A stretch of DNA of 46,805 bases. Source: a virus. The stretch's first letter is position 1. Each line of letters opens with the position of its first letter. The translations under genes and the position numbers were made by a program. Below are positions 1 through 46,805 of this stretch, piece by piece. Location of the stretch: the IMG/VR virus record IMGVR_UViG_3300027736_001410, positions 1 through 46,805 of that record, one strand, 5' to 3'. The notes beneath the pieces are model-generated. The model did not search any database and was not told the origin of the DNA. It was given only the letters and a program-made list of their open reading frames with translations.

Positions 1-302
1 AGCTCGGATCCAAATTCTTTAGCTAACTTTTCCCATGCTTTCTTTTGTCCTAGTGTAATAGGAGTTTGTTGAGGGCGCAGTTCACTTGCCTTACTGATAG
101 CACGACAAATGGCATCTTCGGCCACACGTCCGGCAGCAATCATTGGAGCATGTGCTGGTATAATGTTAAACCTACGACTAGTCCCCCCAGGATAACTCAT
201 AACAAGGTGATTACCTTTTGTAAAACTGTCAAGGAAGTCACTATCGTATTCAGCGACCGGAACATATCTACGACCTTTTTTCTCATAGTAAATTTTTTTC
301 AT
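1..302 (-). CDS. Hypothetical protein, 3' end beyond window
   Basis: Read on the minus strand this frame opens with ATG at 302 and stays open to the window edge, so about 100 N-terminal residues are visible and the C-terminus is missing. The product starts MKKIYYEKKGRRYVPVAEYD and is rich in basic and aromatic residues, with no recognisable catalytic motif, signal peptide or membrane segment. Its ATG overlaps the TGA of the upstream gene (ATGA), which indicates translational coupling in a minus-strand operon. I do not recognise the family. Small basic proteins of this sort are common beside replication genes in T4-like phages, but that is only context. Confidence 0.7.
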   Translation of the reverse strand, partial: MKKIYYEKKGRRYVPVAEYDSDFLDSFTKGNHLVMSYPGGTSRRFNIIPAHAPMIAAGRVAEDAICRAISKASELRPQQTPITLGQKKAWEKLAKEFGSE

Positions 303-529
303 TGTAATTGAAACTTCTTTAAGTAGGTTTTAACCAATGTGGTGTCACTTTCTTCTGGCACTAAGTCATCATACATAACTTGCATTCTAGTGAGTTCTTG
401 TCTATATGCTTTGATAATCCACATAGCATATTCTTGATCCTCTTGATCCATGCTATTCCACCATGCTTCTAATTGCTCAGGAGTACGGTTAAGAATGTAA
501 TAGATGTTGTTCATATCTTTGTCGTTCAT
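299..529 (-). CDS. Small hypothetical protein (76 aa)
   Basis: This is a 76-residue acidic protein of unknown family. It is predicted to be mostly helical, with a Trp-rich stretch (EAWWNSMDQ) and no Cys, signal peptide or membrane segment. It sits in a tight minus-strand run: the gene upstream stops just before it and the next gene downstream starts within its stop codon (ATGA). The start ATG at 529 follows an AGGAGA-like ribosome binding site. Coding status rests on length, operon position and spacing. No function can be assigned from sequence. Confidence 0.65.
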   Translation of the reverse strand: MNDKDMNNIYYILNRTPEQLEAWWNSMDQEDQEYAMWIIKAYRQELTRMQVMYDDLVPEESDTTLVKTYLKKFQLQ

Positions 530-530
530 A

Positions 531-758
531 TCAATCTCCTAACACTTCCCAAAATAATTCTTTTTCTTTAACATATGCTACAGGCACAAGCCAACCATGC
601 TCTAAACATTCCTGAATCAAACTTTTATAATTATCAGGGCATCGTTGACTAATCTCCATGCCAGCACGAGGAACCATTTGTATACCATCCGTCATGAAAA
701 AGTTTTCATCACCTCGCTTGAGTTTCTTAAAAGTTTTATCAGGAAATGTAAATGTCAA
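531..758 (-). CDS. Small hypothetical protein, TTG start
   Basis: This is a 75-residue protein of unknown family beginning (M)TFTFPDKTFKKL. I chose the TTG at 758 because it overlaps the exonuclease stop as TTGA and has a good ribosome binding site (GTAGGAGT) about seven bases upstream. An in-frame ATG at 791 exists but lies inside the exonuclease gene and lacks that site. The protein has two Cys residues and ends in an aromatic, acidic segment. It has no visible catalytic motif. TTGA-type overlaps recur in this genome, for example at the DNA polymerase start. Confidence 0.6.
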   Translation of the reverse strand: MTFTFPDKTFKKLKRGDENFFMTDGIQMVPRAGMEISQRCPDNYKSLIQECLEHGWLVPVAYVKEKELFWEVLGD

Positions 759-1756
759 GATAATACTCCTACATAAGGACTGTTCAACCATTTACTGTAG
801 GTCTCTGCTTGTTCTGAAATTTTCGTCAACTCATACTTACCACAAAACTTCATAAAGTGAATGCCAACTTGTGGAATAGTATTTATTCGGACAGTCTCAC
901 GAATACGTTGGTCAACTGCTTGCTTGATATCATCGGGCTGACAAGTTAAATCAATCAACATACGATTACGTTCGTATGCATCCTTAACACGAATCTCATT
1001 ACCTTCATGATCGGTCCAGCGTTGGAGCATCAGATTATTCCAATTGAAGCCCATCTTGTTACGGTCCTCGTATGCTTCACGAATACCAACTTTATTCTTA
1101 CTACCAACCTCACGTACACCTGGATATGCACTAAACACGTTGTCCCCGGCGTCACCCCTAATTAATTTTTTAAATAGTAAATATTCAGGGTCTTCAAGTA
1201 ACTTGGGCTCTTTAGTTTTCTTATCAAGCACTGGTTTACCATTTTCTTTGAGGTAGCCACCTAATGTGATTAGTTCATTAGTTACACCATTGTACTGATG
1301 CACAGTTTCAGTAATAAGTTGAACATAATCACTGTCAGTTGAAATTATATAGTGTGTATCTTCCGGGTGCAAGTGAATGAATCGGGCAATCATATCATCT
1401 GCCTCAGCACGTTCGTGGCGCAATACAGATACATTGGTCTTCTCTTTGATGTATGTGGTAAACTTTTCGTAAGTATCCCAAAACATTGCCGATTCTTCAG
1501 CCTCAGCTTCAGTAATCGATTGTGCGTCAACAATACGATTCTTTTTATACGGAGCATATAGGTCTTTGCGAAATGAGCGACCCTCTAAACAGAATACAAC
1601 ATGGTCAATACCGTACTTACGTACAGCTTGATTTACACTTGCTAGTGTAATGTGTAATGCTTGTGCAACCTTTTCTTCTACGTTGGCGCCGCGTGATGCA
1701 ACGTGACGGGCACGGAAGAATGTGTTTGCAGTATCGATGAGTGCGTATGTTGTCAT
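755..1756 (-). CDS. 5'-3' exonuclease / flap endonuclease (T4 RNase H-like)
   Basis: This 333-residue protein has the layout of the phage 5' nuclease family, which removes RNA primers and flaps during lagging-strand synthesis. An N-terminal Asp lies in ALIDTANTFFRARH. A VVFCLEGRSFRKDLYAPYK segment matches the conserved arginine/aspartate block; Glu stands where many relatives have Asp. Acidic metal-binding clusters follow at ERAEADDMIARF and STDSDYVQLI, and the helix-hairpin-like IRGDAGDNVFSAYPGV region binds DNA downstream. Length is close to T4 RNase H (about 305 aa). The gene has its own sigma70 promoter whose -10 box ends six bases before the ATG, so its mRNA may be leaderless. Family assignment is firm; the exact substrate range is inferred. 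Confidence 0.88.
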   Translation of the reverse strand: MTTYALIDTANTFFRARHVASRGANVEEKVAQALHITLASVNQAVRKYGIDHVVFCLEGRSFRKDLYAPYKKNRIVDAQSITEAEAEESAMFWDTYEKFTTYIKEKTNVSVLRHERAEADDMIARFIHLHPEDTHYIISTDSDYVQLITETVHQYNGVTNELITLGGYLKENGKPVLDKKTKEPKLLEDPEYLLFKKLIRGDAGDNVFSAYPGVREVGSKNKVGIREAYEDRNKMGFNWNNLMLQRWTDHEGNEIRVKDAYERNRMLIDLTCQPDDIKQAVDQRIRETVRINTIPQVGIHFMKFCGKYELTKISEQAETYSKWLNSPYVGVLS

Positions 1757-1762
1757 GTGTCT

Positions 1763-1791
1763 ATTATATACTACTATTTAGATTAGTTCAA
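1763..1791 (-). promoter_or_regulatory. Sigma70 promoter of the exonuclease gene
   Basis: On the minus strand a -35 TTGAAC (1791-1786), a 17-bp spacer and a perfect -10 TATAAT (1768-1763) precede the exonuclease. Six bases separate the -10 box from the ATG, so transcription would start at or next to the A of the start codon. No Shine-Dalgarno sequence is present, in agreement with a leaderless transcript. Confidence 0.75.
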
Positions 1792-2252
1792 TCCAGATTG
1801 GGCAGAGTACCTAAATTAGGCAATTCTCTATTTTTACTAAAAATTTTCTTTAAGTATGACAAACTTCTAATATGACCATACCATTTACCCTTTACAGGAT
1901 GACAAGTCCTACAAAGAGTTTGCAAGTTACACTTCCTATGATCTTCGTGAATATTATTGATATGATCCGTATCTAGTTGTGCCAAATCAAATATAGTGCT
2001 TGTACATTTGAATCCCAATCTTCCATCAATATTTTCACAGTAATCTACACGGTGTTGTTTGTAGATATAATCACCCATTCCATATTGAAGGAAATGATGA
2101 GAACTACATTTCTTGCGATAAATTTTACTGCCGTCTTTTCGTGTAGTACCTACATCTTGTCCTGGACTTTTGCAACCTTCTACTATACACCTGGGTTTAC
2201 CTTTATGTCGTCCAGAAGTAATTAAATCTCTAAAAATACGTTGACCAGCCAT
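1788..2252 (-). CDS. HNH endonuclease (homing-type)
   Basis: This 154-residue protein has a zinc-ribbon-like N-terminal half (Cys pairs around residues 22-27 and 49) and a C-terminal HNH core. The core reads LDTDHINNIHEDHRKCNLQTLC followed by CRTCHPVKGKW: the DH, the N and the CxxC-H metal and catalytic positions are visible. Such proteins cut or nick DNA and are often free-standing homing endonucleases in T4-like phages. It is related to the second HNH gene at 3154-3543 (shared GYGFPC/LGFKC plus CxxCHPV pattern). It has its own sigma70 promoter with a good ribosome binding site (AAAGGAG), unlike its operon neighbours, as expected of an independently inserted element. The target is unknown. 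Confidence 0.82.
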   Translation of the reverse strand: MAGQRIFRDLITSGRHKGKPRCIVEGCKSPGQDVGTTRKDGSKIYRKKCSSHHFLQYGMGDYIYKQHRVDYCENIDGRLGFKCTSTIFDLAQLDTDHINNIHEDHRKCNLQTLCRTCHPVKGKWYGHIRSLSYLKKIFSKNRELPNLGTLPNLD

Positions 2253-2277
2253 AGTTAAACTCCTTTGTGAAAAAACG

Positions 2278-2306
2278 ATTGTATCATTAAATCAATTTAA
2301 TGTCAA
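2278..2306 (-). promoter_or_regulatory. Sigma70 promoter of the HNH gene
   Basis: On the minus strand a perfect -35 TTGACA (2306-2301), a 17-bp spacer and -10 TACAAT (2283-2278) lie upstream of the HNH gene, followed by a short leader with an AAAGGAG ribosome binding site before ATG 2252. Confidence 0.8.
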
Positions 2307-2309
2307 CTA

Positions 2310-3101
2310 TTATTTAAGTTGTATTTTTGCAACGTTTAATCGTGAAAAAACGCTATCGCCAAATGCCCAATCTTCAGGCATGCTTGTTTGCATGTCTAAT
2401 TCATTGTCAAGCAATTCAGCTTCCTCGTTTGTAATCAGTACAATAGCCAAATTGTTTTTAATCATTTGTGCTACTTCTGTTACACTGCGTTTTTCCATAG
2501 TCATTGTAACTGCTTGATTAAAAATCATAATACAAGGAACAATGTGTTCACGGTACGTGTTTTCTTTAGTACGCTTTACTGATTCTCCGATGGTAATCAA
2601 ATGGTCGATGCTGTCGCCCTCAAGCAATGCTCGGGCATTCTCTAGACCAAAACCATCTTCGTTATCAATAAAATAACGAAAACGATTGGCAATCTTTTTA
2701 AAGATATCACGTTCGGAAACTTCACGTGGAATGGGTTTGATAGCTTGACCTCGTACCTTGCGTACAATAGTCTCAATAGCTTCAATGGTGCCAACGATGA
2801 TCCAAAAGTTTTCAAGCACATCACCATCAAAGGGGATGTTCATAAAGTCTTTTGCATCTTTGCGCTTTTCACTACGCTTGCCTATTTTCTCAGTAAATCC
2901 TTGCGCTAGGATTTGCCTACGCATTTCTGCCACATCTTCTGGACGTGCAAGCCACCCAATAGTATAGTGATTCTTCTTAATTTCGCACTTTACACCATTG
3001 TTAGTATAAAGTACACAATTACTTTGTTCCTCGTATACACGTTCCGTGTACCCCCGTTCCTCACATGAGGTCTTGAAAAGATTGAAGGGTATAGCTGCCA
3101 T
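2310..3101 (-). CDS. Hypothetical protein (263 aa)
   Basis: This 263-residue soluble protein has no family I recognise. It is mixed alpha/beta, with several Arg/Lys-rich stretches (GKRSEKRKDAKDF near residue 80) and an acidic C-terminal third. There is no signal peptide, membrane segment, P-loop or Cys cluster. It lies between two HNH endonuclease genes and is driven by a textbook sigma70 promoter with TTGACA and TATAAT, which suggests early, strong expression and therefore a role in host takeover or nucleic-acid metabolism. That role is inference only. The start ATG has no obvious Shine-Dalgarno sequence. Confidence 0.75.
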   Translation of the reverse strand: MAAIPFNLFKTSCEERGYTERVYEEQSNCVLYTNNGVKCEIKKNHYTIGWLARPEDVAEMRRQILAQGFTEKIGKRSEKRKDAKDFMNIPFDGDVLENFWIIVGTIEAIETIVRKVRGQAIKPIPREVSERDIFKKIANRFRYFIDNEDGFGLENARALLEGDSIDHLITIGESVKRTKENTYREHIVPCIMIFNQAVTMTMEKRSVTEVAQMIKNNLAIVLITNEEAELLDNELDMQTSMPEDWAFGDSVFSRLNVAKIQLK

Positions 3102-3128
3102 AAATTGACTTTCTGTGATTGAAAATCA

Positions 3129-3157
3129 ATTATAGCACACTATGTATTATTTGTCAA
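3129..3157 (-). promoter_or_regulatory. Consensus sigma70 promoter (TTGACA-17-TATAAT)
   Basis: On the minus strand both boxes match the consensus exactly: TTGACA at 3157-3152 and TATAAT at 3134-3129 with a 17-bp spacer. The spacer ends in TGC, giving an extended -10. It overlaps the last codons of the upstream HNH gene and drives the 2310-3101 gene. Confidence 0.88.
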
Positions 3158-3543
3158 CCAAACTCAAATAGGTCAGTTTCTGCAATTTTTAATCGGCGAT
3201 CAGGCCTAGCTTGTAAATGATGCCCATTTCTAATTGTAACTACAGGGTGGCACATACCACACAACACCTCAATGTTACTAGGATCACGATTTCCGTTACG
3301 ACCATCAATGTGATTTATTTCCAATGTAGAGGGATCTAATATAGTTGAACAAACACAAGGGAACCCGTAATGACCATCATGGTTAGCACAACCTTGTTGC
3401 ATTTTCCATTTATCTACTTCATCTTTTCTATGTGTTCTATGAGCGGAACAAACTTGTTTGTTTGTGTTTTTTGTTTTACTATGTTGACCAACTGTGTTGT
3501 TACAGTTAGGCATTGAGCATTTTAAAAATTTAAGAGTTGCCAT
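3154..3543 (-). CDS. HNH endonuclease (second copy-like)
   Basis: This 129-residue HNH nuclease begins MATLKFLKCSMPNCN. An N-terminal Cys pair (CSMPNC) and a CSAHR element form a likely zinc site. The catalytic core is LEINHIDGRNGNRDPSNIEVLC followed by CGMCHPVVT, showing the H-N-H/N positions and the CxxC-H metal site. It resembles the HNH protein at 1788-2252 in domain order and local motifs but is shorter, so the two are probably paralogues that have diverged considerably. It lies between the 144-aa structural-type gene at 3544 and a gene of unknown function. It is probably a free-standing homing endonuclease; cleavage specificity is unknown. Confidence 0.82.
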   Translation of the reverse strand: MATLKFLKCSMPNCNNTVGQHSKTKNTNKQVCSAHRTHRKDEVDKWKMQQGCANHDGHYGFPCVCSTILDPSTLEINHIDGRNGNRDPSNIEVLCGMCHPVVTIRNGHHLQARPDRRLKIAETDLFEFG

Positions 3544-3978
3544 TTAGCTTACCTCAGTTCGTCCATCACCAATATTCTTTGTACGAACCATTCGCAAGTC
3601 ACGGTTCGTGGGATCAGCATCTTGCTGTTCGTACATTTCTAAAACAATAGTTCTACAAACGTCTTGAAACCATCTATCGATGATATCTCTGTCAGTATCT
3701 TCTTTTGATTTCATGTACCCAGTCTTTACTAGTTTAGCAATGAAGATTTCATTCCAGTCTAGTTCAAAACTACCATCGTGAATGTTGGCAGGATCTATTT
3801 CCATGCTCAATACATTCACATAAGGTTCGCCTGCTGCCGTTGCTCTGTCTTTAGCAGACACGACCGGATCAGGCTTCTTCTCCTTAGGCTTGCGAGGTTT
3901 CTTAACCTTAGGTTCTGCTTTTACCGGTTCTATTACAGGCTCTGTTTTTTTACCAAATAGTCTATCAAATAATCCCAT
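3544..3978 (-). CDS. Hypothetical protein, Lys/Pro-rich N-terminus (144 aa)
   Basis: I take ATG 3978 as the start (MGLFDRLFGKKTEP); the frame is open further upstream but that part lies inside the UvdE gene. Residues 10-45 are a Lys/Pro/Glu-rich flexible stretch. The remainder is a compact domain containing PYVNVLSMEIDP, FELDWNEIFIAKLVKTGY and IIDRWFQDVC, ending in GDGRTEVS. From memory, proteins with this combination occur in T4-like phages of marine bacteria as conserved hypotheticals; I cannot name a function. There is no signal peptide or membrane segment. It overlaps the UvdE stop by 14 bases, so the two are probably co-translated. Confidence 0.7.
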   Translation of the reverse strand: MGLFDRLFGKKTEPVIEPVKAEPKVKKPRKPKEKKPDPVVSAKDRATAAGEPYVNVLSMEIDPANIHDGSFELDWNEIFIAKLVKTGYMKSKEDTDRDIIDRWFQDVCRTIVLEMYEQQDADPTNRDLRMVRTKNIGDGRTEVS

Positions 3979-4999
3979 TTTGTTTTGCTCTTTCAAGTAG
4001 TTTAAAGCTAGCCAAGTTCTTACCTTTAGCTTCACACATTATATCAAACTTATCATAGAATGTCAATGCCCAATCGTTCACTGCATCATTCCAAAAGTAG
4101 TCACTGTGTGCCCGAAGTTTCTGCTTACTGTATCCTTCAGTAATCAACGCACTATGATCGGGTAATTGTGTAGTGGAATGATTTGTGAGTACATCTTCGC
4201 GGCTAACACTGTAATGCATAGTAGGCCTGCAACCACGCCAACTGTCAATAACACGCTGTACAAGCGTATCATTAGATTGAATATATGTTCCTTCCCTAAT
4301 CCAATTATGATGCATGTCCATGACCGTAGGGACAAGGTCAGATAACGATAAGCAGTCAGATAGTCCATGTGTGTATTCCTCATTCTCTAGTGTAAGTGTG
4401 TTGCGGGCTTCGGGTGATAGTCGATTATACACATCACGAATGCCCTGTGGACCTTTACGACCACTGATGTGTACATTGATTTTAATATCTTGAAATTGTT
4501 TACCATAATTCATCCATCGAGCCATGTCAGTATGATATTCAAATTCTTCTATACTCTTATTTACTACCTCTTCACGGTCGCTAGCTAAAACAACAAATTG
4601 GTCAGGGTGAAAACTTAGACGAACATTGTTTTGTCGTGCAGTTTCACCAATTGGTGCCATCCAACGTTCTAAGCTAGATTGAACATCAATACTGTGCCAG
4701 AATTCTTTGTAATCGTCATGTGTATAGAAGCTGAACATATCACTAGTTAGACGAACCATGCGTAGACTGGGTTCTAGCGTTGCTACCTTTTTAACTAGTG
4801 CATGAGTAGCAAGAATGTTGCTTTTTGCTACATCAATAATTTTTTGTTCTACAAGTTCACGCTTGTTACGCTGTGCCCAAGCAAGTGTAGTGCCACCAGT
4901 ATTCAGTCCTTCTACAGACGCAATCTCTCCCTTCTTGTTAATTTCAGCAAATTTACAAGCAAAGCCAATGCGTTTAGTAGTAATGTCAAAAGAGTGCAT
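3965..4999 (-). CDS. uvsE: UV damage endonuclease (UvdE/UvsE family)
   Basis: This 344-residue TIM-barrel endonuclease nicks DNA 5' of UV photoproducts and starts an alternative excision repair. Family hallmarks are RIGFACKF at the N-terminus, LSFHPDQFVVL with a metal-binding His, KINVHISGRKG, LTLENEEYTHG with the metal Glu, and VPTVMDMHHNWI with paired His. I place the start at ATG 4999 (MHSFDITTKRIGFACKF). The frame is open to 5038, but the upstream ATG falls inside a sigma70 -10 box, so it cannot be on the transcript. Phages of sunlit waters often carry repair genes of this type. Length matches the family (about 300-350 aa). Confidence 0.9.
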   Translation of the reverse strand: MHSFDITTKRIGFACKFAEINKKGEIASVEGLNTGGTTLAWAQRNKRELVEQKIIDVAKSNILATHALVKKVATLEPSLRMVRLTSDMFSFYTHDDYKEFWHSIDVQSSLERWMAPIGETARQNNVRLSFHPDQFVVLASDREEVVNKSIEEFEYHTDMARWMNYGKQFQDIKINVHISGRKGPQGIRDVYNRLSPEARNTLTLENEEYTHGLSDCLSLSDLVPTVMDMHHNWIREGTYIQSNDTLVQRVIDSWRGCRPTMHYSVSREDVLTNHSTTQLPDHSALITEGYSKQKLRAHSDYFWNDAVNDWALTFYDKFDIMCEAKGKNLASFKLLERAKQNGII

Positions 5000-5012
5000 A
5001 GTAGTCCAAAGT

Positions 5013-5020
5013 GATAAATA
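5013..5020 (+). promoter_or_regulatory. T4-late-like promoter box for the cargo operon
   Basis: GATAAATA lies 55 bases upstream of the first gene of the plus-strand operon. T4 late promoters consist of a TATAAATA box alone. The same core precedes several other late-type genes in this window, which supports the call; no transcript data exist here. Confidence 0.5.
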
Positions 5021-5028
5021 ATACATGT

Positions 5029-5057
5029 AGTGTAACATACCTACGCAATAAAGTCAA
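5029..5057 (-). promoter_or_regulatory. Sigma70 promoter of uvsE
   Basis: On the minus strand -35 TTGACT (5057-5052), a 17-bp spacer and -10 TACACT (5034-5029) precede uvsE. The predicted start lies about 23 bases before ATG 4999, and this fixes the translation start. Confidence 0.6.
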
Positions 5058-5075
5058 CTATTTACGGATAATACT

Positions 5076-5723
5076 ATGAGAATAAAAGAATTTATCAATG
5101 AAGCAGCCAATCCAGCACAGCAAGCTGCCATTGCTATTGCCATGAAGAAAGCTGGTAAAAAGCCTAAAAATGAAGGCTATGCAATGGAAGATGAACAAGT
5201 CAATGGCATGGCTCAGGGTGAGATTCGTGAAATAATTAGAAATGCTGTAAAAATCAAAGAAAAACTAGACAGTGGTACTAGTTTAGACGGTTGGATGTAC
5301 AGCTATGTTACTACAAGTAATGATCGTTTAAATAGTGTAGCTGAACAAATTGGTAATCCTAATATTGATGAAGAAGAACTAGAAGAAGGTGAGAACTGGT
5401 CAAAGCACAATAACAAACGTGTAGGTGGAATGAGTAAAAAATCCGTAAGTAGTTATCGCCGTAGTCATCCTGGTAGCAAGATTCAAACAGCAGTTACAAC
5501 TAAGCCAAGCAAACTTAAAAAAGGCAGTAAGGCTGCTGCCCGTCGTAAATCATTCTGTGCTAGAATGCGCGGGATGAAGAAACATCGTACCGGTGCTAAA
5601 ACAGCACGTGATCCAAATAGTAATATTAACAAGAGCCTACGTAGATGGCATTGTGAAAGTGTTGAACAATTAGAACAATTGGTAATGTTGGCAGAACAGA
5701 AAATTAGGAATCTTAAAAAATGA
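5076..5723 (+). CDS. Basic cargo-type protein with DUF5872-like domain
   Basis: This 215-residue protein begins MRIKEFINEAANPA, close to the T4 internal-protein capsid-targeting sequence with a FINE|A prohead-protease-type site. Residues 30-105 are acidic and helical, with a second acidic run (IDEEELEEGENW). The C-terminal 80 residues are strongly basic and contain KAAARRKSFCARMRGM and TARDPNSNINKSLRRWHC, which I recognise as the conserved-Cys DUF5872-type domain found in viruses. It opens the plus-strand operon and overlaps the next gene as ATGA. The inferred role is a packaged DNA-associated protein matured by the prohead protease. Tag and domain are seen; packaging is inference. Confidence 0.75.
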   Translation: MRIKEFINEAANPAQQAAIAIAMKKAGKKPKNEGYAMEDEQVNGMAQGEIREIIRNAVKIKEKLDSGTSLDGWMYSYVTTSNDRLNSVAEQIGNPNIDEEELEEGENWSKHNNKRVGGMSKKSVSSYRRSHPGSKIQTAVTTKPSKLKKGSKAAARRKSFCARMRGMKKHRTGAKTARDPNSNINKSLRRWHCESVEQLEQLVMLAEQKIRNLKK

Positions 5724-7408
5724 ACTTCAAAGAATTATACGAGGGCGTAGAGCCAACAATGCCCGGTGCCCCTAAGGGTATTCAGATTATGACACCTCAG
5801 CAATTCGTTGCCAAAGCTGGTGATATGCCCGGTGAAGAATCAGAGCAAGGTGTGGTGGAAGGCTTGGATCCAGACAAGAGAGCAAGACTTGATGATCTTA
5901 TCGGCATGTATAGAGACAGCACAGACCCGTCAGACTATTATGATTCTGAATACGAAGATCCAGAAGAAGTTCTAAACATGATTAGAGCAGAGTTTGGTGA
6001 CCGTGTTGCCAGTCAAATAGAAGCTGGTACAGACAAGATGCACTTCCCTAGAAAAGATCACGATCAAGGTTACGATCCAATGAGTTGGAAAAATCCAATA
6101 GACAGACAGACCAAAGCAGGCAAAATGTACAAGCAGGATAGTGACTATAGAAAGAATACTATCAAGTCAAGATATAGACTAAGTGGTAAGAGTGCAACTG
6201 AAGGTGTAGCGGAAGGGCTAGAGCACCTAAACAGAATTCGCAAACTATCTGGCTTAGATGAAGCTACAACATTACCAGCAAGTACCCGTGACTTGAAGGG
6301 TCAAGAGTTCCAAGACTATATGAATCGTATCAAGGGAACTGATGACATTGATAAGAAGACCGGTCAAGTTAAATTAGACAAAAAGGGCAATGAAAAGTAT
6401 GTCTCTGGTAAGACTAAAGGCGACAAGTACAAGATGCCTTATATCCATCGTTCAAGTATCATTGAATATTTAGGTCCAGATGGTAAGACATATGATGAAG
6501 ATAAAATTAAACAATCATTATCACAACGCCCAAAATCATTACTAAAGCAAAACGAAAAGATGAAGCATAGTAACGGAGAGTTTGAGCAATTCTTCAATGT
6601 TGGCTTTGCCGCATTAACGGGTATTGCAGTAGATGAATCTACTAACAATCTAATCATTGTTAACACATGTCCGGGTGCCGGCTCGTGTAAAGTAGATTGT
6701 TTCGCCATGAAGGGTGGTAAAGTACAGTTCAAGGCTGCATGGCAAAGTGACGGAAGAATATTAACGTATCTATTGAATGATCCAAGTGGTTTCTTTAATC
6801 AATTAAGTAGTGAAATATCTAAAGAAGAAGCATTGGGTAAGAAGGGTGACAAGAAATTCCCCAATGGTTGGCAAACTACTATTCGCTGGCACGATGCAGG
6901 CGACTTCTTTAGCCCAGAATACCTAGACATGGCATTAAAGATGGCTGCAAAGCATCCTGACGTTAAATTCTATGCTTACACTAAGATGGCAGGTGCCGCA
7001 CTTGCACAGAAACCACCAAACTTTATTATAAACTGGAGTGAGGGCGCCAACACAAGTCAAGAAAAGCAAGTTAAAGCAAAAGACGCTAACTTAGATACAA
7101 CTAAGAATAGTCGTATCGTTCCTGATGACTTGTTCCAAGACTTGTTAGTTAAGGATGAAAAGAAAAACCTAGTTAAGGGGTCAAGTGGCCAATGGCAAGT
7201 ACAACCTGACAAGTTACCTGAACTAAAACAAAGATTGGCAAGTGAGTATAAACTAAGTGCTAACAGTATCTTATCATACGATGAGTACATGGCCAAGCGT
7301 AAATCTATCCCGGCTGGTATGAAGTACAATGTCATCGTTGCTCCAGGTGAAGGTGACATCAGTGCTAACGATCCTAACATTATTTCAACATTGCTATTGA
7401 GACACTGA
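5720..7408 (+). CDS. Modular cargo-type protein with gp88-like C-terminal domain
   Basis: This 562-residue modular protein starts MNFKELYEGVEP, a capsid-targeting-like tag with a possible cut after residue 8. Two GV(V/A)EG linkers (Glu47, Glu165) and an LDE181|A site separate short N-terminal modules. One module is followed by LEHLNRIRKLSGLDEA, resembling a small helical repeat. The C-terminal about 300 residues resemble the phage 'gene product 88' family: TCPGAGSCKVDCFAMKGG (Cys317, 323, 327) and WHDAGDFFSPEYLDMALKMA. That family's activity is not known to me. If the sites are cut, the gp88 domain would be released as a separate protein. It overlaps its neighbours at both ends. Confidence 0.78.
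   Translation: MNFKELYEGVEPTMPGAPKGIQIMTPQQFVAKAGDMPGEESEQGVVEGLDPDKRARLDDLIGMYRDSTDPSDYYDSEYEDPEEVLNMIRAEFGDRVASQIEAGTDKMHFPRKDHDQGYDPMSWKNPIDRQTKAGKMYKQDSDYRKNTIKSRYRLSGKSATEGVAEGLEHLNRIRKLSGLDEATTLPASTRDLKGQEFQDYMNRIKGTDDIDKKTGQVKLDKKGNEKYVSGKTKGDKYKMPYIHRSSIIEYLGPDGKTYDEDKIKQSLSQRPKSLLKQNEKMKHSNGEFEQFFNVGFAALTGIAVDESTNNLIIVNTCPGAGSCKVDCFAMKGGKVQFKAAWQSDGRILTYLLNDPSGFFNQLSSEISKEEALGKKGDKKFPNGWQTTIRWHDAGDFFSPEYLDMALKMAAKHPDVKFYAYTKMAGAALAQKPPNFIINWSEGANTSQEKQVKAKDANLDTTKNSRIVPDDLFQDLLVKDEKKNLVKGSSGQWQVQPDKLPELKQRLASEYKLSANSILSYDEYMAKRKSIPAGMKYNVIVAPGEGDISANDPNIISTLLLRH
5845..5863 (+). repeat. GVVEG-type linker repeat
   Basis: GAGCAAGGTGTGGTGGAAG codes E-Q-G-V-V-E-G (Glu47) in the gp88-like protein; it is related to the other GVAEG linkers on the opposite strand. 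A second copy lies at 6201-6216 and codes G-V-A-E-G (Glu165). Confidence 0.6.
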
Positions 7409-7776
7409 TGCTATCCAAAGAGTTTATTTTTGAAAATACCAATGCTCATACTCAATTATGGCATGGAACATCTGAGCCAGCTGATGTTATTCGACAACAA
7501 GGTTTAAGAGGTGGTAGACACCATGCAGTATTTTTAACAGATAACCCTGACTTAGCATTAGAATACGCTGTGTCAGACCAAGAAAGAACTGGTAATGATT
7601 ATGTAACATTAATCACAGTTGATGTAAATAAATTAGACCATAAAAAACTTGTAGGAGATTTGGATCATACTACAGTTGATAACTGGATTGACAGTTTAAA
7701 AGAAACAGACCAATGTATGTATTTAGGTGATATATTACCTAATATGATTACACAAGTTGATGATTATACAGACTAA
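7408..7776 (+). CDS. ADP-ribosyltransferase-like protein with capsid-targeting-like tag
   Basis: This 122-residue protein begins MLSKEFIFEN, again a tag ending in I-F-E. The body shows LWHGTSEPADVIRQQGLRGG (His19-Gly-Thr) and VFLTDNPDLALEYA, the pattern seen in small ADP-ribosyltransferases and in RNA 2'-phosphotransferase (KptA-like) enzymes: an HGT strand, then GL, then a Tyr/Leu-containing beta-strand and helix. The third catalytic acid cannot be fixed by eye. T4 packages the ADP-ribosyltransferase Alt and injects it to modify host RNA polymerase, so an ART-like protein in a tagged operon is suggestive. Toxin or RNA-processing roles remain possible. It starts directly after the previous stop (TGATG). 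Confidence 0.6.
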   Translation: MLSKEFIFENTNAHTQLWHGTSEPADVIRQQGLRGGRHHAVFLTDNPDLALEYAVSDQERTGNDYVTLITVDVNKLDHKKLVGDLDHTTVDNWIDSLKETDQCMYLGDILPNMITQVDDYTD

Positions 7777-8330
7777 TGCGTGACTTAATTAATTTACTTG
7801 AGGATAAGTCAAAGGCTCAAGATATAGAAATCATTCCACTTAACTTTGAAGAGGGTGATTTAGCACCTGTACTTAGCAAAGAAAGCATACATTTTCATTA
7901 TGATACTCTAGCTAAAGGTTATGCCAAAAGATACAACAAGGGTGAAGGTGATCCTGATTTTAACTTTGCTGGTGCATTCTTGCACAATACATACTTTCCG
8001 CAGTTTCGTGAAATAAGAAATAACAATAAACCAAACGGCCCTATGTTTGGATTTATCAATAAAAAGTTTGGTAGCTTTGAATCATTTTGTAAAGAGTTTG
8101 AAGAAACTGCCATGAAGATTCAGGGCAGTGGTTGGGTCTATCTTGCATACGATGGTGCCATTAAAACAATCAAAAACCATGAAGTACGTGATGACATACT
8201 GTTGCTTATTGACTGGTGGGAACATGCTTTTATACTAGACTATGGTAGTGACAAAAAGAAATACTTGAAAGAACAGTGGAAGATCATAAACTGGAACGTG
8301 ATCAATACCAGGTGGGGTAAGAGTTTATGA
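7776..8330 (+). CDS. Fe/Mn superoxide dismutase with capsid-targeting-like tag
   Basis: This 184-residue enzyme dismutates superoxide. All four family metal ligands are present: His41 (IHFHYDTLAKGY), His70 (GAFLHNTYF), Asp146 and His150 (DWWEHAFILDY). The Trp-rich GSGWVYLAYDG and the C-terminal WKIINWNVINTRW blocks also match. The usual second-sphere His of HxxxHH is replaced (H-Y-D-T-L-A). The N-terminus is extended by about 20 residues starting MRDLINLLED, which fits a tag cut after LLE. There is no secretion signal. Its position inside the tagged plus-strand operon suggests that it is packaged in the virion. Metal preference (Fe or Mn) cannot be decided from sequence. Confidence 0.88.
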   Translation: MRDLINLLEDKSKAQDIEIIPLNFEEGDLAPVLSKESIHFHYDTLAKGYAKRYNKGEGDPDFNFAGAFLHNTYFPQFREIRNNNKPNGPMFGFINKKFGSFESFCKEFEETAMKIQGSGWVYLAYDGAIKTIKNHEVRDDILLLIDWWEHAFILDYGSDKKKYLKEQWKIINWNVINTRWGKSL

Positions 8331-9001
8331 GAGCAAAAGATTTTATTGTAGAGGGTTTAGGTCATCCGGTTATTGTAGTGGATGTTCAGCCAGAGTATTC
8401 TGGAATGAATGATGGCGATGAAAGTGATGTATTCCCCCAGATTATTAATTTTGTAAACAAGCAAACTGGTCCTGTGCTAATGTTTGTCAACGCTGAAGAC
8501 CAGGGACTAAGTGGTGATAGTGTAGCCGGCATCAAAGAATATTGGAATGATACAGTTTGTCCCGAAGAAGAACGCTACACATATGATGAAGAAAATGACG
8601 AGCAGGTAGAGAATGCCAACTGCCCCGCAATCAACTGGAACAGGTTTACTATTGCAGATAAAGGGTATGGATACTTACGTTCATGGATGGATCACGGAAT
8701 TGAACCAAGTACTATTATTGCAACCATACGTGAAATGTACGCACAAAAAGTCTCAGACACACGTGAATTACAATTCCCTGCATTTAACCGCCGTACCACA
8801 ATACAAAGTTTAATTCAAGGTGCTATTGAGGAAATGGAAGATGATCCAATGAGTGTTGGTTGGGCTAGCATTGGTTTACTTAAAAGATTCAACGGCGCAT
8901 ACCTAGTAGGTGGCGGAAGAGAAGAATGCCTGCGTGAAGTAGAATTATTAATGAATGCGTTTAATATTAAATATAAACGTATTGATAGTTTGGTATATTA
9001 A
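8327..9001 (+). CDS. Isochorismatase-like hydrolase with capsid-targeting-like tag
   Basis: This 224-residue protein begins MRAKDFIVEGLG, a very good tag with FIVE|G. The following segment PVIVVDVQPEYSG carries the Asp expected at the start of isochorismatase-like cysteine hydrolases, and GAYLVGGGREECLREVELLM near the C-terminus provides a Cys in the usual place of the family nucleophile. The middle of the protein (residues 60-150) is unusually acidic and divergent, and the cis-peptide GG/VTT motif is only partly kept. I therefore call the fold as likely and the activity as open. It overlaps the SOD stop by four bases (ATGA), so the two are co-expressed. Confidence 0.55.
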   Translation: MRAKDFIVEGLGHPVIVVDVQPEYSGMNDGDESDVFPQIINFVNKQTGPVLMFVNAEDQGLSGDSVAGIKEYWNDTVCPEEERYTYDEENDEQVENANCPAINWNRFTIADKGYGYLRSWMDHGIEPSTIIATIREMYAQKVSDTRELQFPAFNRRTTIQSLIQGAIEEMEDDPMSVGWASIGLLKRFNGAYLVGGGREECLREVELLMNAFNIKYKRIDSLVY

Positions 9002-10336
9002 ATGAGAGCCACTGAATTCATTACTGAAATATTTCAGCCGGGTAAGAAGAACTGGGGATGGAAGTTTCGCGGTGGTGAAGAAGCCGCTGCCAATTTTACA
9101 GTAGGTGATAGAGATTATCAATGGCTTGCTTTTAGTAATCCACATAGTAACCCTACTAAGTGGGAAATACAATTTCGTTTGTTAAGAAATGATACTGATC
9201 CCGAATATTTAGACTTGTTCGGGCGTACTGGCACAGGCAATTCAGCACAAGTATTATCTACCGCAGTTGATATCACACGTGAATTTATCAAAGAGTATGG
9301 TCTTGATAAAGTAGAAGAAATTACATTCAACGCTAAAGAAGATAGCCGTATTGGATTGTATGCTAAGATGATTCAACGCTTGTTGCCTGATTGGGATTTA
9401 TATCAGAAATATAGCAAAAACAACGGAATGGAATATCATTTAACTGACCGTAGAGCATATGACAAACCACAGAATAAAATGACAGAAGGCTCCAGTAACA
9501 ATATACCAACCATTGGAATCAATGTACGAAATGATAAAGATATTGATTATGCTAGTTTGATAGTTGATGGAAAAAAGAAATACGAATCTAGAAAAACTGA
9601 TAGTCTTAGACCATATGTTGGGAAAACAGTCGGTATTGTTAGAACCGGTAATGGGCCTGCTGTTGCAATTGGACAAGTAACAATTGGGGAACCGATTATA
9701 GTAGATGCGGAAAAGTTTAATAAACTACGCAATCAACATTTAGTTCCAAAAAGCAGTAAGTTTGATATAGATATTGATAGCACAAAGTATCTATACCCAA
9801 TGATTAATCCAGTGCGTTGGGATAATGAAAAACCAATAAAAAGTAAAGGTATCATTTCTAGAAAAATACAAGAGCAAGGTTTAATAGAAAGCACATTAAG
9901 TGTTGATGTGCCCAATGAAGAATGGTTGCAAGATGCTATTGACTATGCTAAAAGTAAAAGTCCTGACCGTAATGGTCTGCCCTATATGGGCAAGACTACT
10001 GCCACTGCTAGGCGTGTTAACGTTCCAGTTGACCTACTAAGACAAATACCGGGTATGCGCCGTGAGCAATCAAATGTACGAAATGATGATCTTGTTGCCA
10101 TAATGAAAATAATGAACACCACTGGTAAATTACCATTACACGGGCATACCGGCGAAGAGTATAAACCCTTCATTAATGTAGCATATGATGGTAGTGCATG
10201 GGTTAACGAAGGCAATCATAGAATCATGGCAGCCGCTAAACTTGGATGGAGTACATTGCCAATTGAGATTTCTTACTTTGACGGTGGCGAACGAATAAAA
10301 TCTGGTCCAATGTATCCACCTAAGATTGGACTTTAA
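9002..10336 (+). CDS. Three-domain cargo-type protein: shared cargo domain, ASCH, ParB-like
   Basis: This 444-residue fusion starts MRATEFITEIFQ, a tag with FITE. Residues about 10-155 are a domain also found in the 33517-35574 protein (G-x-G-N/D-AQ-V, TF-A, SR-x-x-LY and QR motifs). Residues about 175-255 look like an ASCH domain (YASLIVDGKKKYESRKTD, then VGIVRTGNGPAVAIGQVTIG), which usually binds RNA or modified nucleotides. An LIE296|S site precedes a C-terminal ParB/sulfiredoxin-like domain with VNEGNHRIMAAAKLGW. MTEG near residue 160 separates the first two. Cleavage at these sites would free each domain. It is the last gene of the plus-strand operon and converges with an epimerase gene. 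Confidence 0.7.
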   Translation: MRATEFITEIFQPGKKNWGWKFRGGEEAAANFTVGDRDYQWLAFSNPHSNPTKWEIQFRLLRNDTDPEYLDLFGRTGTGNSAQVLSTAVDITREFIKEYGLDKVEEITFNAKEDSRIGLYAKMIQRLLPDWDLYQKYSKNNGMEYHLTDRRAYDKPQNKMTEGSSNNIPTIGINVRNDKDIDYASLIVDGKKKYESRKTDSLRPYVGKTVGIVRTGNGPAVAIGQVTIGEPIIVDAEKFNKLRNQHLVPKSSKFDIDIDSTKYLYPMINPVRWDNEKPIKSKGIISRKIQEQGLIESTLSVDVPNEEWLQDAIDYAKSKSPDRNGLPYMGKTTATARRVNVPVDLLRQIPGMRREQSNVRNDDLVAIMKIMNTTGKLPLHGHTGEEYKPFINVAYDGSAWVNEGNHRIMAAAKLGWSTLPIEISYFDGGERIKSGPMYPPKIGL

Positions 10337-10349
10337 AGTTAAACTTTAA
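10333..10349. terminator. AT-only inverted repeat at convergent gene ends
   Basis: A perfect 8-bp inverted repeat (TTAAAGTT, one base, AACTTTAA) spans both stop codons of the convergent genes ending at 10336 and 10339. It could mark a bidirectional transcription end, but it has no GC and no loop room, so the stem would be weak. Confidence 0.25.
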
Positions 10350-11163
10350 GCAACTCTTCCAAAGAGTAAAGATTCTGCATATAGGGTGATACATCTTCTA
10401 ACACGGTTGAAGGTAAATCACCTTTTCTTTTCGGCCCTATTTTAACTTCAAAATCAACATTATTGACTTTCTTAAACATATTTACTATCTCTGTAACTGT
10501 TCTACCTACACCATGACCTAAACATTCAATACTATTGCTAGGGTTGTCAATAGCATGTTGCAATGCATCACAAATTTCATTAACATGAACATAATCACGC
10601 ACACATGATCCATCACGTGTATCATAGTCATTACCGAATACAGTAAACTCACCGGTCTCGCACGCCTTCATTAGATTGTACATTAATCCATCTTTATTAG
10701 TTGGATCAAATCCATCACTGCCAATCACATTGTAGAAACGAAAGATAGAGTATGGTGTTTGTCTATGCAAGGTGCAAAATTCCTTAACTACATCTTCTGC
10801 GGCTTTTTTACTAGTACCATAAGGATCATAACAATACTCAGCAAGGCCTGTGCTAGCAAAGATAAAGTTTTTTGTCTTAATCTTGTTAACTATATTCATT
10901 GTACCGTTCAAGTTGGTGATATAATAACTAATAGGTCTTTGCTCACTCTCTCCTACATTGACTAATGCAGCTAAATGGATCACACAATCAAATTCTTCTT
11001 CAATGTTGAATTGCTGATTGATATTAATTTGAAGGAAGTTTTCTATTTCAGCTTGAGGAGCACGAATGTCTAATCCGTAAATTGTATATTCTTTCTCAAG
11101 CATCTTACATAGATGACTTCCTATATAGCCTGAACTACCTGTGATTAAAACTTTCTTTACCAT
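10339..11163 (-). CDS. NAD-dependent epimerase/dehydratase (UDP-hexose 4-epimerase-like)
   Basis: This 274-residue extended short-chain dehydrogenase begins MVKKVLITGSSGYIGSHLC, the G-x-x-G-x-x-G NAD-binding Rossmann motif. The catalytic YGTSKKAAED (Y-x-x-x-K) follows an S/T region in NFIFASTGLAEY. VIHLAALVNVGES and VRDYVHVNEICDAL are typical of UDP-glucose 4-epimerase relatives. It is somewhat shorter than GalE (about 340 aa). The gene overlaps the end of the upstream glycosyltransferase, so it probably supplies a nucleotide sugar to it. The acceptor could be DNA, virion proteins or host surface glycans. Substrate sugar cannot be told from sequence. Confidence 0.88.
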   Translation of the reverse strand: MVKKVLITGSSGYIGSHLCKMLEKEYTIYGLDIRAPQAEIENFLQININQQFNIEEEFDCVIHLAALVNVGESEQRPISYYITNLNGTMNIVNKIKTKNFIFASTGLAEYCYDPYGTSKKAAEDVVKEFCTLHRQTPYSIFRFYNVIGSDGFDPTNKDGLMYNLMKACETGEFTVFGNDYDTRDGSCVRDYVHVNEICDALQHAIDNPSNSIECLGHGVGRTVTEIVNMFKKVNNVDFEVKIGPKRKGDLPSTVLEDVSPYMQNLYSLEELLKV

Positions 11164-12485
11164 TGAAATAATCCTTCACTTGTTTCTTCTATTGGTTCAA
11201 AATTAGGGTTTTTGGTTAAATATGTATCGTTGTCTGTGTGTATCACGCGAAACTTATGTTTGTTAGTTAACACACTACGAACATCATCAATACAAATAAT
11301 ACTACGACTTAGACTTTTAATGAAATCTTTATGTGTTGTAGTCGTTTCATTACAAATTTTAGCTGTGTTAGTATTAGAATTTTTAGGTGAAAAATCAGAA
11401 AAACACTCGTTCCACTTATGAAACACTGTAGATTCTTGTTGCTTTGCATGTTCTAGTGAATCAAGATTATACCATTTTTCTGCTTTCTCAAATGAGTCGT
11501 AAAGTTCTTGCGCTCGGTTAGCCATTGTCTTTTTAGTACAAGTGTAGAAATAGTCTGAGTTAAAGTTATTAGTCCAACGCTGATTTTCAAGTACTAATGT
11601 TGGTAGTTGAATATGTTGTTCATAGAATGCCATACCATAACTCTCAACAACACTAGGATTGAATGCAATTCTACTAGATGTAATAAAGTCTACTTTCTCT
11701 TTTCCAACAATACTAGCACGAACATCATACGTAGCACCAATCTTTTGTAGACGTTCTTCAAACTTCTTAACGCCGTTGGGGCTAGTCATAACTTTAGCTG
11801 GTAGTTTAGTTTGTTCAATCAAATCAATAAACAATTCAGGATTTTTTCCTTCTTCCCATCGACCAACAAACAACACACCTTCTCTAGGGTTGTGATGTTC
11901 TTCTAATAATGACTTTTCTGTAATAGGTATAGGTAAATGATAAGCACTGGTAAATTGTAACTGATTGAATTTGCTTTGTGTGCCAATAGTAATACCGTAC
12001 AATTCTAATTGCTTACGCATCATTTCATTAGTTGATATTAAAAAAGGATTCTTTGTATCTTTGAATATCTGACTCTCTAAATGAGTATACGCAATGATTT
12101 GTATGCAGTCTTCAAGACCCATTGAATTGGCTACTTGAATACTTTCATATGTGTTACAAACAAATACATCGTACAAGTTATGTTCTAATGCTTCCACAAT
12201 ACTATTGCGAAAATTAGCCATACGTTCATAGCAGAATGTATCACCGTACATAAAGATGTTACTATGTGCTGTGTAGGGTAATGACTCTTTTGGACTAATG
12301 ATATTTGCCTTTAATGATTTTATAAATTCATTATCTTGTGGTTCTTTGTCAGTAATGATATCAACTTTGATATTGTAACTATCCATCAACTCACAGAAAC
12401 TTTTAGCAAACTGTCCTATACCACCATGCGGTATCAATGTCTGATAACTTACCAAAAAGCCAATACGTTTGTCGTATGTTCTCAT
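11157..12485 (-). CDS. Glycosyltransferase, GT-B fold (GT4-like)
   Basis: This protein of about 442 residues starts at ATG 12485 (MRTYDKRIGFLVSYQTLIPHG); that ATG overlaps the previous stop as ATGA, so I prefer it to the in-frame ATG five codons upstream. It has the N-terminal Gly-rich loop (PHGGIGQFAKS), VFCNTYESIQVAN and a C-terminal nucleotide-sugar-binding half with GVLFVGRWEEGKNPELFIDLI and NPSVVESYGMAFYEQ, the E-x(7)-E-like region of retaining GT4 enzymes. A C-terminal extension of about 90 residues after the GT core is not recognised. It lies beside an epimerase and nucleotidyltransferases. Acceptor unknown. Confidence 0.8.
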   Translation of the reverse strand: MRTYDKRIGFLVSYQTLIPHGGIGQFAKSFCELMDSYNIKVDIITDKEPQDNEFIKSLKANIISPKESLPYTAHSNIFMYGDTFCYERMANFRNSIVEALEHNLYDVFVCNTYESIQVANSMGLEDCIQIIAYTHLESQIFKDTKNPFLISTNEMMRKQLELYGITIGTQSKFNQLQFTSAYHLPIPITEKSLLEEHHNPREGVLFVGRWEEGKNPELFIDLIEQTKLPAKVMTSPNGVKKFEERLQKIGATYDVRASIVGKEKVDFITSSRIAFNPSVVESYGMAFYEQHIQLPTLVLENQRWTNNFNSDYFYTCTKKTMANRAQELYDSFEKAEKWYNLDSLEHAKQQESTVFHKWNECFSDFSPKNSNTNTAKICNETTTTHKDFIKSLSRSIICIDDVRSVLTNKHKFRVIHTDNDTYLTKNPNFEPIEETSEGLFQW

Positions 12486-12700
12486 TGTTTTAATTTCCAA
12501 ATTATATGTTCGTTTTTGTCATGCCAGCGATATTCAAATATTGTATCTCCAGGACCCATAATCATTCTGGTCATACGATAGGCCTTCTTCAACCAAAGGT
12601 GTTTACCTGATATACCACATCTCTGCGGTAACCAAGCAAACTTGTATTCGGTTCCCATCATTCTTTCATAGAAATGATCGTATGATTGTGTTTGTGGCAT
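12482..12700 (-). CDS. Small hypothetical protein (72 aa)
   Basis: This 72-residue protein starts MPQTQSYDHFYERM at ATG 12700, which overlaps the QueE stop (TAATG) and has a GGGGGAC ribosome binding site. An earlier in-frame GTG at 12712 is less likely. It is rich in Trp, Tyr and His (WLPQRCGISGKHLWLKK, IFEYRWHDKNEHIIWK). No membrane segment or known motif is evident. From memory, short proteins of this type sit next to queE in other phages. It is placed between queE and a glycosyltransferase; function unknown. Confidence 0.65.
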   Translation of the reverse strand: MPQTQSYDHFYERMMGTEYKFAWLPQRCGISGKHLWLKKAYRMTRMIMGPGDTIFEYRWHDKNEHIIWKLKQ

Positions 12701-13548
12701 TATGTCCCCCACTCGTTCTTAAATAATGGCACTTGAAGTCTATCACTATAACGCCAGCCTCGCTTCATTGCCGCAATCGCTACATTCTTAGCATTCATGT
12801 TGTACATACTTTCAACACCACCGCACGGCATTAAGTATACAGGACCTCTAAATCCTGCAGCACGATATACCGTAACTGCTTTTTCTGCTTCTAGCACATC
12901 ATCTTCTGTTGCCACAACAAATTTAAGATATACAAATCCAACGTCTTCATACTTGCAAATGATTCTTGGACATATAGCTTCTTCCCACTTTTCACCACTG
13001 ATACTTAGTTTAGGACTGACACTAAATGTCAATGCGTTTTTCTCTCTGTTAATCTTCCACTGATGTAAGAAGATTGAAAGATCCTGACTTAGTTCTTGTG
13101 TACCATTAGTTTCAAATGTAATCTCTTTGAGAGCCTTCATTTTCTCATTTGAAAGTAATTCAGGATATGCTCTTTGCCATCCTAGTAGAGGTTCGCCTCC
13201 TGTGATAACCAAATGCTCATCCATCCAACGCTTGTGAGGAAGTATATCTATAATGCTGTCAACAATACTATCAGTAGTGAGCATAGGACTAAGATGTTTA
13301 AAACGAGGGTCCCATGATGCATAACTATCACATCCCGTGCTGACAAGCGGTAAGGATTTATAATCTGTATAATCTTCTGCTTTAATTGCAATAGTATCTC
13401 TCTCACTACTTGATTCTCCCTTAGGCATACCAAAGCCACCGCATGTGAAATTACATCCAAAAGTTCTTAGGAAAATACTTGGTACGCCCATGTATCTACC
13501 TTCACCCTGAATACTATAAAATAATTCTGAAATTTTTAGTTGTGCCAT
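12700..13548 (-). CDS. queE: 7-carboxy-7-deazaguanine synthase (QueE)
   Basis: This 282-residue radical SAM enzyme converts 6-carboxy-tetrahydropterin to 7-carboxy-7-deazaguanine. Family features are the N-terminal SELFYSIQGEGRYMGVPSIFLRT, a cluster-binding start at GCNFTC, and ITGGEPLLGW with TFETNGTQ for SAM binding. The [4Fe-4S] cysteines appear as Cys32, Cys36 and Cys73 (STGCDSYASW), so a long insertion replaces the usual short spacing between the second and third Cys. It belongs to a cluster with QueD and FolE and to the DpdA-like gene about 8 kb downstream. The product is expected to feed DNA modification. Confidence 0.92.
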   Translation of the reverse strand: MAQLKISELFYSIQGEGRYMGVPSIFLRTFGCNFTCGGFGMPKGESSSERDTIAIKAEDYTDYKSLPLVSTGCDSYASWDPRFKHLSPMLTTDSIVDSIIDILPHKRWMDEHLVITGGEPLLGWQRAYPELLSNEKMKALKEITFETNGTQELSQDLSIFLHQWKINREKNALTFSVSPKLSISGEKWEEAICPRIICKYEDVGFVYLKFVVATEDDVLEAEKAVTVYRAAGFRGPVYLMPCGGVESMYNMNAKNVAIAAMKRGWRYSDRLQVPLFKNEWGT

Positions 13549-13549
13549 A

Positions 13550-13741
13550 TTACCAATGTCTGATTGTGTTTGCTATGATGAAACAACATGTTATCACATG
13601 TAAGACCACCCAGAAAGTTTTTAGGAACAATGCAATCCTTGCTTCACCCAATGTAAGAATAGGAACATCAGGGCGATCATCATCTGTGTTGCCCATTAAA
13701 TGACCAGTCGCTCTTGCCCAGATTTTTTCTAAACTATTCAC
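13550..13741 (-). CDS. Small protein with one membrane segment (63 aa), GTG start
   Basis: This is a 63-residue protein between queE and queD, starting at GTG 13741 with an AGGGA ribosome binding site; it follows the queD stop by two bases. The N-terminal half is soluble (GNTDDDRPDVPILTL), and residues 36-58 (LFLKTFWVVLHVITCCFIIAN) form a likely transmembrane helix with two adjacent Cys. It is conserved in position inside the deazaguanine genes, but I know of no function. A link to the pathway is context only. Confidence 0.6.
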   Translation of the reverse strand: MNSLEKIWARATGHLMGNTDDDRPDVPILTLGEARIALFLKTFWVVLHVITCCFIIANTIRHW

Positions 13742-13743
13742 GA

Positions 13744-14193
13744 TTATCCCTCATAAGTGGCACTATTGGCACCATGTTCTGCACACTCTACTCGAACACA
13801 GTAACAACGATTGTTAGTTTTATCTCGAATCAATTGGTTAGCAAAGTTAAATGCATGTTCGGCAAACTTCTCTGCACCCACACCGTCAAATAATCTAATC
13901 TCAGCTAGATTCAACGCTTCGAGTTCTCGAAATTTAGTCAAGTATGGATCATTTTTATCTAGTGCCAGTTTGTGATCAAAGTGATCTTCCAGCCATGCTT
14001 TAAGCGGTTTAAGTCCGCCAAAGTCTACTGCCCAGTTTTTGTTATCTAAACTATCACATCCAAATGTGAATGTGAACCCTAGACTGTATCCATGTAGCAA
14101 GTGACAGTGACTATGATCTGCATTTGGTTGTCTGAACACAGCACTGAGACCTATGTTGTGCCCATAGTGTTTTGTTGAATAATATTTTGCCAT
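13744..14193 (-). CDS. queD: 6-carboxy-5,6,7,8-tetrahydropterin synthase-like (QueD)
   Basis: This 149-residue T-fold enzyme of the PTPS/QueD family makes 6-carboxytetrahydropterin from dihydroneopterin triphosphate. The catalytic Cys30 lies in DHSHCHLLHGYSLGF, aligned with the family C-x-x-LHGH motif. FDHKLALDKNDP and VECAEHGANSATY with a catalytic Glu/His match the C-terminal half. The His of the usual AAH motif is Phe20 here, and HGH is HGY, so the zinc site must be built differently, perhaps with His27, His29 and His31. It has a strong sigma70 promoter of its own and is followed by the small membrane protein and queE. Confidence 0.85.
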   Translation of the reverse strand: MAKYYSTKHYGHNIGLSAVFRQPNADHSHCHLLHGYSLGFTFTFGCDSLDNKNWAVDFGGLKPLKAWLEDHFDHKLALDKNDPYLTKFRELEALNLAEIRLFDGVGAEKFAEHAFNFANQLIRDKTNNRCYCVRVECAEHGANSATYEG

Positions 14194-14210
14194 CTAATTC
14201 TCCTATGTTA

Positions 14211-14239
14211 ATTATAGCATAGGCGGCGGAGTTTGTAAA
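14211..14239 (-). promoter_or_regulatory. Sigma70 promoter of queD
   Basis: On the minus strand -35 TTTACA (14239-14234), a 17-bp spacer ending TGC (extended -10) and a perfect TATAAT (14216-14211) precede a leader containing TAGGAG before ATG 14193. It would drive queD, the small membrane protein and queE. Confidence 0.85.
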
Positions 14240-14265
14240 GCGGGACGATGCCAAGACCGCTATCT

Positions 14266-15063
14266 TTATTTACCAAATCCTAAAGATTTGCGAATCTTAG
14301 TTGCGCTAATACTATGTGTAGCATCATCAAAAGTTTCTTGTTCAATAGTATAACCCACATCACGCCCATACGTAATGTTAGTGATATTTGGAACTACTTG
14401 AATTTCATATTGACCTTGATATAGCATATCCAAGTCACGTTTGATAAAGTTCTTTACTTGTTCAATGGCAAATGGATTAGTTCCATTCCAACCCTGACAG
14501 TCTCTAATCTGAATCACTACTTGCCCAGTTTTAGCAATAGCACGTTCAAACAACTTACGATGTCCTTCGTGCCACGGTTGCCAACGACCTAACATTTGTA
14601 CAGTAGGCTTTTGCCAATCAAATACAGGGCGTAACCGATTGTCTAGTATATGTGCGGCAACAAACTCTCCCCACTTCTCACACTTTTGTTCTGTGATTCT
14701 AAAGTCATACACTTCAGGAGGTATAAAAGCTTTGTTAGTGTCTTCGTAGCGGCCTTTGTCAATCGTATCTACCCATACAGTCCAGTCTGCTTTAAAGTTG
14801 TTACGCATTTCAACTAGTGGTGCAACAAAGTCACATATAACATAATCTACATCTGTCATTGCATCTGCTAGTTCACGCATACGCAGACTTTGACGAACAC
14901 GACCTTCTGTGCTAAAATCCCAATCGTTGTATTTCTTTCTAACATCATCAGCATTCAACCAACCTACACGTTTCTTATCTGCTTGCAGATGGTCAACAAT
15001 ATGTTGTGCTAGATATGTTTTTCCTGCTCCTGGCAGGCCCATTACTAATATTCTTTTAGGCAT
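14266..15063 (-). CDS. Bifunctional APS-kinase-like / nucleotidylyltransferase
   Basis: This 265-residue fusion has an N-terminal P-loop kinase domain with VMGLPGAGKTYLA (Walker A, residues 9-16) and LNADDVRKKYNDWDFS, typical of adenylylsulfate kinase-like proteins. Its C-terminal half is a HIGH-type nucleotidylyltransferase: LGRWQPWHEGHRKLF (His165-x-Gly-His168) and HSISATKIRKSLG, resembling nicotinamide-nucleotide adenylyltransferase. Known NAD-salvage and cofactor enzymes combine such domains in other orders. A role in NAD or nucleotide-sugar synthesis is possible, but the substrates are not fixed. It overlaps the upstream cytidylyltransferase by eight bases and is thus co-translated with it. 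Confidence 0.8.
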   Translation of the reverse strand: MPKRILVMGLPGAGKTYLAQHIVDHLQADKKRVGWLNADDVRKKYNDWDFSTEGRVRQSLRMRELADAMTDVDYVICDFVAPLVEMRNNFKADWTVWVDTIDKGRYEDTNKAFIPPEVYDFRITEQKCEKWGEFVAAHILDNRLRPVFDWQKPTVQMLGRWQPWHEGHRKLFERAIAKTGQVVIQIRDCQGWNGTNPFAIEQVKNFIKRDLDMLYQGQYEIQVVPNITNITYGRDVGYTIEQETFDDATHSISATKIRKSLGFGK

Positions 15064-15520
15064 TTTTAATTTTCTCCGCTTCTGCTACACGTTTGCGTAG
15101 ACTTGAACTACTGAACGAATGGTCTCGTCCGTTAAAGACTAACTCTATATTGCGCTTTTCACAGATAGCACGACCAGTAAAGTCTTTCTCCATATATTCT
15201 ACCCCCAAGATACGAACATCAACTGGTAATGTTAACAAGATATCTTCAAGGTCTTTTTCAGTGTTGTAAACAACAATTTCATCTACAAAGCTACAGGCAC
15301 TTAATGTAATCTGTCGTTCAACAATACTTTGAATGGGTTCATTCTTTTCAGGACGATCCCAACTAGCATTGTTTTGTAATCCACAAATAAGATAATCACA
15401 ATGATTCTTGGCTTCACTAAGCATTGCTATATGTCCTGCATGTAGTAAATCAAATTGGCTGAAGGTTATGCCAATTCGTAAACCTTGTGCTTTTAATTCT
15501 TTGATTCTATTAAATATCAC
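15056..15520 (-). CDS. Cytidylyltransferase-like protein (TagD/RfaE type), GTG start
   Basis: This 154-residue HIGH-motif nucleotidyltransferase carries ITFSQFDLLHAGHIAML (H-x-G-H), VERQITLSACSFVDEIV and SFSSSSLRKRV, the pattern of glycerol-3-phosphate or sugar-phosphate cytidylyltransferases. I start it at GTG 15520, because GTG overlaps the FolE stop as GTGA with AAGG upstream; an in-frame TTG two codons earlier is the alternative. It probably activates a small sugar or polyol phosphate for transfer by the neighbouring glycosyltransferases. It is one of four HIGH-motif enzymes in the window. Substrate unknown. Confidence 0.82.
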   Translation of the reverse strand: MIFNRIKELKAQGLRIGITFSQFDLLHAGHIAMLSEAKNHCDYLICGLQNNASWDRPEKNEPIQSIVERQITLSACSFVDEIVVYNTEKDLEDILLTLPVDVRILGVEYMEKDFTGRAICEKRNIELVFNGRDHSFSSSSLRKRVAEAEKIKNA

Positions 15521-16197
15521 TTGCAACCTTTGTTTGCAATTTGCAAGAACTCACTTCGTGCTGCTGGATCTGATTTGAATCCACCACCTAAACGACAAGT
15601 AACAGTGCTAGATCCAGTATCTTCTACACCACGTGATTTCACGCAATAGTGTTGTGCATCAATCATAACTGCAACATCTTCCGTATCAAGGATGAACTGT
15701 AAGGTGTGAAATATTTGCTCTGTTAAGCGTTCCTGTATTTGAGGACGTTTACTGAAATATTCTACGATACGATTAATCTTACTAAGCCCTAAAACTTTTT
15801 GTTTAGGGACATAAGCTACAGTAGCCAATCCATCGATGACTACAAAATGATGTTCGCAGTTAGATTGAACATTAACATTACGCTCTACAACCATTTCGTT
15901 GTATTGCATCTTGTTGTCAACTGTTGTACATTTAGGAAATGCTTCGTAGTCAAGACCCCAAAATATTTCATTGACGGCCATCTTTGCCCAGCGTTTGGGA
16001 GTTTCCTCTAAACTATCGTCACTTAGGTCTAGACCTAAGGTTTCCATAATCTTTTGAAAATGACCTTCAATTATATCAATCTTTTCTTTACGGTCTAAAT
16101 TATTAGGTTTTGTGGGCGTTTCAACACCCACCTTAACTAAATGTTCATGTACTTTTTGACCCAACTCTGGATCCGTTTTAGTTTTATTATACGACAA
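15517..16197 (-). CDS. folE: GTP cyclohydrolase I (FolE), TTG start
   Basis: This 226-residue enzyme opens GTP to dihydroneopterin triphosphate, the first step to 7-deazaguanines. Zinc ligands Cys114 and His117 (SNCEHHFVV) and Cys185 (AQHYCVKSRGVED) are intact, as are LGLSKINRIVEYFSKRPQIQERLT and TVTCRLGG. Translation probably begins at TTG 16197, two bases after the stop of the homing endonuclease gene, with AAAGGAAA upstream. The only early ATG (residue 51) would remove conserved helices. The insertion of an endonuclease gene directly in front may explain the unusual start. It works with queD, queE and the DpdA-like protein. Confidence 0.93.
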   Translation of the reverse strand: MSYNKTKTDPELGQKVHEHLVKVGVETPTKPNNLDRKEKIDIIEGHFQKIMETLGLDLSDDSLEETPKRWAKMAVNEIFWGLDYEAFPKCTTVDNKMQYNEMVVERNVNVQSNCEHHFVVIDGLATVAYVPKQKVLGLSKINRIVEYFSKRPQIQERLTEQIFHTLQFILDTEDVAVMIDAQHYCVKSRGVEDTGSSTVTCRLGGGFKSDPAARSEFLQIANKGCK

Positions 16198-16198
16198 T

Positions 16199-16855
16199 TT
16201 ATATTTCCTTTGTAAATTTTAGAGATCCTCTTCCCATAGTATATCCCCTCGCTAAGTAAATGTCAATTTCAGTGGGTTCAACAAATGCACAGTTAACCCC
16301 ATTGTTCATCCATTTCTTTTTCTTCATGGAAAGTGATAATTTAAGAAGTTCATCATTAGATTTTTTTGTACCATATCTAGGATGATCCTCACCCTTAAAT
16401 GGTGCTTTACCTTTTTTTCCTTTAGAAATGTTTTCAGCATGTTCTTTTGTTTTTGATATACCTTTAGTATTAGAGGCATGTTTATTACCTTTTAATTTTT
16501 CACTGAATCCAATTGGTTTGGGTTTTCTCATCTTTTTCTTAGTTTCTTCGCTATGAGAAAACATTGATGATCCGGGAATATTTCTATTGATAAAATCTTC
16601 TCTTTTGATTACCTTCATTCTTTTTAGGACTCTTTTTTCCCACTCAATCGCCTTTTTAGCATCATTGAAGATTTTTCTTATTTGAAACTCAAAGGCATCC
16701 TTACCATCGCTTTCTATCAACATACGAATATCCTCTGAGGAAGTAAAGTATGTTTTCCATAGGTCTTTTGGGGAACATTTTTTAGCATATCGTACTCCGT
16801 AGTACACTTTTCCTGATAGCTTATGTTTTATTAAATATGTAAATGGTTGGTGCAT
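16199..16855 (-). CDS. GIY-YIG-type homing endonuclease
   Basis: This 218-residue protein begins with TYLIKHKLSGKVYYGVRYA, a variant of the GIY-YIG nuclease core. Residues 95-160 carry repeated NUMOD3-like DNA-binding motifs (HSEETKKKMRKPK, GNKHASNTKGISKTKEHAENI, GEDHPRYGTKKS). The end is WMNNGVNCAFVEPTE and ARGYTMGRGS, also common in such phage proteins. It sits immediately upstream of folE with two bases between them, as an inserted selfish gene would. It has its own late-promoter-like box and ribosome binding site (TAGGAG). It is expected to cut an allele lacking it, near folE. Confidence 0.85.
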   Translation of the reverse strand: MHQPFTYLIKHKLSGKVYYGVRYAKKCSPKDLWKTYFTSSEDIRMLIESDGKDAFEFQIRKIFNDAKKAIEWEKRVLKRMKVIKREDFINRNIPGSSMFSHSEETKKKMRKPKPIGFSEKLKGNKHASNTKGISKTKEHAENISKGKKGKAPFKGEDHPRYGTKKSNDELLKLSLSMKKKKWMNNGVNCAFVEPTEIDIYLARGYTMGRGSLKFTKEI

Positions 16856-16872
16856 AACTTACTCCTATAGAG

Positions 16873-16880
16873 TATTTATG
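16873..16880 (-). promoter_or_regulatory. T4-late-like promoter box of the homing endonuclease
   Basis: CATAAATA on the minus strand lies 17 bases upstream of ATG 16855, followed by CTCTATAGGAGTAAG, which contains the ribosome binding site. T4 segregating endonucleases are also often expressed late. The flanking sequence is nearly the same as the box at 40432. Confidence 0.5.
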
Positions 16881-16942
16881 CCTATATTTTGTCTTATTAT
16901 AACTCATAGATAACCTTCCTTTGTGATGGTTTTGTTTTTGAA

Positions 16943-16970
16943 ATGTAAGCTACCGTTTTGTAGCTTACAT
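16943..16970 (-). terminator. Perfect 11-bp hairpin after the 140-aa gene
   Basis: Arms 16943-16953 (ATGTAAGCTAC) and 16960-16970 (GTAGCTTACAT) are perfectly complementary with a 6-base loop. The hairpin lies seven bases beyond the stop of the gene ending at 16977. The minus-strand tail is A/T rich but not a clean T run, so this may be a terminator or an mRNA-stabilising stem. The region 16856-16976 holds no gene otherwise. Confidence 0.55.
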
Positions 16971-16976
16971 GTTTAT

Positions 16977-17399
16977 TTATGCAATTGTGAACAAAGAATT
17001 AAAAAATTGTTCCTGCTTAATGTTGGCATCTAAGTTATTTTGTATGTTGTCAATTTTAGTAACTGACCATTTTGTATCTTTCAACAAAGCAAAAATTATT
17101 AGTTGTTTTTCCAACTTGATAGCATTAGCTTGGTCAACATTAACCACTAGACCTCTAGGAGTACCGGTTGAATTACATCCAGACATGATGTGAACTTTTT
17201 CAGTTTTGTAACAGTAACGTAACTTACTTCTGTAGTTAACTTCAATGTCCGAATCAATTACAAAATCGTCTAGTTCGTATGTTAACTCATATAATGAGTC
17301 AGGTACATCAAATATATAAGTGATGTTGTCACCCAATACTTCATAACCTTCATACCCGTATGTAATTTCAGGTAAGATATCCTTAATTCTTTGATCCAT
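16977..17399 (-). CDS. Hypothetical protein (140 aa)
   Basis: This 140-residue acidic soluble protein begins MDQRIKDILPEITYGYEGYEVLG and has a beta-rich first half and a helical C-terminal half (NVDQANAIKLEKQLIIFALLKD). It has three Cys residues but no paired metal motif, no signal peptide and no membrane segment. I do not recognise a family. It ends the operon that starts with the glycosyltransferase and BI-1 genes, as the 11-bp hairpin follows its stop. Codon use is like that of its neighbours. Confidence 0.7.
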   Translation of the reverse strand: MDQRIKDILPEITYGYEGYEVLGDNITYIFDVPDSLYELTYELDDFVIDSDIEVNYRSKLRYCYKTEKVHIMSGCNSTGTPRGLVVNVDQANAIKLEKQLIIFALLKDTKWSVTKIDNIQNNLDANIKQEQFFNSLFTIA

Positions 17400-17401
17400 A
17401 A

Positions 17402-17599
17402 TTATTTAGCAGCCGCTTTTTCTGCGGCACGTGCGTTCTTAGTCTCAGTAATCTCATTACGGCGCGCTTTAACTGCTTTAGCTAGTTCACCCAATGCTTT
17501 ACGGGCACGAGTGCCTGCTGCTGAGTTACCTGCTTCAAACTTTGCTGATTCAGCTTGGTATGCTGCCAATTGTGTTTCTATATCTTGATGTGCGCTCAT
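17402..17599 (-). CDS. Histone H1/Hc1-like small basic protein
   Basis: This 65-residue, Ala/Lys/Arg-rich protein contains AGNSAAGTRARKALGELAKAVKARRNEI, which resembles the N-terminal helix pair of Hc1-type bacterial histone-like proteins (GNKAA-x-R-R-...-KLEK). The last 15 residues are Ala/Lys-rich (KNARAAEKAAAK) and would bind nucleic acid non-specifically. It overlaps the upstream gene as ATGA. It is probably a nucleoid-associated protein that binds phage or host DNA. The assignment rests on composition and a short motif, so confidence is moderate. Confidence 0.6.
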   Translation of the reverse strand: MSAHQDIETQLAAYQAESAKFEAGNSAAGTRARKALGELAKAVKARRNEITETKNARAAEKAAAK

Positions 17600-17817
17600 A
17601 ATTTTTCCTTTATTGATTTGCGTTTTGTTTTTGTTTCTACTGACTTGAGTGCTTCTTGCACTTCTTTTAATAATGCTTCGTCATCCCATTGTAGCATAGT
17701 TCTGCCGTCAAAGAAAGTAGTTACGGTCAAATGATTACCTTTAACTACTTTGGGTTCAATCATTTCTGCAATGTCAGCAGACATGATAACATCTATTTTC
17801 TTTTTACGAGTTGCCAT
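17596..17817 (-). CDS. Small hypothetical protein (73 aa)
   Basis: This 73-residue protein has a basic start (MATRKKKIDVIMSADIAEMI), a central beta-rich segment (HLTVTTFFDGRTMLQWDDEALL) and a charged C-terminal helix ending KTKRKSIKEKL. No family is recognised. It lies between the BI-1 membrane protein gene and the Hc1-like gene in a tight operon (two bases after the BI-1 stop, ATGA overlap downstream), so it is co-expressed with them. Its basic ends could contact nucleic acid, which is speculation. Confidence 0.65.
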   Translation of the reverse strand: MATRKKKIDVIMSADIAEMIEPKVVKGNHLTVTTFFDGRTMLQWDDEALLKEVQEALKSVETKTKRKSIKEKL

Positions 17818-17819
17818 GC

Positions 17820-18515
17820 TTATTTTCTATCCCCAAACAGATTTAACAAGTTTAAAAACAAGTTGATAAAGTCCATATAAAGAGTTAATGCTCCGCGTAT
17901 TTCTACAACATCACTAGTATCTACACTGACTTCTTCACGGATCTTTTGTGTATCATACGCTGTTAGTCCAAGAAAGATAATAATAGCCAATGCGCTGATA
18001 ACCATTTGCATTACAGTACTGCCAATAAAAATATTAACGATACTAGCAATAACAATAGCAATTAATCCAACAAACATAAATTTGCCCATGCTGTCCAGAC
18101 TACGTTTGGTAAAGTAGCCATAACCACTCATAACACCAAACAATATTGCTGCTCCCATAAATGCACTCACAATACTACCCATAGTAAACACAGCAAAGAT
18201 TGTAGCAAAACTTAAACCCATCAATGCTGCAAAGCCATGTAGACACAACTGTGCTACACTTTTACTAGGATTGTTGCCCAGCACATAGGAAACACCAAAA
18301 ATAGCTGCTAGTGGTGCAAAGATTACAATCCATTTCATTACGCCTGTAAAAAAGAATGCCAACAACTCTGGGCTAGAACCCACAAAGTAACTGACAATCA
18401 TTGATACAATGATAGCAAGACTCATGTGTCCGTACACCCTACCCATTGCACTATTGATTTCCTCTGCTGAACGATAGTTTATAAAACTGTTTTCTGTGTA
18501 AGTTGATTCAAACAT
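17820..18515 (-). CDS. Bax inhibitor-1 / YccA family membrane protein
   Basis: This 231-residue, seven-transmembrane-helix protein of the BI-1 (UPF0005) family includes the hallmark GLTAYDTQKIREEV near the end, helix 2 VSMIVSYFVGSS and SGYGYFTKRSLDSMG. Cellular BI-1 proteins are pH-sensitive calcium leak channels; bacterial YccA inhibits FtsH. The copy appears complete. In the phage it may protect the membrane or restrain FtsH during infection (inference). It has an AAAGGAGAA ribosome binding site and follows a glycosyltransferase gene whose last codons contain a GTAAATACT sequence like the late-promoter core. Confidence 0.9.
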   Translation of the reverse strand: MFESTYTENSFINYRSAEEINSAMGRVYGHMSLAIIVSMIVSYFVGSSPELLAFFFTGVMKWIVIFAPLAAIFGVSYVLGNNPSKSVAQLCLHGFAALMGLSFATIFAVFTMGSIVSAFMGAAILFGVMSGYGYFTKRSLDSMGKFMFVGLIAIVIASIVNIFIGSTVMQMVISALAIIIFLGLTAYDTQKIREEVSVDTSDVVEIRGALTLYMDFINLFLNLLNLFGDRK

Positions 18516-18527
18516 AATATTCTCCTT

Positions 18528-19703
18528 TTAGTATTTACTTTCTCTAGTGTATTTACGATAGTCTGATGACATACGTAAGTATTTGTCTCCACCACCTTCT
18601 AATATATCAATGATACGATCAATAGTACCATTGTTATAATCACTGATTGCTCCCATCTTTTCGTGGGGTTTCTTTAATAATTTTTCTAGTTTGTCTAGTG
18701 CATCTTCTATAGACCAGGGAATGTAAAGTCTAGAATGGTCATTTGCAAAAGTCTCGGGGAAAGACCTATAAGCAGGATATAACACATTACATCCAAGGGA
18801 ATCTGCTTCTGATACGGTATTTGAAACCCAATCTTGCAAAGCACAATTAAAAACAATACGACTGTCATTGACGATATCATAGTAAGCATTCTTTTCTAAA
18901 TCCTCATAAACTTTTAACACGCCGCGTGACTGCATATCACGTGTGCGTTGCATATAGCTGTCATTGTTTGACTTTAGTTTACCACCTGAACAAATAGCAA
19001 ACTCTACGCCACTCTTAGGATGACGTTCATTCCATGTTTCAATAAGGTCCATATAGAAGTCAGGTTGCTTCTCTTGATCCCAACGTGCTGAGAATACGAC
19101 ACGATGTTTTCTATCACTGAATGGTTTGATAGATTCTACCCTACTTTGCACCTCACTCTTACCGAATGCTAATCCACTGATGTTATATAGTGTTGCTTTC
19201 CATCCTGCGATCTTCATGTGCATGACCATTTCTTCGTTAGTAGCGAGTACACCATCAACAAAACTATCAACCATCTTCTCATAGTGACCCATAAATTCAC
19301 TCATACCCCAAACATGAACAAAGTCATCTGGGTCAATACTTTGTGCAAGACAGCGAACATAAATCTTAGGACGACTTGTGATAGGAATCTGTTTCATAAT
19401 GTAAGGTAATGATTCAATACCCGGTTGAAACATATCTTCAAAGTAAACTACATCACCTGCACCAACGTGCCCGGCTTTCATCATCTTAACTAGATTCATC
19501 AGTTGACTCATACCGTAGTATGTACGACCATGTGCGTCTAGTACTTGACCTGTAACGATAGCTTGATCGTTACCTAATGTTTCGCCGGGTACAATAACAT
19601 AGTTAATGCCTCTACGTTTGAATACACTTTCATTCCAGTCTTGTAACTGTAGTGTGTATCGTGCTTTGTAAGGTTCGAGACCCATGTAATATAATTTACG
19701 CAT
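18528..19703 (-). CDS. Glycosyltransferase, GT-B fold
   Basis: This 391-residue protein has the pattern of GT4-type transferases. The N-terminal domain covers MRKLYYMGLEPYKARYTL and VVYFEDMFQPGIES. A linker VDGVLATNEEMVMHMKIAGW follows. The C-terminal UDP-sugar half shows HRVVFSARWDQEKQPDFYMDLI, FAICSGGK, IVFNCALQDWVSNTVSEADSLGCNVLYP and a terminal helix pair. The segment WVSNTVSEADSLG fits the conserved E-x(7)-E region. It overlaps the adenylyltransferase/cupin gene upstream, so the sugar nucleotide made by that protein may be its donor. The acceptor, perhaps modified DNA or virion protein, is unknown. Confidence 0.78.
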   Translation of the reverse strand: MRKLYYMGLEPYKARYTLQLQDWNESVFKRRGINYVIVPGETLGNDQAIVTGQVLDAHGRTYYGMSQLMNLVKMMKAGHVGAGDVVYFEDMFQPGIESLPYIMKQIPITSRPKIYVRCLAQSIDPDDFVHVWGMSEFMGHYEKMVDSFVDGVLATNEEMVMHMKIAGWKATLYNISGLAFGKSEVQSRVESIKPFSDRKHRVVFSARWDQEKQPDFYMDLIETWNERHPKSGVEFAICSGGKLKSNNDSYMQRTRDMQSRGVLKVYEDLEKNAYYDIVNDSRIVFNCALQDWVSNTVSEADSLGCNVLYPAYRSFPETFANDHSRLYIPWSIEDALDKLEKLLKKPHEKMGAISDYNNGTIDRIIDILEGGGDKYLRMSSDYRKYTRESKY

Positions 19704-20454
19704 CTTGTCTTTCTATATCATCTTCGTCACATAATATACCATATTGAATCTCTACAATTCTGCACGGCACAGTGTATGGATTACTTAGTCTATGCCAATC
19801 ACCTTGTGGAATTTGTACCTGACTATATGTTTTTAAATCTATTGGAGGTAATGCATAACCGCCGGATAGTTTCTGTTCTAGTATACAATTACCCTCAGTA
19901 ACATGCCAGAATTCATGTCGTTTGAAATGTCGTTGCATACTTAAACTTTGTCCAGGATTAACAGTTAGTTCTTTTACTTTACATCCCGGTATATCATGTA
20001 GTATACGATAATATCCCCATTGACGCTCTGTTTTAGGGTTTTTCCATTCACGTAGAATCCAACTACTTGAATTCATTTTGTTGTTGCCACCGACACCGAA
20101 CACAAATTCTACATCATCAAATATCATTTCGGGAATGTTGTCTTTAGTTCTGTCGCCACCATTAGCAAATATAATATTTGATTTTGGGTGTAATTTCTTT
20201 ACTTGCTTAATGGCATCAATAGCTGTGTCATCACTATCATCAAACTCAATTACATTATGAACTTGATATAGATTTTCAATGATTGCTTTTCGTTCAGTAA
20301 TAGGCATAAAAGGTTGACCTTTTTTACGGGTCAACCATGCGTCACTGTTGATTCCTACTATAAGTAAGAATCCTAACTTCTTAGCAGCCTTGAAGTATTC
20401 AATGTGCCCACTGTGCAGGGGGTCAAAGCCCCCAGTGACTAACACTACTTTCAT
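19696..20454 (-). CDS. Nucleotidylyltransferase fused to mannose-isomerase-type cupin
   Basis: This fusion of about 252 residues starts at ATG 20454 (MKVVLVTGGFDPLHSGH), overlapping the previous stop as ATGA; an in-frame start seven codons earlier is less likely. Residues 1-130 are a HIGH-type adenylyl/cytidylyltransferase resembling RfaE/HldE, with GGFDPLHSGHIEYF, GINSDAWLTRKKG and ANGGDRTKDN. The C-terminal 110 residues are a cupin like the type II phosphomannose isomerase domain of ManC: VNPGQSLSMQRHFKRHEFW, VTEG and IPQGDWHRLSNP, with the metal-binding His residues visible. The two steps together suggest sugar-phosphate isomerisation and activation. The fusion order is unusual. Confidence 0.82.
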   Translation of the reverse strand: MKVVLVTGGFDPLHSGHIEYFKAAKKLGFLLIVGINSDAWLTRKKGQPFMPITERKAIIENLYQVHNVIEFDDSDDTAIDAIKQVKKLHPKSNIIFANGGDRTKDNIPEMIFDDVEFVFGVGGNNKMNSSSWILREWKNPKTERQWGYYRILHDIPGCKVKELTVNPGQSLSMQRHFKRHEFWHVTEGNCILEQKLSGGYALPPIDLKTYSQVQIPQGDWHRLSNPYTVPCRIVEIQYGILCDEDDIERQDA

Positions 20455-20657
20455 GGCCGCATATCTTCTGCCCACTGATCTTTTGCAGGCTTGTTTGCTA
20501 ACACTTTTGTTAATTGACGATAGGGAAAACTACGCATATCATATAGTGTTGCTTCATCAAACTTGTATCCGTAATCTTGACAGAACATGAGATACCCTTC
20601 AAGGTCCTCAAAGATTTGTGTAACACGTGGATTAGTTTGAAATTGTGATTTTGCCAT
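20451..20657 (-). CDS. Small conserved hypothetical (68 aa)
   Basis: This 68-residue protein begins MAKSQFQTNPRVTQIFEDLEGYL and contains CQDYGYKFDEATLYDMRSF. It appears helical and soluble. The sequence resembles small proteins I recall beside glycosyltransferase or nucleotidyltransferase genes in marine T4-like phages, but no function is known to me. It is translationally coupled to the downstream adenylyltransferase/cupin gene through an ATGA overlap. The start has a weak AAAGGAATT ribosome binding site, and a short gap separates it from the PTPS-like gene. Confidence 0.65.
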   Translation of the reverse strand: MAKSQFQTNPRVTQIFEDLEGYLMFCQDYGYKFDEATLYDMRSFPYRQLTKVLANKPAKDQWAEDMRP

Positions 20658-20670
20658 TTTAATAATTCCT

Positions 20671-21126
20671 TTAAATAGCGATGTTGTGAAGGGGAGTGGT
20701 TAAGTTGTAAACAATCGTAGCACCGTTTTCATTATCTTCCGATACTTGAATAACAATATTACGATCTGGATATCGAGTTGCAATAACTTCATAGAGGTCA
20801 TCACTAATCATTTCACAACTTTTGTAATCCAATTGAAGAATGTTTTGAGAATATTGATTCTCTAACCATCGCTTGAATTGAATAAACTCAATATCTCTGT
20901 CGTTGTGAAATACTTCAATAGACACTTCAAAATGAAAGATGTGTCTATGCGGAGTTGCTAGAAAGCTAACATCATATTCATCACCTGTTGCTAAGTTGGG
21001 GTCTGTTGCTGCCGCCGAGTATTTATGAATACCTTCTTTTTGAAAACGCACAAATATTGTACGAATTGCTTTATCTATAATACGCCGACGCTTTTCAGTC
21101 AGTGTTTGTTCTATTTGTTCTTGCAT
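20671..21126 (-). CDS. PTPS/QueD-like T-fold protein (tentative), next to dpdA
   Basis: This 151-residue protein contains LATPHRHIFHFEVSIEVFHND, a His-rich beta strand like the metal-binding strand of PTPS/QueD enzymes, and KSCEMISDDLYEVI followed by IVIQVSEDNENGATIVY, which parallels the S-C/T-E helix and the terminal E-x-x-x-x-A-x-Y strand of that family. It is more divergent than the QueD at 13744. It lies directly downstream of the DpdA-like gene with one base between them, so a role in deazaguanine metabolism is plausible. The catalytic Cys of QueD is not evident, so it may act on another pterin or be non-enzymatic. Confidence 0.5.
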   Translation of the reverse strand: MQEQIEQTLTEKRRRIIDKAIRTIFVRFQKEGIHKYSAAATDPNLATGDEYDVSFLATPHRHIFHFEVSIEVFHNDRDIEFIQFKRWLENQYSQNILQLDYKSCEMISDDLYEVIATRYPDRNIVIQVSEDNENGATIVYNLTTPLHNIAI

Positions 21127-21127
21127 G

Positions 21128-22681
21128 TTATTCTCCTAAGATTTCGGACATTGCGTCATCACTATCCTCAATGACTTCATCAACTTCCGATTCACTGTTA
21201 TTTACTTCAAACAATTGGTCAAACATTGTCATAGCGTTCATTGCTTTCTTACCACTGAAACCCTGACTGCCTGACTTCATTTGCATCCAGAAGCTACTAT
21301 GTGATTCTATCATATCTAGACTCTTTTGTCTATCATTTTGTGCAAATATCTTATCAACGATTTCACCAAAGTGTTCATCATCAAACTTATTCATAACCAT
21401 CTTAGGCATGATACCTTGCTCATACTTACGATTGGCTTCTTGTACTGCACTCATGTGTGTAAACACATTATGGCTCTGTAATAATGTATAGCTTAATGTA
21501 TCCCAGCTAGTTTTAGTTTCTTTATTATGTTGACCTAAGAATCCTTGACCACGATAGCAAAGGTCCTTTAAGGTCAACAGGTCAGTAACTGGACTATCAG
21601 TAAATACTTTATGAATACCCTCAGCCAATACCGCATCTCTAAACTTACGGGTATCACTAGCATAAGATTTTTTCTCAGCAGTCTTTTCCATTTGATAAGA
21701 CCATTTCTTGTTATGTTCAATAGCTGTGTTAAAATATGCTAGACCCTTAGCCGCACTAAAGAATGGGCTTGCACAGTCAAATGTAATCTGTAGTTTAGGG
21801 TTGTGATACTTACGAATAGCTTTCTGAATGTCGGTGAAGAGTACCGCATACTCTAAGATACTCACACCTAAACAGTGAATCAAATCATGCTTACCTTCTA
21901 CTAGTAATCCATCATGTATGATATTAACAAGTCTACGCAACATCAAGTGTACATCAATCTTGTTCTGACCACCGAATGCCCAACCATTAAAGTGATTGTC
22001 TGGATAGATGTTTGGGTCACAATATTTCTTCATTTCTTCATACCAGTCATCACTTTGTGTATGATTACGACCTTGCAACACATTTAAGAACTTGCAATTA
22101 CCATTACGATGTTTAATAAAGTATTCATTGTTGATATGAGTAGCACTAATAGCTTCTTCAATTGTACTGATACCGTGAGCACTTTTACCAGTCTTGGGAT
22201 CTTTAATATGAAATGTAGATAGAGATTGTGATGGGATATCTAAACACATACCATAGTCCATGTATGTGTCCATCCAGTTCAATACAGCTTTACGTTTTAC
22301 CATGGCACGTGGACAGTTGGGATCTTTCCAGTCCGCTGGCCATTGAGCCTTTAAAATCTGAAAACCACCGCTGTCACCCAACATGAATGTACCGGCTTCA
22401 CGTTTGCGAATGATACTTTCGTTAGGATCATCTTTAGTAGTATCTAAATTAGCGTGACCAGCACTATACAAACCCCACTTGTAATAGTATAAGCCTTCTT
22501 TACTATTTAAAAAGTTTAGTTTTTCTACGTCACCATTGAAAGCAACTGGTATACGTTGAGGTTCAAAGTATACTTCACCCTCACGTTGCTTACCCAAGCC
22601 AGCAATATAAAAACTACTGACTGCAGGTAAAAACAATGCCCACTCAGGATTGTGACTTGCTGATAGATTAACTTGTTCCAT
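21128..22681 (-). CDS. dpdA: TGT-like DNA-guanine transglycosylase (DpdA family)
   Basis: This 517-residue TIM-barrel protein has the active-site layout of tRNA-guanine transglycosylases. These exchange guanine for a 7-deazaguanine base, and phage DpdA members act on DNA. The substrate-recognition Asp103 is in FMLGDSGGFQIL; CLDIPSQS and NVLQGRNHTQ follow; WAFGGQ matches the ribose-binding GG motif; HCLGVSILEYAVLF leads to the nucleophile Asp302 in ITFDCASPFFSAAKG. A late QSHNVFTHMSAVQEANRKY matches the terminal helix. The Cys-rich zinc site of tRNA TGT is missing. Together with phage FolE, QueD and QueE this supports DNA rather than tRNA as target. It sits next to a PTPS-like gene. Confidence 0.82.
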   Translation of the reverse strand: MEQVNLSASHNPEWALFLPAVSSFYIAGLGKQREGEVYFEPQRIPVAFNGDVEKLNFLNSKEGLYYYKWGLYSAGHANLDTTKDDPNESIIRKREAGTFMLGDSGGFQILKAQWPADWKDPNCPRAMVKRKAVLNWMDTYMDYGMCLDIPSQSLSTFHIKDPKTGKSAHGISTIEEAISATHINNEYFIKHRNGNCKFLNVLQGRNHTQSDDWYEEMKKYCDPNIYPDNHFNGWAFGGQNKIDVHLMLRRLVNIIHDGLLVEGKHDLIHCLGVSILEYAVLFTDIQKAIRKYHNPKLQITFDCASPFFSAAKGLAYFNTAIEHNKKWSYQMEKTAEKKSYASDTRKFRDAVLAEGIHKVFTDSPVTDLLTLKDLCYRGQGFLGQHNKETKTSWDTLSYTLLQSHNVFTHMSAVQEANRKYEQGIMPKMVMNKFDDEHFGEIVDKIFAQNDRQKSLDMIESHSSFWMQMKSGSQGFSGKKAMNAMTMFDQLFEVNNSESEVDEVIEDSDDAMSEILGE

Positions 22682-23070
22682 TATGGTACCATAGAATTTT
22701 TAATTTTATAATCGCCTGGGCTATTAAGTAGAGTTTGAACCATATTAATTTGTTCTTCTTTTTGTTTAATTTGCTCAACAAGGTCTTTGATAGCGGGATT
22801 TGTTTCTGCTAATTTGTTGCGCTCGGCTTCTTCTAGCATTTTCTGTTCAGCCCACTTTAAGATAGTAATAGCGTTAGCTGTAAGATTGATCACAGCACTA
22901 CTGCCACCGATAGTTTGCCAACTATTACCGTCAAATACTTTTAGGTTCCCACTGCCAGATTCGTATGATACAGCACCTTGCATGGGATTAGAAGTATGAC
23001 TAAAGTAGGGAGTTACCCCCTTACTACTAGTCACGTTCATAAACTCACCACCAACTACGTAGTCAATCAT
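22681..23070 (-). CDS. Hypothetical protein with coiled-coil C-terminus
   Basis: This 129-residue protein has an N-terminal beta-rich part (VTPYFSHTSNPMQGAVSYES, FDGNSWQTIGG), resembling short phage virion modules, and a C-terminal helix of about 60 residues (ILKWAEQKMLEEAERNKLAE, then KDLVEQIKQKEEQINMVQTLL) predicted to form a coiled coil. The ATG at 23070 overlaps the sliding clamp stop as ATGA; an internal ATG at residue 11 is an alternative. It lies between the clamp and dpdA. Its location suggests a replication-related adaptor, but the FDGNSWQ segment is more typical of structural proteins. Not resolved. Confidence 0.65.
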   Translation of the reverse strand: MIDYVVGGEFMNVTSSKGVTPYFSHTSNPMQGAVSYESGSGNLKVFDGNSWQTIGGSSAVINLTANAITILKWAEQKMLEEAERNKLAETNPAIKDLVEQIKQKEEQINMVQTLLNSPGDYKIKNSMVP

Positions 23071-23801
23071 TTTGCGTTTGCTGGAAGTAAGTAACGATAT
23101 GTTGCCAAACCACTGTCAACTGTAATCTCAGTTGCACCAGCATCAGCTACACGAATTGTCTTGTCACCGGGAAGATCCATGATTGCCAAGAATACCTTAA
23201 CGGGCCAGTTCCAAGTTTTGTTTAATGTTCCACCTACACCAGCTTGAAACACAAAGTTACCACTGTGAGTTGATGGATCACCAAAGTTAGCTTTCAAGTC
23301 ACCATTAACTGTAGTCAATGTAAAATGATCTTCTTCACTGTTAGCACTTGCTTGTTTCTTTAGTCGTTGAATGCCTGCAATTGTAGGTTCAAATTCAACA
23401 TTCCATGTAGTACCCTTGAAGGTAACAGTTTTGACTTTTTCTTCAACAATTGCTTTACTCATCAATCTATAGTCATTAACAAAGTCACCGTTCTTAGTTT
23501 CAAAGTGAATTGCTGATGGAACATCAACTCCATCTTTTTTTACATATGTAATATTAATTTTAGCATCTGAATCATAAACGTCATCAAAGCCTAAAATTGT
23601 TTTTAATTTGCCTAAGTTAGGCATACCAAACGTACCAATAAAACCTGCATTTGGATTCTTAAATGAACCACTAACAATAACAGATTTATCTTCTGCTACT
23701 GCGTTAACTTGAGTTTCTTGGTCAGTGCCAGTGATTTTGATTAAGTCAACATTGCCTAAGCCATGTGTATGTTGAATCAAGTCTTGTAAATTATCTTTCA
23801 T
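23067..23801 (-). CDS. 45: Sliding clamp (T4 gp45-like)
   Basis: This 244-residue protein has the length and repeated beta architecture of T4-like processivity clamps. The N-terminal part has a clamp-like GMPNLGKLKTILGFDD loop, and the central linker YRLMSKAIVEEK precedes a second domain containing FEPTIAGIQRLKKQ. It ends with a strand pair (ITVDSGLATYRYLLP) as in clamp subunits. Overall identity to T4 gp45 looks low, so the call also relies on its place directly upstream of the DNA polymerase gene. In T4 the clamp also activates late transcription, which agrees with the late-type boxes seen here. It has a sigma70 promoter and a late-type box. Confidence 0.7.
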   Translation of the reverse strand: MKDNLQDLIQHTHGLGNVDLIKITGTDQETQVNAVAEDKSVIVSGSFKNPNAGFIGTFGMPNLGKLKTILGFDDVYDSDAKINITYVKKDGVDVPSAIHFETKNGDFVNDYRLMSKAIVEEKVKTVTFKGTTWNVEFEPTIAGIQRLKKQASANSEEDHFTLTTVNGDLKANFGDPSTHSGNFVFQAGVGGTLNKTWNWPVKVFLAIMDLPGDKTIRVADAGATEITVDSGLATYRYLLPANAK

Positions 23802-23838
23802 GTTTTTCCTTTAAAGTATTTAGGTTGTTTATGTGTGT

Positions 23839-23867
23839 ATTATAGTGGATTTTATTGCGAAATGCAA
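23839..23867 (-). promoter_or_regulatory. Sigma70 promoter of the sliding clamp gene
   Basis: On the minus strand -35 TTGCAT (23867-23862), a 17-bp spacer and perfect TATAAT (23844-23839) lie upstream of the clamp gene. A CCTAAATACTTT box follows at 23824-23813, then AAAGGAAA and ATG 23801, so early and late starts may both serve this gene. Confidence 0.75.
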
Positions 23868-23874
23868 CATCAAT

Positions 23875-26592
23875 TCACCCGAATGAGAACAAATCATCAA
23901 ATGTACTCTTTGTGTCTGTGTTAGAACGAATATCCCAACCCAACACACCTAGTAAATTATCAATCTTTTCATCAACTAATGTCTTTTCCATTTCAGCATC
24001 ATCAAACGGTAATTCAGTAAACCATTTAGGTAGTCGTAGTTCATCAACAGGATAAGCAATACTTGTAAACCCTAACGCATTAGATTTTAGTTTACAAACA
24101 ACTACCTTCATACCGTCAATAATGCTTTGGCTATAGTTATCACCATTAACTCTACGCAAATAATTGTAATTAAGTGCGGCTCTAACGTGTCCGGGCATGT
24201 TTGCTCTGCCAGTTTTACTTTTAGCTTCCAAGTCACCGTAGTATGTAAGTTTGTTTACACCTTTAGGTGAACCCTTAGTCCAACTGTCTTGTGATGACAA
24301 GATACGCTTGAAGTCTTTGATTGCTTCAATAACTTCATCACGACCTTTACCTTGTTGAAGGACCATTTGCAACACATTCATTAAGAATTCTTGTATATAC
24401 TTAGGTGTGTCAGCACGTTTCAAGTCAAGACCCATAGCTTTGATGTCACCTGCACTGCCATCTTTGTCCTTACGCTTACCTTCTTTGTCAAAGATGTTGA
24501 TAGCATATCTTTTCTTAACGATAAAGATAGCACGATCACCAATTAGTTCTCGACCAGCTTTGATAATCTCACCACTCTTGCGAGGTGTGTGAAATGCCTT
24601 CTCCATGAATCCGGGAAATGAATCATTAGCTTGGTCGGCAATACTATCATATAGACCAATGCAAGTTTCTTTGTTCCATTCAAGCTCACCGTTCTGTATT
24701 TGCGATTTGAGAATAGGGTATGCAGTAAAGTAACAACTGTCTGTGTCACCATAAACAATTGCATTTCCTTCATGTGAATAAACACCTTCAACCGTTTCAT
24801 TGATGTTACTCATCATATGACGAACAATCTGCCGACCACTTAATGTAACACTCTGACCTATACGCTTGTCGTAGAATCGGCAATGTTCGTTCAACAATGC
24901 ACCGTATGCTGAGTTCAACAAAATCTTACGAACAAGTTGACGCTTATCATAATAATCATATTTGTCAGTGCCATACGCTTCTTTTGCTAATTTCTGTGTT
25001 TCTTTACGTTCTGAGTACCAGCGACTTAATAGACCGGGAACAACGCCTTCTTTTTCATAAGTAAAGATTGTGCCGTTTGCACTTAGCATCCAGGGCTTAT
25101 GACTATCAAAGACTAGTTTCCAAATCTCTGCCGCTGACATTTCTACACTGCGACCATCTTCGTAGTCTACAGTAAGCATGGTACCTCGTTCTTGATTCAT
25201 GATACTAGTATACTCTAGTGAACCAAACAGGTTTTCCCATAGAACAGCGCCAGTCACATCATCGTCACCTTCTTTATAGCGTTTCTTTTCACTTGCTAGT
25301 CGAAGGCCCTTGTCGCTCATGTACTGGTCTGTGATTGTCTGTCTGACTTGTGCAACGATTGTTTCTCCTGCCATGTTGAGGGCACGAATAACCGAGGGAT
25401 AGAGCGAGTTGATGTCAACTGCTCCAACATATTCGTGCATTCCCTTTTTGGGAGTAGCAACGAAGGCACCTGCCGCTTGTTGAATTTCATTATCATTTTC
25501 AGTCTTTCGTTTTTTATCAGGAACTACTAGCCCTCGTGCGTGGGCTTCATTAAAAATAGCCATCTCAATCATTGCCACAGAACCCATAACTGTTGGAAGC
25601 AGTACAGTGTTCTCATGCGCTAGTTGATTAGCTAGTTCTAAAAACTTTAGTTTGTTGTGAATTTTCACTAACAACATAGTATCTTGTCTGTTGTACTCAA
25701 TGAACTTTTTAAAGTCTTTGTTATACAATTGGTCAAGCGTACCTTCGTATTGTGTTTTATTCTCTCCTACTTCCATCTCACCAATAGAATCTAACTTATA
25801 TGAGTGGCGAGACTCATAGTTGTACTTTTTGTAGAGTTGTAAATAGTCAAGATGTACACGACCAACTAAGTCGTATGTAGTTTCTGATTTACCAAATCGT
25901 TCATATTCTCTAGCTTTAGGTAATTGACCCATCAAGCAAAACTTGCGTGTGTCATCTTTACTCATCACCCTAGTAACACGATTGACCATGTAAGGTATAT
26001 CATAGCCCTCTGAGTTCCAACCAGTTAACACATCTGCGTCTTCAATCAATTGAAAGAACACATCAAACATTTCTTTTTCGGTCTTGAACAACATCGTATT
26101 CTCAAACTCACCGATGATTTCATTGGCTGTTTCACTAGACATATGTTTGGGAGCAATCACTAGTGTGATACACTGATCAAGCCAGTCTAAGTAACAACTG
26201 ATAGCAGTAACAGGATTGAATGGATCGCTAGTAGGGCTGAAGCCTTTGATAGGATCAAAGTCTACTTCAATGTCAAAGAAGCATGTGTGTAGTTTAGGTG
26301 CATCAACACCAAGATAGTTTTCACTTAGACAGCGAAAGACAACTGGTACATCACTTTCAAACAATTTCTTGCCTGAATGGATGCGTCTTTCTTTCTCAAA
26401 CTCTGTGCGCTTGCGTGTGCTGAATCGTGAGACTGGATTACCATAGATACTACGTTGCTTTCCCTTATGATCGGGATAGTATAGTACATAGTTAGTAGGA
26501 TATTCTTTGTATTCACGTTTGCCGTTATTATCCCTCTCTACAACGTAGATACGGTCTTCGTCTTTTGCGTGTATAGCGTCAACGTAACTCAA
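23875..26592 (-). CDS. 43: DNA polymerase, family B (T4 gp43-like), TTG start
   Basis: This 905-residue replicative polymerase is complete in one frame. The 3'-5' exonuclease motifs include CFFDIEVDF (Asp107, Glu109), LTGWNSEGYDIPYM and YNRQDTMLL. Polymerase motif A is AVDINSLYPSVIRAL, motif B has KILLNSAYGAL and motif C is IVYGDTDSCYF. The tail TFDDLFSFG resembles the C-terminal clamp-binding peptide of T4 gp43. The start is TTG 26592, overlapping the DsbA stop as TTGA. No intein or split is present, although phage polB genes are frequent homing sites. It is flanked by the clamp and dsbA genes, the expected replication neighbourhood. Confidence 0.96.
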   Translation of the reverse strand: MSYVDAIHAKDEDRIYVVERDNNGKREYKEYPTNYVLYYPDHKGKQRSIYGNPVSRFSTRKRTEFEKERRIHSGKKLFESDVPVVFRCLSENYLGVDAPKLHTCFFDIEVDFDPIKGFSPTSDPFNPVTAISCYLDWLDQCITLVIAPKHMSSETANEIIGEFENTMLFKTEKEMFDVFFQLIEDADVLTGWNSEGYDIPYMVNRVTRVMSKDDTRKFCLMGQLPKAREYERFGKSETTYDLVGRVHLDYLQLYKKYNYESRHSYKLDSIGEMEVGENKTQYEGTLDQLYNKDFKKFIEYNRQDTMLLVKIHNKLKFLELANQLAHENTVLLPTVMGSVAMIEMAIFNEAHARGLVVPDKKRKTENDNEIQQAAGAFVATPKKGMHEYVGAVDINSLYPSVIRALNMAGETIVAQVRQTITDQYMSDKGLRLASEKKRYKEGDDDVTGAVLWENLFGSLEYTSIMNQERGTMLTVDYEDGRSVEMSAAEIWKLVFDSHKPWMLSANGTIFTYEKEGVVPGLLSRWYSERKETQKLAKEAYGTDKYDYYDKRQLVRKILLNSAYGALLNEHCRFYDKRIGQSVTLSGRQIVRHMMSNINETVEGVYSHEGNAIVYGDTDSCYFTAYPILKSQIQNGELEWNKETCIGLYDSIADQANDSFPGFMEKAFHTPRKSGEIIKAGRELIGDRAIFIVKKRYAINIFDKEGKRKDKDGSAGDIKAMGLDLKRADTPKYIQEFLMNVLQMVLQQGKGRDEVIEAIKDFKRILSSQDSWTKGSPKGVNKLTYYGDLEAKSKTGRANMPGHVRAALNYNYLRRVNGDNYSQSIIDGMKVVVCKLKSNALGFTSIAYPVDELRLPKWFTELPFDDAEMEKTLVDEKIDNLLGVLGWDIRSNTDTKSTFDDLFSFG

Positions 26593-26855
26593 AGTGTTTT
26601 GCCCACAGTTTCCAAGATAGTGTTGAGTTCATCGTGGTCTTTGTTAGTCTGACCGAGACTTGCTTTGTGTGCAATACGAATAGCTTTCTTCAGTGTACTG
26701 GCTTTGATTTCCAATTCTTCTGCTACTGCTTTGATAGTATCTGTTAAACCACCATTCAATGTATCAATTTCGTGCATGACTGTCATGCCCTCGTTAATCA
26801 ATTGAGTTAGTTTAATCTTTGCGTCACCGTTAAAGCTTCTGTTATAATCTGACAT
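26589..26855 (-). CDS. dsbA: DsbA-like late-transcription dsDNA-binding protein
   Basis: This 88-residue helical protein contains GLTDTIKAVAEELEIKASTLKKAIRIAHK, which parallels the helix-turn-helix-like core of T4 DsbA and of homologues in marine T4-like phages. T4 DsbA binds double-stranded DNA near late promoters and modulates late transcription. Length matches T4 DsbA (89 aa). It is preceded by a sigma70 promoter with an AAGGAGAA ribosome binding site, and its stop codon overlaps the DNA polymerase start. Its presence fits the late-type boxes in the window. Confidence 0.78.
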   Translation of the reverse strand: MSDYNRSFNGDAKIKLTQLINEGMTVMHEIDTLNGGLTDTIKAVAEELEIKASTLKKAIRIAHKASLGQTNKDHDELNTILETVGKTL

Positions 26856-26874
26856 AGGTTCTCCTTAAAATGTA

Positions 26875-26903
26875 AGTATACACGAATCATCGTTGCTTTT
26901 CAA
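26875..26903 (-). promoter_or_regulatory. Sigma70 promoter of dsbA-DNA polymerase
   Basis: On the minus strand -35 TTGAAA (26903-26898), a 17-bp spacer and -10 TATACT (26880-26875) precede dsbA, followed by a leader with AAGGAGAA before ATG 26855. The -35 region lies within the last codons of the TilS-like gene. Confidence 0.75.
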
Positions 26904-27480
26904 CAACTTTTTTTACCAAAGTATGTAAACCTGGGTTAACTCGCAATGCATGTGGCATTAATTCGTTGCGAATGTAGTTACGCATGTATTTAGAATCTTG
27001 ATTACTTGAATCTTCAATCCAGGGTACATTGTGTCGTTGACACCAAAAGATAAATTCACTCTTGCGTGTTGTTAAGAATGGGCGTAGTACATTGTTGCGA
27101 ATCATAGGGATTACTTTGGGTGTTCCATTAAGTGCTGAATGGATATATGTTTCTACACAGTCATCTAAGTGATGTGCTGTAATGACAGGACCTAATGTGT
27201 GTAAAAATGTATATCTTTGGTCACGCCAATGTTCTTCTTGACTGATACCTTTTGGAACAACTGGTTCACTGATACGGGCAAAAATTAATGATAGTTTTCT
27301 GTCGTTGCAAAAGTTGGCAACAAATTCATATGCCCGTTCGCTATTCTCCGTATCATGATGAAAGAAAGCACAAATAACATCATGCTTTCTACTTAGAAAA
27401 TCAACTGCGGCACAACTGTCCACTCCACCACTAAAAGCTACTGTTAATTGTTTGGGTAAGGGAACAAGCAAATTAATCAT
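26887..27480 (-). CDS. TilS-like PP-loop ATPase (short)
   Basis: This 197-residue N-type ATP pyrophosphatase shows the PP-loop AFSGGVDSCAAVDFL (Ser17-Gly-Gly-Val-Asp-Ser22), TAHHLDDCVETYIHSALNG, the RPFLTTRKSEFIFW block and IEDSSNQDSKYMRNYIRNELMP. These are signature sequences of tRNA(Ile)-lysidine synthase. It is about half the length of cellular TilS, keeping the catalytic domain but lacking the C-terminal tRNA-binding domains. It is not QueC: the QueC Cys cluster is absent. A phage tRNA-Ile(CAU) elsewhere in the genome could be its substrate. A strong -10 box six bases before ATG suggests a leaderless mRNA. Confidence 0.85.
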   Translation of the reverse strand: MINLLVPLPKQLTVAFSGGVDSCAAVDFLSRKHDVICAFFHHDTENSERAYEFVANFCNDRKLSLIFARISEPVVPKGISQEEHWRDQRYTFLHTLGPVITAHHLDDCVETYIHSALNGTPKVIPMIRNNVLRPFLTTRKSEFIFWCQRHNVPWIEDSSNQDSKYMRNYIRNELMPHALRVNPGLHTLVKKVVEKQR

Positions 27481-27486
27481 CTATGC

Positions 27487-27515
27487 ATTATAGCACAAAT
27501 GATTATTTATTGAAA
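27487..27515 (-). promoter_or_regulatory. Extended -10 promoter of the TilS-like gene
   Basis: A perfect TATAAT (27492-27487) preceded by TGC (extended -10) lies six bases before ATG 27480, with a poor -35 (TTTCAA, 27515-27510). AATAAATA, a late-type core, lies in the spacer. No Shine-Dalgarno sequence is present, so a leaderless transcript is predicted. Confidence 0.6.
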
Positions 27516-28079
27516 GATTTTATGGTGCTTTTCACCATATATTTTGATATATTTACCAGCTAACATATCAGCCATAACTTCAATTGGACTACCTGGGTAG
27601 CTACTGTTTGGCTTAATCATATTGAGTTCACCTTGGCGAATGTGAACTAGTTCATGAAACACTGTACGTAGTATGTCTACCAGATTGCGGTTCTTTGCAT
27701 ATACCCAAATAGAATCCTCGCCCTCAACGTGACGACCGGTGTGATGATTATCCTGTGCATCTTTTGTATCTTGGCTTAATTCAATTTCTGGAACGTTTTT
27801 AATATGTAGTGTTCTACATGCCCATTCAGCAAACTGTTTAACTTCTGATTCTATTTCTGATCCCGATGATTCTTCGTCCAGTTTTTTGGCCCAAAGATCA
27901 GGGGTGGAACGATATTTGCGAACAAACAAATCACGTAATGCTTTGCCTGTAATACGGTGTTTTTTAGCAACTTTACGCATTAGATCATCAATGGTATTAT
28001 AGTCGTACTTATCTAAACTAGGCAATCTTTTTGCTAGTTCATGTGCAGCCGACTCATTGATTATTTCAATATATTTCAT
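27507..28079 (-). CDS. Zinc metalloprotease-like protein with capsid-targeting-like tag
   Basis: This 190-residue protein begins MKYIEIINESAAHE, a tag ending IINE|S. Residues 25-65 form a small helical module (YNTIDDLMRKVAKKHRITG) that would hold a cargo linker or DNA contact. The C-terminal half has VFHELVHIRQGE (His142-Glu143-x-x-His146), the catalytic zinc motif of gluzincin-type metalloproteases, and a downstream SPIEVMADMLAGKY where Glu167 is a candidate third ligand. There is no signal peptide. If packaged, it could act in the host cell or in virion maturation. The motif is sound; the substrate is unknown. Confidence 0.72.
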   Translation of the reverse strand: MKYIEIINESAAHELAKRLPSLDKYDYNTIDDLMRKVAKKHRITGKALRDLFVRKYRSTPDLWAKKLDEESSGSEIESEVKQFAEWACRTLHIKNVPEIELSQDTKDAQDNHHTGRHVEGEDSIWVYAKNRNLVDILRTVFHELVHIRQGELNMIKPNSSYPGSPIEVMADMLAGKYIKIYGEKHHKIFQ

Positions 28080-28081
28080 TA

Positions 28082-28333
28082 CTATGCGAAATCGGTGTAT
28101 GAATTTACTTTATATTCAACACCGTCATGAAATATTTTATGTATTATTTTTTGATCTACCAACCAAGCATTGTATAATTCTGAATACTCAAAGTTAAATT
28201 CAGTCGTATCAGTATCTATAATAGTTGTAAAAGAATTAAATTCTTCTGTTGATAATCTAGATTTTGCCCATCCATGAAATGGAGTGAAACTAGTCCCCAA
28301 TTCCGATGATATGCTGTGTGTAATTTTTGGCAT
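28082..28333 (-). CDS. Small hypothetical protein (83 aa)
   Basis: This 83-residue soluble protein begins MPKITHSISSELGTSFTPFHG and is rich in Thr, Phe and Asp (TTIIDTDTTEFNFEYSELYN). No motif, signal peptide or membrane segment is recognised. It has its own late-type box (GATAAATATAAT) followed by TAGGGG upstream. It ends two bases before the tagged metalloprotease start, so the two are co-expressed. Function unknown; an inhibitor or partner of the adjacent protease is conceivable but unsupported. Confidence 0.6.
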   Translation of the reverse strand: MPKITHSISSELGTSFTPFHGWAKSRLSTEEFNSFTTIIDTDTTEFNFEYSELYNAWLVDQKIIHKIFHDGVEYKVNSYTDFA

Positions 28334-28351
28334 TTTTTTTCCCCTATATTA

Positions 28352-28359
28352 TATTTATC
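28352..28359 (-). promoter_or_regulatory. T4-late-like promoter box
   Basis: GATAAATA followed by TAATATAGGGG lies about 20 bases upstream of ATG 28333. It overlaps the stop codon of the nuclease gene, so it is placed to start a new transcript for the hypothetical and tagged metalloprotease genes. Confidence 0.5.
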
Positions 28360-29179
28360 AATCGTCTATTGCGTTTGCACCACATCTAGCACGTTTGGCT
28401 TTTGTCAATGCACCGAAATCCACAGGCCATTCTTGACCAGACGCAAGTTCTTTTGCATTTTTAGGATAAGCAAATTTAACACCACCTGCACTTTCAATCT
28501 GTGCTATTGGTAAACGAAACTTAGTTAGGTCATTACCCAAATTAGGATATGGAGCAACATGAGGAAAAGCCCAGCCTGCTACTTCATTCGTTTGATTATT
28601 GATAACAATCTTGTAAAAACCATGAGGAACAACGACGCCGTTGCCGATTTTCTTGTCTTGTGCATTATATACTCCACCCACATAAACAGTGTAACTTTGA
28701 TTGTGCTGAACTACCCAACCACGTACACTAGTTTCTAGTAATTTCCATATTCCACGATTTAATGATCCGGCTTGTGGACTCATGTTAGTCATTAAGAATG
28801 ACTCAAATTCAACTTGTGTATCCCAAGACAAGTCACCATCTGGACTCATATGACCCTTGTCATATCCTGTGGCAGCGTAATCATCTGGTCTAGCACCGTC
28901 TGATATTGATTGATCAGTTGCAAATGCATTTGTACGTGCTACACAACCCAATGCGTTTTGTGGTAATAGCTCATAAGTTACAAATTTTGGTAATTTTGCT
29001 ACTGCATCATATCCAACTAGATATGCTTGACGACAGATAGCTTGAACGCCTATTGTTTGTGGAAATCCATATGGGGCATGTACTTGACATTGTTGTATTG
29101 GATTAGGTTGTCGTTGTGTCCAAGCAAATATACTTAGTGATGATAGCAACAATGTTACTGCGATAATAATTTTCTTCAT
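28358..29179 (-). CDS. Exported DNA/RNA non-specific endonuclease
   Basis: This 273-residue protein starts at ATG 29179 (MKKIIIAVTLLLSSLSIFAW), a clear Sec signal peptide; a longer frame upstream overlaps the Dps gene and is less likely. The mature part is a beta-beta-alpha-metal nuclease of the Serratia/NucA type: YDKGHMSPDGDLSWD carries the catalytic His (family DRGH is DKGH here), and LMTNMSPQAGSLNRGIWKLLE contains the metal-binding Asn/Glu. It would be exported to the periplasm or outside and degrade nucleic acids, possibly scavenging nucleotides or destroying competing DNA. Several Cys may form disulfides in the periplasm. It is co-transcribed with dps. Confidence 0.88.
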   Translation of the reverse strand: MKKIIIAVTLLLSSLSIFAWTQRQPNPIQQCQVHAPYGFPQTIGVQAICRQAYLVGYDAVAKLPKFVTYELLPQNALGCVARTNAFATDQSISDGARPDDYAATGYDKGHMSPDGDLSWDTQVEFESFLMTNMSPQAGSLNRGIWKLLETSVRGWVVQHNQSYTVYVGGVYNAQDKKIGNGVVVPHGFYKIVINNQTNEVAGWAFPHVAPYPNLGNDLTKFRLPIAQIESAGGVKFAYPKNAKELASGQEWPVDFGALTKAKRARCGANAIDD

Positions 29180-29180
29180 T

Positions 29181-29621
29181 TTATTCCCGTGATTTTTTAA
29201 GAGTAGCACGAATCATCCAAGCCTTTTTGGCATACAAGTCTTGTAATTCAGCTAGATAATTGGCAATACCCTGTGCTCGTTGTTCTGTTGCAATATCAAA
29301 TAATTCAGTTACCAACTTAATCATTTTTTCACAATCAGCTAGTAGTTCTTCAAGCATTAAATCAACACGTGGAATTTTGGATTGTTCTTCAATTATACTT
29401 AATTCAAGCATTCTTGCTAAACTACCAGGAGAATAACTATCTAATGTTCTGATATATTCTGCAATAGTATCAATGCTTTCATAGATTTCATCATACATTT
29501 TATTTAAAAATTTATGATACTGCGGAAAATTACTGCCTTCAATGTTCCAATGAAATCCGTGTGTTTTGGTGTACAGGACAAATGTACTTCCTAATAGTGT
29601 TTTTAAATTGTCTGATAACAT
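29181..29621 (-). CDS. dps: Dps/ferritin-like protein
   Basis: This 146-residue four-helix protein has the Dps signature: LLGSTFVLYTKTHGFHWNIEGSNF includes the ferroxidase His, and MYDEIYESIDTIAEYIRTL contains the Asp/Glu ligands that sit across the dimer interface. Dps binds DNA and mineralises iron while consuming peroxide. Some phages carry such genes, probably to protect or condense DNA. It is shorter than most Dps at the N-terminus (no long basic tail). A GATAAATA late-type box and a TAGGAT leader precede it, suggesting late expression and perhaps packaging. No signal peptide is present. Confidence 0.88.
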   Translation of the reverse strand: MLSDNLKTLLGSTFVLYTKTHGFHWNIEGSNFPQYHKFLNKMYDEIYESIDTIAEYIRTLDSYSPGSLARMLELSIIEEQSKIPRVDLMLEELLADCEKMIKLVTELFDIATEQRAQGIANYLAELQDLYAKKAWMIRATLKKSRE

Positions 29622-29637
29622 GTCATATATCCTATAA

Positions 29638-30204
29638 TTATATATTTATCAATATCCCAGACAATGCATAACGTTTTATGATTGATTTGGGAAAAATCTC
29701 ATGAATTTGTGATATTACATGTGTTATTGGGTATTTTAACTTGTTATAGTCTATATATAATAAATCCATGTAGATTATTAAATTATTGAATATGGATTTA
29801 AGTTCTTTAAGTTTAGCAATTAATTCAGATACTGTTAGGTACTTAAAAAACTCAGATTTATAATATACTACTATTTCTGGATTAAATGTTTGTATTAATT
29901 CATTGTATGTTTTAATATTATGTAAACCTTGTCTGAAATAGATATTTGACAAATTACCTAACAACGAATGAAAACGGTAATGTTCAATTGATATGAAATT
30001 ATCAGATAATCCGTATCCAAATGAGTCTATCCATATACTTTTTTTATCAGATATTAGATTTAATATAGTATTGTTAATGTCAAGACAGGTGATAGGTTTA
30101 TGTTTTGATCTCATCCATTCGTCAAACAATGGATGATTTGCTTTGTATAAAGAATAAATTTGACGAACACTATGAGTTAATGTACCGTCTTCATATGATT
30201 TCAT
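29638..30204 (-). CDS. Hypothetical protein (188 aa)
   Basis: This 188-residue protein begins MKSYEDGTLTHSVRQIYSLYK. It shows no tag, metal site or membrane segment. It contains IWIDSFGYGLSDNFISIE and EIVVYYKSEFFKYLTVSELIAKLKELKSIFNNLIIYM, which could be a Rossmann-like core (strand, glycine loop, helix), but I cannot assign it to methyltransferases or others with confidence. The base composition is more AT-rich than neighbouring genes, with an Ile/Asn/Lys bias, and this holds for the next gene too. The pair may have been acquired together. ATGA coupling links them. Confidence 0.6.
   Translation of the reverse strand: MKSYEDGTLTHSVRQIYSLYKANHPLFDEWMRSKHKPITCLDINNTILNLISDKKSIWIDSFGYGLSDNFISIEHYRFHSLLGNLSNIYFRQGLHNIKTYNELIQTFNPEIVVYYKSEFFKYLTVSELIAKLKELKSIFNNLIIYMDLLYIDYNKLKYPITHVISQIHEIFPKSIIKRYALSGILINI
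29643..29650 (-). promoter_or_regulatory. T4-late-like promoter box of dps
   Basis: GATAAATATATAATTATAGGAT on the minus strand reaches from the last codons of the upstream gene to the dps start (ATG 29621). The GATAAATA core is at 29650-29643, and TATAATTATAGG beyond it could also serve as a sigma70-type -10. Confidence 0.5.
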
Positions 30205-30650
30205 GTGATAAAGAATTGTGTAGTAGGGCTGGCAAAATTAAAATGTGACCCTTTGACATTAGGAACATAATAATATTCTATTATACGATTTTTAAAGATA
30301 GATTGAATGAAGTCAAATAATGCAACATCATAGTCTTCGTTAACATCCTCAATAGTATCCGTATAAATTACAAATTTATTTATTGCTATACATACTCTAG
30401 TAATATTAATAAAAGGAGTTAACTTTTGCTCCAAATATTTTGAACTGGTATAATTTTTTATAAAAATCAAGGCTTGCTTTGCATCAATCACATCATCAGT
30501 GCGTTGAAAATATTTATTAAAATACTCATCACCAATTACGTATGTATTTGTATTAACCAACCAATTTATGATTCGTTGGTCTTGTTGAAATTCAATATTC
30601 TTTTCAACAAAGAATGACTGTTGTTTTTTTCTCCAAGATGGTTTTGTCAT
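30201..30650 (-). CDS. Hypothetical protein (149 aa)
   Basis: This 149-residue protein begins MTKPSWRKKQQSFFVEKNIEF and has a basic N-terminus, a helical centre (VIDAKQALIFIKNYTSSKYLEQKL) and an aromatic end (EYYYVPNVKGSHFNF). No family is recognised. It is AT-rich like its downstream neighbour, with which it is coupled. A 19-codon open frame overlaps its start. No signal peptide or membrane segment is present. The pair could encode two subunits of one complex; nothing in sequence proves it. Confidence 0.6.
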   Translation of the reverse strand: MTKPSWRKKQQSFFVEKNIEFQQDQRIINWLVNTNTYVIGDEYFNKYFQRTDDVIDAKQALIFIKNYTSSKYLEQKLTPFINITRVCIAINKFVIYTDTIEDVNEDYDVALFDFIQSIFKNRIIEYYYVPNVKGSHFNFASPTTQFFIT

Positions 30651-30706
30651 TTTATTGGTGGAGTCGGATAACCTTTACGACTCTGATAGAATTCAAAGGT
30701 ATCCAT
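30647..30706 (-). CDS. Possible 19-residue mini-gene
   Basis: A 19-codon frame (MDTFEFYQSRKGYPTPPIK) begins two bases after the stop of the large modular protein and ends with TGA overlapping the ATG of the 149-aa gene (ATGA), as in true genes of this genome. There is no strong ribosome binding site. It may be translated by re-initiation, or it may simply be a coupling sequence. Confidence 0.3.
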   Translation of the reverse strand: MDTFEFYQSRKGYPTPPIK

Positions 30707-30708
30707 AA

Positions 30709-32769
30709 TTATTTGTTCTGTGCTTGTTTCAGCAACTCTTGTGCCTTTTCGATACTTATCAAGTATCTACCAAAACGATTGGGATCCGCGGCTTTTTGTA
30801 GATATTCCATACTAAAACCTTTTGGTGCTTCTGCTTGTGGTGCAGATCCAATTGAGGCTGCTCTATCTACCTCTGCTTTAAACATAGGATCACTCTTATA
30901 TCTTGGATCACGCATTGCCTCTTCTGGAGTTTTACCTGATACTGGATTAGCAGACATTCTTGCTTGTAATTCTGCCTTAGCATCAGCTACACTAACCATT
31001 GGCCTTGGATGATTACCTTGAGCAACTTGTTGTAAGTATTGTGTATTGTACCCGCTCAAATCAGCAGCTTGGGCATGTCCTGCACCACCAAATGCCATTG
31101 CACCTGCTAATGTTGCCGCTCCTAAGTTTTCTTTCCAGCCTTCGCCTATATTTTCGTTAGATTTTTTCTTTGTATTAACATTGATAGCTGAACCATGACG
31201 GTCTGGATTAGGATCTTCTCTACGCTTACGTTGAGCCGCACTAGCACGACCCTTCTTGCCTAAACTATGTGCTTTACTTTGTGGCAAGCATTTTGGCTTT
31301 CCTTCGCCCGGTTCTCTTGCACATGGACCTTTAATGTTGCCCTTAGTATCCATACGCACCCATTTTTCTTTGCTGAACCAATCGTGTAAACTTTCATCTG
31401 CTTGTTCAATACCTTCTAAGATAGAACTCTCATTCTTCTTTCCACCGTTGCCCCAGTTACTTGCTCCTTTTTTACGACACTTGACTAATGCACCACTAGC
31501 GTAAGCACTAGGCCATACACTATAACGGCTCTTGACTTTGTAGTAGCAAGCATCTTTCTTTTCGTTCATTAGTTCTTCGTTAACCATCTCGCCACCGCAG
31601 TGTGGGCAGCTATGTTGTGCCTCCGCCACACCTTGCTTTAATGAGTGTTGTAGATATTGTTCACCTTCGCCGGTAACATACCAATAACCATCGTCATCTA
31701 CAATATAACCGTTGCTACTCAAACTATCTAATACATTATCATACTCTGAAGTTCTTGATTCATCTTCTTGGAAATCTAATCCCAATTTGGCCGCGGTATA
31801 GATAGCATGTAAAACTAATAATTTACCTAATCCTTTGCCTTTGAATTCTGGATAAACCTCGGCCACACTACGACCTGTATCAGCATCATATTGGTATACT
31901 CCTACTGGGTTAACACCAACACTTAAAGTAGTTGCAAATTTGTTTTTACCTTTTTGTACCTTAAAACTAACTCTATTATCATCCAAGCCTTCCGCCACAC
32001 CTTGCTCTTGCCAAGTGTTATTTTTGATTCGTTGATTTTTGATTCTTTCGTAATTCATTAACGAACCACGAATACGATGCTGGTCACCGGTATTTCCTGA
32101 TAAGAGATGTTTCTTATAATAGTCAATCTGACTTTGAACAAACTTGTTTGAGTAACTATCTTCTTCAGAGCCTTCCGCCACACCTTGCTCTCTAATTTTT
32201 AACTGGTCAGCAGGATTGCCACCACCAAACATATTACCAAAAGCATCACGTGCTCGTTGTTGAGTTTGTTTTTGCTGTTCCTTACGGTCTAAGGTTTTTT
32301 GTTTGTTAGTACCTTTTGATATGTTCTTCATCATACTATCAAAAGGTTTGTCACCGGTGACCTCCGCCACACCTTTAGCATCGTTAGCAAACTCTTTTTT
32401 AGTTGCTTGCATAATACCACTCATGCGCTTATTACCGCGAGCATAATCACCTCGATTGTCACTAGCAGTAGCATCAGCTCCTGCTTTCTTTTTATAACTT
32501 GCTAATGTTTTAGGGCTTAGTTCATCTAACTTCTCTGTTTTTGCTTTCTCAGCGGCTGCTTTAGCCTCAGCTTCTTTTCTAGCACGAGTGGCTGCAAATC
32601 TTTTGTGCATTTCATACGCATCATTTTCAGCATCATGTGCATCATAACTGTCTGAACTTCTAGAACGTGATCTACCGCTACGTGCTACTGCATCTTGATA
32701 ATCCCAATCACTATCATAATTATTTGGATTAACTTCATTAAGTTGAATGCCTTTTAAAATACTACTCAT
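30709..32769 (-). CDS. Modular cargo-type polyprotein with GVAEG linkers and GNAT-like domain
   Basis: This 686-residue multi-module protein begins MSSILKGIQLNEVNP. The linkers VAE136|V, VAE199|G, VAE260|G, VAE383|A, ILE452|G and IGE543|G separate its modules. These are an Arg/Ser-rich N-terminus; a helical LDELSPKTLASYKKKAG module; an acidic/basic helical module; a GNAT-like acetyltransferase (residues 265-375, PEFKGKGLGKLLVLHAIY); a Cys-rich part (CPHCGGE, then KVKSRYSVWPSAYASGALVKC); a basic module with PCAREPGEGKPKCLP; and a C-terminal segment with a hydrophobic stretch. I infer a packaged polyprotein cut at the V-A-E sites by the prohead protease. The alternative is a single structural protein with repeats. 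None of the modules has an assigned role. Confidence 0.72.
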   Translation of the reverse strand: MSSILKGIQLNEVNPNNYDSDWDYQDAVARSGRSRSRSSDSYDAHDAENDAYEMHKRFAATRARKEAEAKAAAEKAKTEKLDELSPKTLASYKKKAGADATASDNRGDYARGNKRMSGIMQATKKEFANDAKGVAEVTGDKPFDSMMKNISKGTNKQKTLDRKEQQKQTQQRARDAFGNMFGGGNPADQLKIREQGVAEGSEEDSYSNKFVQSQIDYYKKHLLSGNTGDQHRIRGSLMNYERIKNQRIKNNTWQEQGVAEGLDDNRVSFKVQKGKNKFATTLSVGVNPVGVYQYDADTGRSVAEVYPEFKGKGLGKLLVLHAIYTAAKLGLDFQEDESRTSEYDNVLDSLSSNGYIVDDDGYWYVTGEGEQYLQHSLKQGVAEAQHSCPHCGGEMVNEELMNEKKDACYYKVKSRYSVWPSAYASGALVKCRKKGASNWGNGGKKNESSILEGIEQADESLHDWFSKEKWVRMDTKGNIKGPCAREPGEGKPKCLPQSKAHSLGKKGRASAAQRKRREDPNPDRHGSAINVNTKKKSNENIGEGWKENLGAATLAGAMAFGGAGHAQAADLSGYNTQYLQQVAQGNHPRPMVSVADAKAELQARMSANPVSGKTPEEAMRDPRYKSDPMFKAEVDRAASIGSAPQAEAPKGFSMEYLQKAADPNRFGRYLISIEKAQELLKQAQNK
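31621..31636 (-). repeat. GVAEG-type linker repeat (codes Q-G-V-A-E-A)
   Basis: The minus-strand repeat core GCAAGGTGTGGCGGAG codes the linker at Glu383. The same core recurs at 31987, 32170, 32361, 32884 and 39152, and at 5845 and 6201 on the plus strand. Nucleotide conservation across unrelated modules suggests a spreading linker. Confidence 0.7.
31987..32010 (-). repeat. GVAEG-type linker repeat (Glu260 site)
   Basis: The core CAAGGTGTGGCGGAAGGC is identical in order and nearly in sequence to the 32170 copy. It codes Q-E-Q-G-V-A-E-G-L and precedes the GNAT-like module. Confidence 0.7.
32170..32190 (-). repeat. GVAEG-type linker repeat (Glu199 site)
   Basis: The core CAAGGTGTGGCGGAAGGC codes E-Q-G-V-A-E-G-S between the basic helical module and the acidic module of the modular protein. 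Confidence 0.7.
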
Positions 32770-32771
32770 AA

Positions 32772-33470
32772 TTATTTTACTTTCTTATTCTTGTTAGCTG
32801 AAGTAGAACCTTCATCTAATGGTGCATGAACTGGGCATTGATCTTGCCCATGTGACTTGCAAACACATTTTAAATTACGTTTACCTTCCGCCACACCTTG
32901 CACTTGTTTACCTTCCAAGTATTCACGAACTGTGTTTAGATAGTCATTAGCTTTGATAATCTTCTCTTGTACCCAGCCTTCAAGTCCTTCTTCTTCAGAC
33001 ACACTGTGAATCATTTCAAGTACTTGTTTAGCATTTTTTGCTGCACTGAACAAATCACTGCGAGCCATTTCTACTTCGTGATCTACGCGACTTTGTCCGT
33101 GCTTAACAAAACCAGTCTTTCTTAATCTTCCTTGACCAGGGACTACGATGATATCATCTTCTTGCAAATCTGCTTCATTAACTGGTTCTGGCTTTTCTTT
33201 CATAGCCTTACGTGCTTCTTGCTTTGTTTTCTTATACTTCTTTTTGAATTCTTCGTCAGTTAACTCTTTCAAGTCCATAACATATTGTTTAACAGCACCT
33301 TCATTGATGCTGTTGACGAACGGTTTGTTTGTCTTTTTACCTTTTAACAGACTACCTACTTTTTGATCTCCGTAGACACTTGGATTGCGTGTTTGCATTT
33401 TTACAAAAGCATGTTCTGTTGGTGCAATTGAGCCTGCTGTTGTGTTCTCGTATATTTCTCTAATTTTCAT
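32772..33470 (-). CDS. Modular cargo-type protein with capsid-targeting-like tag
   Basis: This 232-residue protein starts MKIREIYENTTAG, a tag with EIYE|N. INE57|G and VNE99|A sites separate a helical module with VMDLKELTDEEFKKKYKK. Residues 125-180 (VDHEVEMARSDLFSAAKNAKQ, then WVQEKIIKANDYLNTVREYLE) form a helical module that, from memory, occurs in virion proteins of marine T4-like phages. VAE195|G precedes a short Cys/His-rich tail (CVCKSHGQDQCPVHAPL) that could bind zinc. A late-type box and an AACACGGG leader precede it. The role is inferred to be a packaged protein matured by proteolysis. Confidence 0.7.
   Translation of the reverse strand: MKIREIYENTTAGSIAPTEHAFVKMQTRNPSVYGDQKVGSLLKGKKTNKPFVNSINEGAVKQYVMDLKELTDEEFKKKYKKTKQEARKAMKEKPEPVNEADLQEDDIIVVPGQGRLRKTGFVKHGQSRVDHEVEMARSDLFSAAKNAKQVLEMIHSVSEEEGLEGWVQEKIIKANDYLNTVREYLEGKQVQGVAEGKRNLKCVCKSHGQDQCPVHAPLDEGSTSANKNKKVK
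32884..32901 (-). repeat. GVAEG-type linker repeat in the 232-aa cargo-type protein
   Basis: The core CAAGGTGTGGCGGAAGG codes Q-G-V-A-E-G before the Cys/His-containing C-terminal tail of the 32772-33470 protein. Confidence 0.7.
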
Positions 33471-33494
33471 GGTAAAAATCCCGTGTTAATACTA

Positions 33495-33502
33495 TATTTA
33501 TC
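33495..33502 (-). promoter_or_regulatory. T4-late-like promoter box of the cargo-type operon
   Basis: GATAAATATAG on the minus strand is 24 bases upstream of ATG 33470, the first gene of the tagged and modular protein pair. TATAGTAT beyond it may be a secondary -10. Confidence 0.55.
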
Positions 33503-33516
33503 AAAATAATGTATTA

Positions 33517-35574
33517 TCATAACTTCCCGGAGGGGTTTGCTGTAGGTGGAATACCGGCTCTGCTAGTAAGCCAGCTAAACGCTTTTGCGTTCTTTTTGAT
33601 ACTATCAGGCTTAACATCTACTGTTAATGCTGTTTTAAAACGTGGGTCGTTTTTTTCTTTTTCACTAGGGATATAACCACTTGCTTCTGCTACTCTTGGC
33701 TTCATTCTAGTCAATTCGTATATAACTAATGAGTGAGTGTCTGCCCTTAAAGCTCTATATCCCCATGCTTTTGCATAACGCTGAACTAACCTATCGTATA
33801 ACTTAGCACGACTCTCTGGGTTTGGAGTTGGTTCGTCTGGGTCATAATATGTAGATGGATCAAGTAATTTACTTGCTGAGAAAGTTAATTTTACTGGCTT
33901 GTATTTTTTAATATATTGCTGAATAGCAGTTAACACTGTAGCAAACACACGCTGTGCATCGCCTTCACCTGTTACCTCTTGACTGTTATTTCTATAGAAT
34001 TCAACTTGTGTAGCTTCTTCACCCTCGTCTCCTTGCTGCTGATTAAACATGATACTTAGTGGACTACCATCCGGTAAGGTAGCTAATGCGTCAACATCAC
34101 CATACTCACTCTTTTCCCACTTGAGTGGATAGGGTTGGTCAAAACCCTCATTTATATCTTGTTTCAAGAATGTATCAGCAAACTTCTTACATTCTTCACG
34201 TATATCTTTGTTACTAGTTTCCATCATATTGAAATTTCTAATATCATTACCTTGTGTAGGATCGATGTAGCCACAATATACTTTCTCAATACCCTTACTG
34301 TTTAAGTAATCTGTGCAGCTTTCACCAACTCTATTTTCCGCTGTTTCGTCATGAGTTTCATTGCAGGGGCTTAGTGTAGTTAGAACAATACTATCATCTG
34401 GTACTTCTCCGTACTTCTGTTCATACTTTTCAATAGCAACACGTTCAGCGTGAATGCGTTTACCATCAGTTCCAAGACTGTTTAATCCAGCTACTATTTT
34501 GTTATCAGTGTCTAATACGCAAGCAGCTACCATACCATAATCTTTGTCAGAACTTTGTCCCTTGACAACCATCTCACACAACTTAGCTAATATTCTATCT
34601 AGTTTGTGATAGTTATGTATTTCAGAATCAGTTGATTCTTTTATATTGGCTTTAGACAACTTGTTATAGTAATGTGGATCTTCATTGATATGGTCTAATG
34701 CTATCTCACGTGCAATCTCACGATCTTTGGTATGCTCTAGTTCAACTTTGATACCCTTGTCTAATTGAATCAATATATCTTGTTTAGGAACTTTATACTT
34801 GATTACAAGTTGTTCAATTGTTGGCGTAGGCTTGTTTAAGAACTTACTGTTCTCAGCATACATACCTTCAATGCTTAGTTCTTTACTATGTAATTCATCA
34901 CGCAGTTTGTATAGTGCGGTGATATATCCTTGACTACGCAATGCTTTATATGCTAAATTCTCGGGACCAAACTCTCCACCGTTGTCTAATCCAGCTTGAC
35001 GATAGCGTTTGATAGTTTTCAACACATTTTGAATACGATCTAGTTTTTGTGTCTTCAACGCTCGGTCTATTACAGCCAGCATTTTTTCATATTTTTTAGC
35101 TGTAGCAGTTTGGTCAAAGTTTGCTCTGCGTTTGCTAGGAATCTTTAACCATTTGTTGTTTTTAATACTGTATTCACCTAAACTAATAACAGGTTGACTA
35201 CTATCTTGTATATACAATTCTACAGGAATACCATGAATCTTAATATCATGACTATCATTGTATGCATTCTTTTTAGCATCAAACAATTCACGGTACATTT
35301 CATCATCATTTAGTTTGGTCATGTCAACTAAAATGTGCAAGTCTAGATCACTGTTAGGGGTATAACTATATGCAGCGTTACTACCGGATATTGTAATGTC
35401 TTGCACATCAAGACCATCTACACCTAGTTCTTCTAAGAAATCACCTGCAATTATTTTAAGTTGCTTTTCTACCTCAGGACGAACATGTTGCCCATGAAAT
35501 ATCTTTGGGTTTAAGTGGTCGTGAAATTTAACTGCATCTGACAGTTGAAATGATTGTAGTTCTCTGATGTCCAT
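33517..35574 (-). CDS. Nucleotidyltransferase-deaminase-cargo domain polyprotein
   Basis: This 685-residue multi-enzyme protein begins with a Pol-beta-type nucleotidyltransferase (ITISGSNAAYSYTPNSDLDLHI, acidic Asp76 and Asp78, and Glu119 in IPVELYIQD). An IKE313|S site is followed by a cytidine/dCMP deaminase-like domain with zinc His375-Ala-Glu377 (RIHAERVAIE), Cys404 (SPC) and Cys420; the two cysteines are 16 residues apart rather than the usual PCxxC. An INE476|G site follows, then a domain shared with the 9002-10336 protein. VAE630|A releases a 55-residue tail. There is no clear N-terminal tag (MDIRELQSFQLSD). I infer cleavage into separate proteins. Substrates are unknown. Confidence 0.8.
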   Translation of the reverse strand: MDIRELQSFQLSDAVKFHDHLNPKIFHGQHVRPEVEKQLKIIAGDFLEELGVDGLDVQDITISGSNAAYSYTPNSDLDLHILVDMTKLNDDEMYRELFDAKKNAYNDSHDIKIHGIPVELYIQDSSQPVISLGEYSIKNNKWLKIPSKRRANFDQTATAKKYEKMLAVIDRALKTQKLDRIQNVLKTIKRYRQAGLDNGGEFGPENLAYKALRSQGYITALYKLRDELHSKELSIEGMYAENSKFLNKPTPTIEQLVIKYKVPKQDILIQLDKGIKVELEHTKDREIAREIALDHINEDPHYYNKLSKANIKESTDSEIHNYHKLDRILAKLCEMVVKGQSSDKDYGMVAACVLDTDNKIVAGLNSLGTDGKRIHAERVAIEKYEQKYGEVPDDSIVLTTLSPCNETHDETAENRVGESCTDYLNSKGIEKVYCGYIDPTQGNDIRNFNMMETSNKDIREECKKFADTFLKQDINEGFDQPYPLKWEKSEYGDVDALATLPDGSPLSIMFNQQQGDEGEEATQVEFYRNNSQEVTGEGDAQRVFATVLTAIQQYIKKYKPVKLTFSASKLLDPSTYYDPDEPTPNPESRAKLYDRLVQRYAKAWGYRALRADTHSLVIYELTRMKPRVAEASGYIPSEKEKNDPRFKTALTVDVKPDSIKKNAKAFSWLTSRAGIPPTANPSGKL

Positions 35575-35608
35575 CTAGTATTTAGTCAATACTATATGTC
35601 TAACTGGA

Positions 35609-36790
35609 TTATAATTCTGCTGAAAAAACTATCCAATTATTACTAAAGGTTGTACCGTTATAGTCTGTGAGGAAAAACGGGGTGCTTATATTTGAAGTGT
35701 TTGCTACATTACACGTAAACATATAAAATGTATTGCTAGATACATTTGAAAGCCCAAGGAATGTATTAACTGGTTGATACCAAGGATTGGTTGTAAACGA
35801 ATATATCCCGTAACTAGTTGCATTACCGGTTGCTGAGAAAGTTGGTGGACTTCTTAAACTAACACCAAATTGACCAGTAAAATATGCATATCCATTGCTT
35901 GCATTAGCCCAATATCCGGTAGTTTGTATTGCGTTATATCTATCAACAAGATTAATTGCAGTTCCTGTGCCAGCACCCGAACCAGTGGCAGTGAAAATTT
36001 CACCCACACTGTTAATTGCTGCACCAATCGAAACAAAGTTGGTTGTTCCTAAAGATTCAATTTGATATTTGACACCTGCGGTAATAGCACTTGCTATTGT
36101 GGTATTACTAGAAACACCACCAGTAGCATAGCAATATCTTTGACACAAATTTAATTCTGTTCCAAAAGCCCTGTAATCAAATGATGTTGGGGCAAAGCCC
36201 ATTTCTAATTGAACATTACCTAATAAAAATATCCCTCCACCGGTATACGTAAATACAACTTCTATACCATTAATGGCTTCATCTGGCAGTACTATTTGAG
36301 CATCATATTTTGTTAATGTACTAGTTACAGTCCAACTACCTCTAGATACCATTCTTCTTTTAGGAGCTAGTAAGGTACCAAATCTATCGTTAGCAGTTGC
36401 ATAATATACTGTCCAATTTACGGTTGGGGTTGAACTGTTTGAAAGATTTGCTGATAGAGTTACAGTGTTTCCGGCTAAATCACGTGAATTACCAGATTCA
36501 ATGCGTTGACCTACACCAACAGTACCAGTGCCGCCGGTAAGTTGAAGATTATTTTTAATATTTCCTGTACCAGCAACTTGCTCTGCTACTACACTCCCCG
36601 CAGTTGAGTAAACATACCATCTGTCTACTGTCTTATAACCTTCAGGGATATCAGCATTTGCAGTAATAGTTGCTTTGGTTCCCCGTTGGGCAACTTGCAT
36701 TTGACCATTGATTAATCGGTTTTTAAAACCAAACGTGTTAATACTGCCAAGTGATACTTGACCATGATTAACAAAACTTGCTTCACTCAT
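35609..36790 (-). CDS. Tail fibre / receptor-binding-type protein
   Basis: This 393-residue protein has signatures of phage tail-fibre and receptor-binding proteins: FKNRLINGQMQVAQRGTKAT near residue 22, and LGNVQLEMGFAPTSFDYRAFG followed by LNLCQRYCYATGG near residue 200, which form a carbohydrate-binding-type beta domain. A glycine/threonine-rich module ITAGVKYQIESLGTTNFVSIG...FTATGSGAG is inserted in the loop after residue 230 and resembles a common fibre insertion. The C-terminus is beta-rich (YFTGQFGVSLRSPP). It probably decorates the tail and contacts host glycans. A CTAAATACT box and TAGGAAA ribosome binding site are upstream. Confidence 0.75.
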   Translation of the reverse strand: MSEASFVNHGQVSLGSINTFGFKNRLINGQMQVAQRGTKATITANADIPEGYKTVDRWYVYSTAGSVVAEQVAGTGNIKNNLQLTGGTGTVGVGQRIESGNSRDLAGNTVTLSANLSNSSTPTVNWTVYYATANDRFGTLLAPKRRMVSRGSWTVTSTLTKYDAQIVLPDEAINGIEVVFTYTGGGIFLLGNVQLEMGFAPTSFDYRAFGTELNLCQRYCYATGGVSSNTTIASAITAGVKYQIESLGTTNFVSIGAAINSVGEIFTATGSGAGTGTAINLVDRYNAIQTTGYWANASNGYAYFTGQFGVSLRSPPTFSATGNATSYGIYSFTTNPWYQPVNTFLGLSNVSSNTFYMFTCNVANTSNISTPFFLTDYNGTTFSNNWIVFSAEL

Positions 36791-36813
36791 TCTTTATTTC
36801 CTATATTACGTAG

Positions 36814-36820
36814 TATTTAG
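36814..36820 (-). promoter_or_regulatory. Late-type promoter box of the fibre gene
   Basis: The minus strand reads CTAAATACTACGTAATATAGG before ATG 36790. The CTAAATA core resembles the T4 late box with C in place of T at the second position. Confidence 0.4.
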
Positions 36821-36837
36821 TTGAATAAAAATGATGC

Positions 36838-36912
36838 TCAGTTTCTTTGTTTATCCGGAGTAGGATCGGGTTTTGGAGGATATTTTGGGGGTCTGTGTCT
36901 AAACCAACTCAT
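36838..36912 (-). CDS. Very short proline-rich protein (24 aa)
   Basis: This is a 24-codon gene in the 165-base gap between the fibre and amidotransferase genes, with product MSWFRHRPPKYPPKPDPTPD plus four residues. Very short proline-rich proteins starting with a Trp and a basic cluster occur, from memory, in T4-like phage genomes. A CATAAATAAAAG late-type box precedes it. The rest of the gap, on both sides, shows nothing else. The weak ribosome binding site limits confidence. Confidence 0.5.
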   Translation of the reverse strand: MSWFRHRPPKYPPKPDPTPDKQRN

Positions 36913-36954
36913 GTAATTTCTTTTCTTTTATTTATGACTTTGGTTAAAAATAAG

Positions 36955-37605
36955 TTACTGTTCTGATAATGTGTTAACAAATTCTAATAACAATTTATGA
37001 TGTTCGTTATTATGCCAATATTGATTTATATAGTTCCAAGGCTTTTCATACCAATATTTACGACTTTCTGGATGGCATCCTATCAATCCTACTCTGTTTT
37101 GTATTATAGCCATTGCGTCTCCGTTTGCGTAAGTAGCAACAGTTTTAAATTTTGTGTTGTCGCCTACCAGTGAACATCCATCATAAAAATACATATTAAC
37201 ACTGTCACCGTTCCATAATACTGATGTAACAGTACCATAGCTTCTTTTGACATCTGCTCCTGGGCGTTTGATATACTGAACTGCATCTACATCATCTAGT
37301 ATGTCAAAGTAATGCGATCCTGCCCAATATGCTCCCATACATATGCCTAAATATCTACCACCATCGGATACATAGTCCGCAACACAGTTTTGTGCCTTTC
37401 GTCTAAAAAACTTATCATATGAACTAGCATCCCCTATGCCACCGGGGAATGCAACTATGTCTGCTGATTCTAATGTTTTGCTATTACATTCATTTGCTGA
37501 AAAGATTTTAATATCATACTCTGATCCCAATGCCTCTGTCATGCCTTCACAGCAATCTTTGGAACACTCGGGATGATTCATGAACAATGATATTGTTTTT
37601 GACAT
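36955..37605 (-). CDS. Class I glutamine amidotransferase-like protein (BPL_N type)
   Basis: This 216-residue protein starts MSKTISLFMNHPECSKDCC at ATG 37605; a TTG five codons upstream is in frame but sits in a promoter-like CTAAATAAATAT stretch next to a terminator. It has the DJ-1/GATase fold: IVAFPGGIGDASSYDKFF precedes a nucleophile elbow YLGICMGAYWAGSHYF with Cys, and GLIGCHPESRKYWYE provides a His (and Glu) near the C-terminus. This matches the N-terminal domain of biotin-protein-ligase-type proteins, BPL_N. No glutamine-dependent partner is fused. Several Cys lie near the N-terminus (CSKDCCEG). Function is unresolved. Confidence 0.7.
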   Translation of the reverse strand: MSKTISLFMNHPECSKDCCEGMTEALGSEYDIKIFSANECNSKTLESADIVAFPGGIGDASSYDKFFRRKAQNCVADYVSDGGRYLGICMGAYWAGSHYFDILDDVDAVQYIKRPGADVKRSYGTVTSVLWNGDSVNMYFYDGCSLVGDNTKFKTVATYANGDAMAIIQNRVGLIGCHPESRKYWYEKPWNYINQYWHNNEHHKLLLEFVNTLSEQ

Positions 37606-37618
37606 ATATTTATTTAGC

Positions 37619-37637
37619 AAAAAGCCCCTTTCGGGGC
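37619..37637 (-). terminator. Rho-independent terminator
   Basis: The minus strand has a GCCCC-GAAA-GGGGC hairpin (37637-37624) followed by TTTTT (37623-37619), directly after the stop of the 312-aa glycosyltransferase. The plus strand reads as a mirror terminator (AAAAAGCCCC...GGGGCAATTTTT), so it can stop both directions. It is the only clear rho-independent terminator in the window. Confidence 0.9.
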
Positions 37638-37642
37638 AATTT

Positions 37643-38581
37643 TTAAGTTATACTCAGCGTAACATTTCCGCTAGCGTCTGGTTGTATTTGTTGAGCTTGT
37701 GCCGCTTGCGCTGCCTTCTCTTGCTGTTGTTGAACATACATAGGTCCAATCGTGTCCATTAAATGGTTTTGATTTTCCATACAGAAAACATAACTACCAC
37801 TATGACGTAATAGAATACGTTTGTCAACCCAAATCTTACCACCTATGTCACGCCAGTTTTCACAGAATGTCCAGTCTTCACTGTAGTAACGATTCTGACG
37901 AACTGCTGTGTCAAAGTAAGTCTTCAAGTGTTGGTCATACTTTGGATCAAGTCCAATGTCGTTCTTATATTGCTTGACAGCCGGGTGACCGTTCAACTTT
38001 TCAAACACATGTTTCTTCATTAACAAGAAACCTGTACCAGCTTTAGATACTTCTTGCAATCCATCAGGTCCTTCTTCTGCACCTTCAAAGCCGTTAACTA
38101 CCCACTTGATAGGCATAGTCTTCATTGGGTACAATCCACCGATAACGTCTTTGTCACGGTTCAATAATACTAACAGGTGCCATGGCTCCCAACCAATGTC
38201 AGCGTCAACAAAGAACAAGTGAGTTGCGTCCGGCATGTCTAAAAACTTTGCAGTTAGTGTGTTACGGGCACGACTGATAAGACTTTCATTAACCATTGTT
38301 TCCAATGTCCAATCGATACCAAGTTGACGGGCTGTGTTAGCCCACTTGATGAAACTCATAAACGTTGATTCAGTTAGCATACCACCATAACATGGCATTG
38401 CTATGTGTACACGTGTTGTACGTAGAAAGTCTACGTTAACTTGAACTTGTCCTGCAGCCGCTGTCGCAGCCGGGGCTTGTTGACTCTCAGTTGTTTGAAC
38501 TTGTACAGTTTCTGGAATTACTTCTGCTGCTACAGTTTCTGCGGCTGCTTGTGTTGCTGATTTTGATTTTCTAGTTGCCAT
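37643..38581 (-). CDS. Glycosyltransferase, GT-A fold (GT2-like)
   Basis: This 312-residue protein is a GT2-type transferase with an Ala/Thr/Gln-rich leader (residues 1-50, MATRKSKSATQAAAETVAAE). The core starts TRVHIAMPCYGGMLTESTFM, and the donor site includes NESLISRARNTLTAKFLDM and the metal-binding DxD in HLFFVDADIGWEPW. YYSEDWTFCENWRDIGGKIW has the catalytic acidic residues of the family. The tail ends in a Gln/Ala-rich stretch. A perfect palindrome GTAAATATTTAC (38600-38611) and GAGGAC lie upstream; a rho-independent terminator follows the stop. The likely acceptor is a phage structure or DNA sugar. Confidence 0.8.
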   Translation of the reverse strand: MATRKSKSATQAAAETVAAEVIPETVQVQTTESQQAPAATAAAGQVQVNVDFLRTTRVHIAMPCYGGMLTESTFMSFIKWANTARQLGIDWTLETMVNESLISRARNTLTAKFLDMPDATHLFFVDADIGWEPWHLLVLLNRDKDVIGGLYPMKTMPIKWVVNGFEGAEEGPDGLQEVSKAGTGFLLMKKHVFEKLNGHPAVKQYKNDIGLDPKYDQHLKTYFDTAVRQNRYYSEDWTFCENWRDIGGKIWVDKRILLRHSGSYVFCMENQNHLMDTIGPMYVQQQQEKAAQAAQAQQIQPDASGNVTLSIT

Positions 38582-38599
38582 TTGGTCCTCTTAAATGAT

Positions 38600-38611
38600 G
38601 TAAATATTTAC
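38600..38611 (-). promoter_or_regulatory. Perfect palindrome / late-type box
   Basis: GTAAATATTTAC is a perfect 12-bp palindrome 19 bases before ATG 38581. It contains TAAATA, the late-promoter core seen elsewhere, so it may be a late promoter or an operator. A GAGGAC ribosome binding site follows. Confidence 0.35.
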
Positions 38612-38631
38612 ACTAGGTGAGGGGAGTCAAA

Positions 38632-39849
38632 TTATTTTTCGTCTAGATAATCCATGTTTTCGGACATATTAGTCTCAGTAGTTAGATTGCGTGTATGATG
38701 ACCACTTTGTTTTTGATCCATATTGTGTTCTTGTTCATATGTGCTCGGTAATGGTATACCAAAATCTTCATCAACTTTGCCACCCAAAGCCAATAACAAA
38801 GCACGTGCTACAACACGATCCTTCTCTTTTTCTTCTTCTGGAAGCTGACTATAAGATTGCATTGCTAACTTAGCACGTTTCAACTTCTTTTCGTCCAAAG
38901 TAGGTGTATCTAATTGTAATTGACCTTTATAGTCTGCGGCTGCTGTGACATTCCATCCTTGATGAATAGCATCACTAATCTTTTCAATATCAGTTTCACC
39001 TGCATCAATTAATCTCTTTGCGGCTTTTGCTGATTGAAGATTTGCCATCCAACCAAAGTTTGCACCAGGAGTACTACGACCATAATGATAAGCATCATCT
39101 AAAGCTTTATCACTGATTTGTGCTAGTTGTTCTACTGATAGGCTTTGATCACCTTCTGCCACACCTTGCCCTAACGGACTTTTTGGTGGAACATATTTTT
39201 TGCCAGTGCGTGGATCCACTCTTTGTGACGGGTGATTCCCGTAATCAACCTCTGCTACTGTTTCTTGACTGCCCATAACCTGATCTAACATACCAACGAT
39301 GTTAGCGGCAAGTTTACTATTCTTCTGAGCAGCCGGGTACAAACTCATAACCATTGCTGTCTTGCGTTTGTCGTTTAATGTAGGCCATGCGTTACGAATC
39401 TCTGTAGCACTAGTAATACCAGGACCAAACTTAACTGTAGGTAAGTAAGCAAAGTATGCATGTTGACCAAACGGTTGCATGTTTTTACCAGTGTATGGTT
39501 GGAAGTAAGCTGGTGTGCCATCTTTCTTCATGCCACCTGGTTTAGGACTTTCATTACGATCCTTCTCACTGCGAACAAAAATCAACACATCTTCGTCTGG
39601 GTTATAATTTTGTGTAATCTCTTTAGCTTGGAAAGGACTTTTAACTTGAATAAAATGTCCTGGTTCTACACCAGCAACTTTTGCTAGTTTTTCTTTTACA
39701 CTAAAGGGAAAAGGACGCTCTTCCTGACTATTAGTTGCGGCAACATACAAGTCAGCATTAGGGAATGCTTGACGGGCACTGTTATACAACGCCATGTGAC
39801 CAGCATGAAAGGGGTGAAAGCCACCGGGCATTATAACAATTGTTGCCAT
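38632..39849 (-). CDS. Nucleotidylyltransferase with cargo-type C-terminal modules
   Basis: This 405-residue protein starts with a HIGH-type nucleotidyltransferase (VIMPGGFHPFHAGHMALY, His15-x-Gly-His18) and GPGITSATEIRNAW as the I-S-x-T-x-I-R motif; residues 1-190 cover this domain. Two cleavage-like sites follow: VAE200|V and, after a short module, the GVAE232|G repeat. The downstream module begins SLSVEQLAQISDKALDDAYH and has helical repeats. The C-terminus ends MSENMDYLDEK. The enzyme resembles FAD-synthetase- or cytidylyltransferase-type proteins. It may be a linked enzyme that is cut by the prohead protease. Confidence 0.75.
   Translation of the reverse strand: MATIVIMPGGFHPFHAGHMALYNSARQAFPNADLYVAATNSQEERPFPFSVKEKLAKVAGVEPGHFIQVKSPFQAKEITQNYNPDEDVLIFVRSEKDRNESPKPGGMKKDGTPAYFQPYTGKNMQPFGQHAYFAYLPTVKFGPGITSATEIRNAWPTLNDKRKTAMVMSLYPAAQKNSKLAANIVGMLDQVMGSQETVAEVDYGNHPSQRVDPRTGKKYVPPKSPLGQGVAEGDQSLSVEQLAQISDKALDDAYHYGRSTPGANFGWMANLQSAKAAKRLIDAGETDIEKISDAIHQGWNVTAAADYKGQLQLDTPTLDEKKLKRAKLAMQSYSQLPEEEKEKDRVVARALLLALGGKVDEDFGIPLPSTYEQEHNMDQKQSGHHTRNLTTETNMSENMDYLDEK
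39152..39169 (-). repeat. GVAEG-type linker repeat in the nucleotidyltransferase gene
   Basis: The minus strand reads GGGCAAGGTGTGGCAGAAG, a close copy of the other GVAEG linkers, and codes G-Q-G-V-A-E-G at Glu232. Confidence 0.7.
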
Positions 39850-39850
39850 A

Positions 39851-40243
39851 TTAATAACTCAGTTTGATATATTGTACAATACCGCTATGAAAATCTTGAA
39901 CCTTTGCTCTCATCCAAACAAAGTTACCATTGATATTAACACCTTCGTTAGCATAGGCTGCTATGTTTGCCGCACTGTTTGCAGGAGCAGCCGCGTTTGC
40001 TTCTAACTCATATACATTAAACCAATCAATATCAACAGGAGTTGTTGCTAGTGAAGCTTGAATAAATATGTTTCCAGTAACGCCTGCTAAATTGATGTTA
40101 ACTGTTTGTAAATCTTTGTTGCCCAAATAGTATGCGGCTGCAGGTTGTCTTTCACCTATAACATCATAATACTGCATGTTAGCATAGACATTACCTTGCC
40201 ACGTTGTTTGCGGCAATAAAACTAGTGTGGTAGTTTGGCTCAT
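39851..40243 (-). CDS. Probable virion structural protein (130 aa)
   Basis: This 130-residue protein begins MSQTTTLVLLPQTTWQGNVYANM and is beta-rich with Ala/Asn-rich loops (NAAAPANSAANIAAYANEGVNI). No catalytic residues are seen. It has the composition of small virion or fibre-associated proteins and follows a 55-aa gene with a TAATG overlap. It stands between that gene and the nucleotidyltransferase gene. A role as a head or tail decoration protein is a guess from composition. No signal peptide or membrane segment is present. Confidence 0.6.
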   Translation of the reverse strand: MSQTTTLVLLPQTTWQGNVYANMQYYDVIGERQPAAAYYLGNKDLQTVNINLAGVTGNIFIQASLATTPVDIDWFNVYELEANAAAPANSAANIAAYANEGVNINGNFVWMRAKVQDFHSGIVQYIKLSY

Positions 40244-40410
40244 TATGCTTTTACAACCTCAACGACTACACTATCACCAACAAGTTCTTGGGCAACTTGT
40301 TCCAATGCTGATTGAATATCAGACCCAGCAATACCAGAAACATCTGAATCACTGTCTTTTACAATTTTACTGAAGGTTATTACAACCGACTCTGTTACGA
40401 TTTTTGCCAT
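40243..40410 (-). CDS. Small acidic protein (55 aa)
   Basis: This 55-residue gene begins MAKIVTESVVITFSKIVKDS and ends ELVGDSVVVEVVKA, with the stop TAA overlapping the next ATG (TAATG). It has two beta-alpha stretches, is acidic, and shows no Cys or membrane segment. A strong arrangement precedes it: the late-type box GATAAATA, TATAAT and GGAG all lie within 30 bases of the ATG. It is likely co-expressed with the 130-aa structural-type gene and may be a small virion or assembly factor. The family is not recognised. Confidence 0.65.
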   Translation of the reverse strand: MAKIVTESVVITFSKIVKDSDSDVSGIAGSDIQSALEQVAQELVGDSVVVEVVKA

Positions 40411-40431
40411 GAAAAATACTCCATTATAGAG

Positions 40432-40439
40432 TATTTATC
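40432..40439 (-). promoter_or_regulatory. T4-late-like promoter box
   Basis: GATAAATA followed by CTCTATAATGGAGTA precedes the 55-aa gene. The 20 bases are almost the same as those before the homing endonuclease (16873), which supports a shared regulatory sequence. Confidence 0.6.
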
Positions 40440-40442
40440 ATA

Positions 40443-41168
40443 TTAGACTTCTTCCGGATGCTTTTCTAATTTGTAGCGTTTTCCAAGCATTTCACCGTGC
40501 AATAATGCTAGATAGCTTAGTGTAGATTCATCATCATAGTCAATAAAATAACTAGCACTTGTCCAACGATATCGCCAACCCCAAGCAGGTTGAGTTATGT
40601 TATAGCTGCTTAACCAACATTTTAATCCAGGACTAGGATATAATCCTTTAGTACGGTCAAGTAAATCTTGCAAATCACTAATGAACACTCGTTCAATTTT
40701 CTTAGATTTTAGATAGACACGGTACTTGTGTTTGGGTTCTCTAACAAAGTTTTTTACACCTACAAACTCTGATTTTTGGACCTCTGTGTAGTTAACTTCT
40801 AATGAAGGATCGATTGCTTCTAGTGTTTTTAGATATGACAAGTCATTGGAAAACACAGCAAGAGTGTTAGATTCCAGTCTGATAGTAGATTTCTTATCTT
40901 TTTGAGATTTAATCTTCCACTCAAGTATTTTAACAAGAATAGGCAAATTTTTTTTCATTTGCGGTCGTTCTTCTTTAAAAGATCCATATATAGGATTAGT
41001 TGAATTTACTCTTTTAACTAGTTCAGCCTCATCTTTGACATACATTAACTGACGAGTACCAATAAAGGTAAGTCTCGCACGATAAGTATACTTGTTATAA
41101 TAGTCCTGATCTCTAAATTCATAAAAATCTATTCCAGGAACATTTTTAATTGACTTCAATAATCCCAT
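40443..41168 (-). CDS. Hypothetical protein (241 aa)
   Basis: I start this at ATG 41168 (MGLLKSIKNVPGIDFYEF), which has GGAGAA upstream inside the ClpA gene; an earlier in-frame ATG at 41207 lies deeper in it. The protein is soluble, Lys/Tyr-rich, with FSNDLSYLKTLEAID, KYRVYLKSKKIERVFISDLQDLL and a Trp-rich ending (AWGWRYRWTSASYFIDYDDE). I recall similar endings in conserved hypotheticals of marine T4-like phages; function unknown. Its position behind clpA suggests co-expression. No signal peptide or membrane segment is present. Confidence 0.65.
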   Translation of the reverse strand: MGLLKSIKNVPGIDFYEFRDQDYYNKYTYRARLTFIGTRQLMYVKDEAELVKRVNSTNPIYGSFKEERPQMKKNLPILVKILEWKIKSQKDKKSTIRLESNTLAVFSNDLSYLKTLEAIDPSLEVNYTEVQKSEFVGVKNFVREPKHKYRVYLKSKKIERVFISDLQDLLDRTKGLYPSPGLKCWLSSYNITQPAWGWRYRWTSASYFIDYDDESTLSYLALLHGEMLGKRYKLEKHPEEV

Positions 41169-43419
41169 TTTCTCCAACTTTCGCAGTAACTTTTTGTGAT
41201 ACGTCAAACACTATTTTATCATTTTCAAATTTTACCATAATAGTAGAATTCTTAATTCTCTCAAAAAGAATCTTCTTACTTAATGGTACTCGAATCAATT
41301 CATCAATCTTACGTGCCAGTGGTCTAGCACCCATCTTTTTGTCATAGCCCTTGTCAGCTAAGTAACCAATTGCTTCCTCACTCAAATTCAATGTAATGTT
41401 GTATTTGTCAACTAGTTGAGCCTTTAAGTCTTCAGTAAATTTAACAACAATTTTCTTAATTGCTAGGAAGTCAAGTTTATCAAATTTACAAATCAAATCA
41501 ATACGATTTCTGAATTCTGGCTTGAAGAATTCTTTCAATGCTTTATCGTCTTCACCTAGTTTTTCTTGTGATCCAAATCCAATGTTGTTGCGCTCACTAT
41601 CACTACTACCCAAGTTGCTGGTCATGATGATAATTGTATTTTTACAATTAACTTCTTTGCCGTTACTACCAGTGATACGACCTTCATCTAACATCTGTAA
41701 AAAGATGTTAAAGATATCAGGGTGTGCTTTCTCAACTTCGTCAAACAACAAAATACTATGTGGGTTCTTACTCAAGTCATTAATCAATCGTCCACCACCA
41801 ACTTGACTGTCACTAAAGCCAACATAACCAGGGGGCGGACCGATCAAACTAGATACTGAATGCTTCTCTGAATACTCACTCATATCATATTTGAGCAATG
41901 GCATGTCAAGATTCTTACCTAACAACTTAGCCAATTCTGTTTTACCTGTACCTGTTGGGCCTAAGAACAAGAAACTTGCTGTAGGTTTGTGTTCATTCCC
42001 GATGCCAGCAAATGATACATAAACACGTTCAAGTACTTTGTCAACAGTTTCATCTTGACCATACAACTTGCTTTTAACATTAACTTCAAGTGTCTGAATA
42101 CGATCCATGTTGTCACCGTTAAGTTTGTCAGCAGGAACTCCTGTGAATCTTTCTACTTGGTCAAACACAAGTTCTTTTGTGATGTTTACACCTTTGTTAC
42201 CATCAACACGTTGACGGGCACATGCTGCATCAAGCAAGTCAATACTTTTGTCAGGGTTCTTACGGTCGTGAATATAACGGTCAGCACTTTCAACAGCAGC
42301 TTTTATAGCTTCCTCAGTAATCTTAACTTCATGGAAGTCATTTAACCGTTCACTTAGTCCAGTAAGAATACGAATCGTTGTATCGTGACTTGGTTCATCG
42401 ATACTTACACGATAGAATCTACGCATCAATGCACGATCCTTCTCAAAACTATTGTAGTATTCTTCCCAAGTAGTACTAGCAATAACTTTCAGTGTTCCTT
42501 TAGTAATTGCTGGCTTAATCATGTTAGCAAAGTCAGGGCCACCCCCGGTGTTTGAACCAGCGCCACTCATAGTATGTGCTTCGTCAATAAACAGAATAGC
42601 TTTCTTTTTAGTATTCAATGCATCTAATACTTGTTTAACTTTTTCTTCAAAGTCACCACGATACTTACTACCGGCAAGTAACGATCCAATTTCGAGACTA
42701 TACACATCGTGGTTATGAATGAATTCAGGGGCACTACCGTCAGCAATACTAAGTGCTAGACCTTCTGCAATAGCCGTCTTACCCACACCCGGGTCACCAA
42801 CCATCAATACATTACTTTTAAAGCGTTTAGCAAGAACATTTGCAAGTTCGTCTAATTCTTTAGCACGACCTATCAATGGTTCAAGTTTACCTTTACGTGC
42901 CATGTCGCTCAGGTTAATAGTGTATTCTTCTAAGATTTCATCTGCTTGATCCTCTGATAGTTTAGATAGGTATTCAGCACCCTTGTAAGTTTTTTGCCAG
43001 TGAGTTAAAAACTCTTGTTTGTTGACACCGTACTTCAATAAGAAATAGTGTGCATGACTGTTGCCCTCACTAGCAATAGAAAGATACAAGTCAATTGTAG
43101 TAACTTGTCTACGACCAGTAAACAATACTTGTGTGACACTACGATTCATTACACGTTCAAGGCTGTTAGTCCTACGTGGTTGCACTTCATCTATTGTTTT
43201 GTTTGCCATTTCAATAGCATGTAAGCTATCTATGTATGAGGTAATCTCTTGAATCATCAAGTCAATTTCACATCCAAATGTATCTAAACATTTTTTAAAT
43301 GGCGGATGAGAAATCAATGCTAGCAATAGATGTTCTACTGTACAATATTGATGTTTACGCTCTTTGGCAGTATGAACTGCCTGTTCAATAATGCTTTCAA
43401 TTTCGGGTGAATTGTTCAT
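41146..43419 (-). CDS. clpA: ATP-dependent Clp protease ATPase subunit (ClpA-like)
   Basis: This 757-residue AAA+ unfoldase has the two-domain class I Clp layout. The N-terminal Clp repeat domain covers residues 1-150. D1 Walker A is GDPGVGKT (residues 208-215) with Walker B LFIDEAHTMSG. D2 carries FLFLGPTGTGKTELAKLLGK and Walker B ILLFDEVEKAHPDIFNIFLQ. It has no ClpB-type middle coiled-coil, so it is of the ClpA type. An NIGFGSQEK segment in D2 matches the ClpP-binding IGL/F loop. No ClpP is in this window, so it may dock to host ClpP. The gene shares an upstream region with dnaJ and is preceded by AAAGGAAAA. Confidence 0.95.
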   Translation of the reverse strand: MNNSPEIESIIEQAVHTAKERKHQYCTVEHLLLALISHPPFKKCLDTFGCEIDLMIQEITSYIDSLHAIEMANKTIDEVQPRRTNSLERVMNRSVTQVLFTGRRQVTTIDLYLSIASEGNSHAHYFLLKYGVNKQEFLTHWQKTYKGAEYLSKLSEDQADEILEEYTINLSDMARKGKLEPLIGRAKELDELANVLAKRFKSNVLMVGDPGVGKTAIAEGLALSIADGSAPEFIHNHDVYSLEIGSLLAGSKYRGDFEEKVKQVLDALNTKKKAILFIDEAHTMSGAGSNTGGGPDFANMIKPAITKGTLKVIASTTWEEYYNSFEKDRALMRRFYRVSIDEPSHDTTIRILTGLSERLNDFHEVKITEEAIKAAVESADRYIHDRKNPDKSIDLLDAACARQRVDGNKGVNITKELVFDQVERFTGVPADKLNGDNMDRIQTLEVNVKSKLYGQDETVDKVLERVYVSFAGIGNEHKPTASFLFLGPTGTGKTELAKLLGKNLDMPLLKYDMSEYSEKHSVSSLIGPPPGYVGFSDSQVGGGRLINDLSKNPHSILLFDEVEKAHPDIFNIFLQMLDEGRITGSNGKEVNCKNTIIIMTSNLGSSDSERNNIGFGSQEKLGEDDKALKEFFKPEFRNRIDLICKFDKLDFLAIKKIVVKFTEDLKAQLVDKYNITLNLSEEAIGYLADKGYDKKMGARPLARKIDELIRVPLSKKILFERIKNSTIMVKFENDKIVFDVSQKVTAKVGENGIIEVN

Positions 43420-43437
43420 ATTTTCCTTTTTAACTAT

Positions 43438-44244
43438 TTACTTTGATTTAGAACGCAAAATGCTTTGTGTTATTTCGTCATCTATCATATCAGGAACGAA
43501 GGGTTTTATCAAGATGATTTGGTCTCCAAAGATTGTAGACCCGGTGATTGGCATTCCCTCTCCGGCTATTTTTAAATTCATATAGGGTTGTGTTTTGGGT
43601 GGAATTCTAACTTCCAATGTTCTTCCAGATATAGTAGTAAATTCAAATGATCCTCCCACAATCAAATCTAAAATGGATACAGATTGATTACAAACTAAAT
43701 CCATTCCTCTACGTTCAAATTTTAAATGAGGCTGAACTCTAAATTCTACAATTAGACTTCCATCGGGTATAAGATTATCATACTTTACTTGTCCACCATC
43801 TGTTATGCTTTTGGGTATATCAATGTTGACTGCGTGAATTTGATTGTGTGTTTGTAGTTTCAATGGCATTGCACCACCACTATAACTTTGTTCTAATGTA
43901 ATATGAACTGACGTTCTATATGCTTGCTGTTGATTAGGATGACGTTGATGATGTTGTTTAAATACTTGCCCAAAAATATCATTGAAATCTGTTCCGTTAA
44001 AGTTAAAGTTAAATCCTCCGGGCATCCCCCCACCAAATGGGTTACCTTGTGGCATTGGGTTTTCATATTGTTGACGTTTTTGAGGGTCGGAAAGTGTATC
44101 GTATGCTGTTTGTATTTCTTGAAACCTAGCAGTATCACCTCCCTTGTCAGGGTGATGTTGACTTGCTAATTTACGGTATGCTTTTTTGATATCATCGGGA
44201 CTAGCGTTTTTAGCTACCCCCAATGTCTGATAATGATCTGCCAT
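43438..44244 (-). CDS. dnaJ: DnaJ-type co-chaperone (CbpA-like, no zinc finger)
   Basis: This 268-residue protein has an N-terminal J domain (DHYQTLGVAKNASPDDIKKA, HPD at residues 31-33), a G/F-like region with Met and Gly (NPFGGGMPGGFNFNFNG), and a C-terminal substrate-binding domain with ITDGGQVKYDNLIPDGSLIV. There is no CxxCxGxG zinc finger, so it is a class II/CbpA-type protein. It stimulates DnaK-type Hsp70. With phage ClpA it suggests a chaperone-protease module used in late infection. It has a perfect sigma70 promoter whose -10 is six bases from the ATG. Length and motifs are normal for the class. Confidence 0.95.
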   Translation of the reverse strand: MADHYQTLGVAKNASPDDIKKAYRKLASQHHPDKGGDTARFQEIQTAYDTLSDPQKRQQYENPMPQGNPFGGGMPGGFNFNFNGTDFNDIFGQVFKQHHQRHPNQQQAYRTSVHITLEQSYSGGAMPLKLQTHNQIHAVNIDIPKSITDGGQVKYDNLIPDGSLIVEFRVQPHLKFERRGMDLVCNQSVSILDLIVGGSFEFTTISGRTLEVRIPPKTQPYMNLKIAGEGMPITGSTIFGDQIILIKPFVPDMIDDEITQSILRSKSK

Positions 44245-44250
44245 TCGATG

Positions 44251-44279
44251 ATTATAGCATACAATTTGTATGCTGTCAA
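44251..44279 (-). promoter_or_regulatory. Consensus sigma70 promoter of dnaJ with palindromic spacer
   Basis: On the minus strand TTGACA (44279-44274), a 17-bp spacer and TATAAT (44256-44251) match the consensus fully. The spacer is a perfect inverted repeat (GCATACAA-A-TTGTATGC), giving an extended TGC -10 and a possible operator. Six bases separate TATAAT from ATG 44244, so the mRNA may be leaderless. Confidence 0.85.
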
Positions 44280-45239
44280 TTAATTTGGATTAGCAAAATA
44301 AATGGTAGTACCATTACCCACTGGCTGCACGGCACGGGCGTTACCGTCTGCAAAAACTGTTTTAAATTGTTGTACTTGTGCTACAGACAATTGTATTGGT
44401 TGTCTAAACAAAACCCAAGAAACAATTTGTGGATATGTTTCTTCTGTTAATTGGCGTTGTGGATTGCCCCACCATGGACGACTGTTATTTGGATTAGTAG
44501 TCGCAACACATGTACTGGGTGCACCTAGTGTACCAATCGATATTGGAGCGGTTAATCCACCACTGTATCTATATGAAGGCGCTGTGTTAAAGTTATTCAT
44601 GCCCATCATTGTTGCAATATTGAAGCTGACAGTACTTCCTGAATTTGCGCCAGTGGCATTAGCAGCCGGAATTGCATTGAACACATTAGTCCATGCACTG
44701 TTTGGTGTATTACCATTGCCAACCATACGTTGACCTAATACTAACAAGCTATCTGGATTACACAATCCATATGGACCAGTAAAATCGGCTAGTTTAAAAT
44801 AAACAAAGTGTACTTCTAAATCAGTAACTGAATTATTTACCCAATGTTCTGCGGGACCATGAAAGTGAAACTCTAGCAAGCAGTATTGACTACCACCAAA
44901 TGTAACGCTAGGCGCACATGAACCTGCGTTAGGATTGTTAAGCTTGTATGTTCCCCAGCGTGTGTTGGCTACGGGATAAGCGTTTACTCCACTAGGTGCT
45001 GTAGGTAGAGTACATACATCACCTGCACCAGTGTTACAAAATGCAGAATTTAATGTGTTTTGTGTTTGAAAAGTAAATGTAGCATTCAATCCACTGTAAC
45101 TAGTAAACTGAGCAGGACTACCCTGTACAGTAGTGGTTGTAATATTGATTGGTGTTTGACTTTGTTGTGCTGTGACAACACATGGAGCCAACATTGTTAA
45201 AAATGCTAAAATTCCTGTTAACAAATTTATTTTTTTCAT
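44280..45239 (-). CDS. Exported alpha-class carbonic anhydrase
   Basis: This 319-residue protein has a Sec signal peptide (MKKINLLTGILAFLTMLAP, cleavage near TAQ) and the alpha-carbonic anhydrase core. LLEFHFHGPAEHW carries zinc His125, His127 and Glu131, and DLEVHFVYF supplies His144; SQTPINI near the N-terminus matches the family's QSPINI. LVLGQRMVGNG, SYRYSGGLTAP and WVLFRQPIQLSVAQVQQF match the rest of the fold. It should interconvert CO2 and bicarbonate in the periplasm or outside the cell. Insertions around residues 65-110 and 210-235 make it larger than the about 220-250 aa bacterial mature forms. No other carbonate-pathway genes are seen. Confidence 0.88.
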   Translation of the reverse strand: MKKINLLTGILAFLTMLAPCVVTAQQSQTPINITTTTVQGSPAQFTSYSGLNATFTFQTQNTLNSAFCNTGAGDVCTLPTAPSGVNAYPVANTRWGTYKLNNPNAGSCAPSVTFGGSQYCLLEFHFHGPAEHWVNNSVTDLEVHFVYFKLADFTGPYGLCNPDSLLVLGQRMVGNGNTPNSAWTNVFNAIPAANATGANSGSTVSFNIATMMGMNNFNTAPSYRYSGGLTAPISIGTLGAPSTCVATTNPNNSRPWWGNPQRQLTEETYPQIVSWVLFRQPIQLSVAQVQQFKTVFADGNARAVQPVGNGTTIYFANPN

Positions 45240-45261
45240 AGTGATATTTTCCTTTGGTTAG

Positions 45262-45600
45262 TTAAGCCACGCCTGCGACTTTTTCTTTTGTGCGACCATA
45301 AGCCGCAATACCAAGAACCGCACCCATTGCGATATGGTATAAACCTGCACCTTGTAGTGTCAACGGGTTCCATTGACTTGTAACTTGTCCATGACTTAAT
45401 GCCTGTAATACTGACCACAATACTGGAAAAATTACAAAGTCACATGTGCAAGTCAACATATAAATCCATCCCATCATTGGGCGCATTTTTTTGTTAATCC
45501 AATCAGTTGCGTCCTTGTCTACTGTTACAGTAGATTCTCCGCCTTCACTCATTGCTCCACCGGAGCTTTTTATTAATTCTGCTTGATTTTGTTCTGCCAT
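45262..45600 (-). CDS. Internal-start holin (short form)
   Basis: ATG 45600 (MAEQNQAELIKSSGGAMSEG) is preceded by ACAGGAGGAATAAAA, a strong Shine-Dalgarno with proper spacing, in the middle of the longer frame. The encoded 112 residues include all three predicted TM helices. Short and long forms could act as effector and modulator, as in dual-start holins; this is inference from sequence. Confidence 0.7.
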   Translation of the reverse strand: MAEQNQAELIKSSGGAMSEGGESTVTVDKDATDWINKKMRPMMGWIYMLTCTCDFVIFPVLWSVLQALSHGQVTSQWNPLTLQGAGLYHIAMGAVLGIAAYGRTKEKVAGVA

Positions 45601-45924
45601 TTTTATTCCTCCTGTATTATTTGTGGTATTTCCGAAGACAGGCGTTGTCGCTCCAAAGCCTGAACTTCCGCCAAAGCCTGTTGTAATCGTTGTTGATGAA
45701 CTATTTGAACTGGATGAGCTGAATCCTCCTGACGACGGTGCGCCAAATGTTGCTGATCCTGTCGGAAATCCTGTTGTTGTATTGTCACTTGATGTTCCTC
45801 CAAATGTGCTACCTTGTGGGATTGCTGTTATTGTTATATCACTTGCCATCATGTCATGATGGTCATCACTTTTTGCAATTAGATTGTCATCTGATCCTGA
45901 TTTTTTTGCTAACAGTGTTGCCAT
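45262..45924 (-). CDS. 3-TM holin fused in frame to an FG-rich low-complexity region
   Basis: This 220-residue frame has two parts. Residues 1-108 are low-complexity Ser/Thr/Gly/Phe with repeated (T/G/V)FG motifs (STFGGTSS, SATFGAPSSGGFSSSSSN, GFGGSSGFGA). Residues 109-220 are a holin like the three-TM gene-transfer-agent family: DWINKKMRPMMGWIYMLTC, FPVLWSVLQ, WNPLTLQGAGLYHIAMGAVLG and AAYGRTKEK. The holin half begins at ATG 45600 with a near-perfect AGGAGGA ribosome binding site, so two products are likely: the long form and the 112-residue holin. Holins make membrane holes at lysis. The FG-like extension is not part of the known family. Confidence 0.85.
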   Translation of the reverse strand: MATLLAKKSGSDDNLIAKSDDHHDMMASDITITAIPQGSTFGGTSSDNTTTGFPTGSATFGAPSSGGFSSSSSNSSSTTITTGFGGSSGFGATTPVFGNTTNNTGGIKMAEQNQAELIKSSGGAMSEGGESTVTVDKDATDWINKKMRPMMGWIYMLTCTCDFVIFPVLWSVLQALSHGQVTSQWNPLTLQGAGLYHIAMGAVLGIAAYGRTKEKVAGVA

Positions 45925-45925
45925 T

Positions 45926-46474
45926 TTATAATCCTGCCATTGCTTTAAATGCTTTTATTTCGCTATCTTGTTCTGGAAATATTGAAACAGTTTCAAGTCC
46001 TGCATTTTGACGCATTTCATTCAATTCTTCTTCACGTTCATCATCTACTCTATATTTGTGGGGTGATATAGTAATCACTTGTTTTAAAATATCTGCATCC
46101 GATTCGTATTCTTCTTCATCAACTATGACTGTCCATTCTTTTAACTTCATGTTAGTCAATGTTTCCATGTCATCTAATAATGTTATAATTCTTTCTGGAA
46201 CAGTAGTTCTACGATTCATTTCAACAAATACTAGGTATTTTCCAGTAGATAATTCACCGTCACTAACTTGAGCATCTAATACAAAATCATATCCTCGTTC
46301 AAACCAATCAGCCAAATCTTCTCCTGCTTTTTTGTTTTTAACAGTGAATGCAATAGTTACTATCTCACTATCTTTACCCATTTGTGCTGAATATTCATCT
46401 ACTGATACAACTGGTAAAACAATACCTTCAAGGTCATGATAATCTAAACCCTCATTGATAATTACTTTAGTCAT
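45926..46474 (-). CDS. Capsid-targeting-tagged virion-type protein (182 aa)
   Basis: This 182-residue acidic protein begins MTKVIINEGLDYHDLEG, a short tag ending IINE|G. The body contains VLPVVSVDEYSAQMGKDSEIVTIAF, VKNKKAGEDLADWFERGYDFVLDAQVSDGEL and KYLVFVEMNRRTTVPERII, a pattern I recall from structural-type proteins in marine T4-like phages. The C-terminus has an acidic helical stretch (DEEEYESDADILKQV). No catalytic motif is seen. It starts inside the upstream stop (ATGTAATGA). It is probably a packaged or head-associated protein matured by the protease. Confidence 0.68.
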   Translation of the reverse strand: MTKVIINEGLDYHDLEGIVLPVVSVDEYSAQMGKDSEIVTIAFTVKNKKAGEDLADWFERGYDFVLDAQVSDGELSTGKYLVFVEMNRRTTVPERIITLLDDMETLTNMKLKEWTVIVDEEEYESDADILKQVITISPHKYRVDDEREEELNEMRQNAGLETVSIFPEQDSEIKAFKAMAGL

Positions 46475-46805
46475 TACATTGTTCCTTGTGGGGGAGGTGC
46501 ATTAACATCCATGTTGCCACCCATGTCAGGAGTAGATTGTTGAGCATCGCCGCCGTTTTCTGTACCATCTTGATCTTCTGACTCTAAATCGTCATTGTAC
46601 GCCTCATCTAGATCATTCAAGTCAATAGTTTGGTCAGCTAAGTCAATAGAACCTTCACGGATATCATCCATCAATTCTTTAGGCATTTCAATATATATTA
46701 ACCAAATACTGCGATATGCCATCTTTGGATAGCGGGTACCGGGTTGAAAATCTTCGTAATCTTTTATTTCTACAGGAACGCGAATCTTTGTCTTTTTCCA
46801 AAGAA
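46474..46805 (-). CDS. Structural-type protein, 5' end beyond window (partial)
   Basis: The open frame continues to the window edge without a start, so at least 110 C-terminal residues are visible: LWKKTKIRVPVEIKDYEDF, GTRYPKMAYRSIWLIYIEMP and an acidic tail (DDLESEDQDGTENGGDAQQ, then PPPQGTM). An internal ATG at 46722 exists but lies inside the conserved-looking segment. The acidic Asn/Asp/Gln-rich end suggests a flexible tail, as in head or scaffold proteins; I cannot name it. It ends in overlap with the tagged 182-aa gene. Confidence 0.65.
   Translation of the reverse strand, partial: LWKKTKIRVPVEIKDYEDFQPGTRYPKMAYRSIWLIYIEMPKELMDDIREGSIDLADQTIDLNDLDEAYNDDLESEDQDGTENGGDAQQSTPDMGGNMDVNAPPPQGTM

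Follow-up and report, generated by a model that had tools for sequence, protein, structure and literature searches.

The window considered here is a stretch of viral DNA of 46,805 nucleotides, comprising positions 1 to 46,805 of the IMG/VR record IMGVR_UViG_3300027736_001410. Its minus strand carries an ORF of 319 codons (44280-45239), signal peptide included, which starts with ATG, has a Shine-Dalgarno-like AAAGGAAAA just 5' of the start, and is assigned by family and fold to the alpha-class carbonic anhydrases (CAs). The whole protein matches the Pfam profile PF00194 (E=1.9e-18, 67.4 bits, cut-off 27), and the scores of its phage relatives also lie above the Pfam cut-off, while PHROGs and NCBIfam hold no family matching this ORF.

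Directly upstream lies a holin-like gene (45262-45924, minus strand), whose stop codon precedes the CA start codon by 22 nt. It matches phrog_3427 (E=1.3e-6) and also PF11351 (E=1.2e-4), the latter with 23.0 bits, just under the cut-off of 24.8. On the other side, the right flank of the insertion site is formed by a DnaJ-like gene (43438-44244, minus strand; PF00226 and PF01556), and a ClpA/B-type AAA+ gene (41146-43419, minus strand) was recognised by tblastn to annotated phage Clp ATPases.

An accessory gene in the holin-dnaJ slot

Directly after the CA stop codon there is a sigma-70-type promoter, TTGACA-17-TATAAT (44251-44279, minus strand; 12 of 12 positions matched), whose 17-nt spacer, GCATACAAATTGTATGC, is wholly palindromic (inverted repeat 44256-44264/44266-44274). 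A similar promoter motif is found in 39 of 49 distinct junctions lacking the CA, and in related phages another short inverted repeat occupies the corresponding position. This promoter appears to be placed to drive dnaJ-clpA, and the palindromic spacer, together with the inverted repeats of the relatives, suggests a repressor-controlled chaperone operon. Since the promoter separates the CA from dnaJ, the CA belongs with the holin side and is probably co-transcribed with the holin, not with dnaJ. An exact T4-type late promoter, TATAAATA, is absent from the window, and near-matches 5' of the CA occur in a few relatives only.

Related phages were collected through the ClpA/B-type gene, taking the 80 nearest Clp-bearing loci in IMG/VR. 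Both holin and dnaJ are seen in 71 of them, and in 64 (49 distinct sequences) the two genes are adjacent, the holin being followed directly by dnaJ, so that the site is empty. A CA was found in two of the 71 junctions (contigs L003 and L015, with identical CAs). Other junctions hold a 159-aa ORF (L070), a 122-aa ORF (L124/L125), or a NUMOD3-bearing ORF (L080) that looks like a homing endonuclease. The junction thus behaves as a hot spot in which single cargo genes vary between related phages. In the window, the CA frame and its own ribosome-binding site fill exactly the space from the holin stop codon to the TTGACA box of the dnaJ promoter and, taking into account that the slot is otherwise empty or variable, the CA can be regarded as optional cargo, an accessory ('moron'-type) insert rather than a core gene. 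This clean insertion between phage genes, the empty sites in relatives and the many independent contigs bearing the gene bear out the earlier proposal that the CA is phage-encoded; host contamination of the assembly, which was looked for, is excluded by synteny and by the empty-site comparison.

Several other genes of the window deserve mention. GTP cyclohydrolase I (PF01227) and a PTPS/QueD-type protein (PF01242) are encoded within 12700-16197 (minus strand), where there is also a weak match to radical-SAM proteins that by eye resembles QueE; these genes probably constitute a 7-deazaguanine DNA-modification pathway, of which the ORF at 21128-22681, without a Pfam match, may be the transglycosylase. 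Stress-protection genes comprise a UV-damage endonuclease, UvdE (3965-5038), a Bax-inhibitor-1 family membrane protein (PF01027; 17820-18515) and a Dps/ferritin-like protein (29181-29621), all on the minus strand. An N-terminal tag like M[RK]xxEFIxE[AG] is common to several unrelated ORFs (at 5076, 5720, 7408, 7776, 8327 and 9002 on the plus strand, and at 27507 and 32772 on the minus strand), and some of the tagged proteins contain internal GVAE|G repeats. Tag and repeats resemble the capsid-targeting sequence and the sites of the prohead protease of T4, and the tagged proteins may be packaged internal head proteins.

Export, fold and active site

Approximately the first 25 residues of the CA (45165-45239, minus strand) form a Sec-type signal peptide, judged from composition: a charged n-region, a hydrophobic core and small residues before Gln. 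The lysine-bearing n-region, the core and the small-residue cleavage site recur in all 14 sequences scored. Identity among the phage CAs is 18-47% in the signal peptide versus 53-90% in the mature part; the sequence of the peptide changes fast, and its form is kept in every phage relative. Mature phage CAs contain six cysteines, or four in the distant relative L036, the number being even in every sequence scored, as expected in an oxidising compartment. These patterns support the export by the Sec pathway put forward in the sequence-only reading and point to a periplasmic location. The window encodes another protein with an apparent N-terminal signal peptide, a DNA/RNA non-specific endonuclease (28358-29209, minus strand; PF01223 E=4e-41), possibly a second exported phage enzyme.

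A first AF2 model of the full-length protein, built with 12 rows, was poor (pLDDT 53.7); the model of the mature protein, obtained with an MSA of 15 phage rows, reached a pLDDT of 73.8 and a pTM of 0.79. In VIA, the latter matches alpha-CAs with Z values of about 18-19 (up to 19.1) over some 208 residues and, taken together with the PF00194 match over the cut-off, this agrees with the class originally proposed for the gene. The top PDB matches are all alpha-CAs, including CA-like domains without enzyme function, and PTPRG, a dead CA-like domain, ties at Z 19.1. Since such domains match equally well, the fold alone is no proof of catalysis.

The active site was compared through an L-INS-i alignment of the phage proteins with twelve bacterial plasmid alpha-CAs, one Listeria-labelled record and human CAII (hCAII). 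The zinc ligands that had been described as intact, His125 (44865-44867), His127 (44859-44861) and His144 (44808-44810, all on the minus strand), are so: they align to hCAII His94, His96 and His119, and every distinct phage relative retains them, together with the gatekeeper Thr230 (44550-44552, minus strand; hCAII Thr199). The window CA also keeps the equivalents of E106, completing the Thr199-Glu106 gatekeeper pair, of E117 and P201, and of the CO2-pocket residues V121, V143, L198, V207 and W209. Zinc ligands and the listed catalytic and pocket residues are invariant across the phage family, even in a relative whose mature part is 53% identical.

Compared with hCAII, two substitutions are common to the phage CAs (Gln92 to Glu, and Thr200 to Ala), and no histidine stands at position 64, where the His64-type proton shuttle would be. 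The mature window CA has four histidines only, the three zinc ligands and the His107 equivalent, so that no histidine shuttle is hidden elsewhere. The N-terminus is truncated, the segment with Tyr7 is missing, and there are two inserts, one before His94 and another of about 30 aa after the Thr199 loop. The His64 shuttle is typical of fast isoforms and does not define the class; alpha-CAs without it are still active, although slower. Taken together, the absence of His64, T200A, Q92E, the missing Tyr7 segment and the insert after the Thr199 loop may result in a low turnover or an altered pocket.

The protein shares with the bacterial periplasmic alpha-CAs of Neisseria gonorrhoeae (NgCA, 1kop), Photobacterium profundum (5hpj) and Ralstonia eutropha (Caa) the PF00194 fold, the zinc ligands, the Thr199/Glu106 pair, the hydrophobic CO2 pocket and Sec export. 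It differs from them in being encoded by a phage, in the shorter N-terminus without the Tyr7 region, in both inserts, and in the same three positions (no His64, T200A, Q92E); Foldseek identity to the solved bacterial alpha-CAs is about 20%.

Relatives and divergence of the phage CAs

In IMG/VR, 17 further contigs carry a CA of this kind, 16 of them closer and one distant (L036, found by the generic pattern FHFHxPxEH), which gives, with the window, 18 contigs and 15 distinct proteins; with so many relatives, the window CA is not a chance occurrence. Several of these contigs are fragments and several measure 262-347 kb, the largest being 347 kb, and the CA of the relatives sits among phage genes. 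Judging from the IMG sample numbers, the contigs presumably come from fresh water. The DNA polymerase of the window is closest to those of jumbo T4-like phages (Sinorhizobium phage Phosso, 48%; Xanthomonas XaC1; Klebsiella RaK2), and a Gram-negative host is therefore likely.

Other candidates were discarded. The pattern matches in L042 and L045 look like out-of-frame chance matches. No match to the window CA was obtained by tblastn against the 50,697 phage records of INPHARED; L036 as a query gave weak matches in four unannotated 'Listeria phage' records, and the one examined, an unverified contig of 6.4 kb with low coverage, has a CA that falls outside the phage clade. Within the stretch examined, a CA was present in none of 80 loci with capsid genes like that of L012.

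In a tree with only 14 non-phage sequences, some of them on long branches, the phage CAs form one clade (100/100 support) on a long stem, far from the sampled cellular alpha-CAs. Two scans of genome contigs with short exact motifs, which were not exhaustive, revealed no close cellular source, and the motif EFHFHxP[AS]EHW is absent from all 84,980 cellular genomes scanned. For the less saturated pairs, dN/dS of the mature CA is about 0.04-0.12, indicative of strong purifying selection, and these low values, like the invariance of the active-site residues, speak in favour of a functional enzyme. When the window is compared with L004, the CAs are 89% identical (dS 0.87), whereas ClpA and DnaJ are 63% and 41% identical, both with dS >2; this contrast would reflect either exchange between phage lineages or a much stronger constraint on the CA.

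It could be thought that the CA is a non-functional or passing host gene, resulting from contamination or from a recent junk transfer, and its accessory presence (2 of 71 junctions among the nearest Clp-bearing loci) would fit such an origin. However, the clean insertion in many independent contigs, the single deep clade, the low dN/dS and the absence of the motif from cellular genomes already contradict this explanation, which we consider extremely improbable.

Gene neighbourhoods and proposed role

The position of the CA next to a lysis gene had led to the suggestion that it could serve at lysis. According to this alternative, the enzyme would shift the pH of the periplasm, or the contribution of pH to the proton-motive force (PMF), late in infection, tuning holin triggering or endolysin activity. 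The CA adjoins the holin in the window and in L003 (here in a tail/holin neighbourhood), lies next to a holin in L004, L025 and L026, and is included in fuller lysis cassettes in L007/L008 (endolysin, CA, small membrane protein, holin) and L026 (endolysin, small ORF, Rz1-like spanin, fibre-like ORF, CA, holin). The association with holins, for which the sequence-only reading proposed to search viromes, exists in part of the family; it does not extend to L012 and L016, where the CA lies beside the major capsid gene, nor to L036, where it directly follows a T4-neck-type protein and precedes a large fibre-like ORF and a tail-sheath stabiliser, with no lysis gene in view in any of the three. Moreover, the 49 distinct junctions with a holin and no CA in the slot indicate that lysis does not need the enzyme, and a role in lysis timing seems rather unlikely. 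The common factor of these positions is the late-gene region, not lysis itself, with the exceptions of L009 and L010, where no late gene was identified near the CA. Immediately upstream of the CA of L004 there is a Cys-rich ORF (7388-7999, plus strand) that matches no Pfam family and seems to encode a signal peptide.

Fibre-like ORFs are neighbours of the CA in L011, L013, L014, L016 and L026 (by eye except where PHROGs matched), and these, with the structural neighbours in L036, could indicate a virion-associated adhesin, in which the CA fold would act as a binding module of the particle. Among good BFVD matches to the CA model there is no phage protein; those bearing names are poxvirus and giant-virus proteins, with OPG105-type proteins among the closest viral folds. 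Poxvirus D8/OPG105 and the CA-like proteins of giant viruses share with the phage CA the presence of an alpha-CA fold in a virus, and D8, which lacks the full zinc site, is a glycosaminoglycan-binding envelope protein. Vaccinia D8 has been described as a CA-fold adhesion protein (PMC4256255). However, those proteins belong to eukaryotic viruses, whereas the phage CA keeps its zinc site with all the listed catalytic residues, and carries a Sec signal peptide, which would not be expected in a component of virions assembled in the cytoplasm. The adhesin is thus an improbable explanation, more so than lysis timing.

The reading we favour, with a probability of roughly 0.6, is that of an accessory alpha-CA of jumbo T4-related phages, late and periplasmic, which would equilibrate CO2, HCO3- and H+ at the cell envelope. 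Judging from gene position, the CA would be made late, with structural and lysis genes; the conserved signal peptide implies that it would leave the cytoplasm through the Sec pathway of the host and fold in the periplasm; and the invariant site, that it would bind zinc and interconvert CO2 and HCO3-/H+. We likewise infer a benefit for the phage, most likely that the pools of inorganic carbon and of protons are kept in equilibrium at the envelope late in infection. Recaptured as bicarbonate, respiratory CO2 could feed the synthesis of nucleotides, arginine and fatty acids, and the periplasm and the PMF could be buffered until the holin fires. We favour general envelope equilibration; bicarbonate supply and pH/PMF buffering are inseparable from sequence. 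As a precedent for bicarbonate supply, periplasmic Caa of Ralstonia eutropha has been proposed as a bicarbonate supplier, and robust growth depends on it (PMC3904209).

A partnership with a photosynthetic CO2-concentrating mechanism was also considered and rejected, since neither a beta-CA nor a SulP-type transporter appears in the eight related records searched, some of them fragments. Carbonic anhydrase reads have been mentioned in an Indian Ocean virome, their class not being stated in the passage considered (PMC3474794), and a carboxysome-shell CA, carboxysomal rather than alpha, in a sponge virome (PMC7863781); these genes are discussed with photosynthetic carbon fixation, and no genome context is given for an alpha-CA. 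The sequence-only reading knew of no well-described phage alpha-CA, and none was found in PHROGs, among good BFVD matches, in a literature search of incomplete coverage, or in INPHARED beyond the weak matches in unverified Listeria-labelled records. The family thus seems to be previously undescribed in bacterial viruses.

It can be speculated, as a doubtful extension, that this deeply diverged clade tunes periplasmic pH and PMF in the dying cell, controlling lysis or the last biosynthesis through CO2 chemistry; we know of no description of such host manipulation in phages. With a conserved, secreted and catalytically plausible alpha-CA in jumbo phages, the chemistry of inorganic carbon and pH would join the means of phage manipulation, and infection would be tied to the exchange of CO2 and bicarbonate in aquatic bacteria; the enzyme itself, which lacks His64 and has an unusual rim to its active site, lends itself directly to testing.
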